In this document: piece after piece, positions 1 through 64,000 of the stretch
Layout of the letters: every line of letters begins with the position of its first letter
Numbering within the stretch: the first letter of the stretch is position 1
DNA from: Clostridia bacterium
Lineage (GTDB): Bacteria; Bacillota; Clostridia; UBA1381; UBA9506
Reading direction: 5' to 3'
NCBI GenBank assembly: GCA_017415145.1
Contig: JAFQJE010000010.1
Location: forward strand, 1-64,000
DNA: 64,000 nt
Made by a program: the position numbers and the translations under genes
The notes under the pieces: generated by a model
What the model was told of the DNA's origin: nothing
Seen by the model: the letters and a program-made list of their open reading frames with translations, nothing else
The model's database searches: none

Positions 1-86
1 AGTTATTGTCAATAAACAAAATATAATTTTGTGAATATTTTGCATATTTTCGCAATAATAATACTGCTTTTTTAGAAATTTTACAC

Positions 87-1481
87 TTAAAATTCAAACT
101 TGTCTGCAAAGTAGTTTTCTAATTCGTCAATATTAATTGTTATCTGTTCCATAGAGTCACGTTCACGAATTGTAACAGTGTTATTCTCTTCAGAATCAAA
201 GTCATATGTAATACAGAAAGGTGTACCGATTTCGTCCTGTCTTCTGTAACGCTTACCAATGCTGCCCGCATCGTCGAAATCACACATAAATTTCTTTGAA
301 AGTTTTTCGTGGATTTCCAAGGCTTTTTCTGAAAGCTTCTTAGAAAGAGGAAGTACTGCCACCTTAACAGGTGCAAGTGCAGGATGGAAACGCATAACTG
401 TTCTGCCCTCTTTGCCATCCTCACCTTCTTCTTCGTCGTATGCTTCCACTAAGAATGCAAGTGTTACACGGTCTGCACCAAGTGAAGGTTCGATACAGTA
501 AGGGATATACTTTTCATTTGTAATGGGATCTGTGTACTCAAAGTTTTCGCCTGAATGAGACATATGCTGTGAAAGATCATAGTCTGTTCTGTCTGCAATA
601 CCCCAAAGTTCGCCCCAACCAAAGGGGAACATAAATTCAAAATCTGTTGTAGCATTGCTGTAGTGTGAAAGTTCTTCGGGACTGTGATCACGAAGTCTTA
701 AGTTTTCTTCTGCAATATTTAAAGAAAGCAACCAGTTCTTACAGAATTCTTTCCAGTAGCGGAACCATTCAAGGTCAGTACCGGGAGCACAGAAGAATTC
801 AAGTTCCATCTGCTCAAATTCGCGTGTTCTGAATGTGAAGTTACCTGGTGTAATTTCATTTCTGAAAGATTTACCAATCTGACCAATACCGAAAGGAACC
901 TTCTTTCTTGTTGTTCTCTGAACATTTTTGAAGTTTACAAAAATACCCTGTGCTGTTTCAGGACGCAAGAAAAGTTCTGAAGATGAATCCTCTGTTACAC
1001 CCTGGAAGGTTTTAAACATAAGGTTGAATTTTCTGATATCTGTAAAATTTGCCTTTCCGCATTTAGGACAGGGGATGTTATTTTCGTTGATAAATTCAAG
1101 CATCTTTTCGTTTGACCAACCGTCAACAACGATTGCTTCACCCTTATCATGCATATAATCTTCAATAAGTTTATCAGCTCTGTGACGAGATTTACATTCT
1201 TTACAGTCCATTAAAGGATCTGAAAATCCGCCAACATGACCTGATGCAACCCATGTCTGGGGGTTCATGAGGATTGCAGCATCAAGACCTACATTGTAAG
1301 GACTTTCCTGAATGAATTTTTTCCACCAAGCCTTTTTAACGTTGTTCTTAAGTTCAACACCTAAAGGACCGTAATCCCATGTGTTGGCAAGACCACCGTA
1401 AATTTCAGAACCGGGATATACAAAGCCTCTGCCTTTACAAAGAGCAACTACTTTTTCCATTGTTTTTTCTGTGTTTTTCAT
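87..1481 (-). CDS. glyS: Glycyl-tRNA synthetase, alpha2 (single-chain) type
   Basis: Charges tRNA-Gly with glycine in the cytoplasm. The 464-aa length and layout fit the dimeric class II GlyRS of Firmicutes, archaea and eukaryotes, not the alpha2beta2 enzyme. A Cys-x2-Cys pair at residues 93/96 and another at 138/141 form a likely zinc-binding insertion. Motif 2 (FRNEITP...[10 protein letters not shown]) lies at about 206-225 and motif 3 ([14 protein letters not shown]) at 331-344. The anticodon-binding domain occupies about 370-464. The ATG follows a GGAGG site at about 11 nt. The gene has its own promoter just downstream of queG and no room for a T-box leader. Family assignment is secure. 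Confidence 0.97.
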
Positions 1482-1523
1482 TTAAAATACGACCTCCATA
1501 TCAGTAAATACAATATTGTTAAT

Positions 1524-1553
1524 ATTCTATCTTATTACCACGTTAATTGTCAA
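1524..1553 (-). promoter_or_regulatory. Sigma-A-type promoter of glyS
   Basis: On the minus strand a TTGACA -35 box (1548-1553) and a TAGAAT -10 box (1524-1529) are separated by 18 bp. They lie in the 75-bp gap between queG and glyS. Confidence 0.7.
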
Positions 1554-1556
1554 GGT

Positions 1557-2432
1557 TTATTTGTCAAAATTCTTTAAAATAACGGCTTTTCCACGCCATG
1601 AAAATGGAAAATCTTTATATTTTTGTTTAAATTCTTTATTTGACATCACTAAAAGCTCATTTTTCTCAAGTTTTGACTGCCTTTTTTCATAAAATTCTTT
1701 AATAGGCGTTTTGACAGGATTTGTATTGTGAGGGCACATTTCCTGACATCTGTCGCAACCATATATCATCTCTTGTTCTTTTAAAATACTGACCTGTTCC
1801 TCAGTCAACTCTTTTATTTGCGTAATATATGATACGCAACGTTTTGTGTCAAATCCGCCCTCCCCATCTAGAGCACCTCCGGGGCAATTTTTTACGCAAT
1901 TTGCACATTTTAAACATTCTTTTTTTTGTGGTCTGTCTGGCTCTAATTGCAACTCAGTAACAATATACCCTATAAAAAAATAAGAACCGTATTTTTCGTT
2001 GATTAGACAGTTATTAACTCCAAAAAAACCAAGTCCTGCAAGATAAGCAAGATATCTGTCATGCAACACTCCTGTATCTGCAAAGCATTCGCATTTTGCA
2101 TTGCTTTCCAACTTTATGAAATCTGCAATTTGTTGCAATTTATATTTTATGACTGTATGATAATCCGGAATACGGGCATATCTTGAAACATTTGCCCCCT
2201 CATCCTCACCTGTGTAATAAGGGAAAATGCAAACTACAATACTATTTGCCAAAGGAAAAGTCACGAGGGGATTTACACGTTTTTCAATATCTGTTTCTTC
2301 AAATTGATTTATGCCGAACTTTTCTCTGCGACGGTAAAGTCGCTTTTCTAAATCATCATAACGACACACAGGGGCAATACCTGTATACTCTATATTAAGT
2401 TTTTTTGCGTATTGTTTTATTCTTTCTTTCAT
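1557..2432 (-). CDS. queG: Epoxyqueuosine reductase QueG, short form
   Basis: Reduces epoxyqueuosine to queuosine, the last step of the wobble-base modification of tRNAs with GUN anticodons, using cobalamin and two 4Fe-4S clusters. From the ATG at 2432 (AGGA site 9 nt upstream) the protein has 291 aa. Ferredoxin-like cysteines are visible at about 173/176/179/183 and 226/229/233, with another at 199. The FADTGVLHDR segment near 117-126 fits the active-site region. It is shorter than the roughly 380-aa enzymes that carry C-terminal HEAT-like repeats, so that tail is absent. A terminator separates it from ireB upstream. Other queuosine genes are not in the window. Confidence 0.88.
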   Translation of the reverse strand: MKERIKQYAKKLNIEYTGIAPVCRYDDLEKRLYRRREKFGINQFEETDIEKRVNPLVTFPLANSIVVCIFPYYTGEDEGANVSRYARIPDYHTVIKYKLQQIADFIKLESNAKCECFADTGVLHDRYLAYLAGLGFFGVNNCLINEKYGSYFFIGYIVTELQLEPDRPQKKECLKCANCVKNCPGGALDGEGGFDTKRCVSYITQIKELTEEQVSILKEQEMIYGCDRCQEMCPHNTNPVKTPIKEFYEKRQSKLEKNELLVMSNKEFKQKYKDFPFSWRGKAVILKNFDK

Positions 2433-2451
2433 AAAAGCTTTTCCTAACACA

Positions 2452-2478
2452 AAAAGGCTATGCTGAGCATAGCCTTTT
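2452..2478 (-). terminator. Terminator after ireB
   Basis: A perfect 12-bp stem (AAAAGGCTATGC / GCATAGCCTTTT) with a 3-nt loop and a T-rich end on the minus strand. It lies directly downstream of ireB and upstream of queG. Confidence 0.8.
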
Positions 2479-2491
2479 ATAAATTTTAAAC

Positions 2492-2743
2492 TTACTGATG
2501 ATTTACATAGAATTTAACTAAAAACTCCATGATTTCGTCACGCTCAACCTTCATTATCAAAGACCTTGCATTTTTATGACCGGTAATGTATGTGGGGTCA
2601 CCCGACAAAATGTATCCTACCATCTGGCTTACAGGGTTATAACCCTTTTCCTCAAGAGCTGAATAAACCTCGTTAATTATACTTTTAATATAATCTTCAC
2701 GGCTGAGTCCAAAATTAAATTTTTGTGTCTGATTTAAATCCAT
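2492..2743 (-). CDS. ireB: IreB family regulatory phosphoprotein (UPF0297)
   Basis: A small cytoplasmic protein of 83 aa with the characteristic core FGLSREDYIKSIINEVYSAL and the GYILSGDPTYITGH segment. In Enterococcus faecalis, IreB is phosphorylated by the PASTA kinase IreK and affects cephalosporin resistance; the role here is inferred from family. I start it at the ATG at 2743, after a GGCGGTG site. A longer reading frame would begin inside the -35 box of the promoter at 2778-2806, so it can be excluded. In many Firmicutes ireB lies beside alaS and ruvX; here it stands alone between rnr and queG. Confidence 0.9.
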   Translation of the reverse strand: MDLNQTQKFNFGLSREDYIKSIINEVYSALEEKGYNPVSQMVGYILSGDPTYITGHKNARSLIMKVERDEIMEFLVKFYVNHQ

Positions 2744-2777
2744 ACATAACACCGCCTTTTTTCTCTTAGTGAATATG

Positions 2778-2806
2778 ATTATACAACAATTTGTGAATTT
2801 ATGCAA
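2778..2806 (-). promoter_or_regulatory. Sigma-A-type promoter of ireB
   Basis: TTGCAT (2801-2806) and TATAAT (2778-2783) on the minus strand with a 17-bp spacer, about 35 bp upstream of the ireB ATG. Confidence 0.75.
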
Positions 2807-2822
2807 GAAAAAAATCGCAAAA

Positions 2823-5021
2823 TTAACGTTTTTTTCGCCTTTTTCTCAGATATCTTGCAGTTTGTCTGTTATTTCTTACTGTTTTTTCTATCTGCTTTTT
2901 CTTTTTTGTCAGAATGTTTTCTTCCTTGTATATGACAAAATCAATCTTCCCCGATTGGCTATCTGCACGTACTACCTGAATTTTTAAACTATCACCGGGT
3001 TTATAGGTTTTTGCTGTACGCTCACCTATGATTTGTCTTTTCGCTTCATCATAAATATAGTAATCGTCCGTAAGGTCTGCAAATCTGATAAGACCCTCAA
3101 TGGTATTTTCCAAAGTCGCAAAAATGCCAAATGACGTTACATTTGATACTGTGGCATCATATATCTCTCCCAGATAATTCTGCATATATTCTGCCTTTTT
3201 CATATCTTCTACAGTACGTTCTGCCTCGACCGCTGCAAGCTCCGTCTCGCTTGAATGCTTGGCAGCTTTTTTTACGAATTCACGCATTTTGTCTTCGTTC
3301 AATTCCCCGTGAAGTGTTGCCTTTATTATTCTGTGTATTGCAAGATCAGGATAACGTCTTATAGGAGATGTGAAATGACAGTAGTACTTTGAAGAAAGTC
3401 CGAAATGCCCTGCATTTTCCTCAGAATATTTAGCTTTCATTAAAGACCTTAACATTACACCACTGATAATTATTTCTTCTTTTTTACCCGAAAGTTCTTT
3501 GATAAGCCCTGCAAGCTCTTTCGGGTGTACTTTTCCGTTTGAGTGTTTTATAGTATATCCAAATGGTGCTATAAATTTTACAAATTCTTTAATCGAATCT
3601 GCATTCGGCTCTTCATGAACTCTGTAAATAAAAGGCGTATTTAGCCAGAAGAAGTGTTCTGCCACAGTTTCGTTAGCAACTAGCATAAACTCCTCAATAA
3701 TGTTATTTGATATTCCACGCTCACGTTTTACAATGTCAACAGGTTTTCCTTGTGTATCAAGGACAATACGTGCCTCATCAAAGTCAAAATTAATGCTTCC
3801 TCGTAAATTCCTTTTGCGGTTAAGAATTCCCCTGAGTTCATTCATTCTCTCAATCTGCTCGCATAAATGAGCATATTTTTTCCGTTTTTCAAGATCACCT
3901 TCTAAGATTGCAGTAACATTTGCATAGGTCATTCTTGCAGCAGAATTGATCACGCTTTCTGAAATTCTATGATCCACAACATTACCGCTCTTATCAATTT
4001 CCATTATTACACTAAGCGTTAATCTGTCCACACCCTGATTAAGACTGCATATTCCGTTAGAAAGACTTTCTGGCAACATCGGTACTACTCTATCCGCAAG
4101 ATATATGCTTGTTCCTCGCTGATACGCTTCTTTATCAAAAACCGATTTTTCGGTTACATAATGGCTCACATCTGCTATATGAACTCCAAGTTCATAATTT
4201 CCGTTTTCAAGGAGTTTCACACAAACAGCGTCATCTAAATCCTTTGCATCATCACCATCAATAGTAATTATCTGCTCATGCCTCAAATCAAGTCTTCCCT
4301 CTATTGCCCATTCGTCAATTTCTTTAGGGACAGTCCTTGCAACCTCATAAACTTCTTCAGGAAATTCATATCTTATATTCTGACTCTCAAGCACAGACAG
4401 TATATCAACGCCGGGTGTAGATACATTGCCTAATGTTACAACAACCTTTGCCTCAGGTTTTTTCGCACCGTCACTACGCACTGTCAGTTTTGCCACTACC
4501 ATATCGTTACTTTTTGCACCGTTTAAATGTTTTCTTTTTACAAAGAAATCTTTATTGAATTTCTTAAAAACAGGAATAATGAAACCGTTTTCACCTGAAA
4601 TTTCAAGCCTGCCTACGATTTTTTGCTCGGTATCTTTTATTATTTTTATTATCTCGCCTTCAGCACGTTTTGAATCATTTCCATCATTTACAACTCTTGC
4701 TAAAACAGTATCTCCATGAAGTGCCCCATTTACGTTATCGATAGGAATAAACAAATCTTTTTCATCTTCAGTTTCAACAAATCCAAAGCCTCGTTCATTA
4801 GCTACAAATTTTCCGTTAACTAAATTTTGGGTTGATAAAGGCGCGATTTTTCCACGCTTTGTTTCCAACACCTGACAATCTTCTATAAGTGCGTGAAGCA
4901 GCATGTTAAATTCTGCCATATCATCTTGCGGTACATCTAAAATTAATGCCAGTTCCTCAGGCTTTAGAGGAGTTTTCATTTCGTTATTTATATATGCAAG
5001 TATTCTTTCTTCTCTCGTCAA
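2823..5021 (-). CDS. rnr: Ribonuclease R (RNase II/RNB family 3'-5' exoribonuclease)
   Basis: Processive 3'-5' exoribonuclease that degrades structured RNA. Domains in order are an N-terminal winged helix (about 1-55), two cold-shock-like domains (about 65-210), the RNB catalytic domain (about 235-570) and an S1 domain (about 625-700). A basic tail rich in Lys and Arg ends the protein. The RNB metal-binding signature DGDDAKDLDD is at about 255-264. I choose TTG at 5021, which follows AGGAGG by 8 nt; a GTG three codons upstream overlaps that site. The protein is then 732 aa, normal for the family. secG lies upstream but is separated by a terminator. Confidence 0.95.
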   Translation of the reverse strand: MTREERILAYINNEMKTPLKPEELALILDVPQDDMAEFNMLLHALIEDCQVLETKRGKIAPLSTQNLVNGKFVANERGFGFVETEDEKDLFIPIDNVNGALHGDTVLARVVNDGNDSKRAEGEIIKIIKDTEQKIVGRLEISGENGFIIPVFKKFNKDFFVKRKHLNGAKSNDMVVAKLTVRSDGAKKPEAKVVVTLGNVSTPGVDILSVLESQNIRYEFPEEVYEVARTVPKEIDEWAIEGRLDLRHEQIITIDGDDAKDLDDAVCVKLLENGNYELGVHIADVSHYVTEKSVFDKEAYQRGTSIYLADRVVPMLPESLSNGICSLNQGVDRLTLSVIMEIDKSGNVVDHRISESVINSAARMTYANVTAILEGDLEKRKKYAHLCEQIERMNELRGILNRKRNLRGSINFDFDEARIVLDTQGKPVDIVKRERGISNNIIEEFMLVANETVAEHFFWLNTPFIYRVHEEPNADSIKEFVKFIAPFGYTIKHSNGKVHPKELAGLIKELSGKKEEIIISGVMLRSLMKAKYSEENAGHFGLSSKYYCHFTSPIRRYPDLAIHRIIKATLHGELNEDKMREFVKKAAKHSSETELAAVEAERTVEDMKKAEYMQNYLGEIYDATVSNVTSFGIFATLENTIEGLIRFADLTDDYYIYDEAKRQIIGERTAKTYKPGDSLKIQVVRADSQSGKIDFVIYKEENILTKKKKQIEKTVRNNRQTARYLRKRRKKR

Positions 5022-5065
5022 ATTCCTCACCTCCTGTTTATTTTTTTCAATATTTTAAATTTTAA

Positions 5066-5102
5066 ACAAAACAAAAGCCACCCCAAAAACGGAATGGCTT
5101 TT
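5066..5102 (-). terminator. Terminator after secG
   Basis: Inverted repeat AAAAGCCA / TGGCTTTT with a 14-nt loop, followed by TTTTGTTTTG on the minus strand, between secG and rnr. Confidence 0.6.
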
Positions 5103-5128
5103 AGATTCGCATAAGTCGCTTGATTGTC

Positions 5129-5362
5129 TTATGATAAGAAGAACAGCACTATAGAGGTTACTAAAAATGCGATAGCAACAACTGATGTCCACTTTTCCAA
5201 GATAGCGTCAATTGTTCTTCCTTTGTTTTTGCCAAAGAAAGTTTCAGAACCGCCTGCTATAGCACCTGAAAGACCCTGAGCCTTACCTGACTGTAATAAA
5301 ACAACAGCAATCAATATTAAAGATAATATTAAATGTAATATACGAACTACTGTAAGCCACAT
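5129..5362 (-). CDS. secG: Preprotein translocase subunit SecG
   Basis: Small membrane subunit of the SecYEG channel. It has 77 aa with two predicted membrane segments (about 2-22 and 55-75) joined by a loop containing the conserved pattern LLQSGKAQGLSGAIAGG and the FFGKNKG turn. The ATG at 5362 has a GGAGGTG site 9 nt upstream. It lies between rpmE and rnr; a secG-rnr order is common in Firmicutes, but here a terminator-like hairpin sits between the two. Confidence 0.94.
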   Translation of the reverse strand: MWLTVVRILHLILSLILIAVVLLQSGKAQGLSGAIAGGSETFFGKNKGRTIDAILEKWTSVVAIAFLVTSIVLFFLS

Positions 5363-5401
5363 AGCCTACTACACCTCCAAACAAGCTGTACTTTCAAAAA
5401 A

Positions 5402-5608
5402 TTATTCGCTCTTAAGACCAAATTTCTTTCTGAATTTTTCAACACGGCCGCCTGTGTCAACGAGCTTCTGCTTACCTGTGAAGAAAGGATGGCACTTTGA
5501 ACAAATTTCGACTGTGATGTTTTCCTTTGTTGAACCTGTTTCGATAATTTCGCCGCAAGCACACTTAATTGTTGTCTGCTTGTAATCGGGATGGATACCC
5601 TGTTTCAT
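5402..5608 (-). CDS. rpmE: 50S ribosomal protein L31, zinc-binding (C+) form
   Basis: Component of the large ribosomal subunit, 68 aa. Cysteines at 16, 18, 36 and 39 match the zinc site of C+ type L31 proteins. The conserved [12 protein letters not shown] segment and the [10 protein letters not shown] end are present. I place the start at the ATG at 5608, six nt after AGAGGTG; an upstream GTG overlaps the Shine-Dalgarno site and is unlikely. Being a C+ form, it can act as a zinc reserve in organisms that also carry a cysteine-free paralog; no paralog is in this window. Confidence 0.95.
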
Positions 5609-5749
5609 ATATTTCACCTCTTTCGAACTAGTAAATAACTGTTAAATGCGTGTATTCTCAAGGAAAAATTACACATTTTCAGAATACAACGATAGAATTA
5701 TAACACATTTTATTTTCATTTGCAACAGTTTTTTTCAATTTTTTTAAAA

Positions 5750-6895
5750 TTAAATATTTATACCCTTTTCCTTTAACCTTTTTTCTATAAAATTGTCGTA
5801 AAATACAAGTTTTGCAACCGCTACTACAGGTACACCGATAAACATACCTATAAACCCACCAAAAGTACCACCAATAGCAACGCCTGCGATAACCAAAAGC
5901 GGGCTTATTCCTACCCTGTCTGACATAATTTTAGGTGCTATAAAGAGGTTGTCAACAATCTGCATAGCTATAATAAACGCTAATACAACAAATGCCTTTA
6001 CAGGACTATATAGAAGTGCCAATAAAACGCTTGGAACAGAGCCTATCCATGGACCGATATATGGAATAATATTTGTTACTGCTAAAAGTAAACTTATTAA
6101 TGGTGCTAGAGGAATATCGAAAGGAACCAATACAATTAGTCCTATTATAAATATTACAAACGCCTGAACAAGCTTGCTGATGATGAAATCATGGAATATT
6201 TTATTTGTTTGCCTTCCGTAATCTAAGATTTTTTCAGCACGTTCTGTCTTAAATACCGCGTATATAAATCTTTTAAAGTGATTTATAAGTTTTTCTTTTC
6301 CAAACAGGAAATATATAGAAATCAAAATACCGAAAATCATACGGATAACTACCATAGCAGATACTCCAACTGTGGTTGCTACTGCACTTCCTACTTTTTC
6401 AACATCTAATCTCTTAGTTACCCAATCATAGAAATTCATTACAATATTTGTCAGCTTACTGCTTAAATCTTTTGCAAGGTCCTCATTGAAAAAGGAAACG
6501 GCATCATTAAACCATATCTGGAATTTTGCAAGATACTGAGGAAGCTCTTTAACAAAATCAGAAATACCGCTTACAATTGCAGGAATGATAGTTACTACAA
6601 AAATTGATATAAAACCAACTACTGCAAGATATAATACTGCTATCGAAACACCGCGTTTTACTCTTTTGGCTCTCACTGAGTCATTTCGCTTTATAATGCG
6701 TCTTTCTGCAACAGAAAGTAGTGGATTTAAAAAGTATGCAATAATAAGACCGTACACAAAATACGCAACACATGAATAGATTGTGTCCAAAATCCCCGAA
6801 ATTGATATATCCGTTGTAAAAATAAGCTTACAAAGGAAAAAGGCAATAATTAAAACCGGGATAAAATCAAGATGCCGTATTTTCCAGTTTTTCAA
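5750..6895 (-). CDS. AI-2E family transporter (YtvI/PerM-like membrane protein)
   Basis: Integral membrane protein of 381 aa with about eight hydrophobic segments. The family (PF01594) includes TqsA, linked to AI-2 export, and antiporter-like or sporulation-associated members such as YtvI, so the substrate cannot be told from sequence. The typical end region with IPYIGPWIGSVPS and the glycine-rich VAIGGTFGGFIGMFIGVP segment is present. I choose TTG at 6895, eight nt after AAGGAG; the longer frame would overlap cwlD. It follows cwlD by 16 nt, so the two are probably co-transcribed, which fits a link with sporulation or the cell envelope. Confidence 0.82.
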   Translation of the reverse strand: MKNWKIRHLDFIPVLIIAFFLCKLIFTTDISISGILDTIYSCVAYFVYGLIIAYFLNPLLSVAERRIIKRNDSVRAKRVKRGVSIAVLYLAVVGFISIFVVTIIPAIVSGISDFVKELPQYLAKFQIWFNDAVSFFNEDLAKDLSSKLTNIVMNFYDWVTKRLDVEKVGSAVATTVGVSAMVVIRMIFGILISIYFLFGKEKLINHFKRFIYAVFKTERAEKILDYGRQTNKIFHDFIISKLVQAFVIFIIGLIVLVPFDIPLAPLISLLLAVTNIIPYIGPWIGSVPSVLLALLYSPVKAFVVLAFIIAMQIVDNLFIAPKIMSDRVGISPLLVIAGVAIGGTFGGFIGMFIGVPVVAVAKLVFYDNFIEKRLKEKGINI

Positions 6896-6911
6896 AGTAA
6901 ACACTCCTTTT

Positions 6912-7625
6912 TTATTTGTCGTCAAAGTATTGTATAATACCGCAATAGATAGACCACGCTACCTGCTTTTGGTAATTTTCATCTAAAAGTTTTTTCTCCT
7001 CGAGGTCATTTGATAAAAAGCCACACTCTATCAGAATTGCAGGTATTGCGGCGTTTTTCAATAAATATATGCTGTCGTACGCCTCTTTTATTTCCCTTTC
7101 AGATACAGGGGAAAGTGCCGCTATCATATTGTGCTGTACACATTCAGCAAGTTTTTTACTGTCGTCATGGTTTACAGAATAAAACACCTGAGGACCGCTG
7201 TACTGCTTTTGTGGAAACTTATTCATGTGAATACTTATGAATGCATCCGCATCGCTTTCCTGCATAAGCTTTTCACGATTTTTAATATCTGAAACTTTTT
7301 TGCTTTTTATACTTCCTGAAACATCGTAAATACCATTATCATCAGATCGTGTAAGGATAACTTGTGTACCGCCTGCCTCTAAAAAATTCTGCAAAGCTTT
7401 AGCGACAGCAAGATTTAAGTCTTTTTCCAAAACTCCTGACTGCCCCACCGCACCACCATCGGGTGCACCATGACCCGCATCAATTATGATTGTCCTTCCC
7501 TCTGAAGGTAAAAAGGTTTGCTGATTAGAAAATACTGCAGATTTTAATATTCCACAGGCGAATACCACCAAGGACAGTATTAAAAATCCAAAAACTAAGC
7601 TGTTTTTTTTTAAAACAAATAACAT
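6912..7625 (-). CDS. cwlD: N-acetylmuramoyl-L-alanine amidase, CwlD-like
   Basis: Zinc amidase (Amidase_3) that cleaves the stem peptide from muramic acid. In Bacillus, CwlD acts with PdaA to make the muramic-delta-lactam of spore cortex, and a pdaA gene is present at 45160. From the ATG at 7625 it has 237 aa, with one N-terminal membrane segment and an exported catalytic domain. Zinc and catalytic residues can be placed at His52 (DAGHGAPDGG), Glu67, His133 (SIHMN) and Glu200 (IECGFLSN). The length matches CwlD rather than larger autolysins with repeats. Two possible promoters lie in the 220-bp leader region. Confidence 0.88.
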   Translation of the reverse strand: MLFVLKKNSLVFGFLILSLVVFACGILKSAVFSNQQTFLPSEGRTIIIDAGHGAPDGGAVGQSGVLEKDLNLAVAKALQNFLEAGGTQVILTRSDDNGIYDVSGSIKSKKVSDIKNREKLMQESDADAFISIHMNKFPQKQYSGPQVFYSVNHDDSKKLAECVQHNMIAALSPVSEREIKEAYDSIYLLKNAAIPAILIECGFLSNDLEEKKLLDENYQKQVAWSIYCGIIQYFDDK

Positions 7626-7745
7626 ATAAATCCACCCCAAATAAGTCTTTTTTAAAACTTATTCAAGTAGAGGCAAATTTATACAGTTTTCCCCTGTAGT
7701 TACAGTATAAATATAATCTATATTTTTGTAAACTTTTCCAATGTT

Positions 7746-7774
7746 AGTGTATCTTATTCTGTTATTTTTGTCAA
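7746..7774 (-). promoter_or_regulatory. Promoter upstream of cwlD and the AI-2E gene
   Basis: TTGACA (7769-7774) and TACACT (7746-7751) with a 17-bp spacer on the minus strand. A second possible pair, TTTACA and TATACT, also 17 bp apart, lies between it and cwlD. Confidence 0.55.
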
Positions 7775-7845
7775 CATAAGCAAAATAATTTTAACACCGT
7801 TGAAACATTATTTTAATTATTACAACATCTGTTGTTTTTAACAAA

Positions 7846-7880
7846 ATACAAAAGCAGAGCATTTTGCTCTGCTTTTGTAT
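7846..7880 (-). terminator. Terminator after the SulP permease gene
   Basis: A perfect 15-bp stem (7846-7860 with 7866-7880) and a 5-nt loop, beginning three bases after the stop codon of the permease. It could work in both directions. Confidence 0.8.
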
Positions 7881-7882
7881 TT

Positions 7883-9520
7883 TTATTTATAACTTTCAGC
7901 CTTTTTTAGTGCCGCATCAATATTTTTACAGAAGTTTTCTGCTCCTAAAAGTTCATACATTCCCGATTTTTGCATTGCCTTCATAGGCTGTGCATTTACA
8001 TGTGAGAATATGACCTTAACTCCTTTTTTATGACATTTTTTAACGAAAGCCTCAAGTGTATGAAGGGCATCCGTATCCACTGAAATAACTGCTCTCATAC
8101 GCAAAATAATACACTTGGTTTCTTCCTTAGGCTTAATCTTTGCAATTTCTCCCACAACAGCAAAGAACAAAGGACCATTCAATTCATAGACGCTGATATG
8201 TTTTGCCACCTGACGCATCGCAAGGTTTTCGCTGTCCTCGTTTTCATCTTCTGTGTATTTCCAACTCTCAACTGTTGTTTCGTCACTCATTCTTCTCATA
8301 AACAGAACACAAGCAGCAATAAGTCCGAATTCAATAGCTACCACCAGGTCAAAAATCACAGTTAGTGCAAATGTGGCAAAAAGCACTAAAATATCACTTC
8401 TGGGCGATGTTTTAACAATATGTATAACTTGTTTGTACTGACACATATTAAAGGCTACATTGATTAAAATTGCCGCAATTGCAGGCATTGGAATCCATGA
8501 TGCATAGGGCATCAAAACAACAACTACAAGCAAGAGTACAAGAGCATGAACCATTGCAGATATAGGTGTTCTGCCACCATTTTTAACATTTGCCGCAGTT
8601 CTTGCAATGGCTCCCGTTGCCGGTATACCACCGAATAACGCAGATGAGATATTACCCAATCCCTGACCGATGAGTTCTGTATTTGAACGATGTTTTTTGT
8701 TTACCATACCATCTGCTACAACACAGGATAGTAGAGATTCTATTCCTGCTAAAAGTGCGATTGTAAAAGCATCAGGAATGATAGAGCCAATTGAAGCAAA
8801 ATCTATTTTCGGCATAACAAATGCAGGAAGCCCGCTTTTTACCGAGAAAAGGTCACCAATTGTATTAACATTCATACCAAAGCCTTTTACCATCACTATA
8901 CCTGCTGCTACTGCAAGGAGCGATGCGGGTATTTTATCAAAAATCTTAGGCCAGATAAAAAGTATCGCAAGACATACAACACCTACTATTACAGCTTCAT
9001 AATTTACGGTTCCTGCATGTTCGATAAAAGCTTTTAGTTTTTCCAACGTTTCTATTGGTTTATCTGTATATGAAACACCAAAGAAGTCTTTTAACTGACC
9101 AATGACTAAAGTCACCGCAATGCCCGCGGTAAATCCTGTAGTTATAGTATAAGGAATGTATTTTATAAGGTTTCCCACCTTAAATACACCCATTAATATC
9201 AAAAATAAACCTGCTAAAACTGTAGCAATTGCAAGACCTTCTGTACCGCTTTTTGCAACTATCCCTGCAACTATCGTGGCAAAGGCTGCTGTAGGTCCTG
9301 AAATCTGAACACTTGAGCCGCCAAAAAACGCAGTGACAAAACCCGCCAGTATTGCCGTATATATACCCGCCTCAGGTCCAACACCTGATGCAATAGCTAA
9401 AGCTATGGACAAAGGAAGTGCAATAATTGCAACTATAATACCTGATATAAGGTCCTTCGCTAGTTGTGACCCATTATAGTTCTTCAAATCGGTAAAAAGC
9501 ATCGGTTTGAATGTTTTCAT
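7883..9520 (-). CDS. SulP (SLC26) family anion permease with STAS domain
   Basis: Membrane anion transporter of 545 aa with 10-14 hydrophobic segments (about 20-410) and a C-terminal cytoplasmic STAS domain (about 430-540). The signature region near the N terminus (SIALAIASGVGPEAGIYTAI) is clear. Family members carry sulfate, bicarbonate or other anions, and sequence alone does not settle which. The ATG at 9520 follows GAGG by 7 nt. It has no sulfur-assimilation neighbours; a terminator follows it and a hairpin separates it from the upstream gene. Confidence 0.9.
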   Translation of the reverse strand: MKTFKPMLFTDLKNYNGSQLAKDLISGIIVAIIALPLSIALAIASGVGPEAGIYTAILAGFVTAFFGGSSVQISGPTAAFATIVAGIVAKSGTEGLAIATVLAGLFLILMGVFKVGNLIKYIPYTITTGFTAGIAVTLVIGQLKDFFGVSYTDKPIETLEKLKAFIEHAGTVNYEAVIVGVVCLAILFIWPKIFDKIPASLLAVAAGIVMVKGFGMNVNTIGDLFSVKSGLPAFVMPKIDFASIGSIIPDAFTIALLAGIESLLSCVVADGMVNKKHRSNTELIGQGLGNISSALFGGIPATGAIARTAANVKNGGRTPISAMVHALVLLLVVVVLMPYASWIPMPAIAAILINVAFNMCQYKQVIHIVKTSPRSDILVLFATFALTVIFDLVVAIEFGLIAACVLFMRRMSDETTVESWKYTEDENEDSENLAMRQVAKHISVYELNGPLFFAVVGEIAKIKPKEETKCIILRMRAVISVDTDALHTLEAFVKKCHKKGVKVIFSHVNAQPMKAMQKSGMYELLGAENFCKNIDAALKKAESYK

Positions 9521-9583
9521 CAATTTTCCTCATTTCGTACTTAAAATTGTCAAACAAAATATTATAAAAAAGCCATATTTGTT

Positions 9584-9615
9584 ATGCACCCCAAAATCGA
9601 AATTCTGGGGTGCAT
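9584..9615 (-). terminator. Hairpin after the ornithine cyclodeaminase-like gene
   Basis: A 10-bp perfect inverted repeat (ATGCACCCCA / TGGGGTGCAT) with a 12-nt loop. The U-rich stretch on the minus strand comes only after about 12 further bases, so termination is likely but not classic. Confidence 0.45.
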
Positions 9616-9651
9616 ACATTGTCATATGTCGTATTCTGTTATATCAGTATA

Positions 9652-10656
9652 TTATTCGCCTGTTATATCAAAATCTGTACCGATTCCACCTTTTTCCATA
9701 GCACGATTATAAACGATACCAGCAATAGCAACGTCCATACAGCCTGTACCGATGGGGATACATATAACACGCTTATCAGAGATATCACCGATATCATCTG
9801 TGCCTAGAGCTAATTCACCAATGGTTGTTGTAATGTGCTCTTCTGTAATTTTACCTTCATGGTTTAAGTGCTTTAAACAACCACGGTGTAAAGCCTGACC
9901 TACATGGTCAACAACAATCATGTCTGAATTCAAAATAAGATCGTCTTCGATTTCCTGATATGAGCCCATGGGGAATACTACCGTACCAGGTTTAATCCAG
10001 CTATCTTTTACAAAGCTGTCTTTTGCCTGTGTAACTGTTATAACTGCATCAACATCTTCACATACAGCCTTAGGATCATCGCAGATGATGATATCTCCCT
10101 TAACTGTATCTTTCATGTTTTCTTTATACTTTTCAGCAGAAGGTGCATATACATCATATACATAAACTTTTTCAATATCAAACACTTCAGCAATAGCCAT
10201 TGTCTGTGTATGTCCCTGCATACCTGCACCGTAAAGACCAATTTTAATTGATTTATTGTTCTTAAAAATGTGCTTTAATGCCACAGCAGTCTGCGCTCCT
10301 GTACGCATATTTGTTATGTAAGCACCATCCATTACTGCCAAGAATTTACCAAGTCTGGGATCTGCAAGTAAAATCATACCACAGATAAAAGGAAGACCAG
10401 CTTTCTTTCTTTCGCCTAAAATACCACCTACCCATTTAATACCGGCATAATCCTGATAGCCGATATAAGCAGGCATTGCATTAAAAAATCCTTCATATGG
10501 AGGATAAGGAGCTGATTCACCCAAATCAAGTGTCAGCTTTGTGGGGTTGATAACTGTGCCGTCAGCAAGACCACAGAAAGTTTTATCAACAGAGTCCACG
10601 ATGTCTTTCATGGTGATAAGGCTTTTAACCTCATCGATTGTGAATACTTTTGTCAT
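9652..10656 (-). CDS. Ornithine cyclodeaminase / mu-crystallin family NAD(P)-dependent enzyme
   Basis: Cytoplasmic Rossmann-fold enzyme of 334 aa. The family (PF02423) contains ornithine cyclodeaminase, archaeal-type alanine dehydrogenase, ketimine reductases and siderophore-precursor synthases. The active-site region DGAYITNMRTGAQTAVA and the dinucleotide-binding GLYGAGMQGHTQ motif are visible. I prefer the ATG at 10656, about 11 nt from an AAGAAG site, over a GTG four codons earlier. There is no arginine or proline pathway gene next to it, so the substrate is open. Confidence 0.85.
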   Translation of the reverse strand: MTKVFTIDEVKSLITMKDIVDSVDKTFCGLADGTVINPTKLTLDLGESAPYPPYEGFFNAMPAYIGYQDYAGIKWVGGILGERKKAGLPFICGMILLADPRLGKFLAVMDGAYITNMRTGAQTAVALKHIFKNNKSIKIGLYGAGMQGHTQTMAIAEVFDIEKVYVYDVYAPSAEKYKENMKDTVKGDIIICDDPKAVCEDVDAVITVTQAKDSFVKDSWIKPGTVVFPMGSYQEIEDDLILNSDMIVVDHVGQALHRGCLKHLNHEGKITEEHITTTIGELALGTDDIGDISDKRVICIPIGTGCMDVAIAGIVYNRAMEKGGIGTDFDITGE

Positions 10657-10714
10657 AATACTATACACTTCTTTCTTAAAAATATATTTAAAATCGGCAG
10701 TACCGACTTGTTAA

Positions 10715-12196
10715 CTAACGTTTTTTGAGGAGTAATCTTCTCTTTATGGGCGGAATAACCGCTGATTTCCACATTCCAAAGTGGAAAATCATAAGTATTG
10801 GGTAGAGTTCCAGTCTTCCCGCCAACATGTCAAACATCATAACATATTTTGATAATGGTGTAAAGCCTGAATAATTTCCTACAGGACCTACTTCAGACAA
10901 CCCTGGACCAATATTATTAAGAGTAGCTACAACAGCAGTAAAGCTTGTCTCTAAAGTATGACTTTCAAAAGATAACAAAAATACCGATACTATAAAAATC
11001 GCCACATATGTTATAAAGAACACATTGGTTGCACGGAGAGTTTCATGGTTAACCATTTTCCCCTCCATCTTTATCTTTTTAACACTATTGGGATGAATAT
11101 ATATCATTATTTCTTTCTTCACAGTTTTTGCTAAAATCATAATACGTGAAACCTTAATTCCGCCGCCTGTACTTCCTGCACACGCACCGATAAACATCAA
11201 AAGCACCAATATTACTTTTGCCGCTTGTGGCCACATATTAAAATCCGCCGTAGCAAATCCAGTCGTCGTTATTATCGAAGAAACCTGGAAAAAGGCATGT
11301 CTTATTGTAGGCTCTAATCCCATACCTCTCGGGAGAAGTCCTACTGTGATAATAGCACATGCTATTGCAATTATAAAAATATAACATCTTGCTTCTTCAT
11401 ATTTAAACGCCTGTTTAAAACGCCTGAGTGTGAGTAGGAAATATGCACCAAAGTTTATACCAAACAACATCATAAAAATAGCAACAACCCATTGACAATA
11501 CGGCGAATATCCCATAAAACTATTGTTTTTTATACCGAAACCACCTGTACCTGCTGTACTCAACGATGCACAAATCGCATCAAAGGCTGGCATTTCAACT
11601 ACAAGAAACATAAATTCAACAATTGTCAATACAATATACATAACATAGAGTATTGATGCTGTGTTCCTTATTTTGGGCACCAGTCTGTCAACAACGGGGC
11701 CGGGGCTTTCTGCTCTCATTATATGAATTTGTGAGCCGCCACCCTTTAGAGGAGTTACTGCAAGCAAAAACACAAGAACTCCCATACCGCCTATCCAATT
11801 TGCTATACTTCGCCATAAAAGACTCGCATGGGACAAGGCTTCCACATCTGTCAGAATACTTGCACCCGTAGTGGTGAAACCTGATACTGTTTCAAAAAGC
11901 GCATCTGTAAAATTTGGAATATCACCATTTATCATAAAGGGTAAACATCCAAAAAGGCTAAACAATATCCATGAAAATGCAACTATTACAAATCCTTCTT
12001 TTTCATATATAACCATATTTTTAGGTTTTTTCAATGATAAAAGTACACCTACTGCAAAGCAAATAGCGGCGACGATTAAGAATGCCCATCCATGAGCTTC
12101 CCTGTAAATTAAGGACGCGAGAAACGGCAAAATCATAAATGCGCCTTCAATATTTAATACCCAACCTAAAATATAAACAATAGCCTTTCTATTCAT
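10715..12196 (-). CDS. trkH: Trk-type potassium uptake protein, membrane subunit TrkH
   Basis: K+-translocating membrane subunit of 493 aa. Four membrane-pore-membrane repeats typical of the TrkH/KtrB superfamily can be followed, with selectivity-filter-like turns such as SGFTTTGAS, STAGTGGFG and IITTTGFAT. The C-terminal region contains ATLNNIGPGL. It begins 5 bp after the stop of trkA, so the pair is translationally close and forms one operon from the promoter at 13782-13810. It works with the TrkA subunit, which binds nucleotides and gates transport. Confidence 0.95.
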   Translation of the reverse strand: MNRKAIVYILGWVLNIEGAFMILPFLASLIYREAHGWAFLIVAAICFAVGVLLSLKKPKNMVIYEKEGFVIVAFSWILFSLFGCLPFMINGDIPNFTDALFETVSGFTTTGASILTDVEALSHASLLWRSIANWIGGMGVLVFLLAVTPLKGGGSQIHIMRAESPGPVVDRLVPKIRNTASILYVMYIVLTIVEFMFLVVEMPAFDAICASLSTAGTGGFGIKNNSFMGYSPYCQWVVAIFMMLFGINFGAYFLLTLRRFKQAFKYEEARCYIFIIAIACAIITVGLLPRGMGLEPTIRHAFFQVSSIITTTGFATADFNMWPQAAKVILVLLMFIGACAGSTGGGIKVSRIMILAKTVKKEIMIYIHPNSVKKIKMEGKMVNHETLRATNVFFITYVAIFIVSVFLLSFESHTLETSFTAVVATLNNIGPGLSEVGPVGNYSGFTPLSKYVMMFDMLAGRLELYPILMIFHFGMWKSAVIPPIKRRLLLKKR

Positions 12197-12201
12197 AACT
12201 A

Positions 12202-13602
12202 TTAGTCCTCAATAAGTATATCTGCAACATCTTTAAAGCCGCTTTCCATAGTAACTACCACTACCCTGTCACCCACTGCAATGGAATCATTACCGCCAGG
12301 GATAATCACTCTGCCACTGCGTGTAATGCATGCAACAAGGAGATTTTTCTTTAATCTTAATTCCTTAAGCGGAACACCAACAACAGGGGAACCGCTTTGA
12401 ATTTTAAATTCTATCGCTTCTGCTCGGTCTGCAAAAATATGATACAGTGTTTCTACGTTACTGCCGATAGAATTCTTTTTAGCTCTTACATATGCAATTA
12501 TTGCCTCTGCCGTTATATATTTGGGATATACAACACTCCCAAGTTCTAAACTGTCTATGACATTATTGAATGTAATTCTGTTTACTTTAGTAATTACTTT
12601 TGTGTTAGGGCTTCGTTTTGCATGAAGTGTGAGGAGAATGTTTTCTTCGTCCATACCTGTTAAAGGTATAAAAGATTCTGCTTCAAAAAATCCCTCACGT
12701 GCCAGCAACTTTTCATCACTACCGTCACCACATATTATCATTGCCTTGTCCAAAAGAAGACTGAGTTCCTCACATCTTGCAACATCACGTTCTACTATCT
12801 TTACATCAATACCCATATCAATAAGTTGTTTTGCTAGATAATATGACGTTCTTCCGCCGCCAACAATAAAAGAATTTGATACTCTATGAGTTTTTAACCC
12901 TATTTTCTTAAAGAAGCTGTGTGCATTTTTTACAGTTGAAACATAAGAAACAACATCTCCCGCCTCTAAAACATACGAGCCATTAGGTATTGTCAGTTCC
13001 CCATCACGCTCAACCGCACAAATAAGCACCTGAAAAGGAAATTCCTGCTGTAATTCATACAAATGCATACCGCATATCATATTGTTTTCAGGAATTTTAA
13101 AAGTGATCATCTCAACCTGACCTCTTGCAAATGCATTGATTGAAAGTGCTGAGGGGAACTTTAATAACCTTGCTATTTCATTTGCCGTTTCAAGTTCAGG
13201 ATTCAATATAATCGAGAGTTCAAGTTTTTCACGCAAATAATGAAGTTCTTCACTATAGTCAGGATTTCTTACACGGGCAATTGTTGAACATTTACCTACT
13301 TTTTTTGCCATTGTACAACAGAGGATATTAAGCTCATCCGAATCAGTAACTGCAATAATAAGATTTGTGTTTTCAATACCTGCATCCATTTGCACCTTGT
13401 AGCTGGAACCATTACCGACAATTCCAAGTACATCGTATGTTTCGCAAATATCATGTACCACATCTTTATTTTTATCAATAACCGTAATATTATGACCTTC
13501 TTCACAAAGACGCGAAACAAGAGTTGATCCAACTTTTCCACAACCAACAATAATAATATTTAAACCTTCGTTATCCTGCTGTTTCTTTTTAAATATATTC
13601 AT
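12202..13602 (-). CDS. trkA: Trk potassium uptake system NAD-binding subunit TrkA
   Basis: Cytoplasmic regulator of TrkH, 466 aa. Two RCK modules are present: a first Rossmann domain with VGCGKVGSTLVSRL near residue 20, a TrkA_C segment, a second Rossmann domain with GGGRTSYYLAKQL near residue 225, and a final TrkA_C segment at about 385-466. The ATG at 13602 follows GAGGA by 6 nt; longer starts overlap this site. RCK_C domains are known c-di-AMP targets in Firmicutes. The mRNA leader upstream is long and appears structured. Confidence 0.95.
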   Translation of the reverse strand: MNIFKKKQQDNEGLNIIIVGCGKVGSTLVSRLCEEGHNITVIDKNKDVVHDICETYDVLGIVGNGSSYKVQMDAGIENTNLIIAVTDSDELNILCCTMAKKVGKCSTIARVRNPDYSEELHYLREKLELSIILNPELETANEIARLLKFPSALSINAFARGQVEMITFKIPENNMICGMHLYELQQEFPFQVLICAVERDGELTIPNGSYVLEAGDVVSYVSTVKNAHSFFKKIGLKTHRVSNSFIVGGGRTSYYLAKQLIDMGIDVKIVERDVARCEELSLLLDKAMIICGDGSDEKLLAREGFFEAESFIPLTGMDEENILLTLHAKRSPNTKVITKVNRITFNNVIDSLELGSVVYPKYITAEAIIAYVRAKKNSIGSNVETLYHIFADRAEAIEFKIQSGSPVVGVPLKELRLKKNLLVACITRSGRVIIPGGNDSIAVGDRVVVVTMESGFKDVADILIED

Positions 13603-13775
13603 AATCATTCCTCGCCGAAATTTATCAAAAAACATAATTCCTATATGCCAGTTTTACCAGGAACAAAAATCTTTGCTTACAAAGGATTTTTCGTGACACC
13701 TTAAACTGATGAAGTTATCTATTAGCCGCAAAAGCAGTTAGACTTTTAGAAATTCTTTAAAAGAAAATTCCGTAT
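13603..13775 (-). ncRNA. Candidate structured 5' leader of the trkA-trkH operon
   Basis: About 170 nt lie between the promoter and the trkA start. On the minus strand three helices can be drawn. The first is UCUA...UAGA enclosing CUGC-UUUU-GCGG (about 13718-13742). The second is an 11-bp helix with one bulge, AAAAAUC-CUUUG / CAAAGAUUUUU (about 13664-13692). The third is UUCCU / AGGAA (about 13639-13662), ending some 40 nt before the start codon. It does not show the conserved blocks I know from the c-di-AMP (ydaO) riboswitch. The class is unknown, and the folding is by eye only. Confidence 0.4.
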
Positions 13776-13781
13776 GCATCA

Positions 13782-13810
13782 ATTATACTCCAATCAATCC
13801 CTGATGTCAA
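13782..13810 (-). promoter_or_regulatory. Promoter of trkA-trkH
   Basis: Consensus TTGACA (13805-13810) and TATAAT (13782-13787) with a 17-bp spacer on the minus strand. Confidence 0.8.
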
Positions 13811-13824
13811 GATTATCAAGCTAT

Positions 13825-13863
13825 AAAAAAAGGTAGCATACACAATGTGTTGCTACCTCTTTT
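13825..13863 (-). terminator. Terminator after the HtrA protease gene
   Basis: Inverted repeat AGGTAGCA / TGCTACCT (13831-13838 with 13851-13858), flanked by A-runs and followed by seven T on the minus strand. Confidence 0.8.
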
Positions 13864-13890
13864 AAGGTGATAAAAATATATAACGATTTT

Positions 13891-15285
13891 TTACCAACCA
13901 AAAAACGAGAAGAAATCTGATGGGAAACTATACTGCTGTGCACCGCCCTGAGCTGCATCGGGAACTATTTGTTGAGGTTCAGTCTGGGTTTCTGTAGAAG
14001 GCTTTTCCTCTTGAAGTACAATTGTACATTTTACATTTTTTCCATTTCTTGATACTGTTACCTCAATGCGGTCACCAACCTTATGCTCATCGCGTATTGC
14101 GTTTATCTGGTCCACATTCTCTACCTTTTTACCATCAAATTTTACAATTACATCACCCGGTTTAATACCGCCTTCATATGCTGCACTTCCAGAAACAACC
14201 GAATCTACATATACACCGACAGGTAAGTCATTTGCTGCTGCAATGCTTTCAGTTACGTCAATACCTGTAATACCAACCAAAGGTCTTCCTGTAACATATC
14301 CATGTTCTATAATTGATTCAATAACAGGAATTGCTTCATTTACAGGAATAGCAAAACCAAGCCCCTCTATGTCATATCCTGTTGATTTTGCCGTTGTAAT
14401 ACCTATTACCTGACCGTAAATATTAATAAGTGCACCACCTGAATTACCGGGATTAATTGCCGCATCTGTCTGAAGCATAGTCATTTGTCGTTCATCAATA
14501 ATCATCGTTCTGTTGATTGCACTTATATAACCAACTGTTAGTGTACTAACTAATTCTTCCTTCAACGGATTACCAATTGCAAGTGCCATATCACCCACTC
14601 TTAATGCTGCCGAATCTCCTAAATCAGCATAGGGCAAATCCTTGTCGCATTCAACCTTTAATACCGCCAGGTCTGTTCTGGCATCCGCACCAACTATCTG
14701 TGCATCAAAGCTTTGTCCTGCGATTGTTTTTACAGTGATAATAGCTGCACCATCAATAACATGATTGTTTGTTACAATATATCCGTCTTTTGTTAAAATA
14801 ACACCTGAACCACTACTTGTGGCTGAAGTACCACTAAGTCCCTTTCCTTTAGAGGTACAAATAATACTTACAACAGATGGGGAAACCATGTCATAAATAT
14901 CAGCAACAGACATTGCCTCGCCTGTCTTTTTATTTGCAACAGTTTTAATTTCACTATCGTTTCCCGCAATTATCGAAAGAGATGTAGAAGGATTCTGGCT
15001 TCTTGAGGCCGCAATACCCGATGAAATTGCTGCAAATATTCCAAAGCAAATGGCAGTAGTAACAATCGAGCTTATTACCGCTGTAAAAATGGGATTTTTA
15101 AATCTGTTTTTCTTAATCTTTGGTCTATAGACGGACAGAGCATTTTTTTCAGAAATAGTACCACTCATTGCCGCCTTATACTCATCATCGTACCATGTGT
15201 ACTCTTCGTTTTCTGTCAATTGATTTTTGTCAATATTTTCATATGTCTCATTTTCTTCGTTAAAGTTATTTTTAAATTCTTCCAT
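13891..15285 (-). CDS. HtrA/DegP-like membrane-anchored serine protease with PDZ domain
   Basis: Envelope quality-control protease of 464 aa. An acidic cytoplasmic N terminus (1-60) is followed by one membrane segment (about 67-92) and an extracytoplasmic trypsin-like domain. The catalytic triad is at His175 (TNNHVIDG), Asp205 (RTDLAVLK) and Ser282 (NPGNSGGALI). One PDZ domain lies at about 320-425, followed by a Gln/Pro-rich tail ending in aromatic residues. The single anchor and single PDZ match the HtrA/HtrB/YyxA proteins of Firmicutes. The ATG follows GGAGG. It is monocistronic, with a terminator downstream. Confidence 0.93.
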   Translation of the reverse strand: MEEFKNNFNEENETYENIDKNQLTENEEYTWYDDEYKAAMSGTISEKNALSVYRPKIKKNRFKNPIFTAVISSIVTTAICFGIFAAISSGIAASRSQNPSTSLSIIAGNDSEIKTVANKKTGEAMSVADIYDMVSPSVVSIICTSKGKGLSGTSATSSGSGVILTKDGYIVTNNHVIDGAAIITVKTIAGQSFDAQIVGADARTDLAVLKVECDKDLPYADLGDSAALRVGDMALAIGNPLKEELVSTLTVGYISAINRTMIIDERQMTMLQTDAAINPGNSGGALINIYGQVIGITTAKSTGYDIEGLGFAIPVNEAIPVIESIIEHGYVTGRPLVGITGIDVTESIAAANDLPVGVYVDSVVSGSAAYEGGIKPGDVIVKFDGKKVENVDQINAIRDEHKVGDRIEVTVSRNGKNVKCTIVLQEEKPSTETQTEPQQIVPDAAQGGAQQYSFPSDFFSFFGW

Positions 15286-15376
15286 AGCTTTACCTCCGAA
15301 CGAAATTTTATTTACAACATTATAATAAACTATATTTTTTACGTTGGTATGAACAAATTGTTAAAAATGAATTTTT

Positions 15377-15847
15377 TTATTTTTTGTCGAATAGCCTATT
15401 CTTTATCTTACATCCTAAAAAAATACATACATTACTAAAAACACCGCCGCAAAAATCAAGAAATACATCACGTACCTCTCCGCTTCTTCCACTTACATAC
15501 AATTGATGTATTTCATCAGTTGATGCAAATATAAGGCAATATACCAAACTTATTATGGCACAGTTGACCTTCCTTAAACCGTAGCTGTGCACCAAAAAGA
15601 ACACAAGTAATGTAAGTAAAGAAAATTCAGCAAAATGAGCACTTTTGCGTATCAAAAAATGCACCGCATGAAATACATCTTCTTCTTTGGCATCATCAAT
15701 TTTCTTTATCTTGCTTATTGTTTCTACTACCTGCCTTGCTATTCTCTCACTGGTGCCTGATGACTCCTCTGCTGTTTTTGAAGAAAAACCAAATATCTGT
15801 ACCGATATAAATATCACTGCACACCAAAGCAAAATTTTCTTTATCAT
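15377..15847 (-). CDS. VanZ-like membrane protein
   Basis: Small membrane protein of 156 aa with four hydrophobic segments. The family hallmark (PF04892) is seen in RKSAHFAEFSLLTLL and in FASTDEIHQLYVSGRSGEVRDVFLDFCGG. VanZ of the vancomycin cluster gives low-level teicoplanin resistance, but most homologs lie outside resistance clusters and have no settled role. Nothing else from a van operon is present. It follows the cpsD-like gene after a hairpin and starts at ATG with GGAGG upstream. Calling it a resistance gene would not be justified. Confidence 0.85.
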   Translation of the reverse strand: MIKKILLWCAVIFISVQIFGFSSKTAEESSGTSERIARQVVETISKIKKIDDAKEEDVFHAVHFLIRKSAHFAEFSLLTLLVFFLVHSYGLRKVNCAIISLVYCLIFASTDEIHQLYVSGRSGEVRDVFLDFCGGVFSNVCIFLGCKIKNRLFDKK

Positions 15848-15864
15848 TTTTCCTCCTGAATTTA

Positions 15865-15890
15865 ATAAGCCACGCTTTTGCGTGGCTTAT
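15865..15890 (-). terminator. Hairpin ending the cps-like operon
   Basis: A perfect 11-bp stem (ATAAGCCACGC / GCGTGGCTTAT) with a TTTT loop just after the cpsD-like gene. The U-tract is short (TTAAATT), so termination may be partial and the VanZ gene may be read through. Confidence 0.55.
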
Positions 15891-15893
15891 AAA

Positions 15894-16604
15894 TTATTCG
15901 TAATAATAATACCTTCTTCTCTTGTAGTAATATTTCTTTGATTTTGCATCAAATGCATCATTAACTACAAATCCCAGAATGTTTGCTTTTGCAAACTCGA
16001 GGAGTGATATAGACTCTTTTACAGCTTTAAAATGTGAACTATCTTTCTTTACTACAACTACAACACCAGACACAAACTGCGTAAGATATATTGTTTCTGA
16101 AACAATTCCCACAGGCGGCGTATCAATAAAGATATAGTCATATTTCTCCGAAAGCTCTTCAAACATATGCTCTACTTCGTCTATCATCAAAAGTTCTGAA
16201 GGGTTGGGAGGTACTCTGCCTGAAAATAAGCAATCAAAATTACAACCTTCAGGTCTTGAGATTGCCTCTTCTAAAGTACAAAAACCTCCAAGATAATCAG
16301 ATAAACCCGTTGTTTTTCTGTCGCTATTTGTATAACGTGCAATTTTAGGACGTCTAAGATCTGCATCAACCACTAAAACTTTAGCGTTTGAATCAGCATA
16401 TGCAGCAGCAACATTTATACAACTTGTGCTCTTGCCATCTCCCTGTTCAGCACTGGTAAAAAGTATAATTTTGGCTTTTTCCTTATTAGTGCCTACTAAA
16501 GCAAACATCATATTTGCTCTGATATTTTTAAAGCTTTCTGATATACGAGTTACGTCTTTTACTTGTTTTGGATCGTCTGTTGCTAATAAATTTTTAAAAA
16601 ACAT
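15894..16604 (-). CDS. CpsD/CapB-like bacterial tyrosine kinase (BY-kinase)
   Basis: Cytoplasmic P-loop tyrosine autokinase of 236 aa that controls polysaccharide chain export with its membrane partner. Walker A is at 51-61 (SAEQGDGKSTS), Walker A' at 77-82 (VLVVDAD) and Walker B at 157-162 (YIFIDTPP). The C terminus is a tyrosine cluster, with seven Tyr in the last 14 residues (KKYYYKRRRYYYYE), which is the expected autophosphorylation tail. The partner gene directly upstream encodes the transmembrane activator. No CpsB phosphatase or glycosyltransferase is in the operon, which is unusual. Family call is secure; the exported polymer is unknown. Confidence 0.9.
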   Translation of the reverse strand: MFFKNLLATDDPKQVKDVTRISESFKNIRANMMFALVGTNKEKAKIILFTSAEQGDGKSTSCINVAAAYADSNAKVLVVDADLRRPKIARYTNSDRKTTGLSDYLGGFCTLEEAISRPEGCNFDCLFSGRVPPNPSELLMIDEVEHMFEELSEKYDYIFIDTPPVGIVSETIYLTQFVSGVVVVVKKDSSHFKAVKESISLLEFAKANILGFVVNDAFDAKSKKYYYKRRRYYYYE

Positions 16605-16643
16605 TTATATCCCTCTATTTTATATGGTTGAATTAATTGTTTA

Positions 16644-17378
16644 CTATTTATCTTTTTTGCCTTTAGTTTTCTTTTTCTTTTGCTTTTTTTCCTTGGTATT
16701 TGTTGTGAAATAAGGAACTTCGCCTAAAACAGGGTATTTAAATATTTCTGCGATAGTTTCAGCATCTTTAACCTTGTTGTCAAGCATCTCTATTGCAAAC
16801 ACCAGAATCAAGCTTATTAACAAACCGGCAAATACGCCAATTTCAACATTTCTCACCATATTTGGCGACGAAGGAAATTGAGGATATTCAGGTTCGTCAA
16901 GTATCTTTACGTTACCACCTTCAACGATTGCCATAATCTGCTCCGACGCAAGATTGATAATAGTCTGAGCTATAATGTATGCATGCTGAGGATTTGCAGA
17001 GGTAACCGTTATAACAAGAATTTCGGTATTACTCTTATCCGTCATACTTACCATTTTTAAAATCTGTTCATGGTTATAGCCTAAGCCACTTGTTGTAGCT
17101 ACTTTCTTCATAAAAACATTACTTGTCAAAACTTCGGCATAAGTTTTTACAAGTTCCTGCCTAACCATAACCTCACTCAAGTTAATGTCAGTAGTCGTTG
17201 TAACTATATCAGTTGTATTTTCGGCATATAAAGAACCACCTGAAACGTACATAGGTGTTATAAAGAATGTTGTAAACAAACCTGACAGCAAACCGCCGAT
17301 TATCATTGCAACAACAAGACACCACCAACGTCTCATATATAATCTTAATAAATCCATTAAATTAATTTGCTTATCCAC
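16644..17378 (-). CDS. Wzz/CpsC-like chain-length regulator and kinase activator
   Basis: Membrane protein of 244 aa with two anchors, at about 14-36 (WWCLVVAMIIGG...) and 180-200, and an extracytoplasmic domain between them. This is the Wzz/YveK arrangement. The segment EYPQFPSSPN just before the second anchor is the usual proline-rich motif. The cytoplasmic C terminus is very lysine-rich (KKQKKKKTKGKKDK). The start is a GTG about 9 nt after AAGGAG. It lies 39 bp upstream of the tyrosine kinase, its expected partner, and 40 bp downstream of an SLH-protein gene, so it probably belongs to the long operon starting at 23225. Confidence 0.88.
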   Translation of the reverse strand: MDKQINLMDLLRLYMRRWWCLVVAMIIGGLLSGLFTTFFITPMYVSGGSLYAENTTDIVTTTTDINLSEVMVRQELVKTYAEVLTSNVFMKKVATTSGLGYNHEQILKMVSMTDKSNTEILVITVTSANPQHAYIIAQTIINLASEQIMAIVEGGNVKILDEPEYPQFPSSPNMVRNVEIGVFAGLLISLILVFAIEMLDNKVKDAETIAEIFKYPVLGEVPYFTTNTKEKKQKKKKTKGKKDK

Positions 17379-17418
17379 TGGTACTTCTCCTTAAATGAGT
17401 TATAGTCTAAAATATAAA

Positions 17419-19053
17419 TCAATTTGTAAATACTGCCTTTACATATGCACTTGTTCTGGGTAGATACATATCCATAAAAGACTCATATGTTTCAAATACT
17501 ACATAAAATTCCTGACCTAATTTTACTGTTTTTTCTATAGGATTTTTAATCATATCTCCGAAAAGTTTATCAACAGAAATGTTTGTGTTGTCTGCATTAT
17601 TCTGTACTGTAAATTTCACAGTAAATACAGCCTTGCCATTTTCCTTATAAGAAGCTGACGGATAGAAAACAAACTTCACATTGTAACCTGTATTCTTTTC
17701 TATGTAATCAACAACTTCGTTTGTGTAAGTGATATACACAGATGCCATTTTGTTGAATGAATTGTAGTATTCTTTTGCAACTACAGTATTGCTTTTCAAA
17801 TTATACACACCAACGGGTACACCTGATATCAAACGATAAAAATCACCATTGTTTGCTGGATAACTGGGTAAATAAGTGTTCATCTTTGCATTACCCATAG
17901 TTCCGTTTGTATAAGTAGTACCTAAGCCGATAACTTCATTAAATTGAAGTAACAATGCTGCATATTTCTTGACAGTAACAGGTTCTTCTGCACCTAATCT
18001 ACCATTGGCATAGAGCTTGATACCATGCGTTTTAGCGTATGTTAAAGACATGTCTTCATAAACTGCACTACTTAAATTCTTGCAATCAGGATAGTAATCA
18101 TTTTGCTTACCAAAATCAGAAGGAGCTGTGCCACGTCGAATAAATCCATACATAATGGCACCGATGGCATCCTGCATGGTTGCCTGAGAGTCCGCATTCT
18201 TAATTGTGTAAAATTCTTCTCCCCATACCATTTTGCATAATATATACATTTCCTTCGCATACTTGTGCTCGAAATGTTTAACAGGTTCATTTTGTTTATT
18301 TACAAGGTCATTGCCAACCATGTTAATCGCACCGCCATCTGCGGCAAAAACAATCGCCATTCGTGCAAGTTCTGCATTTGTAAGAACTCTATCCGCCTTA
18401 TAATCTTCACCTAAAAGATTCAAGGTGTTATATGTCTTTTTTAACAGTTCTTCATCTACTATATCAATAAAGTTATTTGTTGCATTTGCCGCAACCATTT
18501 CACGCGAGCGGATAATAAGCGTAGCTGCCTCTGCTCTGGTTAAAGAACCATCAAGACGTAAATTCAAACCATCGTCGCCTTTCATAAGTCCAATTGTATA
18601 TGCCCATGAAGCGGCATCGGGATTTGTGCCCTGCTTGGTGATTGCGGAAGGAGCATCATTATGCTTAGGAGAGCCGTTTCTTTTCCAGATAAGGTTTATA
18701 ACATCCCCTCTTTTAATTTCCATATCAGGGTATATCATAGAACCAATAGCATCAAGACCTGACCACATAATATAATCATAGGCCCAATGAGACTCAGAAA
18801 TGTCAGAATATGTACCATTGTACTTTTGGTCCCACTTACCAATCATTTTTGCAAATTCGGCACGTGTAACGGTTTTTGAAGGCTTGAAGGTACCGTCCTC
18901 GTAACCATTAATAGTGCCTTCATTTACCAAAGACATAATGTTTTTATATGCCCAATGGTTATCTGCCAAATCAGAAAATGTAACTGCGTTTACGCACACA
19001 CACATTGACATAATCAGGCACAAGCTAAGTATTAATGTTATAACTCTTTTCAT
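17419..19053 (-). CDS. S-layer homology (SLH) domain surface protein
   Basis: Exported protein of 544 aa. After a signal peptide (about 1-24) come SLH repeats: FSDLADNHWAYKNI...GYEDGTFKPSKTVTRAEF (about 26-75), a divergent second copy (about 80-125) and a third ending DGSLTRAEAATLIIRSREM (about 140-185). Further weak SLH-like segments follow, up to about 380. The last 150 residues form an unassigned domain. SLH domains usually bind pyruvylated secondary cell-wall polymer. The ATG at 19053 has GGAG 6 nt upstream. It lies between the HPr-kinase-like gene and the wzz-like gene in the same transcription unit. The partner of its C-terminal domain is not evident. Confidence 0.85.
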   Translation of the reverse strand: MKRVITLILSLCLIMSMCVCVNAVTFSDLADNHWAYKNIMSLVNEGTINGYEDGTFKPSKTVTRAEFAKMIGKWDQKYNGTYSDISESHWAYDYIMWSGLDAIGSMIYPDMEIKRGDVINLIWKRNGSPKHNDAPSAITKQGTNPDAASWAYTIGLMKGDDGLNLRLDGSLTRAEAATLIIRSREMVAANATNNFIDIVDEELLKKTYNTLNLLGEDYKADRVLTNAELARMAIVFAADGGAINMVGNDLVNKQNEPVKHFEHKYAKEMYILCKMVWGEEFYTIKNADSQATMQDAIGAIMYGFIRRGTAPSDFGKQNDYYPDCKNLSSAVYEDMSLTYAKTHGIKLYANGRLGAEEPVTVKKYAALLLQFNEVIGLGTTYTNGTMGNAKMNTYLPSYPANNGDFYRLISGVPVGVYNLKSNTVVAKEYYNSFNKMASVYITYTNEVVDYIEKNTGYNVKFVFYPSASYKENGKAVFTVKFTVQNNADNTNISVDKLFGDMIKNPIEKTVKLGQEFYVVFETYESFMDMYLPRTSAYVKAVFTN

Positions 19054-19087
19054 CTGTTTCTCCAATCTGTCGTGCTAAGCACAACTG

Positions 19088-19960
19088 TTAATCCTCAGGA
19101 AATACCGTCGATTTTACCATATCTACTGCCTCTTTTGATATGTTGCAAGTAAGCTCATAAATAGGCGTTTTTTTGATAATATTCGTGATAATTTCCATAT
19201 GTTTATCCATTAAATGCTCAAACACCGGCTTTTTTGTTTCGTTGAGAAGTTTTACAACTGACTCTATTGTCGAAAGCGGGCGTATTGAATTTTCTTTACC
19301 TTGTTTTAAGAACACAATGGCAGCAAGGGGAAAATACTTATTTTCGTTGATTTCAGTTTTCCCGCTCCACGGAGTTCCACATGCATATAGCTTATCTTCT
19401 TGTTCTAAAATAACAGGTGTATCATCATTAAATAACACAACATCGTCAGGATAGAATTTTTTCCACAAAGACGTGTGTGTTGATTTTCCTGTTTCGGAAG
19501 GCGCTGAAAATAAAATCGCCTGTCCTTTATATGAAGCTGCTGCAGAATGAAGCACAGTCTGACCGTACATTGTCTGGCAAAATGCAAATGCATCACCCAA
19601 TATCATATGCAGCACGCGATCTGTCGTAAGTTCTTTGTAATAGTCTTTTATATCAACGTATTCTATCAATACGTTTTTGCAGGATTTATCAAAATCCATA
19701 CGGTTGAGGTTTATACGTGTCACGGAATTCTGCTTTACAGCAGAGTATCCTTCATTACCTCTGTCTACCCAATACCACGCATCAAGTCTTTTGAAGTCTT
19801 TACCTTCAGGTACTGTAATTCCATAATTCTCATTAAAAGAAAACGTAATATCCGGCATAGGGTGCGTACCTGGGTCCAGGTACGCACTTAATCTATGCTC
19901 TAAATACTCGTTTTCAAACTCTTTAATTTCAATTAAAATGTTTGCAATACGATAAAACAT
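19088..19960 (-). CDS. HPr-kinase-like protein of the RiPP-associated type
   Basis: A 290-aa cytoplasmic P-loop protein resembling the C-terminal half of HPr kinase. The N-terminal 110 residues are unassigned. Walker A lies at 153-161 (APSETGKST), preceded by LHSAAA at 137-142. An FNDDTPVI motif (Asp179/Asp180) and GTPWSGK at 195-201 follow, both typical of HprK relatives in peptide-modification clusters. It starts 13 bp after the stop of the 63-aa peptide gene, with no clear Shine-Dalgarno site, so it is probably translationally coupled. In the Paenibacillus lasso peptide paeninodin, a kinase of this class phosphorylates the C-terminal Ser of the precursor. The 63-aa peptide here also ends in Ser. 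It is not a true HPr kinase, because the usual HPr-binding organisation is missing. Confidence 0.78.
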   Translation of the reverse strand: MFYRIANILIEIKEFENEYLEHRLSAYLDPGTHPMPDITFSFNENYGITVPEGKDFKRLDAWYWVDRGNEGYSAVKQNSVTRINLNRMDFDKSCKNVLIEYVDIKDYYKELTTDRVLHMILGDAFAFCQTMYGQTVLHSAAASYKGQAILFSAPSETGKSTHTSLWKKFYPDDVVLFNDDTPVILEQEDKLYACGTPWSGKTEINENKYFPLAAIVFLKQGKENSIRPLSTIESVVKLLNETKKPVFEHLMDKHMEIITNIIKKTPIYELTCNISKEAVDMVKSTVFPED

Positions 19961-19973
19961 AATTTTAAATCAG

Positions 19974-20165
19974 TTAGCTAACTGTGTAATCGCCGTCTTT
20001 GTCAAGACCTGTGCCTAATGCAGAAAGGGCCATTGATACAGCTCTCTTCTGAGCAATAGCATTTTCTCTTGTTGAGCCCTTATAAACTGTTGTAGGAACA
20101 GCAGCGATATTTTCTTTGAGCTGTAATTCAATTACATTAATGCTCGGTTTTACATATTTTTTCAT
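19974..20165 (-). CDS. 63-aa peptide, candidate RiPP precursor
   Basis: A short protein that starts with MKKYVKPSINVIELQLKEN, resembling the leader-like N termini of small peptides in clostridial PqqD-linked cassettes. The second half is rich in Ala, Ser and Gly (AVSMALSALGTGL) and ends DKDGDYTVS, with Ser as the last residue. It has a good ribosome site (GGGAGG, about 10 nt from ATG). It lies between an exported protein and the HPr-kinase-like gene, in one operon with a PqqD-family protein and an ABC exporter. No Cys is present, which excludes a lanthipeptide or sactipeptide core. Precursor status is inferred from context. It could instead be a small structural protein. Confidence 0.6.
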   Translation of the reverse strand: MKKYVKPSINVIELQLKENIAAVPTTVYKGSTRENAIAQKRAVSMALSALGTGLDKDGDYTVS

Positions 20166-20183
20166 TATATCTCTACCTCCCTA

Positions 20184-21215
20184 TTAGTTTTCTTCTGCTG
20201 CAGGAATTTCAATAGTCGTATTTGCTTCAGAAAGCACGTACTTATCTGCGGCTTCATCATAAGCATATACTTTTACGTTGTATGTTGCACCTGCTTCAAT
20301 CATAGCACCTGTTTTTGATGTATCAATAATCTGTACAGCGAATAAACCTTGCTCATAACCCAATTTGTCATCGTCTTCTTCTAACATTGTTATACCTTCG
20401 TAAGCAATGTTAGCATCATATGTTGTAATTGCACTTTTTGAAACAAGGATACCATACTTTGTAGCACCTGTTGCTTTGCCTATAACTGTAAGCTTAACGT
20501 CACCCTTAGATGCCTGAATGTCAGCATTTTCAATTACGTTGCCATCTGCGTCTGTTACATCGCCTATAACGCCGTCAACCTTACCTGTTGAAATTTTTGC
20601 ACCGATTTCAAGCACTTCAGCTGTAGCGTTAACACCAACAGCTTCTTTTTCATGAAGTGTTAAGGCAATATTTCCATTGATAGCTGCAAATGTTACGTTG
20701 ATTTTTCCTGCTGATTCAGACTGTGAAGTAATTGTAGCATCGTCTGTGGTAACTTCATCGAACTGCATGCCGTCAGAAGCACTATAGTTAAATGTAACTT
20801 TTGTCTGACCTTCATCTGTAGCTATAACAGTCTGATTCTGATGATCAAGTGTTACTGTGTAACCATCAACTTCTCCGCCTTCTTCTTCAGCACTACTTGC
20901 ACCTGTAACGCCAACTTTAGCGGTTGTAGTTCCAAGGTTACCAACCTCTGTACGATAGTTGAATGTTACCGCACCGTTCTCATCTGCCTTATCCTGGTTA
21001 ATATGAACATCTGTTGAACCATTCTTGGCATAGTATGTTACGTTGTCGCCCTCATCAGCACCTGCAACATTTACTTCAACATCAATGTAGACATCATCGA
21101 CATACTTTGTTGTTGTAGTAACAGTAACAGCTGAAGCGCTAACAGCAAAACATACAACTAAAGCGATAGCCATAACTAAAGCGGTAATCTTTTTGAATAC
21201 CCCATTTTTTGCCAT
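20184..21215 (-). CDS. Secreted beta-rich protein of unknown function
   Basis: Exported protein of 343 aa with a signal peptide (about 1-30, cut near SASAVT). Residues 33-200 contain repeated beta-sandwich-like segments (for example VYIDVEVNVAG, VTFNYRT, VTFNYSA) rich in Thr, Asp and Val, suggestive of Ig-like or adhesin modules. Residues 200-340 form another Val/Thr-rich domain. The mature protein is acidic and contains no cysteine that I can see. It has no SLH domain or LPXTG anchor, so it is probably secreted or held by partners. The ATG follows GGAGG. It sits between the ABC exporter and the 63-aa peptide, so a role as cargo or partner of that cassette is possible. Confidence 0.75.
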   Translation of the reverse strand: MAKNGVFKKITALVMAIALVVCFAVSASAVTVTTTTKYVDDVYIDVEVNVAGADEGDNVTYYAKNGSTDVHINQDKADENGAVTFNYRTEVGNLGTTTAKVGVTGASSAEEEGGEVDGYTVTLDHQNQTVIATDEGQTKVTFNYSASDGMQFDEVTTDDATITSQSESAGKINVTFAAINGNIALTLHEKEAVGVNATAEVLEIGAKISTGKVDGVIGDVTDADGNVIENADIQASKGDVKLTVIGKATGATKYGILVSKSAITTYDANIAYEGITMLEEDDDKLGYEQGLFAVQIIDTSKTGAMIEAGATYNVKVYAYDEAADKYVLSEANTTIEIPAAEEN

Positions 21216-21268
21216 TTTTTTTCCTCCTTTAATCGTGGATTGGATTAATAAAAATCCGGGGGGGATAT

Positions 21269-22939
21269 TTATTGAAGCTCGTTAAGTGAGCCATCCTGCA
21301 ATATGTAAGTCTTGTCACAAGCCTCCATTACTTCTTTTCTGTGAGAAATAATAATGCAGGTTTTGTCTGTCATTGACTTAATAGCATTCAGTAGCTTTTC
21401 CTCTGTTGCAATATCCAAAGAAGATGTAGCTTCATCAAGCAACAGTATAGGTGCATCATGGTAAAGTGCTCTGGCTATTGCCAGTCGTTGCACCTGTCCT
21501 TCGGACAGACCGTGACCTTTTTCGCCTAAAACAGTATTAAACCCATCAGGCATTTTATTAATATCATCTATAATCTGAGCAGCAGTTGCTGCGCGAATTA
21601 TCTTATCCATATCAGGAGTTTCATCACAGAAAGTAATGTTGTCCCTGATTGTTCCCGACAAAATCATATTTCCCTGTGGAACGTAGGAAAAAAGCCTTCT
21701 CGTTGACGATGAAAAGTCAATGTCCTTTTTCCCATTCTTAACATATGCCCTGCCATTATCAGGTCTTATAACCGATAGTATAATTTTTGACAGTGTGCTC
21801 TTTCCTGCACCGGATATTCCACAAAGGGCAACAAGTTCCCCTTTATTAACGGTAAAACAAACATCCTTCAAAACAGAAACATCGCCGTATGAAAAATCAA
21901 CATTTTCAAATGTAAGCTTTTCAAAGGACGCTATATCTTCTGTTGTGAACTGTGTATCCTGCTTGTCATCAGGAAGGTTGTCAAGTTCAATTAATCTTTC
22001 TGTCGAGGCCAGTACCATGTAAACTTGTGGCAACACTGACGCTATCTCGCGGAAGGGCGATTGAATCTGTCCCACAAGTGCTAAAATCGCAGTTAATGTA
22101 CCGAATGTGAAGGCAGTATCCCCGATACTAAGGCGATACACACCCCATGCAAGTGCTGCATAGTATCCTACGGTCATTGCTAAAAAGAATAATATATTTG
22201 AAATAATACCTATGGTTGAACGCTTTACGTTTAACCGATAATTTTCAAGCTGAAGTTTTAATGAATTTTTTCGCATCAGGCTTTCTTTAGAAAATGCCTT
22301 CACCACAATAAAATTCTGAATGGTTTCCTGTAAGTGCGAACGAACTTTGCCGTCACTTTCGCGACATTGCAGATGTAATGTTTTAATTTTTTTCTTATAT
22401 ATGTAAGCTGCAATAAGAACTATCGGTCCAAAAACTAAACAGCACAATGCAAACTTATTGTCTAACCTGTATAAAGCAATAAAACTGAACAATACTGTGG
22501 AAACTAGAGCCACCACGTTCGGGATAATTTCTGTCGTCTTTTCAGCCAAAAGCGAAACATCACTTACAAGTCGGTTCAGAATTTCACCAGAATGAATCTT
22601 CGAAACCTGACCATAATCCTTTGAGAGCAATTTATAAAAAAGCTCTGACCTTAACGCCATGGAAAGCTTTCCGCTTACCATAATATGTATTCTTACATAT
22701 ACAATCTGTAACACAAGTTGAATTATCAAATAAGCTATAAGTTCGATTATCGATGCTTTCAAACTTCCATCTGCCTGATTTGTTGCAATATCGATAAGAC
22801 TTTTAGATACCAGTGAAAACTGTACACCAATGTAAGAAATCACCGTCACAATCAGCACAAGAATCAGGATAAGAGGTATAAAAGTGCGGATACGTTCAAA
22901 AATCCATTTTACTGTCAAGGATTTCCCTTTTTTCAACAC
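21269..22939 (-). CDS. ABC transporter, fused membrane and ATPase domains (exporter type)
   Basis: Half-size ABC exporter of about 556 aa. Six membrane segments (about 15-310) precede the ATPase. Walker A is GISGAGKST, the Q-loop region is YVPQGN, the signature is LSEGQVQRLAIARAL, and Walker B is ILLLDEAT followed by a switch His in IISHRKE. There is no N-terminal C39 peptidase domain. I favour GTG at 22939, 7 nt after AAAGG; a TTG one codon later is also possible. It follows the PqqD gene by 19 bp. Exporters of this layout are common in lasso-peptide and related clusters, where they secrete the product and give immunity. Confidence 0.88.
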   Translation of the reverse strand: MLKKGKSLTVKWIFERIRTFIPLILILVLIVTVISYIGVQFSLVSKSLIDIATNQADGSLKASIIELIAYLIIQLVLQIVYVRIHIMVSGKLSMALRSELFYKLLSKDYGQVSKIHSGEILNRLVSDVSLLAEKTTEIIPNVVALVSTVLFSFIALYRLDNKFALCCLVFGPIVLIAAYIYKKKIKTLHLQCRESDGKVRSHLQETIQNFIVVKAFSKESLMRKNSLKLQLENYRLNVKRSTIGIISNILFFLAMTVGYYAALAWGVYRLSIGDTAFTFGTLTAILALVGQIQSPFREIASVLPQVYMVLASTERLIELDNLPDDKQDTQFTTEDIASFEKLTFENVDFSYGDVSVLKDVCFTVNKGELVALCGISGAGKSTLSKIILSVIRPDNGRAYVKNGKKDIDFSSSTRRLFSYVPQGNMILSGTIRDNITFCDETPDMDKIIRAATAAQIIDDINKMPDGFNTVLGEKGHGLSEGQVQRLAIARALYHDAPILLLDEATSSLDIATEEKLLNAIKSMTDKTCIIISHRKEVMEACDKTYILQDGSLNELQ

Positions 22940-22958
22940 TAACCCGCCTTTCAAAACT

Positions 22959-23225
22959 TTACTGAGCCAGAAAATCGTGAGTTTTTAATAGCTCTGCAAA
23001 CTCTGCAACATCGCCAATTACTTCTTCACTGGAAACGTTATATTCTGATGCTAAAGCATCAGCCAATTCAAAAATTGTCTTTTCTTCTGAGAGTTGTTCC
23101 CACAAAAATGCGCCACTTTCATTAAGAGAAACCGCCACTGCAAAATCCACAATGTTGTCGCCTGTTGGGACTACTATATAATCATCTAATATTTTCTTTA
23201 GTATAAAACCTTCTTTTAATCTCAT
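22959..23225 (-). CDS. PqqD-family peptide-recognition (RRE) protein
   Basis: Small cytoplasmic protein of 88 aa matching the PqqD / RiPP recognition element fold. Beta strands come first (residues 5-30, FILKKILDDYIVVP), then the hallmark LNESGAFLWEQLSEEKT at about 36-52, and then helices ELADALASEYNV and EVIGDVAEFAELLKTHDFL. PqqD proteins bind the leader of a precursor peptide and present it to modifying enzymes. It is the first gene of the operon, 54 bp from a consensus promoter. The ATG follows GGGGGAG. No radical SAM, cyclase or transglutaminase-like peptidase gene is nearby. Confidence 0.88.
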   Translation of the reverse strand: MRLKEGFILKKILDDYIVVPTGDNIVDFAVAVSLNESGAFLWEQLSEEKTIFELADALASEYNVSSEEVIGDVAEFAELLKTHDFLAQ

Positions 23226-23278
23226 AGTCTCCCCCAAAAATAGGCATAGATATACCTGTACTTATACCATACATTAAA

Positions 23279-23307
23279 AGTATAGCATAGTGAAATTTTA
23301 AAGTCAA
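23279..23307 (-). promoter_or_regulatory. Promoter of the PqqD-ABC-peptide-kinase operon
   Basis: TTGACT (23302-23307) and TATACT (23279-23284) on the minus strand with a 17-bp spacer. It lies just after the terminator of the upstream surface-protein operon, so the two units are separately controlled. Confidence 0.75.
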
Positions 23308-23372
23308 GTTGTTTTTTGTTAATATTGTAAAATAAATTCTATTTTTTAATGCTCTTTTTGTAAAAAAAGTAA

Positions 23373-23400
23373 AAAGGAGAGTCAATATTGACTCTCCTTT
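23373..23400 (-). terminator. Terminator of the surface-protein operon
   Basis: A perfect 12-bp stem (AAAGGAGAGTCA / TGACTCTCCTTT) with an ATAT loop, followed by TTTTTACTTTTTTT on the minus strand. Confidence 0.88.
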
Positions 23401-23413
23401 ACTAGTCCCATTT

Positions 23414-24763
23414 TTATGAGATAGGTAATGCTTTTACTTCAGTTAAATTCTTCATATTCGTATTAAAGATACCCCATGTTTCAGGCTTATCAGCAGGCTT
23501 TGCCGTATCAGTACCCCATACGTAGGATTCTACACGGTTTGTGCCTGTAGGAAGATTATATGATTTCTTTCCTTCATCTCCTGAGACAGGATCTCCATAA
23601 CTACAGCTAAAGCACTTAGCATCATAACCAAGCAAAATGTTGTCATTATAAGCTAATATGATTATAACACCATAAATAGGATCTGCGGCACTGTCGTTAA
23701 TGGTAAGATCAATCTGTGCTGTCGCAGTTGTTACGTCTGTTGTTGCAGTCACAATGTCCTTGTGGTCATAATCAATTTTCTTAACTACATTAATACTTAC
23801 TGTATCACCGATAAGACGTGTTTTTCCTGTACCGGAGATAGGAACTATTTCCAATGATAATTTCTTACCTGCAGCATTTTCAGGAACTGTAATTGTGTCG
23901 CCTAATAAATATGTTGCAACACAAGCCTTGCCTGTATTATCGCCTGCCATAAGTTTAACAATTGATGTGTTATTCTCTGCAGTTAAATTAGTCTCAGTAT
24001 AGCGTAAATCAATTTCGCTTCCTGCAACTGCTTCACCAAAAGCAGCTGTTGCTGTTACTGCAGGTTTGCTGTCTGACGCTCTACTGATTTCAAATTCAAT
24101 ATCATCTAAGTAAAAAACAGGATTTGGTATTGTTGTGTCTACAGGTGTATTTACATAATCATAAGAACCAAATCTAAACCAAAGACCAAAATAGTCACCA
24201 TTAATAGCTCTTGTGACAGGTGCTGTGTATGAAACTTGAATTTTCTGCCATACATCAACTTTTGTAGGATCAAATGTGAGGCAATCACCTTTTTGACCCT
24301 CTACGCTACCATAGTATCCACCACCGGAAAGTGTTGTTGCTACACCCGGAGTAGCAGTCTGGTTACTGTCGAAATGCATCATAAATGTAAAGTTGCCTGT
24401 CTGATATGCGTACGGAATTTTAACATATGCTGAGAACTTTACTGTATCACCGGCATATACAATGTTATCATTTCCATAAATCATGCTACTATCAGTTTTA
24501 GTTAAACAAAATGGAGCATTGTTTGTACCAAGTGTACACTTAATAGCTTTTTTTGAGCCAAATGCTCCGCCGTCTACTGCTTCTGCTGTCGCTCCGCCAC
24601 CATCTCTTACTCTTAAACGTGCTTCGCCATTCTCAACATTATTAAGGTAATACGGCCAGTCGTTAACAACGGGAGCAGGGGCATCCTCAGCAGAGGCCGG
24701 AACAGCACAGAATATTGTCATTATCATAGCAGTAGCTAATATAATAGATAAAAACTTTTTCAT
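23414..24763 (-). CDS. Secreted protein with a carbohydrate-binding-like beta-sandwich
   Basis: Exported protein of 449 aa with a signal peptide (about 1-25, cleavage after PASA). Residues 35-235 resemble a CenC/CBM-type jelly roll: a glycine-rich start, the strand pattern VKFSAYVKIP, and a closing segment VFYLDDIEFEIS typical of the last strand of such modules. Two further beta domains (about 240-330 and 335-449) are not assignable. No catalytic residues or SLH repeats are seen. It is the last gene of the operon that starts at 33727, following the SLH/beta-helix protein, and it may bind the same polysaccharide or the cell surface. The specific ligand is unknown. Confidence 0.75.
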   Translation of the reverse strand: MKKFLSIILATAMIMTIFCAVPASAEDAPAPVVNDWPYYLNNVENGEARLRVRDGGGATAEAVDGGAFGSKKAIKCTLGTNNAPFCLTKTDSSMIYGNDNIVYAGDTVKFSAYVKIPYAYQTGNFTFMMHFDSNQTATPGVATTLSGGGYYGSVEGQKGDCLTFDPTKVDVWQKIQVSYTAPVTRAINGDYFGLWFRFGSYDYVNTPVDTTIPNPVFYLDDIEFEISRASDSKPAVTATAAFGEAVAGSEIDLRYTETNLTAENNTSIVKLMAGDNTGKACVATYLLGDTITVPENAAGKKLSLEIVPISGTGKTRLIGDTVSINVVKKIDYDHKDIVTATTDVTTATAQIDLTINDSAADPIYGVIIILAYNDNILLGYDAKCFSCSYGDPVSGDEGKKSYNLPTGTNRVESYVWGTDTAKPADKPETWGIFNTNMKNLTEVKALPIS

Positions 24764-24825
24764 TGCTATTTGAAAACTCCTTTCATTGTACTAATGATAA
24801 ACTTAACCTAAATCATTAGAAAAAA

Positions 24826-27800
24826 TTATTCAGCTTTTATATCTGAGAAGGGATAGAATACCATTCCGCCAGGAGCAGGATTATATACAACAAAATATCC
24901 ACGTGCCTGAATCTTACCTGTAGTATCATCTGTAAAGTCAATAACGTTTTTGCCATTGATGTTAAGAATAACTCTGGTACCTGCCTCAGTTTCAAGAGCA
25001 CCAATAACTACACTATATCTCTTGTTGTATTCTAATATCTTATTACCTTCTTCATTAGGAATACCGTTACCGCCGATAGGATTATATGAATTTCCGAAGA
25101 TCATAGTACGTACACCGCCATTAAATCTCTGGAATTCAATATGGTCTGATTTGAAACCAATCATGTAGCAGTCGTTAGAACTATATTTACCCATTGCATC
25201 ATTATCGCAGATTGCAAACGACGGCCATGAGCTACCAGGCTGAACTTCAACATCAAATGCAACAAGTTCATTATCAATAACACCCATATGATGGTTAGGT
25301 GAACCATTTACTTTGATGCCTTCACCCTGTCTTATACCAGGACTCTTCCAACCAGTTGCATACTTGAACTCTCTATACGGAAGTGTTGCGCCTTCTTCGC
25401 TGTTGTAGCTGATAATTTTTACAGGAATATTTACGTCATATGACACATCATTGTATGTAACAGTACCAGCTAACGTTGTAGTACCTACACCAATAGCCTT
25501 AAGTATATATTCTCTTGCAGTCTTTTCGATAGTAACAATTCCATCTTCAAGAGGTGCAACATCTACTATAGCATCAGGTGTAATTCTTATTTTATGACCG
25601 AATGTTGTATGTGCTTCTACGTCCATTAATAATTTAGAATCTTTAATAAGGTTAATCTTATCTGAATTTAAGTAAACTTTCTCAATTTCATCGCCGCACT
25701 GTAGTTTGAAATGCTGGCTATAAGTATGACCGTTAAATGTTGCAACAGCTTCTAATTCATACTCACCCTGTTTGTGGGCTGTGATGTAACCATTCTCATC
25801 TACTGTTACAGCTTCAGGATCTTCACACCACCAGTCAATTTCAAAATCAGATAAAGGATATGAATTATTGTAGCGGTCTAAGATGATAAGATCTGAGAAA
25901 ACAGGCTTTTCAAGGGGAACTGACTGCCATCTGTCGCGACCAAACATAATAATCGGACCATCTACATTAAAGTTACCTGCATATTCGGGTTCAATGCCTG
26001 ATTCTGCCATAATCGCCTTTGCTTCCTCTGGCCACTGACCGTCTTTAACCATTTTAATTGGTTCGATATTACTTTCGGTCATATTCATCCAACCATATTC
26101 ATAACCGTAATCACAGTCAGCATAAAGGTTTTCTGTAGTAATCCACATAATTGTTGTGGTATGCATATGCATAGCCCATGCTTTTTTCGAACCGTCACTC
26201 TCCAAGTTGTATTCCATAATCTTCGCCATATGAGAGTCTATTACATTGTCTTTAACATACCAAGATGTTGAACCCTGGTCAGGATAAATGAAACCACAGT
26301 TCCATACGTTGTAGAGGTAGTTGCCCCACATTTTATTGTTTTTCGCCGTGTTTGTCTTCTCACATTCGAGTGAGGAAGCACCAAGTGTATAGATAGCACC
26401 ACCGTCATATATACGGTCCGCCATTACATTGTGGATTCTGTTGTAGTTTACTTCTACATCGTACATAATTGAACCTGTTGCCGCGTATACATCCCAATCG
26501 TAACCAATGTGGAAGCCTGAATAAGGTGCATTAACTATTTCGTTGTGGTTAAACTCTGAGTGTCTGGGCCAAGCAAATGACATCGCAGCACCTGACTTGT
26601 AGTCTAAGCATACGTCACGAACATAGTTGTTATTTACTCTTACATATTCACAGTAATCATTTGGTGTTCTTCTTGAGGGGTAACCGGTAAGCTCAATATT
26701 ATCAACTGTGATAGCAGTACCGGAAATATCATAAAAGTGGTTGCCTATAACATCAACGTGCTTTGAACCTTCCATAAATTCAACACCAGTAACACCCATC
26801 TGTCTGAAAATGTTATTTGTCATTGTGATGTTGTTACAGAATTCAAAATGAATAGCTGCACCGGGAACATAATCCTTAGACTCACGAATATGGTTGTTCT
26901 GTGCGTCGGCATGACCACCTTCCCTTGTAGGTCTCATCCATGTTGTACCTTCAAAGCAAATATTATCAAACTTGAGGTTGGATACTGCTTCTTCAGAATC
27001 TATACCTTTTGCTTCGATCATTACTTCGCCTTCAGGGAACTTAAGTGTCATTGTACTCATATCTTCGCCCGCTCTGGGAATGTAGTACATGTATCCATCA
27101 TGTTTGTTCATATACCATTCACCAGGCTGGTCAACGAGTTCATAAGCATTCTCTATGTATGAAGGACATTCTGCAATTCTGCCAGCGGCAAAGTTGACAC
27201 GTACACTAACCCACTTAAAATAACTGTGGGGATCAATTCTTACTCTGCCGTCTGATGTCTCAGTAATGCTTGCTACTGTAACTCTTGGGTTACACCAGTT
27301 AATGTGATAAACCAATTCCAAATCTGTAGGATGTTCATACTGTAAAAGACTTAAGTCATCACAAAGATAGTATGACTGATCAATATATTGAATATTATCG
27401 AGGTATCCTACACCTCTTGCTCTGATACCCTTAACGTTGTTAAAGTAAGCCTGTCTGGTGTCCATACCGCGACCTATATATAACTTGTATATATTTTTCT
27501 CTGCGTCGTGGAGCTTAAATCCTGTGTATTCATCAGCCATTGTGAGTACAGGTTTCTCGTCACCCCATGAGGTATAAACAATGCTATAGCCATTTTTACC
27601 TGAGTGTGTTTCATCTAATTTCAGTGTACTGTTCAAACGGAAAGTGCCACGCATTAAAATTTTAATATCATTTTTCATAGACGGAGCACATTTCTTTGCT
27701 AAATCGCGAGCCGCTTCAATTGTCTTTAAAGGTTCATTTACAGTACCATCGCCTTTGTTGTTACCATTCTGGGCATCAACGTAGATGTGCATTCTTGAAC

Positions 27801-29016
27801 TAATTTCAACTATTCTGAAAAGAATCTGAGCAGCTTCTGCTCTTGTAATACTATTTGCAGGCTTATATGAACCATCAGCATAACCCTTAATTAATCCATA
27901 AGAAGTTGCCTTTTTAACGCCGTCAACAGCCCATTTTGAAATACTATTATTATCAATAAATGATGTAGCATTTTCTTTAACAGCTGCACCACGATCTGCT
28001 GCAACTTTAGCTGCAATTGATGCAGCCTCTTCTCTTGTAATAACCGCATCAGGCTTAGCGTATCCGCCAGCCTTTAATGCTACATCAATAAGGCCAATTT
28101 TATCGGCTATCATATACGAACCTGCGAACCATTCATCGCCTTTTATATCTTTAAATCTGCCGTCGTATTTGGGTTCTTCAATATTATAGAGATCAGCTAC
28201 CATCTTGATAAACTGCGCTCTTGTCAAGTGAGCTTCAGGTGAATACAAACCATTGCCGATACCATTTACATAATTAAAAGCGGCAAGGTCTTCAATAACC
28301 ATTTCAGCCCAGTGACCTGTCACATCTGAGAACTCTACTTTCTGTGTTACAGAGCTTCCTGTTTCTACTACTTCCTCTTCTTCGCTTTCAACAAAACCTG
28401 CGTTTATTGAAGAATAGTCAGCGGGTACATTACCGTAAGGAACAACAGAAAATTCATCAATGTAAACAGTACACGGCATCGGTGTGCCCTGAGAACCGAA
28501 ACGGAACTGGTACTTACCACTACCACTTGTCTGTTCACCCTTTGTATTAATACCTGTACATTCCCATGTCATTGTATACTTAGACCAGCCGGTTGACATT
28601 GTACCTACTGTGAGATAAGACCAACCGCCATCATCGTATGATATAAGGGGATGAAATGCTGTAACAGATGGTGTATCTGTCTTATAATAGAACGAGATAT
28701 CATATGTTTCACCTACTACTGTGGGGAAATCAATATATATTTCTCTAACAGAAGATGCTGATGAAGAATCATATTTAAGACAGTTCTTTGTTCCGTTTGC
28801 ACCGCCTTTTACAATCTCGCACTCATTTCCTGATGATGATGATGTGAAATAAACCTTGCTAAGTACAGCAGGATCTTCAAAACCACCCCATAGTTCAAAT
28901 ATGTTTTTTGCAGCTCCACCTTCATCATCATAGTCCTTTTTTGCAGCCATTGCTGAAGGGATGGAGGATACCAACATAACTATTGCTAAAAAAGCAGTTA
29001 ATAACTTCTTTTTCAT
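24826..29016 (-). CDS. SLH-anchored right-handed beta-helix protein, probable carbohydrate-active enzyme
   Basis: Surface protein of 1396 aa. Order: signal peptide (1-24); CBM-like jelly roll (about 35-200); three SLH repeats (about 228-400); right-handed parallel beta-helix (about 405-950), opening with MHIYVDAQNGNNKGDGTVNE and containing many N-x-I/F coils and DGGAIYTLG; a Big_2-like domain (about 1030-1110); a further beta domain; and a C-terminal concanavalin-like domain (about 1240-1396). Beta-helix domains with this opening occur in polysaccharide lyases and glycoside hydrolases, including families such as GH120 and GH141. The exact family cannot be fixed by eye. The AGGAGGTG site overlaps the end of the preceding frame, so translation is coupled. 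It is held at the wall by SLH and probably attacks plant or mucin glycans. Confidence 0.82.
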   Translation of the reverse strand: MKKKLLTAFLAIVMLVSSIPSAMAAKKDYDDEGGAAKNIFELWGGFEDPAVLSKVYFTSSSSGNECEIVKGGANGTKNCLKYDSSSASSVREIYIDFPTVVGETYDISFYYKTDTPSVTAFHPLISYDDGGWSYLTVGTMSTGWSKYTMTWECTGINTKGEQTSGSGKYQFRFGSQGTPMPCTVYIDEFSVVPYGNVPADYSSINAGFVESEEEEVVETGSSVTQKVEFSDVTGHWAEMVIEDLAAFNYVNGIGNGLYSPEAHLTRAQFIKMVADLYNIEEPKYDGRFKDIKGDEWFAGSYMIADKIGLIDVALKAGGYAKPDAVITREEAASIAAKVAADRGAAVKENATSFIDNNSISKWAVDGVKKATSYGLIKGYADGSYKPANSITRAEAAQILFRIVEISSRMHIYVDAQNGNNKGDGTVNEPLKTIEAARDLAKKCAPSMKNDIKILMRGTFRLNSTLKLDETHSGKNGYSIVYTSWGDEKPVLTMADEYTGFKLHDAEKNIYKLYIGRGMDTRQAYFNNVKGIRARGVGYLDNIQYIDQSYYLCDDLSLLQYEHPTDLELVYHINWCNPRVTVASITETSDGRVRIDPHSYFKWVSVRVNFAAGRIAECPSYIENAYELVDQPGEWYMNKHDGYMYYIPRAGEDMSTMTLKFPEGEVMIEAKGIDSEEAVSNLKFDNICFEGTTWMRPTREGGHADAQNNHIRESKDYVPGAAIHFEFCNNITMTNNIFRQMGVTGVEFMEGSKHVDVIGNHFYDISGTAITVDNIELTGYPSRRTPNDYCEYVRVNNNYVRDVCLDYKSGAAMSFAWPRHSEFNHNEIVNAPYSGFHIGYDWDVYAATGSIMYDVEVNYNRIHNVMADRIYDGGAIYTLGASSLECEKTNTAKNNKMWGNYLYNVWNCGFIYPDQGSTSWYVKDNVIDSHMAKIMEYNLESDGSKKAWAMHMHTTTIMWITTENLYADCDYGYEYGWMNMTESNIEPIKMVKDGQWPEEAKAIMAESGIEPEYAGNFNVDGPIIMFGRDRWQSVPLEKPVFSDLIILDRYNNSYPLSDFEIDWWCEDPEAVTVDENGYITAHKQGEYELEAVATFNGHTYSQHFKLQCGDEIEKVYLNSDKINLIKDSKLLMDVEAHTTFGHKIRITPDAIVDVAPLEDGIVTIEKTAREYILKAIGVGTTTLAGTVTYNDVSYDVNIPVKIISYNSEEGATLPYREFKYATGWKSPGIRQGEGIKVNGSPNHHMGVIDNELVAFDVEVQPGSSWPSFAICDNDAMGKYSSNDCYMIGFKSDHIEFQRFNGGVRTMIFGNSYNPIGGNGIPNEEGNKILEYNKRYSVVIGALETEAGTRVILNINGKNVIDFTDDTTGKIQARGYFVVYNPAPGGMVFYPFSDIKAE

Positions 29017-29019
29017 AAC

Positions 29020-29787
29020 TTACTGGTCACCTCCTGCTAACTTCAAAAGTTCATATGTAACCTTTGCTATCTGTGCACGAGTTACATATGTTTTGGGTGA
29101 GAATGTGTTGTCGCCCATTCCGTTAATTATACCTGCACTTGTTAATGTTGATACAGCTTCTTTTGCATATCCTGAAACTGAGCCGTTGTCAGTAAAGTTT
29201 ATAGGAGTACCAGAAACTTCGATGCCAACTAAATTCAATACACGATATATAATTACTGCCATATCTTCTCTGGTTGTCTGGTGGGTAGGACCGAAGTCAT
29301 CGCCATAACCATTTACAATACCAAGACGGTTTGCTGAAGCAATATAACTGTAACTCCATCTGTCGGCTGAAATGTCTTTAAAATCACAACCTGCACTGTT
29401 TTCAACTAAGCCAAAAGCAACCGTAACAATTTTTGTAATTTCCTCTCTTGTTACAGGGTCGTTAGGAACGTACTCGTTGGCTGTTTTTCCGTTAATAATA
29501 CCCTTTGATGCAAGATAATCAATCGCTTCTTTAGCCCAATCTGCACCTTCTAAATCTGTAAACGGAGAGCTTGCTACAGGTGAAGATGTTTCATTTTCTT
29601 TACCTGTGTTTGGTTTAACTATACCTGTGCTTGCGCCAGGTGTTGTTGGTTTGTCTATAGTAGGAGTACCGCTTGGAGAGGTACCGGGGCCGGGAGTTAT
29701 TACAGTACCGCCTGAAGGGATTTTTTCTGACAATTCCCCAGCGTGTTTTTCTACATTATCCATAAATGTATCAAAGTCTGCATTTTC
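29020..29787 (-). pseudogene. SLH-anchor half of an S-layer protein, cut off by an in-frame TAA
   Basis: This stretch continues the preceding gene in the same reading frame, directly after its TAA codon (29788-29790). It encodes the end of a helical segment (ENADFDTF, then MDNVEKHAGEL), a Gly/Pro/Thr linker, and three good SLH repeats (about 29535-29585 to 29030). The only nearby ATG (29763) has no Shine-Dalgarno site, and the product would lack a signal peptide, so an SLH protein made from it would stay in the cytoplasm. The best reading is one exported protein of about 624 aa split by a nonsense codon. Readthrough, a sequencing error or a recent mutation cannot be told apart here. Confidence 0.75.
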
Positions 29788-30894
29788 TTACTCTTGCACT
29801 GCTTTCCAAAGGTCTATTTCCATCTCAGCATTTTTTAAAGCGCTAATATCAGCAGCTGTATCTGCATCAAGTGTGAATAGTCCTTCTCCTTCATAGTACG
29901 CAAATGCTGAAGCTAATGAACCTGCACCTCTTGAACTTTCAATTAAGAGAAGAGTTGCTCTATCAAACGCATCTGCATACTCGTCCATATCAAGAACTGC
30001 AACATCCGCAGATTCTGACATAAATAAACTATACACATCTGCTTCTTCTAAAAGCATATTAAGAATAGATTCATCTTCTGACTCTTCGTCGTAGTAGTGA
30101 CCATCAAAAAGCCCGTCACCTATTGCTTCCTCTGATAATGCGGGCCAATTTGCCTCTGAAACAGCGGCAATTTTTGCAACCTGCATAGCCGCATTAAATG
30201 TATTTGTAAATAATTCGTCTACTGCTGAAAGAGCTGCTTCGTTCTGTTCTGCCTTACTTTCATCTAGTATATCTTCAGCAGTAATGCCTGTATTCAAGTC
30301 TTCGCCTAATGATGCAATTTCAGCGTTTACAAGTGCTAAAACATTTGTTGGCAAGTCTTTGTAAGCTGCTAAGTCCTCAGGTGCAATCGGCACATAAGTT
30401 TCATTATCAATAAAGTACTGCTTAATTGCATCTGCATCTAAATCTTTAAGGCCATTATGATGTACGATTTCCGGTAAACCGGTTTCTTCATTAATAACTG
30501 TTTCATTGTAACCATCATAAAATTTTACCTTTTCGTCGAACTTTACATAGTTAAACTCTTTAGGAGCAGGAGTTACATTGTTACCTACACGAACAATATA
30601 TTTTCCTGTATCAACATCACTACCAAATGTAAAGTTAAATGTATATTGGTATACTCCGTTCGACAGAACAGGAGCACTATTTACGCTCATACCATAAAGC
30701 GTATCCTGATTCTTATTCATTAACTGCGCTGTCATAGTTCCGCCGACATCGGATTTTACTGTAACTATTACATTATAAACTCTAACTTCAATATCAATGT
30801 TGCTACTGCTAAAGTCTGCTGCTGTCACAGTAAACATAGACGCCATAAGAACGAGTGCCGACAGTACTACAGATAATACTCTTCTTATTGTCAT
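29788..30894 (-). CDS. Exported N-terminal part of a split S-layer protein
   Basis: A 368-aa frame with a signal peptide (about 1-26, VTAA), a beta-rich domain at about 30-135 (IDIEVRVYNVIVTV...GKYIVRVG) and a long acidic, mostly helical region at about 150-368 rich in Ala, Glu and Leu. It ends abruptly inside the helical region (DLWKAVQE then TAA). Without the downstream SLH repeats it would have no wall anchor and would be released. The ATG has an AAGGAGG site. It follows the 932-aa SLH gene by 34 bp and belongs to the same operon. I did not recognise a known family for the N-terminal domains. Confidence 0.75.
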   Translation of the reverse strand: MTIRRVLSVVLSALVLMASMFTVTAADFSSSNIDIEVRVYNVIVTVKSDVGGTMTAQLMNKNQDTLYGMSVNSAPVLSNGVYQYTFNFTFGSDVDTGKYIVRVGNNVTPAPKEFNYVKFDEKVKFYDGYNETVINEETGLPEIVHHNGLKDLDADAIKQYFIDNETYVPIAPEDLAAYKDLPTNVLALVNAEIASLGEDLNTGITAEDILDESKAEQNEAALSAVDELFTNTFNAAMQVAKIAAVSEANWPALSEEAIGDGLFDGHYYDEESEDESILNMLLEEADVYSLFMSESADVAVLDMDEYADAFDRATLLLIESSRGAGSLASAFAYYEGEGLFTLDADTAADISALKNAEMEIDLWKAVQE

Positions 30895-30928
30895 ATTATC
30901 CTCCTTCTGTAAACATTTTGCTTACTAT

Positions 30929-33727
30929 TTATCTAAATATAATTACCTGCTGTGGTGCATAATAATCGCCTATCTTAGCTATAAACTGATCGCCAGATTT
31001 TAAATCTGCTAACTTAGCTTCAATAACCTTCTCACGATCATGCTGATAAATAAGATATGAAACTGTACCGCCGGTGTAGAGAACAACCTCTTCTCCACCA
31101 ATATCTACTTTAAGAAGTCTTGACTCTGTATCATTAGTAAGCACCTTACCTACAACAAGCAGCTCTTCAACCTGACCATTGAGAATACTTGTGCTAAAGG
31201 TGTTTGTGTTACTATTTGACTCGCTATAGAATAAAGGTGTAAGAACATTACTACTATTAACGTTAATAATATACTCTGCAACACGACTTATAGATTCTGC
31301 TACACCTTGTAAATTCGTTGAATACTGAATTACAACACCGGGTCTTATAGGTGCCGAAGCACCACCAGAAACTAAATCGGTAACGCTCTTTCTCTCCGAT
31401 ACAGTTGTGCTACTACCGCTACGATAATCAACCTCTCTGGCCAAGTTAACAGATGCACCGTTATTAAAGTAAATCTTCTTAACAGGCAAACCGTCTTCAT
31501 CTACCGAATCAGTAATCTCTGTGATTACTGCCAACGTGCTTGTAGTAGCAGATATAGTACTTGTACCTAAACCACGTAACAGTACTGCACTTACTGTAGG
31601 AATCTCAGATGTCTGTTCGCTATACAACGAAAGTTCTGTAAGTGCCTCATATTTGGTTTTGTTATAGCCATATATCATATCTACGCGAAGGTTGCCATAT
31701 ATGCGATATCCTTCTAAATCTGACACATCGTCCGGAGCAACAAAAACTACACCATTTGCACTGTCAAAACGTGTAAATAATTTTGTTCCATTGTCTTCTT
31801 CAGGCTGTGCCATCATCATGTAGTTTCTACGTACCAACATGTACTTATAGTTATCCGCAACCACATTAAGTGTGCCAGGACCGCCGTTAGAACCTGTATC
31901 AATTGAAGAAATCTCATCACCATTTAATGTGTACTTGACAACATATGCCTTATTTATAACATACTTCCCATCTCTTGTTCCATTAGAAATTATTCCCAAA
32001 ACGGTGTCAGCTATTGACGCGTTAGTCATATCGCGCTTTACATTATTAACTGTAACTTTTTCAGCCAGGCGAGCATCAACAAATTCACCCTGTGCTGTAA
32101 ATATTTTAAGGGTGTATCTACTGGATATATTTCCTATTTTGTAATCCAAACCAGCTACTACGCCATAACTTGAGAAGTCATCTTGACTACTATATTTATA
32201 TGTAACAATTTTGTTGTTCATATCAACATAGAACTTACCTGAAAGACCTACCCTTAGAGTTTCACCATTATAATTGTAAGCAGGCTTATAGTAAACATCA
32301 CCTATAAGGTAACTGGGTTTAGTGTCTGATGCTTCGATTTTACCGTCAACCGTCTCTCTGGAAATGTAAACTGTGATTACTTTTTTATCACCTTTACTGC
32401 GAACAATACTTAATACATCGTTGGGACTAATGCTTACAAAAGATCTTTTCTTTGTATCACCAACAAATATAACGTTCACTTTGTGTTTACTTGAATCCAA
32501 CTCGATTGTAGCTCCGGTAAACTTATCAGTAACGCTTTCATTATAAGAATCCACGTTAGCAACGAGAATATTTTCGTATTCGTATACAAAAAGAACATCA
32601 TATATTCCGTCATTATTATTATCGAGGGCTTCAATATAGCCTCTATCTGCATCGGGTAACGCATTTGCAAGAACGCCATAGCCGCCCCAATACTGATTAT
32701 TATAAATAATATCTACATTATCGATAAGGTCAATATGATATTCATCAGATTCCTCATCCTCATAATAAATTCTGCTGTCCGTTGTTTTAGAATTTAAAAT
32801 ATCTTCGGAATCAATTTTCTGCACTGAATTACTTTTTGCTTTTTCCTCAATATATACCATTTCAACATCTGTGGATGAATTATAGTTTAAATAGTAATTA
32901 ACAGTGTATCCCAAAAAATAGCCGTATACATATCCTGGTGTATCGTACAATACACGGTCAATCTCTATCTGCTCATCTGTTAAATTAGATGTCGCTGATG
33001 TCAAACGTGTATATTCATTACCAGTTACCTGTCCACTATACTTTTGGATTCCGTATGTTGTGTACAGGAATGTATCTGTTGCAGAAAGTGTATATGTAAC
33101 ACTGCCGTCTCCATAATACTGAGGCACCACGGTGGCAGCATCTAAAGCAGCCTCTAAAATCTTGTAGAGGTCAGGAAAAGATACAGGATCTGTTCCCTTC
33201 TGCATTGTGAGCCCTTTCAGCATACCGAGTCTAATTGCCACTCTGTGGTAACCTGTAGGATAACCACCCTCACGCATTGCAAACATATTATAGCCGATGG
33301 CGTTTACAACAAACACAAGTGCTTCGTCATATGTAAGATTCTTATCGGGGTTAAATCTTAATTGTTCATCACCAGCTATAACTCCCAAATCATACAATGC
33401 TCTGATTGCAGCAAAGGCTGAATCATTTTTTGATACATCACGAAATGGTGTATCAGCGTCGCTACCTGAAATATGCAGATTCATATACTTTGCAATTATT
33501 TCTGCCATATCCCTTCTGGTAACATAAGTTGTCGCGTCGTACTTGACATCAATAACACCAAGTGCTTCTAACTTTTCGATTCTCAAAGCGTCCTCATCTG
33601 TAACTGTCACAGCCTCTGCTGTTACAGACGCTGCGTCCTCTGCAGATACAGAAATTGAAAATGCGAACAAAGAAGCAACTGTAGCTAAGACTACAAGCAA
33701 TGCAACTAAACGTTTCATCTTCTTCAT
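30929..33727 (-). CDS. Large SLH-domain surface protein
   Basis: Exported protein of 932 aa, first gene of the surface operon. A signal peptide (about 1-28, ending SVSAED) is followed by SLH repeats at about 45-80 (LGVIDVKYDATTYVTRRDMAEI) and 90-150 (FRDVSKNDSAFAAIRALYDL...), with a third, divergent one after it. The remaining 700 residues are beta-strand-rich with many Tyr, Asn and Ser and several YxVDMNNKIVTYKYSS-like segments. They do not match a family I know. The ATG at 33727 follows GGAGG closely. A strong promoter and the position as first gene suggest an abundant protein, perhaps a structural S-layer component. Confidence 0.8.
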   Translation of the reverse strand: MKKMKRLVALLVVLATVASLFAFSISVSAEDAASVTAEAVTVTDEDALRIEKLEALGVIDVKYDATTYVTRRDMAEIIAKYMNLHISGSDADTPFRDVSKNDSAFAAIRALYDLGVIAGDEQLRFNPDKNLTYDEALVFVVNAIGYNMFAMREGGYPTGYHRVAIRLGMLKGLTMQKGTDPVSFPDLYKILEAALDAATVVPQYYGDGSVTYTLSATDTFLYTTYGIQKYSGQVTGNEYTRLTSATSNLTDEQIEIDRVLYDTPGYVYGYFLGYTVNYYLNYNSSTDVEMVYIEEKAKSNSVQKIDSEDILNSKTTDSRIYYEDEESDEYHIDLIDNVDIIYNNQYWGGYGVLANALPDADRGYIEALDNNNDGIYDVLFVYEYENILVANVDSYNESVTDKFTGATIELDSSKHKVNVIFVGDTKKRSFVSISPNDVLSIVRSKGDKKVITVYISRETVDGKIEASDTKPSYLIGDVYYKPAYNYNGETLRVGLSGKFYVDMNNKIVTYKYSSQDDFSSYGVVAGLDYKIGNISSRYTLKIFTAQGEFVDARLAEKVTVNNVKRDMTNASIADTVLGIISNGTRDGKYVINKAYVVKYTLNGDEISSIDTGSNGGPGTLNVVADNYKYMLVRRNYMMMAQPEEDNGTKLFTRFDSANGVVFVAPDDVSDLEGYRIYGNLRVDMIYGYNKTKYEALTELSLYSEQTSEIPTVSAVLLRGLGTSTISATTSTLAVITEITDSVDEDGLPVKKIYFNNGASVNLAREVDYRSGSSTTVSERKSVTDLVSGGASAPIRPGVVIQYSTNLQGVAESISRVAEYIINVNSSNVLTPLFYSESNSNTNTFSTSILNGQVEELLVVGKVLTNDTESRLLKVDIGGEEVVLYTGGTVSYLIYQHDREKVIEAKLADLKSGDQFIAKIGDYYAPQQVIIFR

Positions 33728-33776
33728 ACCCTCTTCCTCCATTTATATAATTTATAAGTATAAAAAATACAAATAT

Positions 33777-33805
33777 ATTATACAACACCAAATAATAAAA
33801 TGCAA
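33777..33805 (-). promoter_or_regulatory. Promoter of the surface-protein operon
   Basis: TTGCAT (33800-33805) and TATAAT (33777-33782) on the minus strand, spacer 17 bp, 50 bp upstream of the first SLH gene. Confidence 0.75.
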
Positions 33806-33903
33806 TAGTTAAAAATAAAAAAAATAACTTTTCAATTGTGTAGAGAAATTATATATAACAGGGTTTTTAGGCAAATTTAAACTTTCGAACAGAATATGTA
33901 ATC

Positions 33904-33950
33904 AAAACACAAGGTCTTGCTGTAAAATTTACAACAAGACCTTGTGTTTT
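33904..33950 (-). terminator. Terminator after the PsiE-like gene
   Basis: A perfect 16-bp stem (33904-33919 with 33935-33950) and T-rich flanks in both directions. It separates the PsiE-like gene from the surface-protein operon. Confidence 0.85.
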
Positions 33951-33966
33951 ATATTTTTATTCAATG

Positions 33967-34401
33967 TTATTCGCCGTCAGACTTTTCTGTTTCTCCCGCC
34001 TCAATGAGCCCGTCAGGAGTCTCCACCATATCGTGACGCTTTAATAAAAATCTTCTTACAGCAAAGAGTACTGCAATGGCAACGACTGTAATAAGACTTT
34101 CCCACGATGCGACGTGTCCTACAATAAGCTGACGCGCAAGAGCAAAAGCCAAAACTTCTATAATTGTTTCAGGCGTGTGTTTACAGAGCATCTTAATAAG
34201 CTCGGCCCCTATAGCCAGCGTTATTGCATTGTCAAGTATAATCACCAGCGAGCTAATGCCCTGATTATAAATAAGTGTTGTTGCTATATCTATTACCATA
34301 CGTGCAGCAAGTATAACAACCGTAACACCGACTATTAAAGATATAAATAACTCAATAATATAGCTTATTTCAAACATTTGGTCCTGAAGTTTTTTTCTCA
34401 T
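33967..34401 (-). CDS. PsiE-like small integral membrane protein
   Basis: A 144-aa protein with four hydrophobic segments (about 12-35, 50-68, 85-100 and 105-122) and a charged C-terminal tail (ETEKSDGE). Size, topology and the LDNAITLAIGAELIKML and TPETIIEVLAFALARQLIV segments resemble phosphate-starvation-inducible PsiE family proteins, whose function is unknown. The ATG at 34401 follows AAGGAG. It lies alone between the tRNA cluster and the SLH operon, with its own terminator. The match is by general pattern and is moderate. Confidence 0.6.
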   Translation of the reverse strand: MRKKLQDQMFEISYIIELFISLIVGVTVVILAARMVIDIATTLIYNQGISSLVIILDNAITLAIGAELIKMLCKHTPETIIEVLAFALARQLIVGHVASWESLITVVAIAVLFAVRRFLLKRHDMVETPDGLIEAGETEKSDGE

Positions 34402-34470
34402 ATTGCCACTCCTTGTGTGTGATAATTGCAAGTTGATACAAGTATATCATAGATAATTTTAAAACGCAAC

Positions 34471-34504
34471 AAAAAAATCGGAACAAGCTGTACTTGTTCC
34501 GATT
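34471..34504 (-). terminator. Terminator of the tRNA cluster
   Basis: A 12-bp stem (AATCGGAACAAG / CTTGTTCCGATT) followed by seven T on the minus strand, right after tRNA-Gly. Confidence 0.9.
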
Positions 34505-34505
34505 A

Positions 34506-34580
34506 TGGAGCGGAAGACGAGATTCGAACTCGCGACGTTCACCTTGGCAAGGTGACGCTCTACCACTGAGCCACTCCCGC
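34506..34580 (-). tRNA. tRNA-Gly (GCC anticodon)
   Basis: A 75-nt cloverleaf on the minus strand. The acceptor stem GCGGGAG pairs with CTTCCGC, the anticodon stem-loop is CACCTTGCCAAGGTG, and the T-loop is TTCGAAT. The 3' CCA is encoded. It is the last tRNA of a four-gene transcript. Confidence 0.96.
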
Positions 34581-34610
34581 ATTTTATCTTCTGTGTCAAT
34601 GGCGCACCAT

Positions 34611-34686
34611 TGGTGCCTCCGGGCGGAATCGAACCACCGACACGGGGATTTTCAGTCCCCTGCTCTACCGACTGAGCTACAGAGGC
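34611..34686 (-). tRNA. tRNA-Phe (GAA anticodon)
   Basis: A 76-nt cloverleaf on the minus strand. The acceptor stem starts GCCTCTG, the anticodon arm is GGGGACTGAAAATCCCC, and the T-loop is TTCGATT. CCA is encoded. It is the third gene of the cluster. Confidence 0.96.
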
Positions 34687-34689
34687 GTT

Positions 34690-34766
34690 TGGCGACTCGG
34701 ATGGGGCTCGAACCCACGACCTCCAGCGTGACAGGCTGGCATTCTAACCAACTGAACTACCGAGCC
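34690..34766 (-). tRNA. tRNA-Asp (GTC anticodon)
   Basis: A 77-nt cloverleaf on the minus strand with acceptor GGCTCGG / CCGAGTC and discriminator G. The anticodon arm is CCAGCCTGTCACGCTGG, and CCA is encoded. It is the second gene of the cluster. Confidence 0.96.
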
Positions 34767-34779
34767 ATAAAAGATAATG

Positions 34780-34855
34780 TGGTGGGCACAACAGGGCTCG
34801 AACCTGTGACCCTCTGCTTGTAAGGCAGATGCTCTCCCAGCTGAGCTATGCGCCC
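34780..34855 (-). tRNA. tRNA-Val (TAC anticodon)
   Basis: A 76-nt cloverleaf on the minus strand with acceptor GGGCGCA / TGTGCCC and anticodon arm TCTGCCTTACAAGCAGA. CCA is encoded. It is the first gene after the promoter. Confidence 0.96.
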
Positions 34856-34885
34856 ACGCTATCTTGTCTCTCAGCGACAAGAGCT

Positions 34886-34914
34886 ATTATACTATAGTTT
34901 TTAGCTCTTGTCAA
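34886..34914 (-). promoter_or_regulatory. Promoter of the tRNA cluster
   Basis: Consensus TTGACA (34909-34914) and TATAAT (34886-34891) with a 17-bp spacer on the minus strand, about 30 bp before tRNA-Val. Confidence 0.88.
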
Positions 34915-34931
34915 GAGAAATTTTTATTTTT

Positions 34932-36098
34932 TTAGAAAGCTCCTAAAATGTAGGAAATATAAACACCTACACCTACAATAAGACCGTCCTCATCAATGTC
35001 AAACTGTGAATTATGAAGGGGTGCTGTAATTCCTTTTTCCTCATTTCCCGTACCCAAAAAGAAAAAGTTCGCAGGAATTTCTTTTGCAAAATATGCAAAA
35101 TCCTCACCGGTCATAACTGGATTTTCCCAAGTCAGAACAATATCACCAATATTTTCATCTACAGCATTTTTCATTTTAGCAGCAACGCCAGCGTCATTAA
35201 TGAGAGGAGGATAACGGAAATTAAACTGAAATTCATATGTAAATCCCTCCCTATCACAAGCATTTTTTACAACGGCTTCCATAAGTTTAGGAATTTCCAG
35301 CCTCACACCATCAACAAAGCTTCTTGTTGTACCCCTTAGCTCAGCAACATCAGGAATAATATTACACGAAGTACCCGCATTGAACATGCATACCTGCACA
35401 ACTTGTCGTTCTCCCTCTATAATTACCTGACGAGAAATTGCATTGAGGTCGTCTATGATACTTGCAGCTACCGGTATAGGGTCAAGACATTTTTCAGGCG
35501 CAGAACCATGACCTCCGCGACCAGTAATTTTTATTACAAAATCATCAGGAGATGACATTAACGCTCCTGGTTTTATCATAATCTTACCTACAGGAACATC
35601 ATTCATAACATGAAGTCCTGTTGCTTCCACCACATTAAGTCCGTCAAGTATTCCCTCACGGAGCATGGGTTCTGCTCCTCCATCCGTTTCTTCTGCAGGC
35701 TGAAACACAAAAAGTATGTTTACATTAAGTTTGTCAAGATTTTCTACAAAAACTTTTGCTGAGCACAACAACACTGCCATATGAGCATCATGTCCACAAG
35801 CGTGCATTACTCCTTCTGTCTGTGATTTATATTCCACATCATGCAATTCAACCATAGGAAGAGCATCCATATCTGCACGCAGCAGAACAGTTTTTTCCTT
35901 GCCTGCATCAAGATATGATACCACGCCCGTATTAAAGGCACGTTTTGTGCTAAGACCGAGACCATGCAGATATTCCTCAACAAACTCCGCTGTTTTATAT
36001 TCTTCACAGGAAAGCTCAGCCCTCTTGTGTAGTTCACGACGAAGTCTGATTACCTCCTGTTTTTCTTTTTTCATAACTGATTTTATAAATTCTTTCAT
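34932..36098 (-). CDS. M20D family metallo-amidohydrolase (N-acyl-amino-acid / hippurate hydrolase-like)
   Basis: Cytoplasmic zinc or manganese hydrolase of 388 aa that removes acyl groups from amino acids or related amides. Metal ligands are visible at Cys101/His103 (HACGHDAHM), Glu136/Glu137 (FQPAEETDGGAEP), His163 (GLHV) and a late His in APLHNSQFDID. The dimerisation domain lies at about 180-290. The ATG at 36098 has GGAG 5 nt upstream. It begins 13 bp after lexA ends with no terminator between, so it is probably read from the SOS-controlled lexA promoter, which is unusual. The exact substrate (hippurate, acetyl-diaminopimelate or another) is unknown. Confidence 0.88.
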   Translation of the reverse strand: MKEFIKSVMKKEKQEVIRLRRELHKRAELSCEEYKTAEFVEEYLHGLGLSTKRAFNTGVVSYLDAGKEKTVLLRADMDALPMVELHDVEYKSQTEGVMHACGHDAHMAVLLCSAKVFVENLDKLNVNILFVFQPAEETDGGAEPMLREGILDGLNVVEATGLHVMNDVPVGKIMIKPGALMSSPDDFVIKITGRGGHGSAPEKCLDPIPVAASIIDDLNAISRQVIIEGERQVVQVCMFNAGTSCNIIPDVAELRGTTRSFVDGVRLEIPKLMEAVVKNACDREGFTYEFQFNFRYPPLINDAGVAAKMKNAVDENIGDIVLTWENPVMTGEDFAYFAKEIPANFFFLGTGNEEKGITAPLHNSQFDIDEDGLIVGVGVYISYILGAF

Positions 36099-36111
36099 AA
36101 GTTCTCCGCTC

Positions 36112-36708
36112 CTAATATCTTCTGAAAACACCTGATACTTTGCCAAGAATTTTTACATTTTTTGATATAATAGGTTCCAGTGCATCATTTTCAGGTTGTA
36201 ACCTTATATATTCCTTTTCTCTATAGTATGTCTTAACCGTGGCACTGTCATTTAAAAGTGCTACTACGATTTCTCCATTTCTTGCTATCTCTGTACTCTC
36301 AACAATTACATAGTCCCCATCTAAAATGCCTGCATTAATCATACTTTCGCCACGGACTTTCAGCATGAACATATCTTTTTTCCCTGCATAATTTATGGGT
36401 AAGGGAAAATACTCTTCAATGTTTTCTTCGGCTAAGATAGGTTGTCCTGCGGCAACTGTACCTACAATCGGCACACTCATTACCTCTACTTCGTTTTCCT
36501 GTTTTGGTAAAGTAATGGCACGTTTTTTTGAGCCGCCTTTTACTATATATCCTTTTTCTTCCAGGCTGTTTATATATCTTTGGACTGTAGAAGGGGAAGA
36601 GAGACCCACTGCAACACAAATCTCCCGTACAGACGGAGGATAACCTTCAATTTCTATTTGCTTTTTTATAAATTCATAAACTTCTTTTTCTTTTTTTACT
36701 AAATTCAT
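36112..36708 (-). CDS. lexA: LexA repressor
   Basis: SOS repressor and self-cleaving S24 protease, 198 aa. A winged-helix DNA-binding domain (about 1-65) contains PPSVREICVAVGLSSPSTVQR. The cleavage site Ala87-Gly88 is in GTVAAGQP. The catalytic Ser122 is in RGESMINAGI, and Lys159 is in SATVKTYY. The ATG at 36708 follows GAGGTG; longer frames would run into the promoter. An SOS box overlapping the -35 box (36759-36772) shows autoregulation. Downstream is an amidohydrolase gene in apparent co-transcription. Confidence 0.97.
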   Translation of the reverse strand: MNLVKKEKEVYEFIKKQIEIEGYPPSVREICVAVGLSSPSTVQRYINSLEEKGYIVKGGSKKRAITLPKQENEVEVMSVPIVGTVAAGQPILAEENIEEYFPLPINYAGKKDMFMLKVRGESMINAGILDGDYVIVESTEIARNGEIVVALLNDSATVKTYYREKEYIRLQPENDALEPIISKNVKILGKVSGVFRRY

Positions 36709-36732
36709 AGTAAAACACCTCGCTATGACTAA

Positions 36733-36772
36733 AGTATAGCACAGATATTTTAAAAATGCAAACATTTGTTCT
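36733..36772 (-). promoter_or_regulatory. lexA promoter with overlapping SOS box
   Basis: On the minus strand, TTGCAT (36756-36761) and TATACT (36733-36738) are 17 bp apart. The SOS box AGAACAAATGTTTG (36759-36772) differs from the Firmicutes consensus CGAACRNRYGTTYG only at the first base and overlaps the -35 box. Confidence 0.85.
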
Positions 36773-36839
36773 GTTTTTTATATTAAAATATGTTTATCAT
36801 ATCGTGAAAAATAAGTTGTTAATTTGTTGAAAAATACTA

Positions 36840-36868
36840 TTGATTTTTAAATAATTAGGTGTTACAAT
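36840..36868 (+). promoter_or_regulatory. Promoter of the MATE transporter gene
   Basis: TTGATT (36840-36845) and TACAAT (36863-36868) with a 17-bp spacer, 39 bp before the start codon. Confidence 0.6.
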
Positions 36869-36907
36869 ATGTAAGGTTTAATTAAATAGGAAAGTAAAGG
36901 TGTAATT

Positions 36908-38269
36908 ATGGCCAAATTTGAAAACAATTTATCCGAGGGGAATGTAGTTAAGCAGTTAATACTTTTCTCACTTCCCGTTCTGATTTCTAATATCATCCAA
37001 TCGCTTTACAGCACAGTGGACATGCTTATTGTCGGAAACTTTGCAAATGAAGCTGCTATGTCCGGTGTAAATATAGGCGGTCAGGTGTCATTTATTATTA
37101 CTAATATGGTGTTCGGTCTTTCTATCGGCGCTACCGTTTTAATCGGTCAGTACAAAGGTGCCGACAACAGACGCGGAATGCACGAGGTTGTTGCAACATT
37201 GCTTATTTCTCTTTTAGTAGTGGCTGTTGCACTTACTACAATTATGATTGCTCTCGCTGACCCGATATTGCAAGCTATCAATACACCATTGGAGTCTTTT
37301 TATGAAGCAAAAAGATATTTTATTATAAGCATGCTGGGTACAATATTTATTTTTGGATATAATGCATTAAGTGCACTTATGCGAGGTCTTGGAGATAGCA
37401 AAAATCCTCTCGTGTTTGTAACTATTGCATGTGTTGTAAACATTGTACTTGACTTGATATTTGTAGCTCAGTTTAATATGGGTGCAGCAGGTGCTGCATG
37501 GGCTACAATAATATCTCAAGCTATCAGCATGATTTTGTGTATTGTTTATCTTGCAAAAAATGACTTTATATTTGATTTCAGCATAGAGTCATTTAAATCA
37601 TTTTCAAAAAAGCAGTTAAAGCTCATACTCAAAATTGGCATTCCTACATCAATTCAGAATGTTGCATCAGGTCTTTCTTTCTTATTCCTGACAACCTTGG
37701 TTAACTCATTTGGTGTTATGGCTTCTGCTGCAGTAGGAGCAGTTGGTAAACTCAATGGCTTTGCCATACTCCCCGGTGTTGCAATGAGTACATCTATTTC
37801 TGCAATGAGTGCTCAAAACATCGGTGCTGGCAAGTACAAGCGGGCATCGCATACAATGTTTACAGGTGCTGCAATTGCTTTGGGAATAAGTGTTGTAATA
37901 TTTGCACTTGTTGGTATTTTTCCTGAGGCCTGCATGTATATGTTCGGCGATGACCCTGAATTTATACAGTGCGGTGTTGACTATATAAAATCGTTTAAGT
38001 ACGATTACTTAACAGCTCCGATATTCTTCTGTATTAATGGTTTATTTATCGGTTCAGGTCACACTACATTTTCACTTATAAACGGCATTCTTTCCTCAAT
38101 TCTTTTCAGAATACCCGCAGCATTCTTGTTTGGAATGTTGATGCAAATGGGACTGACGGGCGTAGGGCTTGGCGCTCCCGTTGCGTCTATTGCCGCACTG
38201 ATACTATGCATCATTTTCTACAAAACCGGAAAATGGAAAAAAATTGTTATTCATACATCCGTTAATTAG
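36908..38269 (+). CDS. MATE family multidrug/metabolite exporter
   Basis: Membrane antiporter of 453 aa with twelve hydrophobic segments in two MatE repeats (about 15-175 and 235-395). The N-terminal MATE pattern FSLPVLISNIIQSLYSTVDMLIVGNF and the SALMRGLGDSKNPL segment are typical. It exports cations or drugs using H+ or Na+; the substrate cannot be told. The ATG follows AAAGGTG. It is followed 26 bp later by a Kef-like antiporter gene, probably in one transcription unit ending at 39506. Confidence 0.9.
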   Translation: MAKFENNLSEGNVVKQLILFSLPVLISNIIQSLYSTVDMLIVGNFANEAAMSGVNIGGQVSFIITNMVFGLSIGATVLIGQYKGADNRRGMHEVVATLLISLLVVAVALTTIMIALADPILQAINTPLESFYEAKRYFIISMLGTIFIFGYNALSALMRGLGDSKNPLVFVTIACVVNIVLDLIFVAQFNMGAAGAAWATIISQAISMILCIVYLAKNDFIFDFSIESFKSFSKKQLKLILKIGIPTSIQNVASGLSFLFLTTLVNSFGVMASAAVGAVGKLNGFAILPGVAMSTSISAMSAQNIGAGKYKRASHTMFTGAAIALGISVVIFALVGIFPEACMYMFGDDPEFIQCGVDYIKSFKYDYLTAPIFFCINGLFIGSGHTTFSLINGILSSILFRIPAAFLFGMLMQMGLTGVGLGAPVASIAALILCIIFYKTGKWKKIVIHTSVN

Positions 38270-38295
38270 GATAATTAAATTCGAGGTGTTTAATT

Positions 38296-39492
38296 ATGCA
38301 TGCTTACGAAATTTTTAAAGATTTAGCAATTATTTTAACCGCCGCAAAGCTGATGGGATTATTGGCCAGAAAATGTAAAGTTCCACAGGTTGTAGGCGAA
38401 ATTTTAGCAGGACTTCTTATAGGTCCCAGTGTGTTAGGTTTAATTGAGCAAACCGACTTTTTGTCATATATGGCTGAAATCGGCGTAATACTTATTATGT
38501 TTTCAGCAGGTCTTGAAACAAACCTTCGTGATATGATAAAAACGGGACCTTTTGCCTGTGCAGTTGCCGTATGTGGTGTTTTTGTTCCCTTACTTTTCGG
38601 AACACTTTTGTATATGGCATTTTACGGCATTGCTGCTATAGGAAGTATACATTTTTACAAGGCCGTATTTATCGGCGTAATACTCACGGCAACATCAGTC
38701 GGTATTACAGTCAAAGCCCTGTCTGAGCTTGGAAAGTTAAAATCCGAATTAGGTACAGCTATTGTAAGTGCCGCAATTATAGATGATATCATTGGTATTA
38801 TGGTCCTTACATTGGTAGTTGGTATAGGTGGAAACACGTCAGGCGGCACAGCAGAGATTTTAACTGTTTTAGTTAAAACACTTCTCTTCTTTGTTTTTGC
38901 TATTGTTGTAGGACTTATATTTTACAGAATTTTTCAATGGCTTGACCAGGGACGTCACGTTCACACTCAGCGTATTCCTATTTTTGGTCTTGCACTTTGT
39001 ATGGCACTTGCATACTCTGCTGAAAAATTCTTTGGCGTAGCCGACGTAACAGGAGCATACCTTGCAGGTATCATTCTGTGTAATATCAGGGACGCCGAAT
39101 ATATTGACCGCAAAATGTCCGTAAGTTCATATATGATGTTCGGTCCTGTGTTCTTTGCAGGTATAGGCTTAAAGACAAACATCGAAGGTATGACATGGAT
39201 GATGTTTGCATTTTCTGTTTGCTTTGTAATTGTAGCTTTAATATCTAAAATTGTCGGTTGCAGCGCAATATCAAAGCTCTGTGGCCACAATACCACGGAC
39301 AGTTTAATCATCGGTGTAGGTATGATGACACGCGGTGAAGTTGCCTTAATTGTCGCACAAAAGGGATTGTCTGTAGGGCTCTTAGACCCTCTTTACTTTA
39401 CTCCTGTAATCATACTGATTGTGGTATCTTCCATATTAACGCCGATTATACTGAAAATACTATTTAATAAAAAGGAAAAGCTTGCTCATTGA
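38296..39492 (+). CDS. Monovalent cation:proton antiporter, CPA2 (Kef/NapA-like)
   Basis: Membrane antiporter of 398 aa with about 12 hydrophobic segments (PF00999). Typical features are the N-terminal VPQVVGEILAGLLIGPSVLG, the ion-site region TATSVGITVKALSELGKL...AAIIDDIIGIMVL with its Asp pair, and the late GVGMMTRGEVALIVAQKG motif. The C-terminal TrkA_N regulatory domain of KefB/KefC is absent, so it is the short NapA-like form. The start has GAGGTG upstream. With trkAH, a CLC and a broken K+/H+ antiporter nearby, the region is rich in ion transport genes. Whether Na+ or K+ is moved is not clear. Confidence 0.88.
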   Translation: MHAYEIFKDLAIILTAAKLMGLLARKCKVPQVVGEILAGLLIGPSVLGLIEQTDFLSYMAEIGVILIMFSAGLETNLRDMIKTGPFACAVAVCGVFVPLLFGTLLYMAFYGIAAIGSIHFYKAVFIGVILTATSVGITVKALSELGKLKSELGTAIVSAAIIDDIIGIMVLTLVVGIGGNTSGGTAEILTVLVKTLLFFVFAIVVGLIFYRIFQWLDQGRHVHTQRIPIFGLALCMALAYSAEKFFGVADVTGAYLAGIILCNIRDAEYIDRKMSVSSYMMFGPVFFAGIGLKTNIEGMTWMMFAFSVCFVIVALISKIVGCSAISKLCGHNTTDSLIIGVGMMTRGEVALIVAQKGLSVGLLDPLYFTPVIILIVVSSILTPIILKILFNKKEKLAH

Positions 39493-39506
39493 GCAGGCTT
39501 TTTTAG
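39477..39506 (+). terminator. Terminator after the Kef-like antiporter gene
   Basis: Stem AAAGCTTGCTC / GAGCAGGCTTT with an ATT loop and a T-run; it overlaps the end of the coding region. Confidence 0.8.
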
Positions 39507-39522
39507 TGTAAAATTAAAACAC

Positions 39523-39552
39523 TTGACAGATTGCGACTTTTTATGATAAAAT
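39523..39552 (+). promoter_or_regulatory. Strong promoter of veg
   Basis: Consensus TTGACA (39523-39528) and an extended -10 TGATAAAAT (TAAAAT at 39547-39552), spacer 18 bp. The veg promoter of Bacillus subtilis is likewise known for its strength. Confidence 0.75.
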
Positions 39553-39605
39553 TGTTGTTGGTATTAATTTGGGTTATTGAAATTAATATGAAGAAGGTGT
39601 TAGTC

Positions 39606-39875
39606 GTGATTAACAAAGGCGATATCTCCCGTGTAAAAACTATGATTGAGGAAAATATAGGAAACCGTGTAAAAATAACTGTTAAAAAAGGTCGCAAGCG
39701 TGTCACTATACGTTACGGCACTATAAAAGCGGTTTACCCTCACACTTTTAATGTATTATTGGAAAACATTTCAGCATTTGCAGAAACTCAGCGAGCAGTT
39801 TCTTTAAACTACTCTGATGTATTGACCGGTCAGTTATCTCTGCTTTTGACCGAAACCAATATTCCCATCGAATAA
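39606..39875 (+). CDS. veg: Veg family protein
   Basis: Small cytoplasmic protein of 89 aa with the Veg core: INKGDISRVKTMIEENIG, then KKGRKRVTIRYGTIKAVYPHTF and the VSLNYSDVLTGQ end. In Bacillus subtilis, Veg stimulates biofilm formation and has a role in spore outgrowth. I start it at GTG 39606, six nt after GAAGGTG; a longer frame would begin inside the promoter. The length agrees with the 86-aa Bacillus protein. It is monocistronic between two good terminators. Confidence 0.88.
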   Translation: MINKGDISRVKTMIEENIGNRVKITVKKGRKRVTIRYGTIKAVYPHTFNVLLENISAFAETQRAVSLNYSDVLTGQLSLLLTETNIPIE

Positions 39876-39880
39876 AATCG

Positions 39881-39909
39881 CCGCAGCGTCTTCGCTGCGG
39901 TACTTTTTT
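39881..39909 (+). terminator. Terminator of veg
   Basis: A perfect GC-rich 8-bp stem (CCGCAGCG / CGCTGCGG) with a TCTT loop, followed by a T-run. Confidence 0.9.
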
Positions 39910-40039
39910 GCTCATTTTTGCTATTTTTTGCTCTGGGCGGTTAATTTATCTTGTTTTTGGCAAAAAAGATGTTGACTAATATACTTTCTAATGTTAAGAT
40001 GTATCTTACGAAGATTATAATTATGGAGTGATTTGTATA

Positions 40040-42562
40040 ATGAAAATTGCATTTTCAACCGTCGGTTGCCCTGAGTGGTCCTGGACCGACATCTACATTA
40101 TGGCGAAAGACTTGGGCTTTAACGGCATCGAGCTACGCGGTCTTGAAAATGAAATGAATCTTTTGCGTGCACGTCCCTTTACCGATGCACAGATAGATAA
40201 AACAGTAAATAAGCTTAAAGAGCTAAACATCAGCATTTCCTGTCTTGCCTCATCATGCTTTTTAGGCGGAACAGGCGATGAAGATGAGGCTTTAAAGGAA
40301 GGCTTTGATTACATAGAATTAGCGTCTAAAATAGACTGTAAATATATAAGAATCTTGGGTGACAGAAATCCTGACCCAAAAGAACCAATAGATGACGAAC
40401 GTGTAGTAAGACTTCTCAACAGACTTGCCCCAAAAGCTGCTGAAAAAGACGTTTACCTTTTAGTAGAAACATCAGGTGTTTACTCTGATACTAAACGTCT
40501 TGCAAAAATCATAGAAGAAGTAAATAACCCTTATGTTGCAGTTTTGTGGGACATTCATCACCCTTACAGATTTATGAACGAGCCACCTGCTACTACATAC
40601 GAAAATGTAGGTAAATTTGTCAAGTACATTCATATCAAGGATTCCGTTATGGAAAACGGAGCTGTTCAGTATAAAATTTTAGGCGACGGTGATATTCCTG
40701 TTACAGAAACACTTGATTTGTTAAGAATTTCAGGCTATGATGGCTACGTTTCTTTAGAATGGGTTAAGCGTTGGAACAGAACGTTGACCGATGCTGCCGT
40801 TGTATTCCCTGCTTTTGTAAACTTTATGTCAGATTATCTGATAGGTGCACCGAATAAGCTCTACGACAGCATTGCAGGTACAGGCAAATATCCCTGGCCC
40901 AAACAACATTTAATTGACTGCACTTTCCCTGATGTTTTAGACAGAATCTGCAGAGAGTTTCCTGACCAGTATGCTTTCCGCTACACAGAGCTTGACTACA
41001 CAAGAACATACACTGAGTTCCGTGACGATGTTGAACATTTCGCACGCACACTTATTGCTATGGGTGTAAAAAAAGGTGACCATGTTGCAATCTGGGCAAC
41101 AAATGTTCCTGCCTGGTACATTACTTTCTGGGCAACAGTTACAATCGGTGCAGTTTTAGTTACTGTAAATACAGCTTATAAAATTCACGAAGCAGAATAT
41201 CTCTTGCGTCAGTCTGATACTCATACATTGGTCATGGTTGACAGCTGCAAGGACTCTGATTATGTTGAGATTATAAAGACACTTTGTCCTGAGCTGGAAA
41301 CATGTGCTCCAGGGGAATTAAAATCCAAAAAGCTCCCCTGTTTAAAGAACATCATCACTGTTGATTCCAAGCAGGATGGTTGCTTCTCATGGGAAGAAGC
41401 ATGGGCGCTTGCTGACTCAGTCAACCCTGATGAAGTGACAAAAATGCGTGAAAAAGTAAATATGCACGACGTGTGTAATATGCAGTATACATCAGGAACA
41501 ACAGGTTTCCCCAAAGGTGTTATGCTCACACACTACAACGTTGTAAACAACGGCAAAGCCATCGGTGACTGTATGGATTTATCTACCGCAGACCGCATGA
41601 TGATACAAGTTCCCATGTTCCACTGCTTTGGCATGGTACTTGCTATGACGGCATCTGTAACTCATGGTACTACAATGTCACCTATGCCGGCATTTTCACC
41701 CAGAAAGTCACTCACTTGTATTAACAAGGAAAAAATTACAGCCTTCCACGGCGTGCCCACAATGTTTATAGCGCTCCTCGGTCACGACGACTTTGACAAG
41801 ACTGATTTTTCATATATGAGAACAGGTATTATGGCGGGTTCTCCCTGTCCCATCAAAGTTATGGAAGACGTTATCAATAAGATGAATATGAGTCAGATTT
41901 GTATCACTTACGGTCAGACAGAAGCATCTCCAGCGTGTACCATGAGCTGGACAGACGACGACATTGAAACACGTGTAAATACTGTAGGTCGCGCAATATA
42001 CGGCGTTAAATGTAAGATTGTTGACCCTGAAACAGGCGAGGATTTACCTGATAACGTTGACGGCGAATTTGTAGCTAAGGGTTACAATATTATGAAGGGT
42101 TATTACAAAATGCCCGAAGCAACAGAAGCTGCAATTGATGAAAACGGTTGGCTCCACACAGGAGATTTAGCCCGCAGACTTCCCGACGGAAACTACAAAA
42201 TAACAGGTCGCATCAAGGATATGATCATTCGTGGTGGCGAAAATATCTACCCCAAGGAAATTGAGGACTTTATATATACTCACGATAAAGTACAGGATGT
42301 ACAGGTAATAGGTGTACCTTCTGAGGCTTACGGCGAAGAAATTATGGCATGTGTTATCTTAAAACCCGGTGAAACCTCTTCTGAAGAAGAAATCAAGCAG
42401 TACGTTTTAGACCATATGGCAAAGCATAAAGTACCAAGTTATGTTGCATTTGTTGATGAATTCCCAATGAATGCAGCAGGAAAAATATTAAAATACAAAA
42501 TGCGTGAATGGGCAGTAGATTTACTGAACTTGCAGAAGGCTAACGCAATCGAAACTGCATAA
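40040..42562 (+). CDS. Fusion of a TIM-barrel isomerase/epimerase-like domain and an acyl-CoA ligase
   Basis: An 840-aa two-enzyme protein. Residues 1-265 form an AP_endonuc_2-type TIM barrel, as in sugar-phosphate isomerases/epimerases: metal-ligand candidates are in LVETSG, LWDIHHPYR, YIHIKD and a late VSLEWVKRW. Residues 278-840 form a complete AMP-forming acyl-CoA synthetase. It has the P-loop YTSGTTGFPKG at about 483-493, a TYGQTEASP core motif, HTGDLARR, the hinge GRIKDMIIRGGENIYPKEIE, and the catalytic Lys in AAGKILKYKM near residue 814. The ligase resembles medium-chain fatty-acid or carboxylate CoA ligases. The ATG at 40040 follows GGAG. No frameshift or start signal separates the two halves, so the fusion looks real. 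The substrate is unknown. Confidence 0.88.
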   Translation: MKIAFSTVGCPEWSWTDIYIMAKDLGFNGIELRGLENEMNLLRARPFTDAQIDKTVNKLKELNISISCLASSCFLGGTGDEDEALKEGFDYIELASKIDCKYIRILGDRNPDPKEPIDDERVVRLLNRLAPKAAEKDVYLLVETSGVYSDTKRLAKIIEEVNNPYVAVLWDIHHPYRFMNEPPATTYENVGKFVKYIHIKDSVMENGAVQYKILGDGDIPVTETLDLLRISGYDGYVSLEWVKRWNRTLTDAAVVFPAFVNFMSDYLIGAPNKLYDSIAGTGKYPWPKQHLIDCTFPDVLDRICREFPDQYAFRYTELDYTRTYTEFRDDVEHFARTLIAMGVKKGDHVAIWATNVPAWYITFWATVTIGAVLVTVNTAYKIHEAEYLLRQSDTHTLVMVDSCKDSDYVEIIKTLCPELETCAPGELKSKKLPCLKNIITVDSKQDGCFSWEEAWALADSVNPDEVTKMREKVNMHDVCNMQYTSGTTGFPKGVMLTHYNVVNNGKAIGDCMDLSTADRMMIQVPMFHCFGMVLAMTASVTHGTTMSPMPAFSPRKSLTCINKEKITAFHGVPTMFIALLGHDDFDKTDFSYMRTGIMAGSPCPIKVMEDVINKMNMSQICITYGQTEASPACTMSWTDDDIETRVNTVGRAIYGVKCKIVDPETGEDLPDNVDGEFVAKGYNIMKGYYKMPEATEAAIDENGWLHTGDLARRLPDGNYKITGRIKDMIIRGGENIYPKEIEDFIYTHDKVQDVQVIGVPSEAYGEEIMACVILKPGETSSEEEIKQYVLDHMAKHKVPSYVAFVDEFPMNAAGKILKYKMREWAVDLLNLQKANAIETA

Positions 42563-42565
42563 TAA

Positions 42566-42599
42566 AAGCGGATGGCTAGGCCATCCGCTTAATTTTTTA
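42566..42599 (+). terminator. Terminator between the ligase fusion and the CLC gene (bidirectional)
   Basis: A perfect 11-bp stem (AAGCGGATGGC / GCCATCCGCTT) with T-runs on both sides, so it can serve both convergent genes. Confidence 0.85.
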
Positions 42600-43826
42600 A
42601 TATGCTATTTTTGAACCTTCTATTTTTTGACTTTTATAAATACTGAAATTGCCCGACATCATAAAGCTGACGCTACATGCAAGAGCATAAATCAGTATAC
42701 CATTTGTTCCAAACACTTCAAGCGCCAATGCCACTGATGCAAAGGGGCAATTTACAACACCACAGAACAGAGCTACAAAACCAACAGATGCGGCAAAGGA
42801 TGCATCCATTCCCAAAAGAGGTGCAACTGCACAACCAAAGGTTGCACCGATAAACAGTGTGGGAACAATTTCGCCACCCTTAAAACCTGCTGCAATGGTT
42901 ATGGCAGTAAATATAATTTTTAGAGCAAATGCCCACGGAACAACATCGCCCTTCATGGCATTTTCTATCATGTGCATACCTGCACCGTTATAATCTGTTG
43001 TTCTGAGTATTATAGTAAGACCGACAACAATTAAAGCTCCTACTATTGTACGCACATATTGGTTTCTGAAAAATTTGTGCATATATAGTGAAGCATTTTT
43101 AATCGCTACACAAAACAATATACTTACAACCGCACAAAGAACAGAAAGAAATATTACTTTTACTATAAGCTCAGGTGTTGTCCCGGGGAAATTGACCGCA
43201 TATCTTACTCCGTGGGTTCCAAAAAACACCGATATTTCATATGCAACCAGCGAAGATACTATACAAGGTAGGAAACCACAATGACGCACATACCCTACTC
43301 TTATAACCTCAAGAGCAAAAATCGCAGCAGTCAGAGGTGCTCCAAACATTGCAGAAAAAAAGCTGCTCATACCCACCATTACAATAATATGTCTGTCAGA
43401 TTTTGAAAGATTAAACATTTTTCCTATGTTATACCCAAGACTTCCACCTAATTGCAGTGCTGCACCCTCACGACCAACAGATGCACCAAAAAGATGGGAA
43501 ATCAACGTGCTTACAAAAATCAGTGGAGAAAGGGTAAACGGCACCCTCTCATCAGTTTCAACCGCATCTAAAACACGGTTTGTATTAAGCTTTCCTTTAT
43601 CCTTAAATGGGTGATACAAAACAGTTATTAGGAATCCTGCAACCGGCAGTAATAATATCAGCCACAAATTATTTTCACGTGTTTTTGTGGCAATATCTAA
43701 GCACTTGTGAAACAAAGCACCGATAATTCCTCCTATAACTCCCATAAGGCTGGCAAGTAACAACCATTTTATAAAAGGTTTTATGTATTCTAATATACTT
43801 AGTGTAACATACTTTATTTTGCCCAA
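42597..43826 (-). CDS. CLC family anion channel/antiporter
   Basis: Membrane protein of 409 aa with about ten helices of the voltage-gated chloride channel family (PF00654). The central motif is GREGAALQLGG; the Glu of this motif is the gating residue of Cl-/H+ exchangers. The usual Pro after GREG is replaced by Ala, a change also met in the fluoride-exporting CLC-F branch. MVGMSSFFSAMFGAPLTAAIFALEV follows. I choose TTG at 43826, 6 nt after AGGAGG; longer starts overlap that site. No CBS domains are present. No fluoride riboswitch was seen upstream, so the ion remains open. Confidence 0.88.
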   Translation of the reverse strand: MGKIKYVTLSILEYIKPFIKWLLLASLMGVIGGIIGALFHKCLDIATKTRENNLWLILLLPVAGFLITVLYHPFKDKGKLNTNRVLDAVETDERVPFTLSPLIFVSTLISHLFGASVGREGAALQLGGSLGYNIGKMFNLSKSDRHIIVMVGMSSFFSAMFGAPLTAAIFALEVIRVGYVRHCGFLPCIVSSLVAYEISVFFGTHGVRYAVNFPGTTPELIVKVIFLSVLCAVVSILFCVAIKNASLYMHKFFRNQYVRTIVGALIVVGLTIILRTTDYNGAGMHMIENAMKGDVVPWAFALKIIFTAITIAAGFKGGEIVPTLFIGATFGCAVAPLLGMDASFAASVGFVALFCGVVNCPFASVALALEVFGTNGILIYALACSVSFMMSGNFSIYKSQKIEGSKIAY

Positions 43827-43888
43827 GGTTATCCTCCTCAAAGCTGATTTTTACAATATTTTAACATATATTTTAACAGTTTTCAAGA

Positions 43889-43918
43889 GCAAAAGAAAAG
43901 AGGAGCAAAGCCCCTCTT
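43889..43918 (-). terminator. Terminator after spoIVB
   Basis: Minus-strand stem GAGGGGC / GCTCCTC (one G-U pair) with a TTT loop, followed by TTTTCTTTT. Confidence 0.8.
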
Positions 43919-45100
43919 TCATTTTGTATTCTCTAACATATTTTCAATAAATATTCCATAGCCACGTGCCGGGTCATTTACAAAAACATGAGTTACAGCC
44001 CCCACAATTTTACCGTTTTGCAATATCGGGCTACCTGACATCCCTTGTACAATACCCCCGGTAATATTTAATAGTTTTTCATCAATAATTTTAACTATCA
44101 TATTTTTATCATCGGGGGCATATCGCATGATTTTTTGAATTTCGATATCAAAACTTTCTACCTTCTCCCCGCTTACATTTGCCAATATCTGAGCCTTTCC
44201 TGTTTTGACTTCGGATTTAGAAGCAACAGGTCTTTCCTCTCCTGATACCAAATCATAGTCAGGCAACAATTTACCGTAAATCCCCTGATTGGTGTTTTTT
44301 ACTATTATACCACAATCCTGCCCTTGTGCATCAAATACACCATATAACTCACCGGGGCTTCCCCGACTGCCCTTTTTAACTCCCACAATTTCAGCTTCGG
44401 TTATGCTTCCCTTATCTACAGGCATAAGTTCTCCTGTATCCACATCGGTTATAGGGTGACCCAGTGCGGCATACTTGCCGCTATCATTATCAACAAAAGT
44501 TACAGTGCCAATTCCTGCCGTACTGTCTCTTACCCATATCCCTAGCTTATATCCGCTATCTGTTTTAACAGGTTTAATCTGCTTTGTTTCTTCTCTTTTA
44601 TTCCTTGATATCATAAGATTAAGTTCTCTGCCACTCGACTTTTCCACAATATCTGCAAATTGCTCTACCGTATGAAGTTCTACTCCGTCTACGGCAATTA
44701 TTATGTCACCATTTTTTATATCCAAGGTTTTTGCCTGATTTATTTTTCTGCCGTCTGTATCTTCTACCTCTTGCGTTCCCACACATATCAGACCCTTGGT
44801 AAACATTTTTATTCCCACCGCTTTACCACCGGGTATCAAGCTCCTCTCAGGCTCTACGTTTACAGTTACCTCTTTTACAGGAATAACACCAAAAAGCTTT
44901 ACCGTAGCATCATAATCTCCATAGGTTTCCACTGCATTTGAAGCCTCAAGCGTATATGCAAAACCTTTTGGTATTTCTACCTGTTGACCATGGTAAACGC
45001 GAATTTCCTTAGGAAAATAAACATCACATTCTACAAAAAGTGCAGTAGCACTAACAATCAGGAGAATGAAAAATGCTCCCACTCTTTTTTTTATATTCAA
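43919..45100 (-). CDS. spoIVB: SpoIVB peptidase (S55)
   Basis: Forespore-secreted serine protease that signals pro-sigma-K activation through the SpoIVFA/BofA complex in Bacillus. The protein has 393 aa with an N-terminal membrane segment (about 5-24), a PDZ domain (about 98-170) and the S55 peptidase domain. His215 (ALGHPITD) and Ser355 (QGMSGSPILQ) are the catalytic pair, followed by VGAVTHVFVNDPARGYGIF. I start it at TTG 45100, which follows AGGAG by 7 nt; an ATG seven codons earlier would place the Shine-Dalgarno site inside the gene. It lies 59 bp downstream of pdaA, another late-sporulation gene. Strong sign of a spore former. Confidence 0.95.
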   Translation of the reverse strand: MNIKKRVGAFFILLIVSATALFVECDVYFPKEIRVYHGQQVEIPKGFAYTLEASNAVETYGDYDATVKLFGVIPVKEVTVNVEPERSLIPGGKAVGIKMFTKGLICVGTQEVEDTDGRKINQAKTLDIKNGDIIIAVDGVELHTVEQFADIVEKSSGRELNLMISRNKREETKQIKPVKTDSGYKLGIWVRDSTAGIGTVTFVDNDSGKYAALGHPITDVDTGELMPVDKGSITEAEIVGVKKGSRGSPGELYGVFDAQGQDCGIIVKNTNQGIYGKLLPDYDLVSGEERPVASKSEVKTGKAQILANVSGEKVESFDIEIQKIMRYAPDDKNMIVKIIDEKLLNITGGIVQGMSGSPILQNGKIVGAVTHVFVNDPARGYGIFIENMLENTK

Positions 45101-45159
45101 TTTATCACTCCTTTCGGTCATACATTTTTAGTATTGACCGAATGATAAATTTTACTTTA

Positions 45160-45972
45160 TTAATTTACAGAAAAATTTTCCAAAGATTTAAATGTGTATC
45201 CCTGTGATTTCAAATCCTTGATAACCTTATCTAAAACATCTGCATTATCCTTTGACACCGCATGCAGCAAAAGAATTGCCCCGTCGTGTACTCCGTCCAT
45301 AATTTGATTATAGGCATATCCTGTACCTTTTTGATTGTTTACCTGCCAATCGCAATAGGCAAAGCTCCAGAAAACGTTTGTGTATCCCATATCAGATGTT
45401 ATCTTTAGAGTTCGCTCAGAGTATTCTCCCATAGGCGGACGAAAAAATGTCATTTTCTTTCCGGTTAAATCAAAATAACTTTGTGAAAGATTTTCCAGTT
45501 CTTTTTTTATCTCTTCATCACTCACATCTGGCATACTTGGGTGATTTACAGTATGATTTCCCACAATATGACCTTCGTCGGTCATTCTTTTTATTAATTC
45601 CTGTTCTTTTTTAATATATGGACCTGTAACAAAAAAAGCCGCAGGAACCTTATTCTCCTTTAAAATATCTAAAATTTTTCCAGTATATCCGTTCTCATAC
45701 CCTTCATCAAAAGTAAGATATAGTGTCTTTTCCTCATCACTTTTGTAAATACCTCCGTATTTTTTTAGCATTTTAATCGTAGCTGAGGGAATTTCAGGTG
45801 GTGCATTTTTGTTTTTCTTTAAGCCCCATCCGTATTTCTGATTTGATATTCCCTCTGTTTTAATTGTTGGTACAGCGTTGTCTATTTCCGTAATTTCATT
45901 TTTGAAAACACTTTTATCTCCACAACCTGAAAGTATAAATACAACTAAGATAACTAAAATGATCTTTTTCAT
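45160..45972 (-). CDS. pdaA: PdaA-like polysaccharide deacetylase for spore cortex delta-lactam
   Basis: NodB-fold deacetylase of 270 aa. It is predicted to be a lipoprotein, with lipobox LSGC and Cys17 as the lipidated residue. The PdaA signature is the YGWGLKKNKN segment followed by LTFDEGYENG (catalytic Asp89), HTVNHP (metal His140/His144) and FRPPMGEYS. PdaA works with CwlD to form muramic-delta-lactam, needed for germination. The ATG at 45972 follows GGAGG. It probably forms an operon with spoIVB. The GYEN variant of the NodB motif separates it from the PgdA-like gene next door. Confidence 0.9.
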   Translation of the reverse strand: MKKIILVILVVFILSGCGDKSVFKNEITEIDNAVPTIKTEGISNQKYGWGLKKNKNAPPEIPSATIKMLKKYGGIYKSDEEKTLYLTFDEGYENGYTGKILDILKENKVPAAFFVTGPYIKKEQELIKRMTDEGHIVGNHTVNHPSMPDVSDEEIKKELENLSQSYFDLTGKKMTFFRPPMGEYSERTLKITSDMGYTNVFWSFAYCDWQVNNQKGTGYAYNQIMDGVHDGAILLLHAVSKDNADVLDKVIKDLKSQGYTFKSLENFSVN

Positions 45973-46034
45973 GGCATCCTCCATTTGTTTTTTTATATTA
46001 TATTTAAAAATTTTTTAAATAATTATCTTTTTTT

Positions 46035-46064
46035 AATTGTTATGTAACAATTATAGTTTATAAT
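46035..46064 (+). promoter_or_regulatory. Promoter with overlapping palindromic operator, polysaccharide deacetylase gene
   Basis: An 18-bp inverted repeat AATTGTTATGTAACAATT (46035-46052; perfect 8-bp arms, 2-bp centre) overlaps a TTGTTA -35 box (46037-46042). TATAAT follows 16 bp later (46059-46064). A bound dimeric repressor would block the promoter. Confidence 0.6.
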
Positions 46065-46102
46065 AGTTTACATGACGAAGTTTACGAAGGAGTGAAAATG
46101 AA

Positions 46103-46948
46103 ATGCGTATAAAAATCAACGGCAGGCGTTATAGCTTTACACCAAATAAAAATACAATATATGTAGCGGGTGCACTTGTGGTTTTTATTCTTTTAGGCTT
46201 TTTACTTCATTCCTGCAACGGTTGGTCAATTCGGGGTGCAAAATACGAAGATGTCTTACTGGAATATCCTGTAAAGCAGGTACGTCCCTGCATTGCACCT
46301 GACGGGACACCTACTGCTGATTACTTCACCATTTATCCTCCCAAGGATGGGGACAAGGTAATTTACCTTACCTTTGACGATGGTCCGTCTGCTAATGTAA
46401 CACCTAAGATACTGGACGTTTTAAAGAAATACAGAGTGAAGGCAACCTTCTTTGTATTAGGACACTTAGTAGATAAAAATCCCGAAGTAATTGAAAGAAT
46501 GGCCAAAGAAGGTCACGCTATAGCTAATCACACATACACTCACGATTATGATTACATTTACAGTAGTCCTGAGGCCTTGCTTGAAGAGATAAACAGAACT
46601 AAAGATGCCATAACGAACGCCGGTGGCGGTAATGCATATGCAGACGTCATACGTTTCCCCGGAGGCGCTTTCCGTGATGAACGTGCTGAGTACAAACAAA
46701 TGCTTATCGAGAATGACATTCCTTACGCTAACTGGAACTGTATGACAGGGGATTCTGAAACGAAAACACCCATAGCATCAGACCTTATATCACGTGCAAA
46801 GCGTTCATCTAAAAATGTCAAGGGAACATCTCTTGTAATGCTAATGCATGATGCAGGTGCCAAGCAGGCATCAGTTGATGCTCTTCCCTCGATTATTGAA
46901 TATTTTAAAGGTGAGGGATACAGATTTGACGTGATAAAACGAAAATAA
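46103..46948 (+). CDS. Membrane-anchored polysaccharide deacetylase (PgdA/CDA-like)
   Basis: NodB-domain enzyme of 281 aa with one N-terminal membrane anchor (about 20-36) and an extracytoplasmic catalytic domain. It would remove N-acetyl groups from peptidoglycan or another glycan. Motif 1 is LTFDDGPSANVT (Asp92/Asp93), motif 2 HTYTHDYDYIY (His143/His147), motif 3 RFPGGAFRDE, and the late LMLMHDAG closes the site. The TFDDGP form is that of general peptidoglycan deacetylases, unlike the neighbouring PdaA. The ATG follows AAGGAG at about 10 nt. It is divergent from pdaA and has its own operator-like promoter and terminator. Confidence 0.9.
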   Translation: MRIKINGRRYSFTPNKNTIYVAGALVVFILLGFLLHSCNGWSIRGAKYEDVLLEYPVKQVRPCIAPDGTPTADYFTIYPPKDGDKVIYLTFDDGPSANVTPKILDVLKKYRVKATFFVLGHLVDKNPEVIERMAKEGHAIANHTYTHDYDYIYSSPEALLEEINRTKDAITNAGGGNAYADVIRFPGGAFRDERAEYKQMLIENDIPYANWNCMTGDSETKTPIASDLISRAKRSSKNVKGTSLVMLMHDAGAKQASVDALPSIIEYFKGEGYRFDVIKRK

Positions 46949-46976
46949 AAAACGCCCCGAAGGGCGTTTTTTGTTT
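46948..46976 (+). terminator. Terminator of the polysaccharide deacetylase gene
   Basis: Stem AAAACGCCC / GGGCGTTTT with a CGAA tetraloop and a T-run. Confidence 0.88.
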
Positions 46977-47242
46977 TAATCGCAGCAGCGATCGTGGTGA
47001 TGTTTATGACAGTTGCAGTCGTTATCATCGCAACAGGGTGTAAATCCATCGTCACGCTGATTTGCACAAACAACATTCATTCGAGGTTCTGTATACCTTG
47101 AATTACATCCGCATCTGTCATAGTTGTAGCCACATTCATTGCATCCGTTATAATCGTATGAGTATCTGCCGTTATTACGGTTACAGCCACAACCGCACAG
47201 TCTTCTGCGGATACAGTTTACAGTTCTGCATATTCCACACAT
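46976..47242 (-). CDS. Cysteine-rich small protein of unknown function
   Basis: An 88-aa protein with 17 cysteines, arranged as MCGICRTVNC, LCGCGCN, NGCNEC, RCGCN, CCDDNDCNCH and a final RCCD, plus a HKHHH stretch. It has many Asn, Tyr and Arg residues and no signal peptide. The start at ATG 47242 has a GGAGG site 8 nt away, so it is probably translated. The composition suggests metal binding or a cross-linked structural protein such as a spore coat or exosporium component. Its place beside cortex genes and a CDF metal exporter fits either idea. I recognise no family. Confidence 0.65.
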   Translation of the reverse strand: MCGICRTVNCIRRRLCGCGCNRNNGRYSYDYNGCNECGYNYDRCGCNSRYTEPRMNVVCANQRDDGFTPCCDDNDCNCHKHHHDRCCD

Positions 47243-47380
47243 AGTTTTTACCTCCATATAAAATTTTGAGTTTCCTCAAAACATTATATGTCGACTTTTG
47301 TAAAATTGTGTTTTTAGTTGCAAATATTTTTTATTTTTAGTATAATATTGGTATTAATTAGTTTTGAGGTGGACATTTTG

Positions 47381-48568
47381 TTGATAAGATTTTTGACTAA
47401 AATTTTTATAAAAAATTACGATAACACATCTTCTCCGTCTGTACGGGCAGCATATGGTGTTTTCGGCGGAATTTTAGGTGTTGTATGCAATATTGTACTC
47501 TTCGCTATCAAGTTTGTCATTGGTAGTATAATTGGCTCTATTGCCATAATTTCAGACGCATTTAATAACCTCTCTGATATTGGTTCATCACTGGTTACAG
47601 TAATAGGTTCTAAAATGAGTAACCAACGCCCCGATGCAGAGCATCCTTTCGGTCACGGACGAATTGAATATATAAGCTCTTTAATCGTTTCATTCATTAT
47701 AATAACAATGGGATTTGAGCTTATAAAAACATCATTTTCTAAAATTCTAAACCCTGTTGCACCTGAATTCAATCCCATGCTCATGGCAATACTTGTAATT
47801 TCTGTAGCTATAAAGCTATGGATGTATTTTGCAGTAAAATTCTTAGGAAAAAAAGTTAATTCTGATGTACTGTTAGCAACATCATCAGACAGTTTAAACG
47901 ATGCCATTGCCACATCAACAGTTATAGTGTCTGTTGCTCTTTGTAAGTTCTTACCTCCTGTTATTGATGGTATTGCAGGTCTCGTTGTAGCAGTTTTAAT
48001 ATGCGTATCCGGTATAAAACTTGCCTGGGAAACAATCGGTACACTGCTCGGCACTTCCCCTGACCCTGCCACCGCTCAGCAAATAGCAGATATTATAATG
48101 TCTGATGAAGAAATTTTAGGCATTCACGATCTCATCATTCATGACTACGGCCCCGGAAGAACACTAGCATCAGTTCATGCAGAGGTTTCATCAGAAAAGT
48201 CTGCCATTATGCTGCACGAAATAATAGATGCTTTAGAAGTAAAAATCATGGCTGAAACAGGCATTGAAACAGTTATTCATACAGACCCGATACTTGTAAA
48301 TAACAACAAGGTTAACGAAACACGCGAGCTTATTAAAAATATTATTGCTGAAATCAACCCTGAACTCGGAATTCACGATTTTCGTATGACTGATGGTGAA
48401 AGCAGAATAAACCTAATATTTGATCTTGAAGTACCATTTCATTTTTCAGACGAAGAAAGAAAAAGTACATTATTACTCATCAAAGAACGTATATCCAAAG
48501 AAGATGAACGTTTTTCCTGTGTTATAAAAATTGACAATAAACCTTCATACAGTTTGCAAAAAAAATAA
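47381..48568 (+). CDS. Cation diffusion facilitator (CDF) metal exporter
   Basis: Membrane protein of about 395 aa that exports Zn2+, Mn2+, Fe2+ or similar ions in exchange for protons. Six hydrophobic segments span about 20-225. Metal-site residues are visible in DAFNNLSDIGSS and in SSDSLNDAIATS, and the HPFGHGRIEYI segment is typical. A cytoplasmic ferredoxin-like dimerisation domain follows, with a C-terminal extension (about 300-395) longer than in short CDFs. I choose TTG at 47381, about 8 nt after AGGTGG; the TTG one codon earlier is possible. Metal specificity is not predicted. Confidence 0.9.
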   Translation: MIRFLTKIFIKNYDNTSSPSVRAAYGVFGGILGVVCNIVLFAIKFVIGSIIGSIAIISDAFNNLSDIGSSLVTVIGSKMSNQRPDAEHPFGHGRIEYISSLIVSFIIITMGFELIKTSFSKILNPVAPEFNPMLMAILVISVAIKLWMYFAVKFLGKKVNSDVLLATSSDSLNDAIATSTVIVSVALCKFLPPVIDGIAGLVVAVLICVSGIKLAWETIGTLLGTSPDPATAQQIADIIMSDEEILGIHDLIIHDYGPGRTLASVHAEVSSEKSAIMLHEIIDALEVKIMAETGIETVIHTDPILVNNNKVNETRELIKNIIAEINPELGIHDFRMTDGESRINLIFDLEVPFHFSDEERKSTLLLIKERISKEDERFSCVIKIDNKPSYSLQKK

Positions 48569-48607
48569 AAACGTGTCAAAATTCACAAAAAATTAAAGGT
48601 ATCTTTA

Positions 48608-48636
48608 TTGACTATTGCTTTCTTAGGTGGTAAAAT
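48608..48636 (+). promoter_or_regulatory. Promoter of the AbrB-like regulator gene
   Basis: TTGACT (48608-48613) and TAAAAT (48631-48636) with a 17-bp spacer, 37 bp upstream of the ATG. Confidence 0.75.
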
Positions 48637-48673
48637 TATCCTTGAATAAAATGATTATGAGAGGGGTATATTT

Positions 48674-48910
48674 ATGAAATCAACAGGAATAGTAAGAAAA
48701 GTAGATGAATTGGGCAGAATAGTTCTCCCTATCGAACTCAGAAGAACCCTTGATATTGCGGAAAAAGATTCGCTGGAAATCTACGTGGACGACGACAGAA
48801 TTATTTTAAGAAAATACGAGCCTACCTGTGTATTTTGCGGAAGCTCAAAGGACGTTCTTTCCTTTAAAGGTAAAAACATTTGTCCTAACTGTTTAAATGA
48901 ATTAAAATAA
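48674..48910 (+). CDS. AbrB/SpoVT-family transcriptional regulator with zinc-ribbon tail
   Basis: DNA-binding transition-state-type regulator of 78 aa. The swapped-hairpin domain is clear at residues 1-47 (GIVRKVDELGRIVLPIELRR). The C-terminal part has Cys52, Cys55, Cys70 and Cys73, a possible small zinc ribbon, common in clostridial AbrB homologs. It would bind DNA as a dimer or tetramer and might repress stationary-phase or sporulation genes. It is transcribed alone, with a clear promoter and terminator. The target genes are unknown; the sporulation and biofilm genes nearby (spoIVB, pdaA, veg) are candidates only. Confidence 0.9.
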   Translation: MKSTGIVRKVDELGRIVLPIELRRTLDIAEKDSLEIYVDDDRIILRKYEPTCVFCGSSKDVLSFKGKNICPNCLNELK

Positions 48911-48912
48911 AT

Positions 48913-48949
48913 AAAATAAGAGCTGTAGTATTGCTACAGCTCTTATTTT
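48913..48949 (+). terminator. Bidirectional terminator between the AbrB-like and SDR genes
   Basis: A perfect 16-bp stem (48913-48928 with 48934-48949). It serves both convergent genes. Confidence 0.88.
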
Positions 48950-49724
48950 ATTTTCTAACCATTTTTTTACTTTGAACAAAATATAAGCATTTTGCTAAAA
49001 ACTTTTCTGACACTATGTGTCTTGTGAATGCTGCAAGCTTCATCAATTTACCGGGAATAATAACAAACTTACCTTCTAAGAATTTCTTTATAGCATATTC
49101 TGCCACAAATTTACTTTCCAAAATCATACCCTTACCCATTTTTTCCGTACCTGTACCAAACGAAACATTGGCAGCCTCTTCAAACTCTGTATGCACAGGA
49201 CCGGGGCAAAGCACACTAACCAAAACTTTACTCTTTTCCTGTCTTAATTCTTCTGCTAATGATTGTGTCAGGCGATATACATACGCTTTTGTGGCATAGT
49301 ATCCGGCAAATAACGGTCCGGGGAAGAATGCTGCAATAGATGCCACATTTAGAATTTTACCACTATTACGCTTTTTGAATTCCTGAACAAACAGTTTTGT
49401 CAGAATATGCATAGCACGAGTGTTTGTATCAATCATTTTAAGTTCTGCATCCAGCTCTGTTGTACACAAATCTCCAAATACACCAAATCCTGCGTTATTT
49501 ATCAGGATATCTACCTCAGGTGCAAAACGCACTAATGATTTACATTCTTCTGCATCACTTAGGTCGCAATAAACTATTTCTACATCAGTTTTTAAGTCAT
49601 TTTTAAGCAACTCAAGGCGGTCAGTTCTACGAGCTACCGCAACTATGTCGTACCCCATATCTGACAATACGTGTGCCATATCCCAACCCAATCCTGAGCT
49701 TGCCCCTGTAATTAACGCTTTCAT
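48948..49724 (-). CDS. Short-chain dehydrogenase/reductase (classical SDR)
   Basis: NAD(P)-dependent oxidoreductase of 258 aa. The Rossmann motif TGASSGLGWDM lies at about 7-17, NNAGFGVFGD near 80, a Ser in NVASIAAF, and the catalytic YYATKAY (Tyr-x3-Lys) near 147-151. An Arg-Arg pair after the second strand (VARRTDRL) suggests NADPH. The ATG at 49724 follows AGGGAG. It overlaps no other gene but shares the terminator with the convergent AbrB-like gene. It resembles the YqjQ/DltE-like group of SDRs acting on lipids or keto compounds; substrate unknown. Confidence 0.88.
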   Translation of the reverse strand: MKALITGASSGLGWDMAHVLSDMGYDIVAVARRTDRLELLKNDLKTDVEIVYCDLSDAEECKSLVRFAPEVDILINNAGFGVFGDLCTTELDAELKMIDTNTRAMHILTKLFVQEFKKRNSGKILNVASIAAFFPGPLFAGYYATKAYVYRLTQSLAEELRQEKSKVLVSVLCPGPVHTEFEEAANVSFGTGTEKMGKGMILESKFVAEYAIKKFLEGKFVIIPGKLMKLAAFTRHIVSEKFLAKCLYFVQSKKMVRK

Positions 49725-49734
49725 ATTACACTCC

Positions 49735-51328
49735 CTAATCATTTTTACTTACTACTATTATGTCATTTTCTTCAATTTTTGTGTTGCCGTGAGGAATTAT
49801 CAAACATTTTCCTCTTTTTATCATAACAATAATCTCATTTTCTTTTGAAATATCTTTTATTAATTTACTGCACATCTGATGTTCTTTTGTTATTTCAATT
49901 TCAGACAAAGATACACCATCTACGAAATTTCCTGCACGTCCGCACAAAATAATCTTGTCTCCCGCAATTATATAGGTATTTCCTTTCGGGATAATTCTTT
50001 CTTCTCCTCGTATTATCAGAACTACTATTAAATTTTTCGGAAAATTCAGTTCTTGCACAGTTTTATCTACCCAGTGGTGTCCGTGGGGCATATCGAATTC
50101 TACAAAACCAACAGGGAGCTCATAAGAATAATCTGTAAAGGTCTTCATGACGTCGCCATCAGTGTCTACCATATCGAGTTTTTTAGCTACAAATGGTATT
50201 AAAGACCCTTGAATAAGTATCGAAAACAATACGATAAAGAACACAATATGGAATATATCATTATCCATTACTGCAGGATTTACCACTGTCATAATAGCAA
50301 AAACGATAGACGCAGCACCACGAAGCCCTGACCATGAAACTAATGTCTGTTGTCTGATACTGCAACCAAAAGGCGTGAGTATCATTCCGACTGCCAGAGG
50401 TCTTGCCACAAACGTAAGAAACAATGCAATAGCCAGCGCAGGCAACGCTACTGTATGAAACTGTGACGGGAATGATAAAAGTCCCAACAGGAAAAACAGA
50501 AGCATTTGCATAAAACCTGTAACACCGTCAAAAAAGTGTATTATCGTTCTTTTATTTTTTATCTCCCTGTTTCCTAAAATTATACCGCATATATAAGCAC
50601 TTAAGTACCCGTTGCCGCCAACAAGTGTTGGTATTGCGTAAGACACTAAAGCTACCGCAACTACAAATATGGAGTACATTCCGCTGGTTTTAAAATGGTA
50701 ATGTTTAAAAAACCAAAGTGAAGCATATGCAAGTAACACACCAGACAACGCACCAAAAATTACCTGTGCAAAAATTAAATATACAATTTTTCCTCCTGAA
50801 ATATCCCCACTCATAAGGGTAAGAAATATTACAGTAAGCATATAGGAAAACGGGTCATTACTGCCGCTTTCCAACTCTAACATTGATGCTGTTTTATATT
50901 TTAAGTTAAGTTTTTTGAACGAAGTATAGAAAACACTGAGGCTGCATCAGTAGAACTGATAACAGAACCTATCAAAAAGCTTTCTAAAAGTCCGATGTTT
51001 AGTCCGTAATAACAAAACGCTCCAACCAGTCCTGCAGTTAATACGGTACCTAGTGAGGACAAAAGTATTGCTTTTAATCCTACGCTTTTTGCCTCCTGAA
51101 CTCTTGTGCCTGCACCACCGTAAAACATAATAAAAATCAATGCTACCGTGCAAATTTGTTCTGCAAAATAGTAGTTGTCAAAATGCACCTTCACTATGCC
51201 GTCCGAGCCAAAAAACATGCCCAGAAGAATAAAAGCCAAAGTGTGGGAATACCTAATTTCCTTGATACTTTATTAAAGATGACGCAAGCAAATATAATTA
51301 TCGCAGAAACTAACAAATATGTAGCCAA
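49735..51328 (-). pseudogene. K+/H+ antiporter (NhaP2/CvrA-like) gene with two single-base frameshifts
   Basis: The locus encodes a CPA1 antiporter with C-terminal TrkA_C domains, split over three frames. Piece 1 starts at TTG 51328 after GGGAGG and reads LGIPTL; it loses frame near 51237-51241, where CTTTGG would need one more T. Piece 2 (51239-50901) holds LLGMFFGSDG to FSILRSKN and hits a stop at 50901-50903, where TTAACTT would need TTAAACTT. Piece 3 (50883-49735) continues LELESGSNDPFSYML to the end. Restoring one base at each site gives one frame of about 531 aa, normal for the family. A consensus promoter precedes it. It is either a decaying gene or two homopolymer-type sequence errors. 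Confidence 0.85.
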
Positions 51329-51358
51329 AAGTACTCCCTCCCAAAAAATTACTTATTT

Positions 51359-51387
51359 ATATTAACATTTACTAAAAAGAATGTCAA
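51359..51387 (-). promoter_or_regulatory. Promoter of the frameshifted K+/H+ antiporter gene
   Basis: TTGACA (51382-51387) and TAATAT (51359-51364), spacer 17 bp, on the minus strand. The promoter is intact although the gene is broken. Confidence 0.75.
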
Positions 51388-51388
51388 G

Positions 51389-51416
51389 AAAACATCGCCG
51401 AAACCGGCGATGTTTT
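51389..51416 (-). terminator. Terminator after the ArsB/NhaD-type permease gene
   Basis: A perfect 12-bp stem (AAAACATCGCCG / CGGCGATGTTTT), followed by the antiporter promoter. It lies about 160 bp past the permease stop; I see no gene in that gap. Confidence 0.75.
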
Positions 51417-51573
51417 CAGTTGATTTTTCTATTTCTTCATTTTTTGCAAAATCTAATATTTCTCACAACGGATCGTGCCAAGTTAAGTCCAAAAATATTA
51501 AAATATATGACATAACAGATCCATCTCGTCGTATCCACAAATTCATTTCATAAAACCAAGTAACACACCGGCG

Positions 51574-52845
51574 TTAAATCCCGTACATAACCCAAATATA
51601 AATATATGCGGGCACCACTGCTGCTAACGTAAAGGGGATTCCTATTCTGAAGAAATCGCCGTTCTTTACTGTATATCCTGCTTTTTTTAAAATACCAATT
51701 CCGGTGATATTGGCAGAGGCTCCCACAGGCGTACAGTTACCACCCAGTGTTGCACCCGAAAGAAGTCCAAAATATAGAGGTGTTGCATCAATATTAAGAG
51801 CAGCAGCAACCCCGGCAACAACCGGAATCATCGTTGCAACATATGGTATATTATCGATAAATGCGGAAATGATTACCGATGCAACAACAATCACCGTATA
51901 TAAGGCAAAAACATTTTCACCGCCTGCCTGTGCAAGCAGATTTGCCAAAGCATCAATAACTCCCATTGCTGATATGCCGCCTATCATGAGAAATATTCCA
52001 ACAAGAATACCTATTGTCTGGAAATCAACTTCTTTAAGAGGTGCAATTACAGCTGAAAGTGTTCTCTTTTTTATCACCGCATAAACAAGCCCTATCAAAA
52101 GCAATGAACAACATATTACACCATTTGTTATATCAGGTTTAACAGGAATAAACGATGCAGCAATGAGAAGCACAAGAACCATCACAAGGAGTACCGTAGG
52201 AACAAAATCTGTTACCTGTGTACGTTCTTCTCTCTTTGGAATCAAGCCATTTTCCTTTCTGAAGATAAAAAGGATAATAAGCGCTGCCAAAAATGCACCA
52301 AGTTCCACCGCAAAAAAGATACTAGGTCTGCCATTATACCAGAAAAAGTCAAGGAAACTCATATCAAGTGCCGAGCCCAGCATAATTGCTGTAGTATCGC
52401 CTACAAGGGTTGCTGCCCCCTGCAGATTAGATGAAACAGAAATAGCAATTATGAATGGCACGGGATTTGTATTAAGTTTTTTACATATAGCAAGAGCGAT
52501 AGGAGCAACCATAAGCACCGTTGCAACATTGTCAACAAAAGCAGATATTATACCGGCAAACAAAGTTAAGGAAACAGCCGCCCACTTTACATCGGGTACC
52601 TTTTCCATGATTATATCAGCAAGCATCGCCGGCATTTTACTCTCAGTAAACAGGGAAACAAGCCCCATAGTTCCAATAATCATAAGTAAAACATTAAAGT
52701 CAATTGACGAAAGCAACTCCGACAGCGGAAGCATGCCTGTTAAAACAAATATTGCACCTGAAGCAATGGCAATATACGTTCTGTATTTGCTGAAAGCTAG
52801 TATGAGTATGTAGGTTACAACAAAAAGTACAATTGCAGGAATCAT
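51574..52845 (-). CDS. ArsB/NhaD-type (ion transporter superfamily) permease
   Basis: Membrane transporter of 423 aa with 11-12 hydrophobic segments in two inverted repeats. Each half carries a matching motif: AFVDNVATVLMVAPIA with SSNLQGAATLVGD, and AFIDNIPYVATMIPVV with GATLGGNCTPVGASAN. This is the pattern of the ArsB/NhaD/CitM superfamily, whose members move arsenite, Na+/H+ or carboxylates. No arsenic genes are adjacent, so Na+/H+ exchange or an anion is as likely. I choose ATG 52845, with AGGAG about 8 nt upstream. The mRNA has an unusually long leader (about 250 nt) starting at the promoter at 53108-53136. Confidence 0.85.
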   Translation of the reverse strand: MIPAIVLFVVTYILILAFSKYRTYIAIASGAIFVLTGMLPLSELLSSIDFNVLLMIIGTMGLVSLFTESKMPAMLADIIMEKVPDVKWAAVSLTLFAGIISAFVDNVATVLMVAPIALAICKKLNTNPVPFIIAISVSSNLQGAATLVGDTTAIMLGSALDMSFLDFFWYNGRPSIFFAVELGAFLAALIILFIFRKENGLIPKREERTQVTDFVPTVLLVMVLVLLIAASFIPVKPDITNGVICCSLLLIGLVYAVIKKRTLSAVIAPLKEVDFQTIGILVGIFLMIGGISAMGVIDALANLLAQAGGENVFALYTVIVVASVIISAFIDNIPYVATMIPVVAGVAAALNIDATPLYFGLLSGATLGGNCTPVGASANITGIGILKKAGYTVKNGDFFRIGIPFTLAAVVPAYIYIWVMYGI

Positions 52846-53107
52846 AAAAAATCTCCTTTGTGTTAAATTTTCGCCTAATTTCGACATTTCTCTTTTAGTC
52901 TCGTGTCAAACCGTAAATCAACATCATTTGTTTTATTTTCACTAGAACAAATTAAATCCCTGATTACAATTCGATGCCTTCTCAATAAGAGTTGAAACAA
53001 TACAATAAATAAAAGGAGAATCTACCCTCACTTTCTCCCATACAACGACCTCTTTTTGTAAATATTCACTCCACATTAAAATAGAAACTCCGAACGATTC
53101 CATTTGC
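52846..53107 (-). promoter_or_regulatory. Long 5' leader of the permease gene with attenuator-like hairpin
   Basis: This stretch has no established gene. About 60 nt into the transcript a GGAGAA / TTCTCC stem (53015-53020 with 53033-53038) is followed by TTTTATTTATT on the minus strand, like a weak terminator or attenuator. A 44-codon frame covers it. I saw no known riboswitch signature. Confidence 0.35.
52942..53076 (-). CDS. Possible 44-aa leader peptide upstream of the permease
   Basis: An ATG-to-TAG frame (starts MWSEYLQKEVVVWEKV, ends NQGFNLF) within the leader of the permease mRNA, with a GGAG sequence about 11 nt before the ATG. It includes the attenuator-like hairpin. It has no recognisable family, and frames this short occur by chance, so translation is uncertain. 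Confidence 0.22.
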   Translation of the reverse strand: MWSEYLQKEVVVWEKVRVDSPFIYCIVSTLIEKASNCNQGFNLF

Positions 53108-53136
53108 ATTATAGCACAATCAGATATTCAAATCAA
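53108..53136 (-). promoter_or_regulatory. Promoter of the permease gene
   Basis: TTGATT (53131-53136) and TATAAT (53108-53113), spacer 17 bp, minus strand. The -35 box adjoins the rpsR terminator. Confidence 0.78.
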
Positions 53137-53137
53137 C

Positions 53138-53168
53138 AAAAAACACCGCATCGGTACGATGCGGTGTA
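53138..53168 (-). terminator. Terminator of the rpsF-ssb-rpsR operon
   Basis: A perfect 11-bp stem (ACACCGCATCG / CGATGCGGTGT) with a 3-nt loop and a TTTTTT tail on the minus strand. Confidence 0.92.
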
Positions 53169-53177
53169 ATCATTTAA

Positions 53178-53417
53178 TTATTCGGCGCTAAAAGGTAAAA
53201 GCGCGATATGTCTTGCTCTTTTGATAGCTTCTGTAAGCTGTCTTTGGTGCTTTGCACATGTACCTGTAATTCTTCTGGGAAGAATCTTAGCACGCTCAGA
53301 AACGTATCTTCTTAACTTAGCAACGTCTTTGTAATCGATGCTTGTCACTTTATCCTGACAAAATGAGCAAACCTTTTTCTTTGCTTTACGGTTTCTAACC
53401 ATAGGTTTTTCTGCCAT
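53178..53417 (-). CDS. rpsR: 30S ribosomal protein S18
   Basis: Small-subunit ribosomal protein of 79 aa that pairs with S6 on 16S rRNA. The conserved core ([23 protein letters not shown] then [27 protein letters not shown]) is complete. Two Cys near the N terminus (CSFC) with a later Cys resemble zinc-type S18. The ATG has AAAGGAGG upstream. It is last in the conserved operon rpsF-ssb-rpsR. Confidence 0.97.
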
Positions 53418-53449
53418 TTTAATTTTCCTCCTTTACAGTTGACTAAAAT

Positions 53450-53893
53450 TTAGAAGGGCAAATCGTCTTCTTCAATAGGCATAAATCCGTCGATATCACC
53501 TACAGCAGGTGCTGATGGTTCATCGTTGGGATAAAGACCTGAATTTGTTGCGGGAGCATATGTCGCTCCACCCTCTGACTTACTCTGAGCAAATTCCCAC
53601 TGTTCTACAACAACTTCTGTTGCGTAACGGTTTTTACCCTCGTTGTCCTGCCATGTTCTTGTCTGGATAGAACCCTCCAATGCTATTCTTGTACCTTTTG
53701 TAAAGAATTTTGCAATCGATTCGCCTGCCTGACGCCATGCAATACAGTTGATAAAGTCAGCTTTTCTCTCTTCGCCTTGCTTAACGTAGCGTCTGTCACA
53801 TGCAACTGTAAAGCTGCAAACAGATACGCCTGATGTTGTAGCACGAAGTTCGGGGTCTTTTGTTAATCTGCCTACTAAAATAACTTTGTTCAT
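53450..53893 (-). CDS. ssb: Single-stranded DNA-binding protein
   Basis: SSB of 147 aa that coats single-stranded DNA in replication, repair and recombination. The OB fold occupies about 1-110 (MNKVILVGRLTKDPELR... FINCIAWRQAGESIAKFFTKGTRIALEGSIQTRTWQ). A short Gly/Pro/Ala-rich linker leads to the acidic tip EEDDLPF, which binds partner proteins. It lies between rpsF and rpsR as in most Firmicutes. Confidence 0.97.
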   Translation of the reverse strand: MNKVILVGRLTKDPELRATTSGVSVCSFTVACDRRYVKQGEERKADFINCIAWRQAGESIAKFFTKGTRIALEGSIQTRTWQDNEGKNRYATEVVVEQWEFAQSKSEGGATYAPATNSGLYPNDEPSAPAVGDIDGFMPIEEDDLPF

Positions 53894-53920
53894 AAGTTGT
53901 TACCCTCCAATGCTTAGCAA

Positions 53921-54232
53921 TTACGCATTAGCATTCTTTTCGTCTTTTTTGATGATGATACTTCTTAATAAGCCGTCTGTGATGTTGTAGATACGATCCA
54001 ACTCAGCGGGGAAATCTCCCTTAGCACTGAAGTTAACCAGCACGTAGTAGCCTTCTGTTTTGAAATCGATAGGATATGCAAGTCTTCTCTTACCCCATTC
54101 TTCAACAGATTCAACTTCACCTGCTTTGCTGATTAATGTTTTGAACTTCTCAACAATACCTGCGATAGCTTCTTCTTCCAAAGACGCGTCAACCACAAAG
54201 ATAGTTTCGTACTTGTTGATTACTTCTGACAT
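53921..54232 (-). CDS. rpsF: 30S ribosomal protein S6
   Basis: Small-subunit protein of 103 aa that forms a heterodimer with S18. Recognisable parts are YETIFVVDASLEEEAIAGIVEKFK, VEEWGKRRLAYPIDFKTEGYYVLVNF and a C-terminal charged tail. First gene of rpsF-ssb-rpsR, from a consensus promoter with a leader of about 75 nt. GGAGGTG precedes the ATG. Confidence 0.97.
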   Translation of the reverse strand: MSEVINKYETIFVVDASLEEEAIAGIVEKFKTLISKAGEVESVEEWGKRRLAYPIDFKTEGYYVLVNFSAKGDFPAELDRIYNITDGLLRSIIIKKDEKNANA

Positions 54233-54305
54233 TCTTTACACCTCCTTCTGGTCTTTGGCCCCGAATTCTCTTCGGAGCAAGGATAAACTGCACATGCAGT
54301 TCCAA
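54233..54305 (-). promoter_or_regulatory. rpsF mRNA leader, possible S6:S18 autoregulatory site
   Basis: Two hairpins can be drawn on the minus strand: AACTGCA / TGCAGTT, and CTCCGAA-GAGAA-TTCGGGG. In many bacteria the S6:S18 dimer binds a structured rpsF leader containing a CCG-type element. The identity here is plausible but not proven. Confidence 0.4.
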
Positions 54306-54312
54306 TCTAGTA

Positions 54313-54341
54313 TTATACATAAAACAAATTAGTTTGTCAAG
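54313..54341 (-). promoter_or_regulatory. Promoter of rpsF-ssb-rpsR
   Basis: Consensus TTGACA (54336-54341) and TATAAT (54313-54318) with a 17-bp spacer on the minus strand, directly downstream of alaS. Confidence 0.88.
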
Positions 54342-54347
54342 GTTTTT

Positions 54348-56957
54348 TTAAAGCTTTTCAATAATTGAGTATACAAGTTCTAATGCCTCTTCAATCTTAG
54401 ATGCATCTTTTGCACCGGCTTGTGCACTCTCAGGCTTGCCGCCGCCACCGCCGCCGCAAACTTTTGCCACTTCGCGAACGATATTTCCAGCGTGAGCGCC
54501 CTTAGCTACTGCATTCTTTGTCGCCATGGAAACAATAGAAACCTTGCCATTGTCACTTGATGCTAAAACTATAACACCGCAGTCAAGCTTTGCTTTGAAA
54601 CTGTCGCCTAAGTTTCTTAACGCATCAACGTTTGCTCCGTCAACTCTGCCACAAACAACGGTCACGCCATTGATTTCCTTTGCATTGTTCATTATTTCAT
54701 CGGCAGCACCGCCTGCAAGCTTCGCGTTCAAGCTTTCGATTTTGCTCTCTAATGTCTTAATTTCTGCAACAACTGATTGAGCCTTTTTAGCTACATCACC
54801 GATACCGCACTTTAAGTTTTCTGCAACCTCAGCTAAAGTGGTTTCGCACTTTTTGAGTTCTGCTAAAACTCCAAGACCTGTTACTGCTTCAATTCTTCTT
54901 ATGCCTGCAGCTACTCCTGTTTCTCCTATTATCTTAAACAAGCCAATCTGTGACGTATTAGATACGTGACAACCACCGCAAAGCTCCATAGAATAATCTC
55001 CCATAGAAACTACTCTTACTGTGTCGCCGTACTTGTCGCCAAATACTGCCACTGCGCCCATTTCTTTTGCCTTATCTATGGGCATTTCTTCCCATGAAAC
55101 TGCGAGAGCTTCTAAGATTTTTGTATTTACTTCTTCTTCAACATTTGCTAATTCTTCAGCCGTTACTGCTCTATCCAATGTGAAATCAAATCTTAATCTG
55201 TCGCAAGATACAAGCGAGCCTGACTGTGTTACAGCATCGCCTAAAGCGTTCTTTAATGCTGAATCCAAAAGATGCGTTGCACTGTGATTTGCCTGAACGA
55301 GTGTCCGTGCCGTAACCGATACATTTGCACGTACGCTATCACCTGCTGAGATACTACCCTCTGTAACCTTTACAAAATGGTAGTATTTGCCGTCGACAGT
55401 TTTCTTTGTATCGCAAACGACGGCACCTGCAATATTACCAACATCGCCTACCTGGCCGCCGCCTTCACCATAAAAAGGTGTTTTATCCAATACAACAATA
55501 CCTGTGTCGCCTGCATCTAGTGTATCTTTACCTTCTGTGTCATTAAGCACTAAAATTACATTTGCATCACACTCTAAGTTGTCATATCCTACAAACTCTG
55601 TGGGTGCAACTGAAACGAGTGCATCTGCAATTTTATCTTCCCAGCCAACTTCGGTCATTTTTGCACTGGCACGCGCTCTTGCACGCTGTTCGTTCATTTC
55701 ACGCACAAAGCCTTCTTCATCAATTTCTATACCTTTTTCAGCTAGGATTTCTCTTGTCAGGTCAATTGGGAAACCATAAGTATCATATAATTTAAATGCA
55801 TTTTCGCCTGAAAAGACCTTGCCGTTTCCTTCTGCCAAGAAGTTGTTCAATATCGCAAAGCCTGCATCAATTGTCTGCGCGAAACGCTCTTCTTCTTTTT
55901 GGATTTTATTCTTAATCAATTCGCCTTTTTCAAAAAGCTCAGGGTAAGCACCCTTTGATGCTTCAATAACTTGATCTGCAAGTTCATAAAGGAATGTGCC
56001 TGAAATTCCCAGAAGTCTTCCATGACGGGCAGCACGACGAAGAAGTCTTCTTAAAACATATCCTCTGCCCTCATTTGAAGGGTTAACGCCGTCAGACATC
56101 ATAAATACAGTACTTCTGATATGGTCTGTTACCACACGGATAGAAACGTCGGTTTCTGCTGATTTGCCATATTCTACATTCGCCTTTTTGCATACCGCAT
56201 CACGTATGCTCTTAATGGTGTCAACATCAAAAATTGATGTTACGCCCTGCATAATACATGCAATACGCTCAAGCCCCATACCTGTATCAATATTGGGATG
56301 CTCTAAAGGTAAATATGTGCCGTCTTCCTGCTTGTCAAACTGTGTGAATACAAGATTCCAGAATTCAACAAATCTGTCACATTCGCAACCTACCTTACAA
56401 TCAGGCGACCCGCATCCGAATTCTTCACCTCTGTCAAAATAAAGTTCAGAACAGGGACCACAGGGACCCTGACCGATTTCCCAAAAGTTGTCCTCTTTGC
56501 CCATTTTAACTATATGGTCACGGGAAACTCCCACATGGTTTGTCCAGATTTCAATTGCCTCGTCATCTTCTTCGTATACAGAAATCCACACGCGGTCTTT
56601 AGGAAGGTTAAGTACCTCTGTTACAAATTCCCAAGCCCATTTTGTAGCATCATTTTTAAAATAATCACCAAATGAAAAGTTACCCAACATTTCAAAAAAT
56701 GTACCATGACGTGCAGTTTTACCAACGCTTTCAATATCAGGCGTACGGATACATTTCTGACAGGTTGTAACTCTTGACTTGGGTGGCTTCTGCCTGCCTG
56801 TAAAGTAAGGCTTTAGAGGTGCCATACCCGCATTAATCAAAAGTAAGCTGGGGTCATTTTCAGGGACCAGCGAAAAGCTTTTTAGACGCAAATGCTCCTT
56901 TGATTCATAGAATGAAAGGAACTTTTCTCTTATTTCGTTAAGACCTAATTTTTCCAT
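54348..56957 (-). CDS. alaS: Alanyl-tRNA synthetase
   Basis: Class II synthetase of 869 aa that charges tRNA-Ala and edits Ser- and Gly-tRNA. The catalytic domain (about 1-240) contains FFEMLGNFSFGDYFK and motif 3 (GMGLERIACIMQG). The editing domain has HSATH near 556-560 and CGGCH near 658-662, the zinc ligands. The C-terminal DHHA1 domain includes the glycine run VCGGGGGGKPE. Length and domain order are normal. It has its own promoter overlapping the end of the radical SAM gene, and no T-box leader. Confidence 0.97.
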   Translation of the reverse strand: MEKLGLNEIREKFLSFYESKEHLRLKSFSLVPENDPSLLLINAGMAPLKPYFTGRQKPPKSRVTTCQKCIRTPDIESVGKTARHGTFFEMLGNFSFGDYFKNDATKWAWEFVTEVLNLPKDRVWISVYEEDDEAIEIWTNHVGVSRDHIVKMGKEDNFWEIGQGPCGPCSELYFDRGEEFGCGSPDCKVGCECDRFVEFWNLVFTQFDKQEDGTYLPLEHPNIDTGMGLERIACIMQGVTSIFDVDTIKSIRDAVCKKANVEYGKSAETDVSIRVVTDHIRSTVFMMSDGVNPSNEGRGYVLRRLLRRAARHGRLLGISGTFLYELADQVIEASKGAYPELFEKGELIKNKIQKEEERFAQTIDAGFAILNNFLAEGNGKVFSGENAFKLYDTYGFPIDLTREILAEKGIEIDEEGFVREMNEQRARARASAKMTEVGWEDKIADALVSVAPTEFVGYDNLECDANVILVLNDTEGKDTLDAGDTGIVVLDKTPFYGEGGGQVGDVGNIAGAVVCDTKKTVDGKYYHFVKVTEGSISAGDSVRANVSVTARTLVQANHSATHLLDSALKNALGDAVTQSGSLVSCDRLRFDFTLDRAVTAEELANVEEEVNTKILEALAVSWEEMPIDKAKEMGAVAVFGDKYGDTVRVVSMGDYSMELCGGCHVSNTSQIGLFKIIGETGVAAGIRRIEAVTGLGVLAELKKCETTLAEVAENLKCGIGDVAKKAQSVVAEIKTLESKIESLNAKLAGGAADEIMNNAKEINGVTVVCGRVDGANVDALRNLGDSFKAKLDCGVIVLASSDNGKVSIVSMATKNAVAKGAHAGNIVREVAKVCGGGGGGKPESAQAGAKDASKIEEALELVYSIIEKL

Positions 56958-56996
56958 TTATCTCAAACCTTTCGTAGATGAATATACATACAATTT

Positions 56997-57025
56997 ATTT
57001 TACTATAAATTACAAATTTAGTCAA
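56997..57025 (-). promoter_or_regulatory. Promoter of alaS
   Basis: TTGACT (57020-57025) and TAAAAT (56997-57002), spacer 17 bp, minus strand. It overlaps the last codons of the upstream gene. Confidence 0.7.
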
Positions 57026-57947
57026 GAAAAAATATCCCCTGATATGTGTTTCTCGCCTGCATTTCTTTATCTATTGCACCTAGGACTGAAATTTTATCAA
57101 GACTCCATTTTGGTGCAATCAAAGTATCACGACCTCCGTCACCTGTTATACGTTCAATCACAGTTTCAGCAGGAATGTATTCAAGCTGTCTGCACACAGT
57201 GTCAATATATACGTCTTTTGTCATAGGAATCAGCTTGTCCTCGTTGTAAAGTTTTTCATACATCGTCCCTCGAACAATGTGCAAAAGATGAATTTTTACC
57301 GCATCAGGCTTTAATTTTCCTACAGTTTTTGCGGTGTTTATCATATCTTCCTTTGTTTCGTTCATCAGACCATTTATAATATGGACACAAACACGAATGC
57401 CTTTGTTTTTTAACATATTATAAGCATCAAGAAAGGTTTTGTAGTCATATCCTCTGTTGAACTCTCTTGCCGTTTTATCGTTTGTTGTCTGTAACCCCAA
57501 TTCTACTGTTAAGTATGTCTGCTGTGAAATTTCAGAAAGCAGATCTATTATACTTTCATCTATGCAATCTGCTCGGGTTGCAATACTCAGTCCAACCACA
57601 TCGTGAAAATTTAGCGCCTCTGCATATTTTTCTCTTAACACCCCAACAGGTGCATAAGTATTTGTATGTGCCTGAAAATATGCTATCAGTTTAGGATTTT
57701 TATGTTTTTTAGATATTCTGTCATACTCGCAGGACAGCTGTTCTGTTATAGAAAGTTTTGCATCGTTCGTGAATTCTCCCGAACCATCAAAGCAGTAAGC
57801 ACAACCGCCAAAACCACATTTTCCGTCAATATTAGGACAAGTAAATCCAGCATCAATTACCGCCTTATAAACCTTAACACCAAATGTTTTGGTAAGATGG
57901 TAATTTAGTGTATGGTATCTTTTGTTGTCAAGAGTATAACAAAACAT
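57018..57947 (-). CDS. Radical SAM protein, TIGR01212 / YtqA family
   Basis: A 309-aa radical S-adenosylmethionine protein. The cluster region is CPNIDGKCGFGGCAYC (Cys37, Cys44, Cys49 and Cys52), the spacing of the YtqA/YhcC (TIGR01212) family rather than plain C-x3-C-x2-C. Typical downstream segments are QAHTNTYAPV, GLSIATRADCI, VELGLQTTNDKT and VCVHIINGLMNET. The function of the family is not established; tRNA modification has been suggested for relatives. The ATG follows AAGGAG. Confidence 0.9.
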   Translation of the reverse strand: MFCYTLDNKRYHTLNYHLTKTFGVKVYKAVIDAGFTCPNIDGKCGFGGCAYCFDGSGEFTNDAKLSITEQLSCEYDRISKKHKNPKLIAYFQAHTNTYAPVGVLREKYAEALNFHDVVGLSIATRADCIDESIIDLLSEISQQTYLTVELGLQTTNDKTAREFNRGYDYKTFLDAYNMLKNKGIRVCVHIINGLMNETKEDMINTAKTVGKLKPDAVKIHLLHIVRGTMYEKLYNEDKLIPMTKDVYIDTVCRQLEYIPAETVIERITGDGGRDTLIAPKWSLDKISVLGAIDKEMQARNTYQGIFFLD

Positions 57948-57985
57948 AATTTTTCTCCTTAGTATTATAGAAAAAATATATCACA

Positions 57986-59017
57986 TCAGTATTTTTTTGT
58001 CAAACGTCTCAGAGTAAACACGGCACACATTAAAAATATAATCATAATTACACAGGATGCCCCAGATACCTGATGAATTTGTATTGATGGAGCGAAGACA
58101 GTCACATCTCGGTTTAACATAAGATATATTTTCATCAATGCCATAGATACTGTCATCTGCAAAACCTTTCCAAAAAGGTAACATGCCGTGGACAGTTTCG
58201 CTTTGGCAGTTGCACCTTTAATCTGAAAATAAACACACACTCCCCCAAAGCCGATTGTTCCCGACAAAAGTGTCATCATATCATCTAACTTCAACCCGCT
58301 TGAGATAATATCTTTTGCTCCCACTGTAACCTCAAATAAAGAATTTATAAAAACACCAGGAATGTAAGGTTTTAACACCGCAACCACGCAACCAAAGAAA
58401 ACTACATATCCACATACATTAAGAATTGACTTGACCGCATTTTCTACGCTCTCTGTAAATGCTTCACCAAAAGAAAGATTTACTTCATTTATCACTATTT
58501 TTCTCTCCTGTTCTTTTGCAAAAAGTGATAAAAACACACCGGTAATAACCGCAGAAATTACATGAATACAATAAATAACAATACCCAGGTTTTTATTGCC
58601 GAGCATACCGCACCCCACAGCACCTATCACAAAAAGAGGTCCCGAATTATTGCAAAAAGCAAGCAGCCGCTCTGACTCCTCCTTGGTGAGTCTTCCCGAA
58701 AGATTAAGTTCTGAAATAACCTTTGCCCCTGTAGGATAACCGCACAAAATTCCGATAACAAACACAACTGCACCTGTACCTGAGATTTTAAAGAGTTTGT
58801 CGGCTATGGGTACAAAAAAATTTCCCACGGAAGTAATTGTGCCACAGTTTACCATAAGTCCCGTCAACACAAAAAAAGGAAACAGTGCTGGAATAACGGA
58901 CGTTGCACACAAAAGCAGTGCTTTTTGTGCTGCAGTTGTTACTATATCTGTCTCAATTATCAAAAAAAACACTGCGGTAAAAAGGACTACGCTCACTAAA
59001 ATTTTCTTGACTTTCAT
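57986..59017 (-). CDS. ylbJ: Sporulation integral membrane protein YlbJ
   Basis: Polytopic membrane protein of 343 aa with nucleoside-recognition (Gate)-like repeats. Markers are ATSVIPALFPFFVLTGLMV near the N terminus, GILCGYPTGAKVISEL and LLAFCNNSGPLFVIGAVG. In Bacillus, YlbJ is made in the mother cell under sigma-E and is needed for the spore cortex. The ATG at 59017 is preceded by GAGGTGAGG; a much longer frame upstream crosses into the divergent yqfC gene and is rejected. The 60-bp gap to yqfC must hold both promoters. Confidence 0.92.
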   Translation of the reverse strand: MKVKKILVSVVLFTAVFFLIIETDIVTTAAQKALLLCATSVIPALFPFFVLTGLMVNCGTITSVGNFFVPIADKLFKISGTGAVVFVIGILCGYPTGAKVISELNLSGRLTKEESERLLAFCNNSGPLFVIGAVGCGMLGNKNLGIVIYCIHVISAVITGVFLSLFAKEQERKIVINEVNLSFGEAFTESVENAVKSILNVCGYVVFFGCVVAVLKPYIPGVFINSLFEVTVGAKDIISSGLKLDDMMTLLSGTIGFGGVCVYFQIKGATAKAKLSTACYLFGKVLQMTVSMALMKIYLMLNRDVTVFAPSIQIHQVSGASCVIMIIFLMCAVFTLRRLTKKY

Positions 59018-59077
59018 ATCCTCACCTCTTGTAATTAATATGAAATTCCGAGCATAAGTATTACGGAGGTGAACGCA
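59018..59077. promoter_or_regulatory. Divergent ylbJ / yqfC promoter region
   Basis: A 60-bp gap between divergent sporulation genes. On the minus strand AATACTT and CATATTAA, 13 bp apart, loosely resemble a sigma-E promoter for ylbJ. On the plus strand CATAAGTA could be a -10 box for yqfC. No sigma-A consensus pair is present. Confidence 0.4.
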
Positions 59078-59371
59078 ATGGGACGTAAAAAAGCAAAAAG
59101 GAATATTCCGAAGAAAATCGCAAAAACCCTGGATATTCCCGAAGACGTAATGTTGGGTGCCCCACGACTGACTATGATGTCGAATCGTGAACTCAGAATA
59201 GAAAACCATAAATCAATATTAGAATACGAAACCGATAAAATAACCCTTTGTACCAAAGATATGCTTATAGCCATCAGCGGTGATGCGCTTGATATCGGCG
59301 TGATTTGTGATGATGAAATTTTGGTAACGGGTGAAATTTTATCTCTAGAATTTTCCAAAATACGGAGTTGA
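59078..59371 (+). CDS. yqfC: Sporulation protein YqfC
   Basis: A 97-aa protein of the YabP/YqfC family. The N terminus is basic (GRKKAKRNIPKKIAKTL). The core LDIPEDVMLGAPRLTMMSNRELRIENHKSILEYET is well conserved, as is the tail ISGDALDIGV...EILVTGEI. It is probably expressed in the mother cell. The ATG at 59078 follows GGAGGTG. It is followed by yqfD after 6 bp, the usual order. Confidence 0.9.
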   Translation: MGRKKAKRNIPKKIAKTLDIPEDVMLGAPRLTMMSNRELRIENHKSILEYETDKITLCTKDMLIAISGDALDIGVICDDEILVTGEILSLEFSKIRS

Positions 59372-59377
59372 TATAGA

Positions 59378-60565
59378 TTGTTTATTCCCGAAATTACAAG
59401 ATACCTTATGGGCTATCTTACTATAACTGTAACAGGAAGATTTTGCGAGCGGTTTATTAATGTGTGTGCAGCAAAAAATATTTTGTTGTGGGATATAAAG
59501 AGAATTTCTCCTCATTCTATCCGCTGCAAAATATCTGTACCAGCTTTTCGCATGCTTCCTTCAATAACATATCACACAGGGGTCCGTGTGCACATAAATA
59601 TAAAGCACGGCTTTCCTTTTTTTCTGAAAAGATACAAAAAACGTAAAATCGCACTTTTTGGTGTATTTGCTTTTTTAATTTTAGTAATTGGTGCTAATCA
59701 GTTCGTATGGCACATAGAGGTAACAGGAAATTACAAAATCCCCGAAGAAAAAATCCTTTCTGTATTAAATGACTCAGGTTTAAAAATAGGAACATTACGA
59801 AGAAAAATAGACCCGGCTGAACTTAAAAAAAACGCTCTTATGTCTATCCCTGAGCTTGCATGGTTGTGGGTAGATTCAAACGGCTCTAACGTAATTGTAG
59901 ATGTGAGAGAGGATATAGAAACTCCCGAAATGAAATCTATTACAGACTATGTAAATGTCACCGCAAAATGCGATGCCTTAATCGAAAAAATGACCGTACG
60001 AGGCGGAGTGCCAGTAGTCGCCGAGGGTGATACAGTTTTAGCAGGAACTGTTTTAGTTACAGGAAAAATTCCAAGCTCAATACGACAGGATATCAGGTAC
60101 GTGCGTGCAGATGCTGATGTTTTTGCCCGTGTTTGGTATGAAAAGTGCGAAGTATTTTCGCTTATATCTACTACTCGACACGAAACAGGTAAACACAAGA
60201 CACATCGAACGTTAGATTTCTTTGGCAAAAAAATTAATATCCTGCACTCTGACAATCCACCATATAAAAATTATGACTTAAACGAAAACACCTATTCATT
60301 TTTTGGCATAAAGCTTATGACAAGAAAATACGATGAGGTAGAACTTCAAGAAGAGCTTCTCAGCGAAGAAACTATGGCAGATTTTGGTGTCGCGCAAATC
60401 AAAAAGAAACTGGAAGAAGAAGTTCAACCTGACTCAGTGTTAAAAAGCTTTGATGCAACTCATAAAGTATTAAACGACACTACAATTGAAGTGACAGTTA
60501 AAGCTGAGTATCTTGAAAACATAGCCGTATCTGTTAAAGAAGAGATTCCCGAGGGGTTGAATTAA
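59378..60565 (+). CDS. yqfD: Sporulation protein YqfD
   Basis: A 395-aa membrane protein with one hydrophobic segment at about 90-110 and a large exported domain. The N-terminal part (GYLTITVTGRFCERFINVC then ILLWDIKRIS) is typical of YqfD, as is the FtsQ-like/POTRA-like region just after the membrane segment (VWHIEVTGNYKIPEEKIL). The start is TTG 59378, with GGAG about 10 nt upstream. In most Firmicutes phoH and other conserved genes follow yqfCD; here an SDR gene follows instead. Confidence 0.9.
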   Translation: MFIPEITRYLMGYLTITVTGRFCERFINVCAAKNILLWDIKRISPHSIRCKISVPAFRMLPSITYHTGVRVHINIKHGFPFFLKRYKKRKIALFGVFAFLILVIGANQFVWHIEVTGNYKIPEEKILSVLNDSGLKIGTLRRKIDPAELKKNALMSIPELAWLWVDSNGSNVIVDVREDIETPEMKSITDYVNVTAKCDALIEKMTVRGGVPVVAEGDTVLAGTVLVTGKIPSSIRQDIRYVRADADVFARVWYEKCEVFSLISTTRHETGKHKTHRTLDFFGKKINILHSDNPPYKNYDLNENTYSFFGIKLMTRKYDEVELQEELLSEETMADFGVAQIKKKLEEEVQPDSVLKSFDATHKVLNDTTIEVTVKAEYLENIAVSVKEEIPEGLN

Positions 60566-60609
60566 TACTCTCTTTGTGATAAGATGTAGTAAAGATTTGA
60601 GGTGTACAT

Positions 60610-61347
60610 ATGAAAAAAACAGTATTTATAACAGGTGCGTCCCGTGGTATCGGTGCTGCTTGTGCAATATATTTTGCAAAGCAAGGATACGACGTAGGCA
60701 TAAATTATCTGAGTAATATTGATAGGGCACAGGAAGTTGCAGAAACTATTCGTGCTATGGGACAAAAAGCACTTCTCTACCAGGGTGATGTGGCAGATTA
60801 TGAGAAGATGCGTACCATAATTGAGAAATGCACTAATGATTTAGGACATATAGACGTAGTGGTAAATAACGCAGGAATTGCCCAACAGAAGTTGTTTACG
60901 GACATAACGCGAGAAGATTGGCACAGGATATTTTCTGTAAATGTTGACGGTATATATAATGTTTTATCCTGTGTGCTTCCCCAAATGATAAACCGAAAAT
61001 CAGGCTCTGTTGTAAACGTATCTTCTATGTGGGGAATTTGTGGTGCTTCGTGTGAGGTGACATACTCTGCATCAAAATCAGCAGTAATAGGGCTTACAAA
61101 GGCATTAGCACAGGAGTTAGCACCTTCAAACATCCGTGTAAATTGCGTTGCCCCTGGACTGATTGATACGGAAATGAATAGTAATTTAAGTGATGATGAT
61201 ATACGCGGTGTAATAGAAGAAACACCTCTGGGTAAAATCGGCACAGCAGAAGACGTTGCAAAAGCAATATTCTTTTTAGCAGATGATGAATATTCATCAT
61301 TTACTACAGGACAGATACTCTCCCCCAACGGCGGGTTGGTAATATAA
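60610..61347 (+). CDS. FabG-like short-chain dehydrogenase/reductase
   Basis: NADP(H)-dependent reductase of 245 aa with the classical SDR motifs: TGASRGIGAA (about 8-17), NNAGIAQ near 87, a Ser in VNVSSMWG, and YSASKSAVIGLTKALAQELAP (Tyr-x3-Lys near 152-156). Close to 3-oxoacyl-ACP reductases in length and motifs, but no fatty-acid synthesis genes are adjacent, so it may act on another ketone. GAGGTG precedes the ATG. A strong terminator follows. Confidence 0.88.
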   Translation: MKKTVFITGASRGIGAACAIYFAKQGYDVGINYLSNIDRAQEVAETIRAMGQKALLYQGDVADYEKMRTIIEKCTNDLGHIDVVVNNAGIAQQKLFTDITREDWHRIFSVNVDGIYNVLSCVLPQMINRKSGSVVNVSSMWGICGASCEVTYSASKSAVIGLTKALAQELAPSNIRVNCVAPGLIDTEMNSNLSDDDIRGVIEETPLGKIGTAEDVAKAIFFLADDEYSSFTTGQILSPNGGLVI

Positions 61348-61377
61348 AAAAGCAGTAGCTATGCTACTGCTTTTTTA
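61346..61377 (+). terminator. Bidirectional terminator after the FabG-like gene
   Basis: A perfect 14-bp stem (61346-61359 with 61363-61376) and a T-run. The stop codon of the convergent small membrane-protein gene lies within it. Confidence 0.9.
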
Positions 61378-61612
61378 TATTTATTCTTTGTATTACGTAT
61401 CCTGAAACTGCACATAGAATTGCAGGAACTAATAGTCTTACAGCAAATATTTTAACAAGCGACGAAAATGGAATAATGTCTATCAATGGATTTAACAGTA
61501 ATTCTTTATAATCATAATATCCAACTATAACTATTACGGCGAATAATATCACTAGAATAATTGCTATTGCATAAAAAATATAGGATAAAACCTTTGCTAA
61601 CTTGTTTTCCAT
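61364..61612 (-). CDS. Small membrane protein of unknown function
   Basis: An 82-aa protein with two hydrophobic segments, at about 8-32 (VLSYIFYAIAIILVILFAVIVIV) and 52-72, and a short basic end. I choose the ATG at 61612, 8 nt after GGGG. It follows uvrB by 13 bp and is probably in the same transcript. I recognise no family. Confidence 0.6.
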   Translation of the reverse strand: MENKLAKVLSYIFYAIAIILVILFAVIVIVGYYDYKELLLNPLIDIIPFSSLVKIFAVRLLVPAILCAVSGYVIQRINIKKQ

Positions 61613-61625
61613 AAGCATATCCCCA

Positions 61626-63590
61626 TTATGTGTTTTGTTTCTGCAGTTTTTTAATTCTGTCACGAATTGATGCTGCATCTTCAAATCTGAGTTCTTCTGA
61701 TGCTAACTTCATCTGCTCTGTCAGGATTTCTATCTGCAGATTGATATCCATGCTCTTTGAAAGCTTAACATCACGGATGCTCTCATCAGGTGCTTCTCCC
61801 ATAGGTGAAATAACCTCACGGATATTTTTCCTGATACTTTGCGGTGTAATTCCGTGTTCTTCGTTATACGCCTTTTGTTTTTCGCGACGGCGGGTTGTTT
61901 CGGTTATTGCTCTCTCCATAGAACCTGTAATATTGTCTGCATACATTATTACTCTGCCATCGGCATTTCGAGCAGCTCTTCCTACAGTCTGTATAAGGGA
62001 AGTTTCTGACCGCAAAAAACCTTCTTTGTCAGCATCTAATATTGCCACCAACGACACCTCAGGAATATCAAGTCCTTCACGAAGCAAGTTTATACCTACC
62101 AAAACATCAAAAAGTCCTTCCCGCAGGTCCTTTACGATTTCCATTCGCTCTATGGTCTTTACCTCTGAATGCAGGTATTTTACTTTAATATCAAGCTCAC
62201 GCAGATAGTCCGTTAAGTCCTCTGCCATCTTTTTAGTCAGAGTTGTGACTAAAACACGGTTTCCCTTTCCAACCTCTGCATTAATTTCCCCTACAAGATC
62301 GTCTACCTGACCTTTAACAGGTCTTACTATAATTTCAGGATCTAAAAGTCCTGTAGGGCGTATAATCTGCTCTGCAATTGTCACTGACCTGTCACGTTCG
62401 AAGTCCGCCGGAGTTGCACTTACATAAATTACCTGATTGAGTTTGTCTTCAAATTCTGAAAAGTTCAGAGGTCTGTTATCGTATGCTGAGGGCAACCTGA
62501 AACCAAAATCTACAAGAGAATTTTTTCTTGCTCTGTCGCCGTTGTACATTCCTCTGACCTGAGGTATTGTTACATGCGATTCATCAACCACAAGCAGAAA
62601 ATCTTCCGGCATATAATCCAAAAGTGTAAAAGGTGCAGAACCTGGTTGTCGTCCACTTATGTGACGAGAATAGTTTTCTATCCCTTGACAAAATCCTATT
62701 TCGCGCATCATTTCTATATCGTAGCTTGTTCTTTGCTCAATTCGCTGAGCCTCGAGTAACTGGTCGTTTTCCTTAAAGAACTTTATGCGTTCATACATTT
62801 CCGCCTCAATAGTAAAAATGGCTCTTTCCATTTTTTCTTTGGTTGTTACATAGTGAGATGCCGGGTAAATTGCAATATGATTTCTCGTTCCCTTAATCTC
62901 GCCCGTCACAACATCAATTTCAGAAATTCTGTCGATTTCATCTCCAAAAAATTCAATCCTTATAGCCGTATCGCTGCTCTCAGCAGGAAAAACCTCTAAA
63001 ACATCTCCCCGCACACGGAACTTGCCACGTACAAAATTTATATCATTTCTTTCGTACTGACTTTCAACAAGCTTTTTTAAAATTTCATCACGGTCACGCT
63101 CCATACCCGGGCGGAGAGATATCACAAGCTCATTGTAGTCAATAGGGTCGCCAAGTCCGTAAATACAGGACACACTGGCAACTATAATTACATCACGTCT
63201 TTCAAAAAGTGCAGCTGTGGCACTGTGACGAAGTTTATCTATTTCTTCATTTACTGATGAGTCTTTTTCGATGTAAGTATCAGTATTGGGAATGTATGCC
63301 TCAGGCTGGTAATAGTCATAATATGATACAAAGAATTCAACAGCGTTTTCAGGAAAAAATGCTTTAAATTCGCTGCACAATTGAGCAGCCAGGGTTTTAT
63401 TGTGTGCAAGCACAAGCGTGGGCTTTTGTACCTTTTCTATAACGTTTGCTATGGTAAAGGTTTTACCCGAGCCTGTAACGCCAAGTAGCGTCTGTTCCTT
63501 ATCTCCTCTTATTACCCCTTCTGCAAGGCGTTTTATTGCCTCAGGCTGGTCGCCGCAGGGTTTATAATCCGAATGTATTTTAAATTCCAT
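61626..63590 (-). CDS. uvrB: UvrABC excinuclease subunit B
   Basis: Nucleotide excision repair helicase-like subunit of 654 aa that verifies damage after UvrA loading. Walker A is at 37-44 (GVTGSGKT). The beta-hairpin region follows ([21 protein letters not shown]). Helicase motifs include [18 protein letters not shown] and QTVGRAARN. The C-terminal UVR domain is at about 615-650. I start it at ATG 63590, about 8 nt from AAGGA. uvrA and uvrC are not beside it. No SOS box was found just upstream, although uvrB is SOS-controlled in many bacteria. Confidence 0.97.
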
Positions 63591-63625
63591 TAGCGCCATC
63601 CTTTCCGATTTTTATTATCGCTCTG

Positions 63626-64000
63626 CTATCTTTCGTTCATAGGAACATATATGCCGTTTTTGCAAACGTGCTTATATGCAGGACGGATGATTTTGCCGTC
63701 GTATACAACTTCTTCAATTCTGTGAGCACACCATCCCGCCATACGTGCTATTGCAAAAAGCGGTGTGTAAAGTTCTGTGGGAATATTTAAGCATTTATAA
63801 ACAAAGCCTGAATAAAGGTCAACGTTTGCACAGATGTAACTTCTGCCTTTGCGGCTTGTAAAAATCTCAGGTGTGAGCTCTTCAATCAAATTATAAAGCT
63901 TAAATTCATCCATATTGCCCGTAGCATAAGCAAGCTCTTCTGCTTTACGCTTTAGAGCTACTGCTCTCGGGTCAGATTTTGTATAGAGTGCGTGTCCCAT
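63626..64000 (-). CDS. Citrate/2-methylcitrate synthase, C-terminal part (runs off the window)
   Basis: The last 124 codons of a citrate synthase family gene, whose start lies beyond position 64000. The signature MGHALYTKSDPRAVALKRKA matches the active-site His/Arg region, and the catalytic Asp region lies in SYICANVDLYSGFVY. The end RIEEVVYDGKIIRPAYKHV is also typical. Whether it acts on acetyl-CoA or propionyl-CoA cannot be judged from this part. uvrB follows 35 bp downstream. Confidence 0.93.
   Translation of the reverse strand: MGHALYTKSDPRAVALKRKAEELAYATGNMDEFKLYNLIEELTPEIFTSRKGRSYICANVDLYSGFVYKCLNIPTELYTPLFAIARMAGWCAHRIEEVVYDGKIIRPAYKHVCKNGIYVPMNER

Follow-up and report, generated by a model that had tools for sequence, protein, structure and literature searches.

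A cyclase-free PqqD and HPr-kinase-like gene cassette in a gut Clostridia bacterium, probably a variant of the linear polyphosphorylated peptide systems and conserved with surface proteins

Phosphorylated lasso peptides such as paeninodin, pseudomycoidin and Bsf (PMC8498205, PMC10368454) depend on clusters with a discrete PqqD-like B1 protein, a YxxP leader, an HPr-kinase homolog and an ABC exporter. What, then, would be made by a locus that holds these genes and a short peptide gene but has no cyclase, no transglutaminase-like B2 peptidase and no Gly/Asp ring pattern in the peptide core? Such a locus lies in the 64,000-nt stretch of DNA analyzed here (the window; gut Clostridia bacterium GCA_017415145.1, contig JAFQJE010000010.1), where the initial annotation had described it as a reduced, RiPP-like cassette.

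Gene order and transcription unit

The cassette consists of five co-directional genes on the minus strand, running from 23225 to 19088 and encoding a PqqD-fold protein, an ABC exporter, a secreted protein, a 63-aa peptide and an HPr-kinase-like protein, with gaps of 4, 53, 18 and 13 bp between them. The PqqD gene starts with an ATG at 23225 that is preceded by a GGGGGAG ribosome site. A consensus scan placed a promoter-like site (TTGACT-17-TATACT with the TG of an extended -10; 23279..23307, minus strand) 3' of a terminator-like hairpin (23373..23400, minus strand; a 12-pair stem and then a T run), which delimits the cassette against the preceding gene. Because promoter-like sites were not above chance across the region (30 observed vs 27.2 expected), the call rests on the position of this site; read in this way, the annotated arrangement of five adjacent same-strand genes behind one promoter was confirmed. 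Beyond the kinase gene, minus-strand genes for an SLH-domain protein (17419..19053), a Wzz-type chain-length protein (16644..17378; PF02706) and a CpsD-like tyrosine kinase (15894..16604; AAA_31) follow at gaps of 22, 40 and 39 bp, the last of which is also seen in L048, the locus of the sole congener carrying the cassette and our reference for identity and codon comparisons. No strong intergenic terminator was found ahead of the SLH gene; therefore, the transcription unit probably extends through all three of these genes, as had been proposed, with the CpsD-like gene likely its last. Immediately upstream of the cassette (24826-33742), the window holds a series of SLH and GH141/beta-helix-like secreted proteins.

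Of 391 Clostridia genomes, 39 contained a match to a secreted-protein profile, about 20 of them a strong one, and this search combined with a scan of GTDB genomes yielded 29 distinct loci with a strong match, spanning many Clostridia families. The peptide was present in 28 of these loci, PqqD, exporter and kinase in 24 each, the SLH family in 20, an S24/S26 peptidase in 16, Wzz in seven and a nucleotidyltransferase in a single one, several of the absences being contig ends. The usual order is PqqD, S24 peptidase, ABC exporter, secreted protein, peptide, HPrK and SLH protein, optionally followed by Wzz and CpsD. This order recurs in divergent genomes and is more than chance, so the genes are indeed kept together across Clostridia, and with SLH or capsule genes, as the initial annotation had asked to be checked. 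The secreted-protein gene adjoins the peptide gene in 28/29 loci, even with PqqD and ABC genes elsewhere (L053, L061, L062, L103): in one genus (g3; L053, L061 and L062) the trio of secreted protein, peptide and HPrK is intact. The five genes listed at the outset are real, but the usual full set adds a SipW-like (S24/S26) peptidase that is absent from the window's operon.

Recognition element, precursor, kinase and exporter

The closest described systems are the linear polyphosphorylated peptides (LPPs) of Bacilli, reported in May 2026 (Popov et al., Nat Commun 2026; PMC13381572). Their cyclase-free clusters encode the RiPP recognition element (RRE) LppB, the HprK-like kinase LppK, the SipW-like peptidase LppS, the MsbA-like exporter LppD, the NTP transferase LppN and a YxxP precursor with the motif YxxPxVLxHQxIxFETxxS. 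LppK was shown experimentally to phosphorylate Ser3 and does not accept Thr in its place, cleavage by LppS is RRE-dependent, i.e., proceeds with the help of LppB, and the LppB-leader complex has been crystallized (9x8z) (PMC13381572).

The PqqD protein of the window (22959..23225, minus strand; 88 aa; PF05402, 55.8 bits) matched TbiB1, its closest structure, and LppB (9x8z) in the PDB. The alignment with LppB is free of gaps over the binding pocket, and equivalents of N33, Y60, D70 and F74 are present in the window and retained in most cassettes, with N33 kept in 29 and D70 in 26 of 31 rows from the cassettes examined (a few rows being duplicates). The lasso B1-type model NF033536 reached 27.2 bits, under its cut-off of 80. 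By homology, the protein appears to be a discrete, LppB-like RRE with a YxxP pocket, which would bind the leader. The precursors of L100/L163 and L137 carry an additional N-terminal stretch (MKKFAFEGAGVNGFEMP...) and FxxP in place of YxxP, and in their PqqD proteins Ala replaces D70, the residue that contacts the Tyr hydroxyl, possibly a case of RRE-leader coevolution.

The 63-aa precursor (19974..20165, minus strand), supported by family alignment and codon constraint, has a leader, MKKYVKPSINVIELQLKENIAA, and a core with a PTTVY motif. The leader combines a YKKP-type YxxP part with a second half of the form ELxxxENIAA; an Ile/Val close to the leader end is also seen in Bsf. Compared with L048, codons 1-30 show seven synonymous and no nonsynonymous changes and are under strong purifying selection, more than expected by chance, whereas the rest of the peptide has a pN of 0.35 and a pS of 0.40; leader and PTTVY are therefore held fixed while the tail drifts. 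Across the family, 17/33 peptides contain the core motif P-x-T-x-[YWF], vs 0.29 expected from shuffles (kinship ignored), and this motif is new with respect to LPPs. The leader of the window also differs from LPPs in lacking the HQxIxFET end, and the core lacks Ser3: if cleavage follows ENIA/ENIAA, no Ser occupies that place, and phosphorylation therefore cannot occur there. The conserved core residue is Thr, followed by variable Ser residues, and since LppK refuses Thr, the phosphate acceptor may be one of these variable Ser. A C-terminal Ser as a general, paeninodin-like phosphate site was rejected, as 8/33 peptides end in Ser, which is no more than a mild excess (p 0.015, kinship ignored).

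The HPr-kinase-like protein (19088..19960, minus strand; 290 aa) contains a P-loop (SETGKST) and an NDD motif, and the P-loop and DD residues are invariant in the alignment. It did not reach the cut-off of any Pfam or NCBIfam model, the best being ScmC (29.3 bits, cut-off 125), with HprK_rel_A at 17.1 bits (cut-off 200), and searching the PDB by sequence with its profile returned no HPr kinase. The relationship was found by fold search: the AlphaFold 2 model (pLDDT 91.5) matched PEPCK and HprK/P in Foldseek, including Lactobacillus casei HprK/P (1kkl_B, E 1.2e-5, TM 0.51 by target), which agrees with the initial naming and points to an HprK-like kinase with predicted activity. Kinase homologs were found in 79/150 relatives. 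A 108-row tree placed every cassette kinase on one side, at moderate branch support from SH-aLRT alone, and most kinases from HPrK-PqqD-S24 clusters without the secreted protein sat apart from them. In one genus (g4; L054, L056, L059, L060, L065, L066), solitary HPrK genes lie amid housekeeping genes, while genome G005 has its secreted protein and peptide on a different contig (L103). The ABC exporter (21269..22954, minus strand; 561 aa) combines ABC_membrane and ABC_tran domains and is MsbA-like, MsbA being its best NCBIfam model; no C39 leader-peptidase domain was matched in it.

SynChlorMet (ScmC/ScmD) and HPr-rel-A systems (NCBIfam) likewise pair a PqqD-like with an HprK-related protein, but the kinase of the window lies far under their cut-offs (125 and 200 bits) and no radical SAM enzymes are found at its cassette. 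Radical-SAM YxxP clusters from Desulfosporosinus (L184, L186) and genome G118 (L067) share the leader type, PqqD, HPrK, S24, ABC exporter and a cps-like locus, but differ by a radical SAM enzyme, several precursors and the lack of the secreted beta protein. Some of their peptides contain Cys, others are His/Pro-rich, NTP_transf_5 genes are present too, and these clusters possibly form a separate radical-SAM RiPP class.

Absent lasso enzymes and candidate leader peptidases

The lasso-type B2 peptidase (Transglut_core3, PF13471) was absent from the window's genome and, among cassette genomes, from all 13 tested, of which seven have a completeness of 90% or more, and the asparagine-synthetase-like cyclase (PF00733) was represented in the window's genome by fragments of 43-58 positions only. 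In keeping with the initial annotation, neither enzyme is thus found in the window, nor was a cyclase/B2 pair found elsewhere in the genome, which is 85% complete, so that absences there are not absolute. These results bear on the idea that the locus is a former lasso-peptide cluster, decayed through loss of its cyclase and B2 enzyme. Although a YxxP leader and a B1-type RRE, both lasso features, are present, conservation of the set without a cyclase extends over many families, B2 is missing from 13/13 genomes tested, and the genes are intact and constrained; moreover, clusters that combine these enzymes and have no cyclase are already an established family (PMC13381572). Decay was rejected on these grounds and is highly improbable, and the cassette, rather than being "reduced", belongs with a separate, LPP-like family.

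Two LPP functions are encoded elsewhere or missing. No NTP transferase (PF14907, LppN-type) was found in the window's genome (85% complete); outside the cassette, it occurs in 16/20 cassette genomes vs 121/371 others (Fisher p 3e-5, phylogeny ignored). Regarding leader cleavage, the window's genome encodes a stand-alone S24 homolog, flanked by serS and a deaminase gene (G000:C13, L126), which is a candidate leader peptidase; this activity is probably supplied in trans here. In G169, a 99% complete genome with a complete cassette, no S24 peptidase was found anywhere. A second system in the window's genome (L032, G000:C3) comprises an HPrK-S24 fusion paralog (6103-7182; Pfam Peptidase_S24, 31.5 bits) beside a 59-aa YxxP peptide with VPTTV (8450-8629); the fusion ties kinase and peptidase functionally. 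Nearby genes encode a 1100-aa secreted protein and a copper-amine-oxidase-N-like secreted protein.

Surface partners and competing explanations

A component that sets the cassette apart from LPPs is the secreted beta protein (20184..21215, minus strand; 343 aa), whose homologs define the 29 loci. It has a signal peptide, directly after which the mature protein begins with TTTxY in the alignment, and an invariant Gln in Y[IV][DN]Q. No Pfam family was matched, and its AlphaFold 2 model (pLDDT 76.6, pTM 0.49) is all-beta and multi-domain, with weak, domain-level matches to adhesin and FnIII folds. The SLH-domain protein (SLH 71 bits) belongs to one full-length family located downstream of the kinase in most cassettes, and its conservation extends past the SLH repeats. 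Identity to the congener L048 is 88% for the kinase, 78% for the exporter, 70% for the SLH protein and 45% for the secreted protein. No literature linking PqqD to SLH proteins or S-layers was found. Very short YxxP peptides with acidic tails were also observed at HPrK loci (L038, 5046-5153; L044, 7345-7440; L208, 12960-13085; L039, 8542-8733), where the adjoining secreted proteins are large (1570 and 1734 aa among them); the first three loci have PqqD and S24 as well. Pairing of a peptide with a secreted protein may be a general feature.

Overall, we consider it likely that the cassette is a Clostridia variant of the LPP type. This assignment is based on the gene order conserved across families, the match of the enzyme set to LPPs, the retained RRE residues, the kinase fold and its invariant residues, the HPrK-S24 fusion beside a VPTTV peptide, the constrained precursor and the lack of B2 in 13 cassette genomes and of a cyclase in the window's genome. 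Shared with LPPs are the discrete RRE with LppB-type residues, HprK-like kinase, MsbA-like exporter, YxxP precursor, absence of an own macrolactam cyclase or B2, a capsule-gene neighborhood and, in most relatives, a SipW-like peptidase. Differences are the Clostridia rather than Bacilli host, the secreted beta protein and SLH partner, which are not reported for LPPs, the rarity of the nucleotidyltransferase inside the cassette and the lack of a peptidase gene in cis in the window. Counted against the assignment are the missing cis S24 here, the S24-free genome G169, the absent leader end HQxIxFETxxS with its Ser3, and the conserved core Thr given that LppK refuses Thr. By homology with these systems, the free RRE would grip the YxxP part of the leader and present the peptide to the HPr-kinase-like enzyme, which would phosphorylate one or more core hydroxyl residues. 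The leader would then be cut after ENIA/ENIAA by the SipW-like peptidase, which most relatives encode in cis and which here probably acts in trans, and the ABC protein would export a linear phosphopeptide. Outside the cell, this phosphopeptide may act with the secreted beta protein and SLH protein at the S-layer or capsule surface, a role argued from conserved neighbors only (guilt by association). The initial proposal of a phosphorylated, exported and uncyclized peptide is supported: neither of the two outcomes named as refuting it was observed, and a phosphorylated, processed and uncyclized peptide was demonstrated experimentally for the homologous LPP clusters of Bacilli (PMC13381572).

Alternatively, the peptide could be a short adaptor or tag rather than a diffusible product, which after modification is attached to the secreted beta protein or becomes part of its fold, thereby building or anchoring an SLH-held surface layer. 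The near-constant adjacency of the two genes, even where PqqD and ABC are elsewhere, is consistent with this idea, as are the conserved T-T-x-[YW]-like sequences in both proteins and the combination of an invariant Gln with the ester-bond adhesin Cpe0147 as best, albeit weak, fold match (TM 0.2). However, peptide cores match the secreted N-terminus no better than other stretches. In an unbiased best-6-mer comparison with approximate signal-peptide cuts, the best match was N-terminal in 1/23 pairs vs 1.5 expected from shuffles, and mimicry of the TTTxY start by a TTxY core was rejected. A Thr-Gln ester-bond domain was likewise rejected, as no conserved His, Asp or Glu accompanies the Gln and the Cpe0147 match is so poor. 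We regard the adaptor as improbable. The more specific version, in which the phosphorylated, exported peptide would bind or join the secreted protein via its P-x-T-x-[YWF] core while the SLH protein holds the latter on the wall, has a similarly small chance of being correct; if true, it would make this a RiPP serving envelope assembly, not antibiosis or signaling.

Production of an antimicrobial or signaling RiPP, with the secreted and SLH proteins serving as immunity or receptor proteins, seems unlikely. A strictly kept leader with a fast-evolving C-terminal half is a pattern known from conflict systems, the secreted protein has diverged far more than the kinase, and LPPs in Bacilli have a patchy, transfer-like distribution (PMC13381572). 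Yet fast evolution is also typical of exposed surface proteins, the kinase tree groups the cassette members, and the neighbors of the operon are Wzz/CpsD genes, not regulators or mobile elements.

Under the favored LPP-type assignment, this kind of system gains from the Clostridia branch a conserved core motif and two conserved partners, namely the secreted beta protein and a single SLH family. The role of LPP phosphopeptides, for which the 2026 description assigned no function or final product, therefore becomes testable, and the complete cassette is available in a cultured isolate, Ructibacterium gallinarum DSM 107454 (L163). The conserved secreted and SLH partners hint at what LPP-type peptides do at the cell surface.
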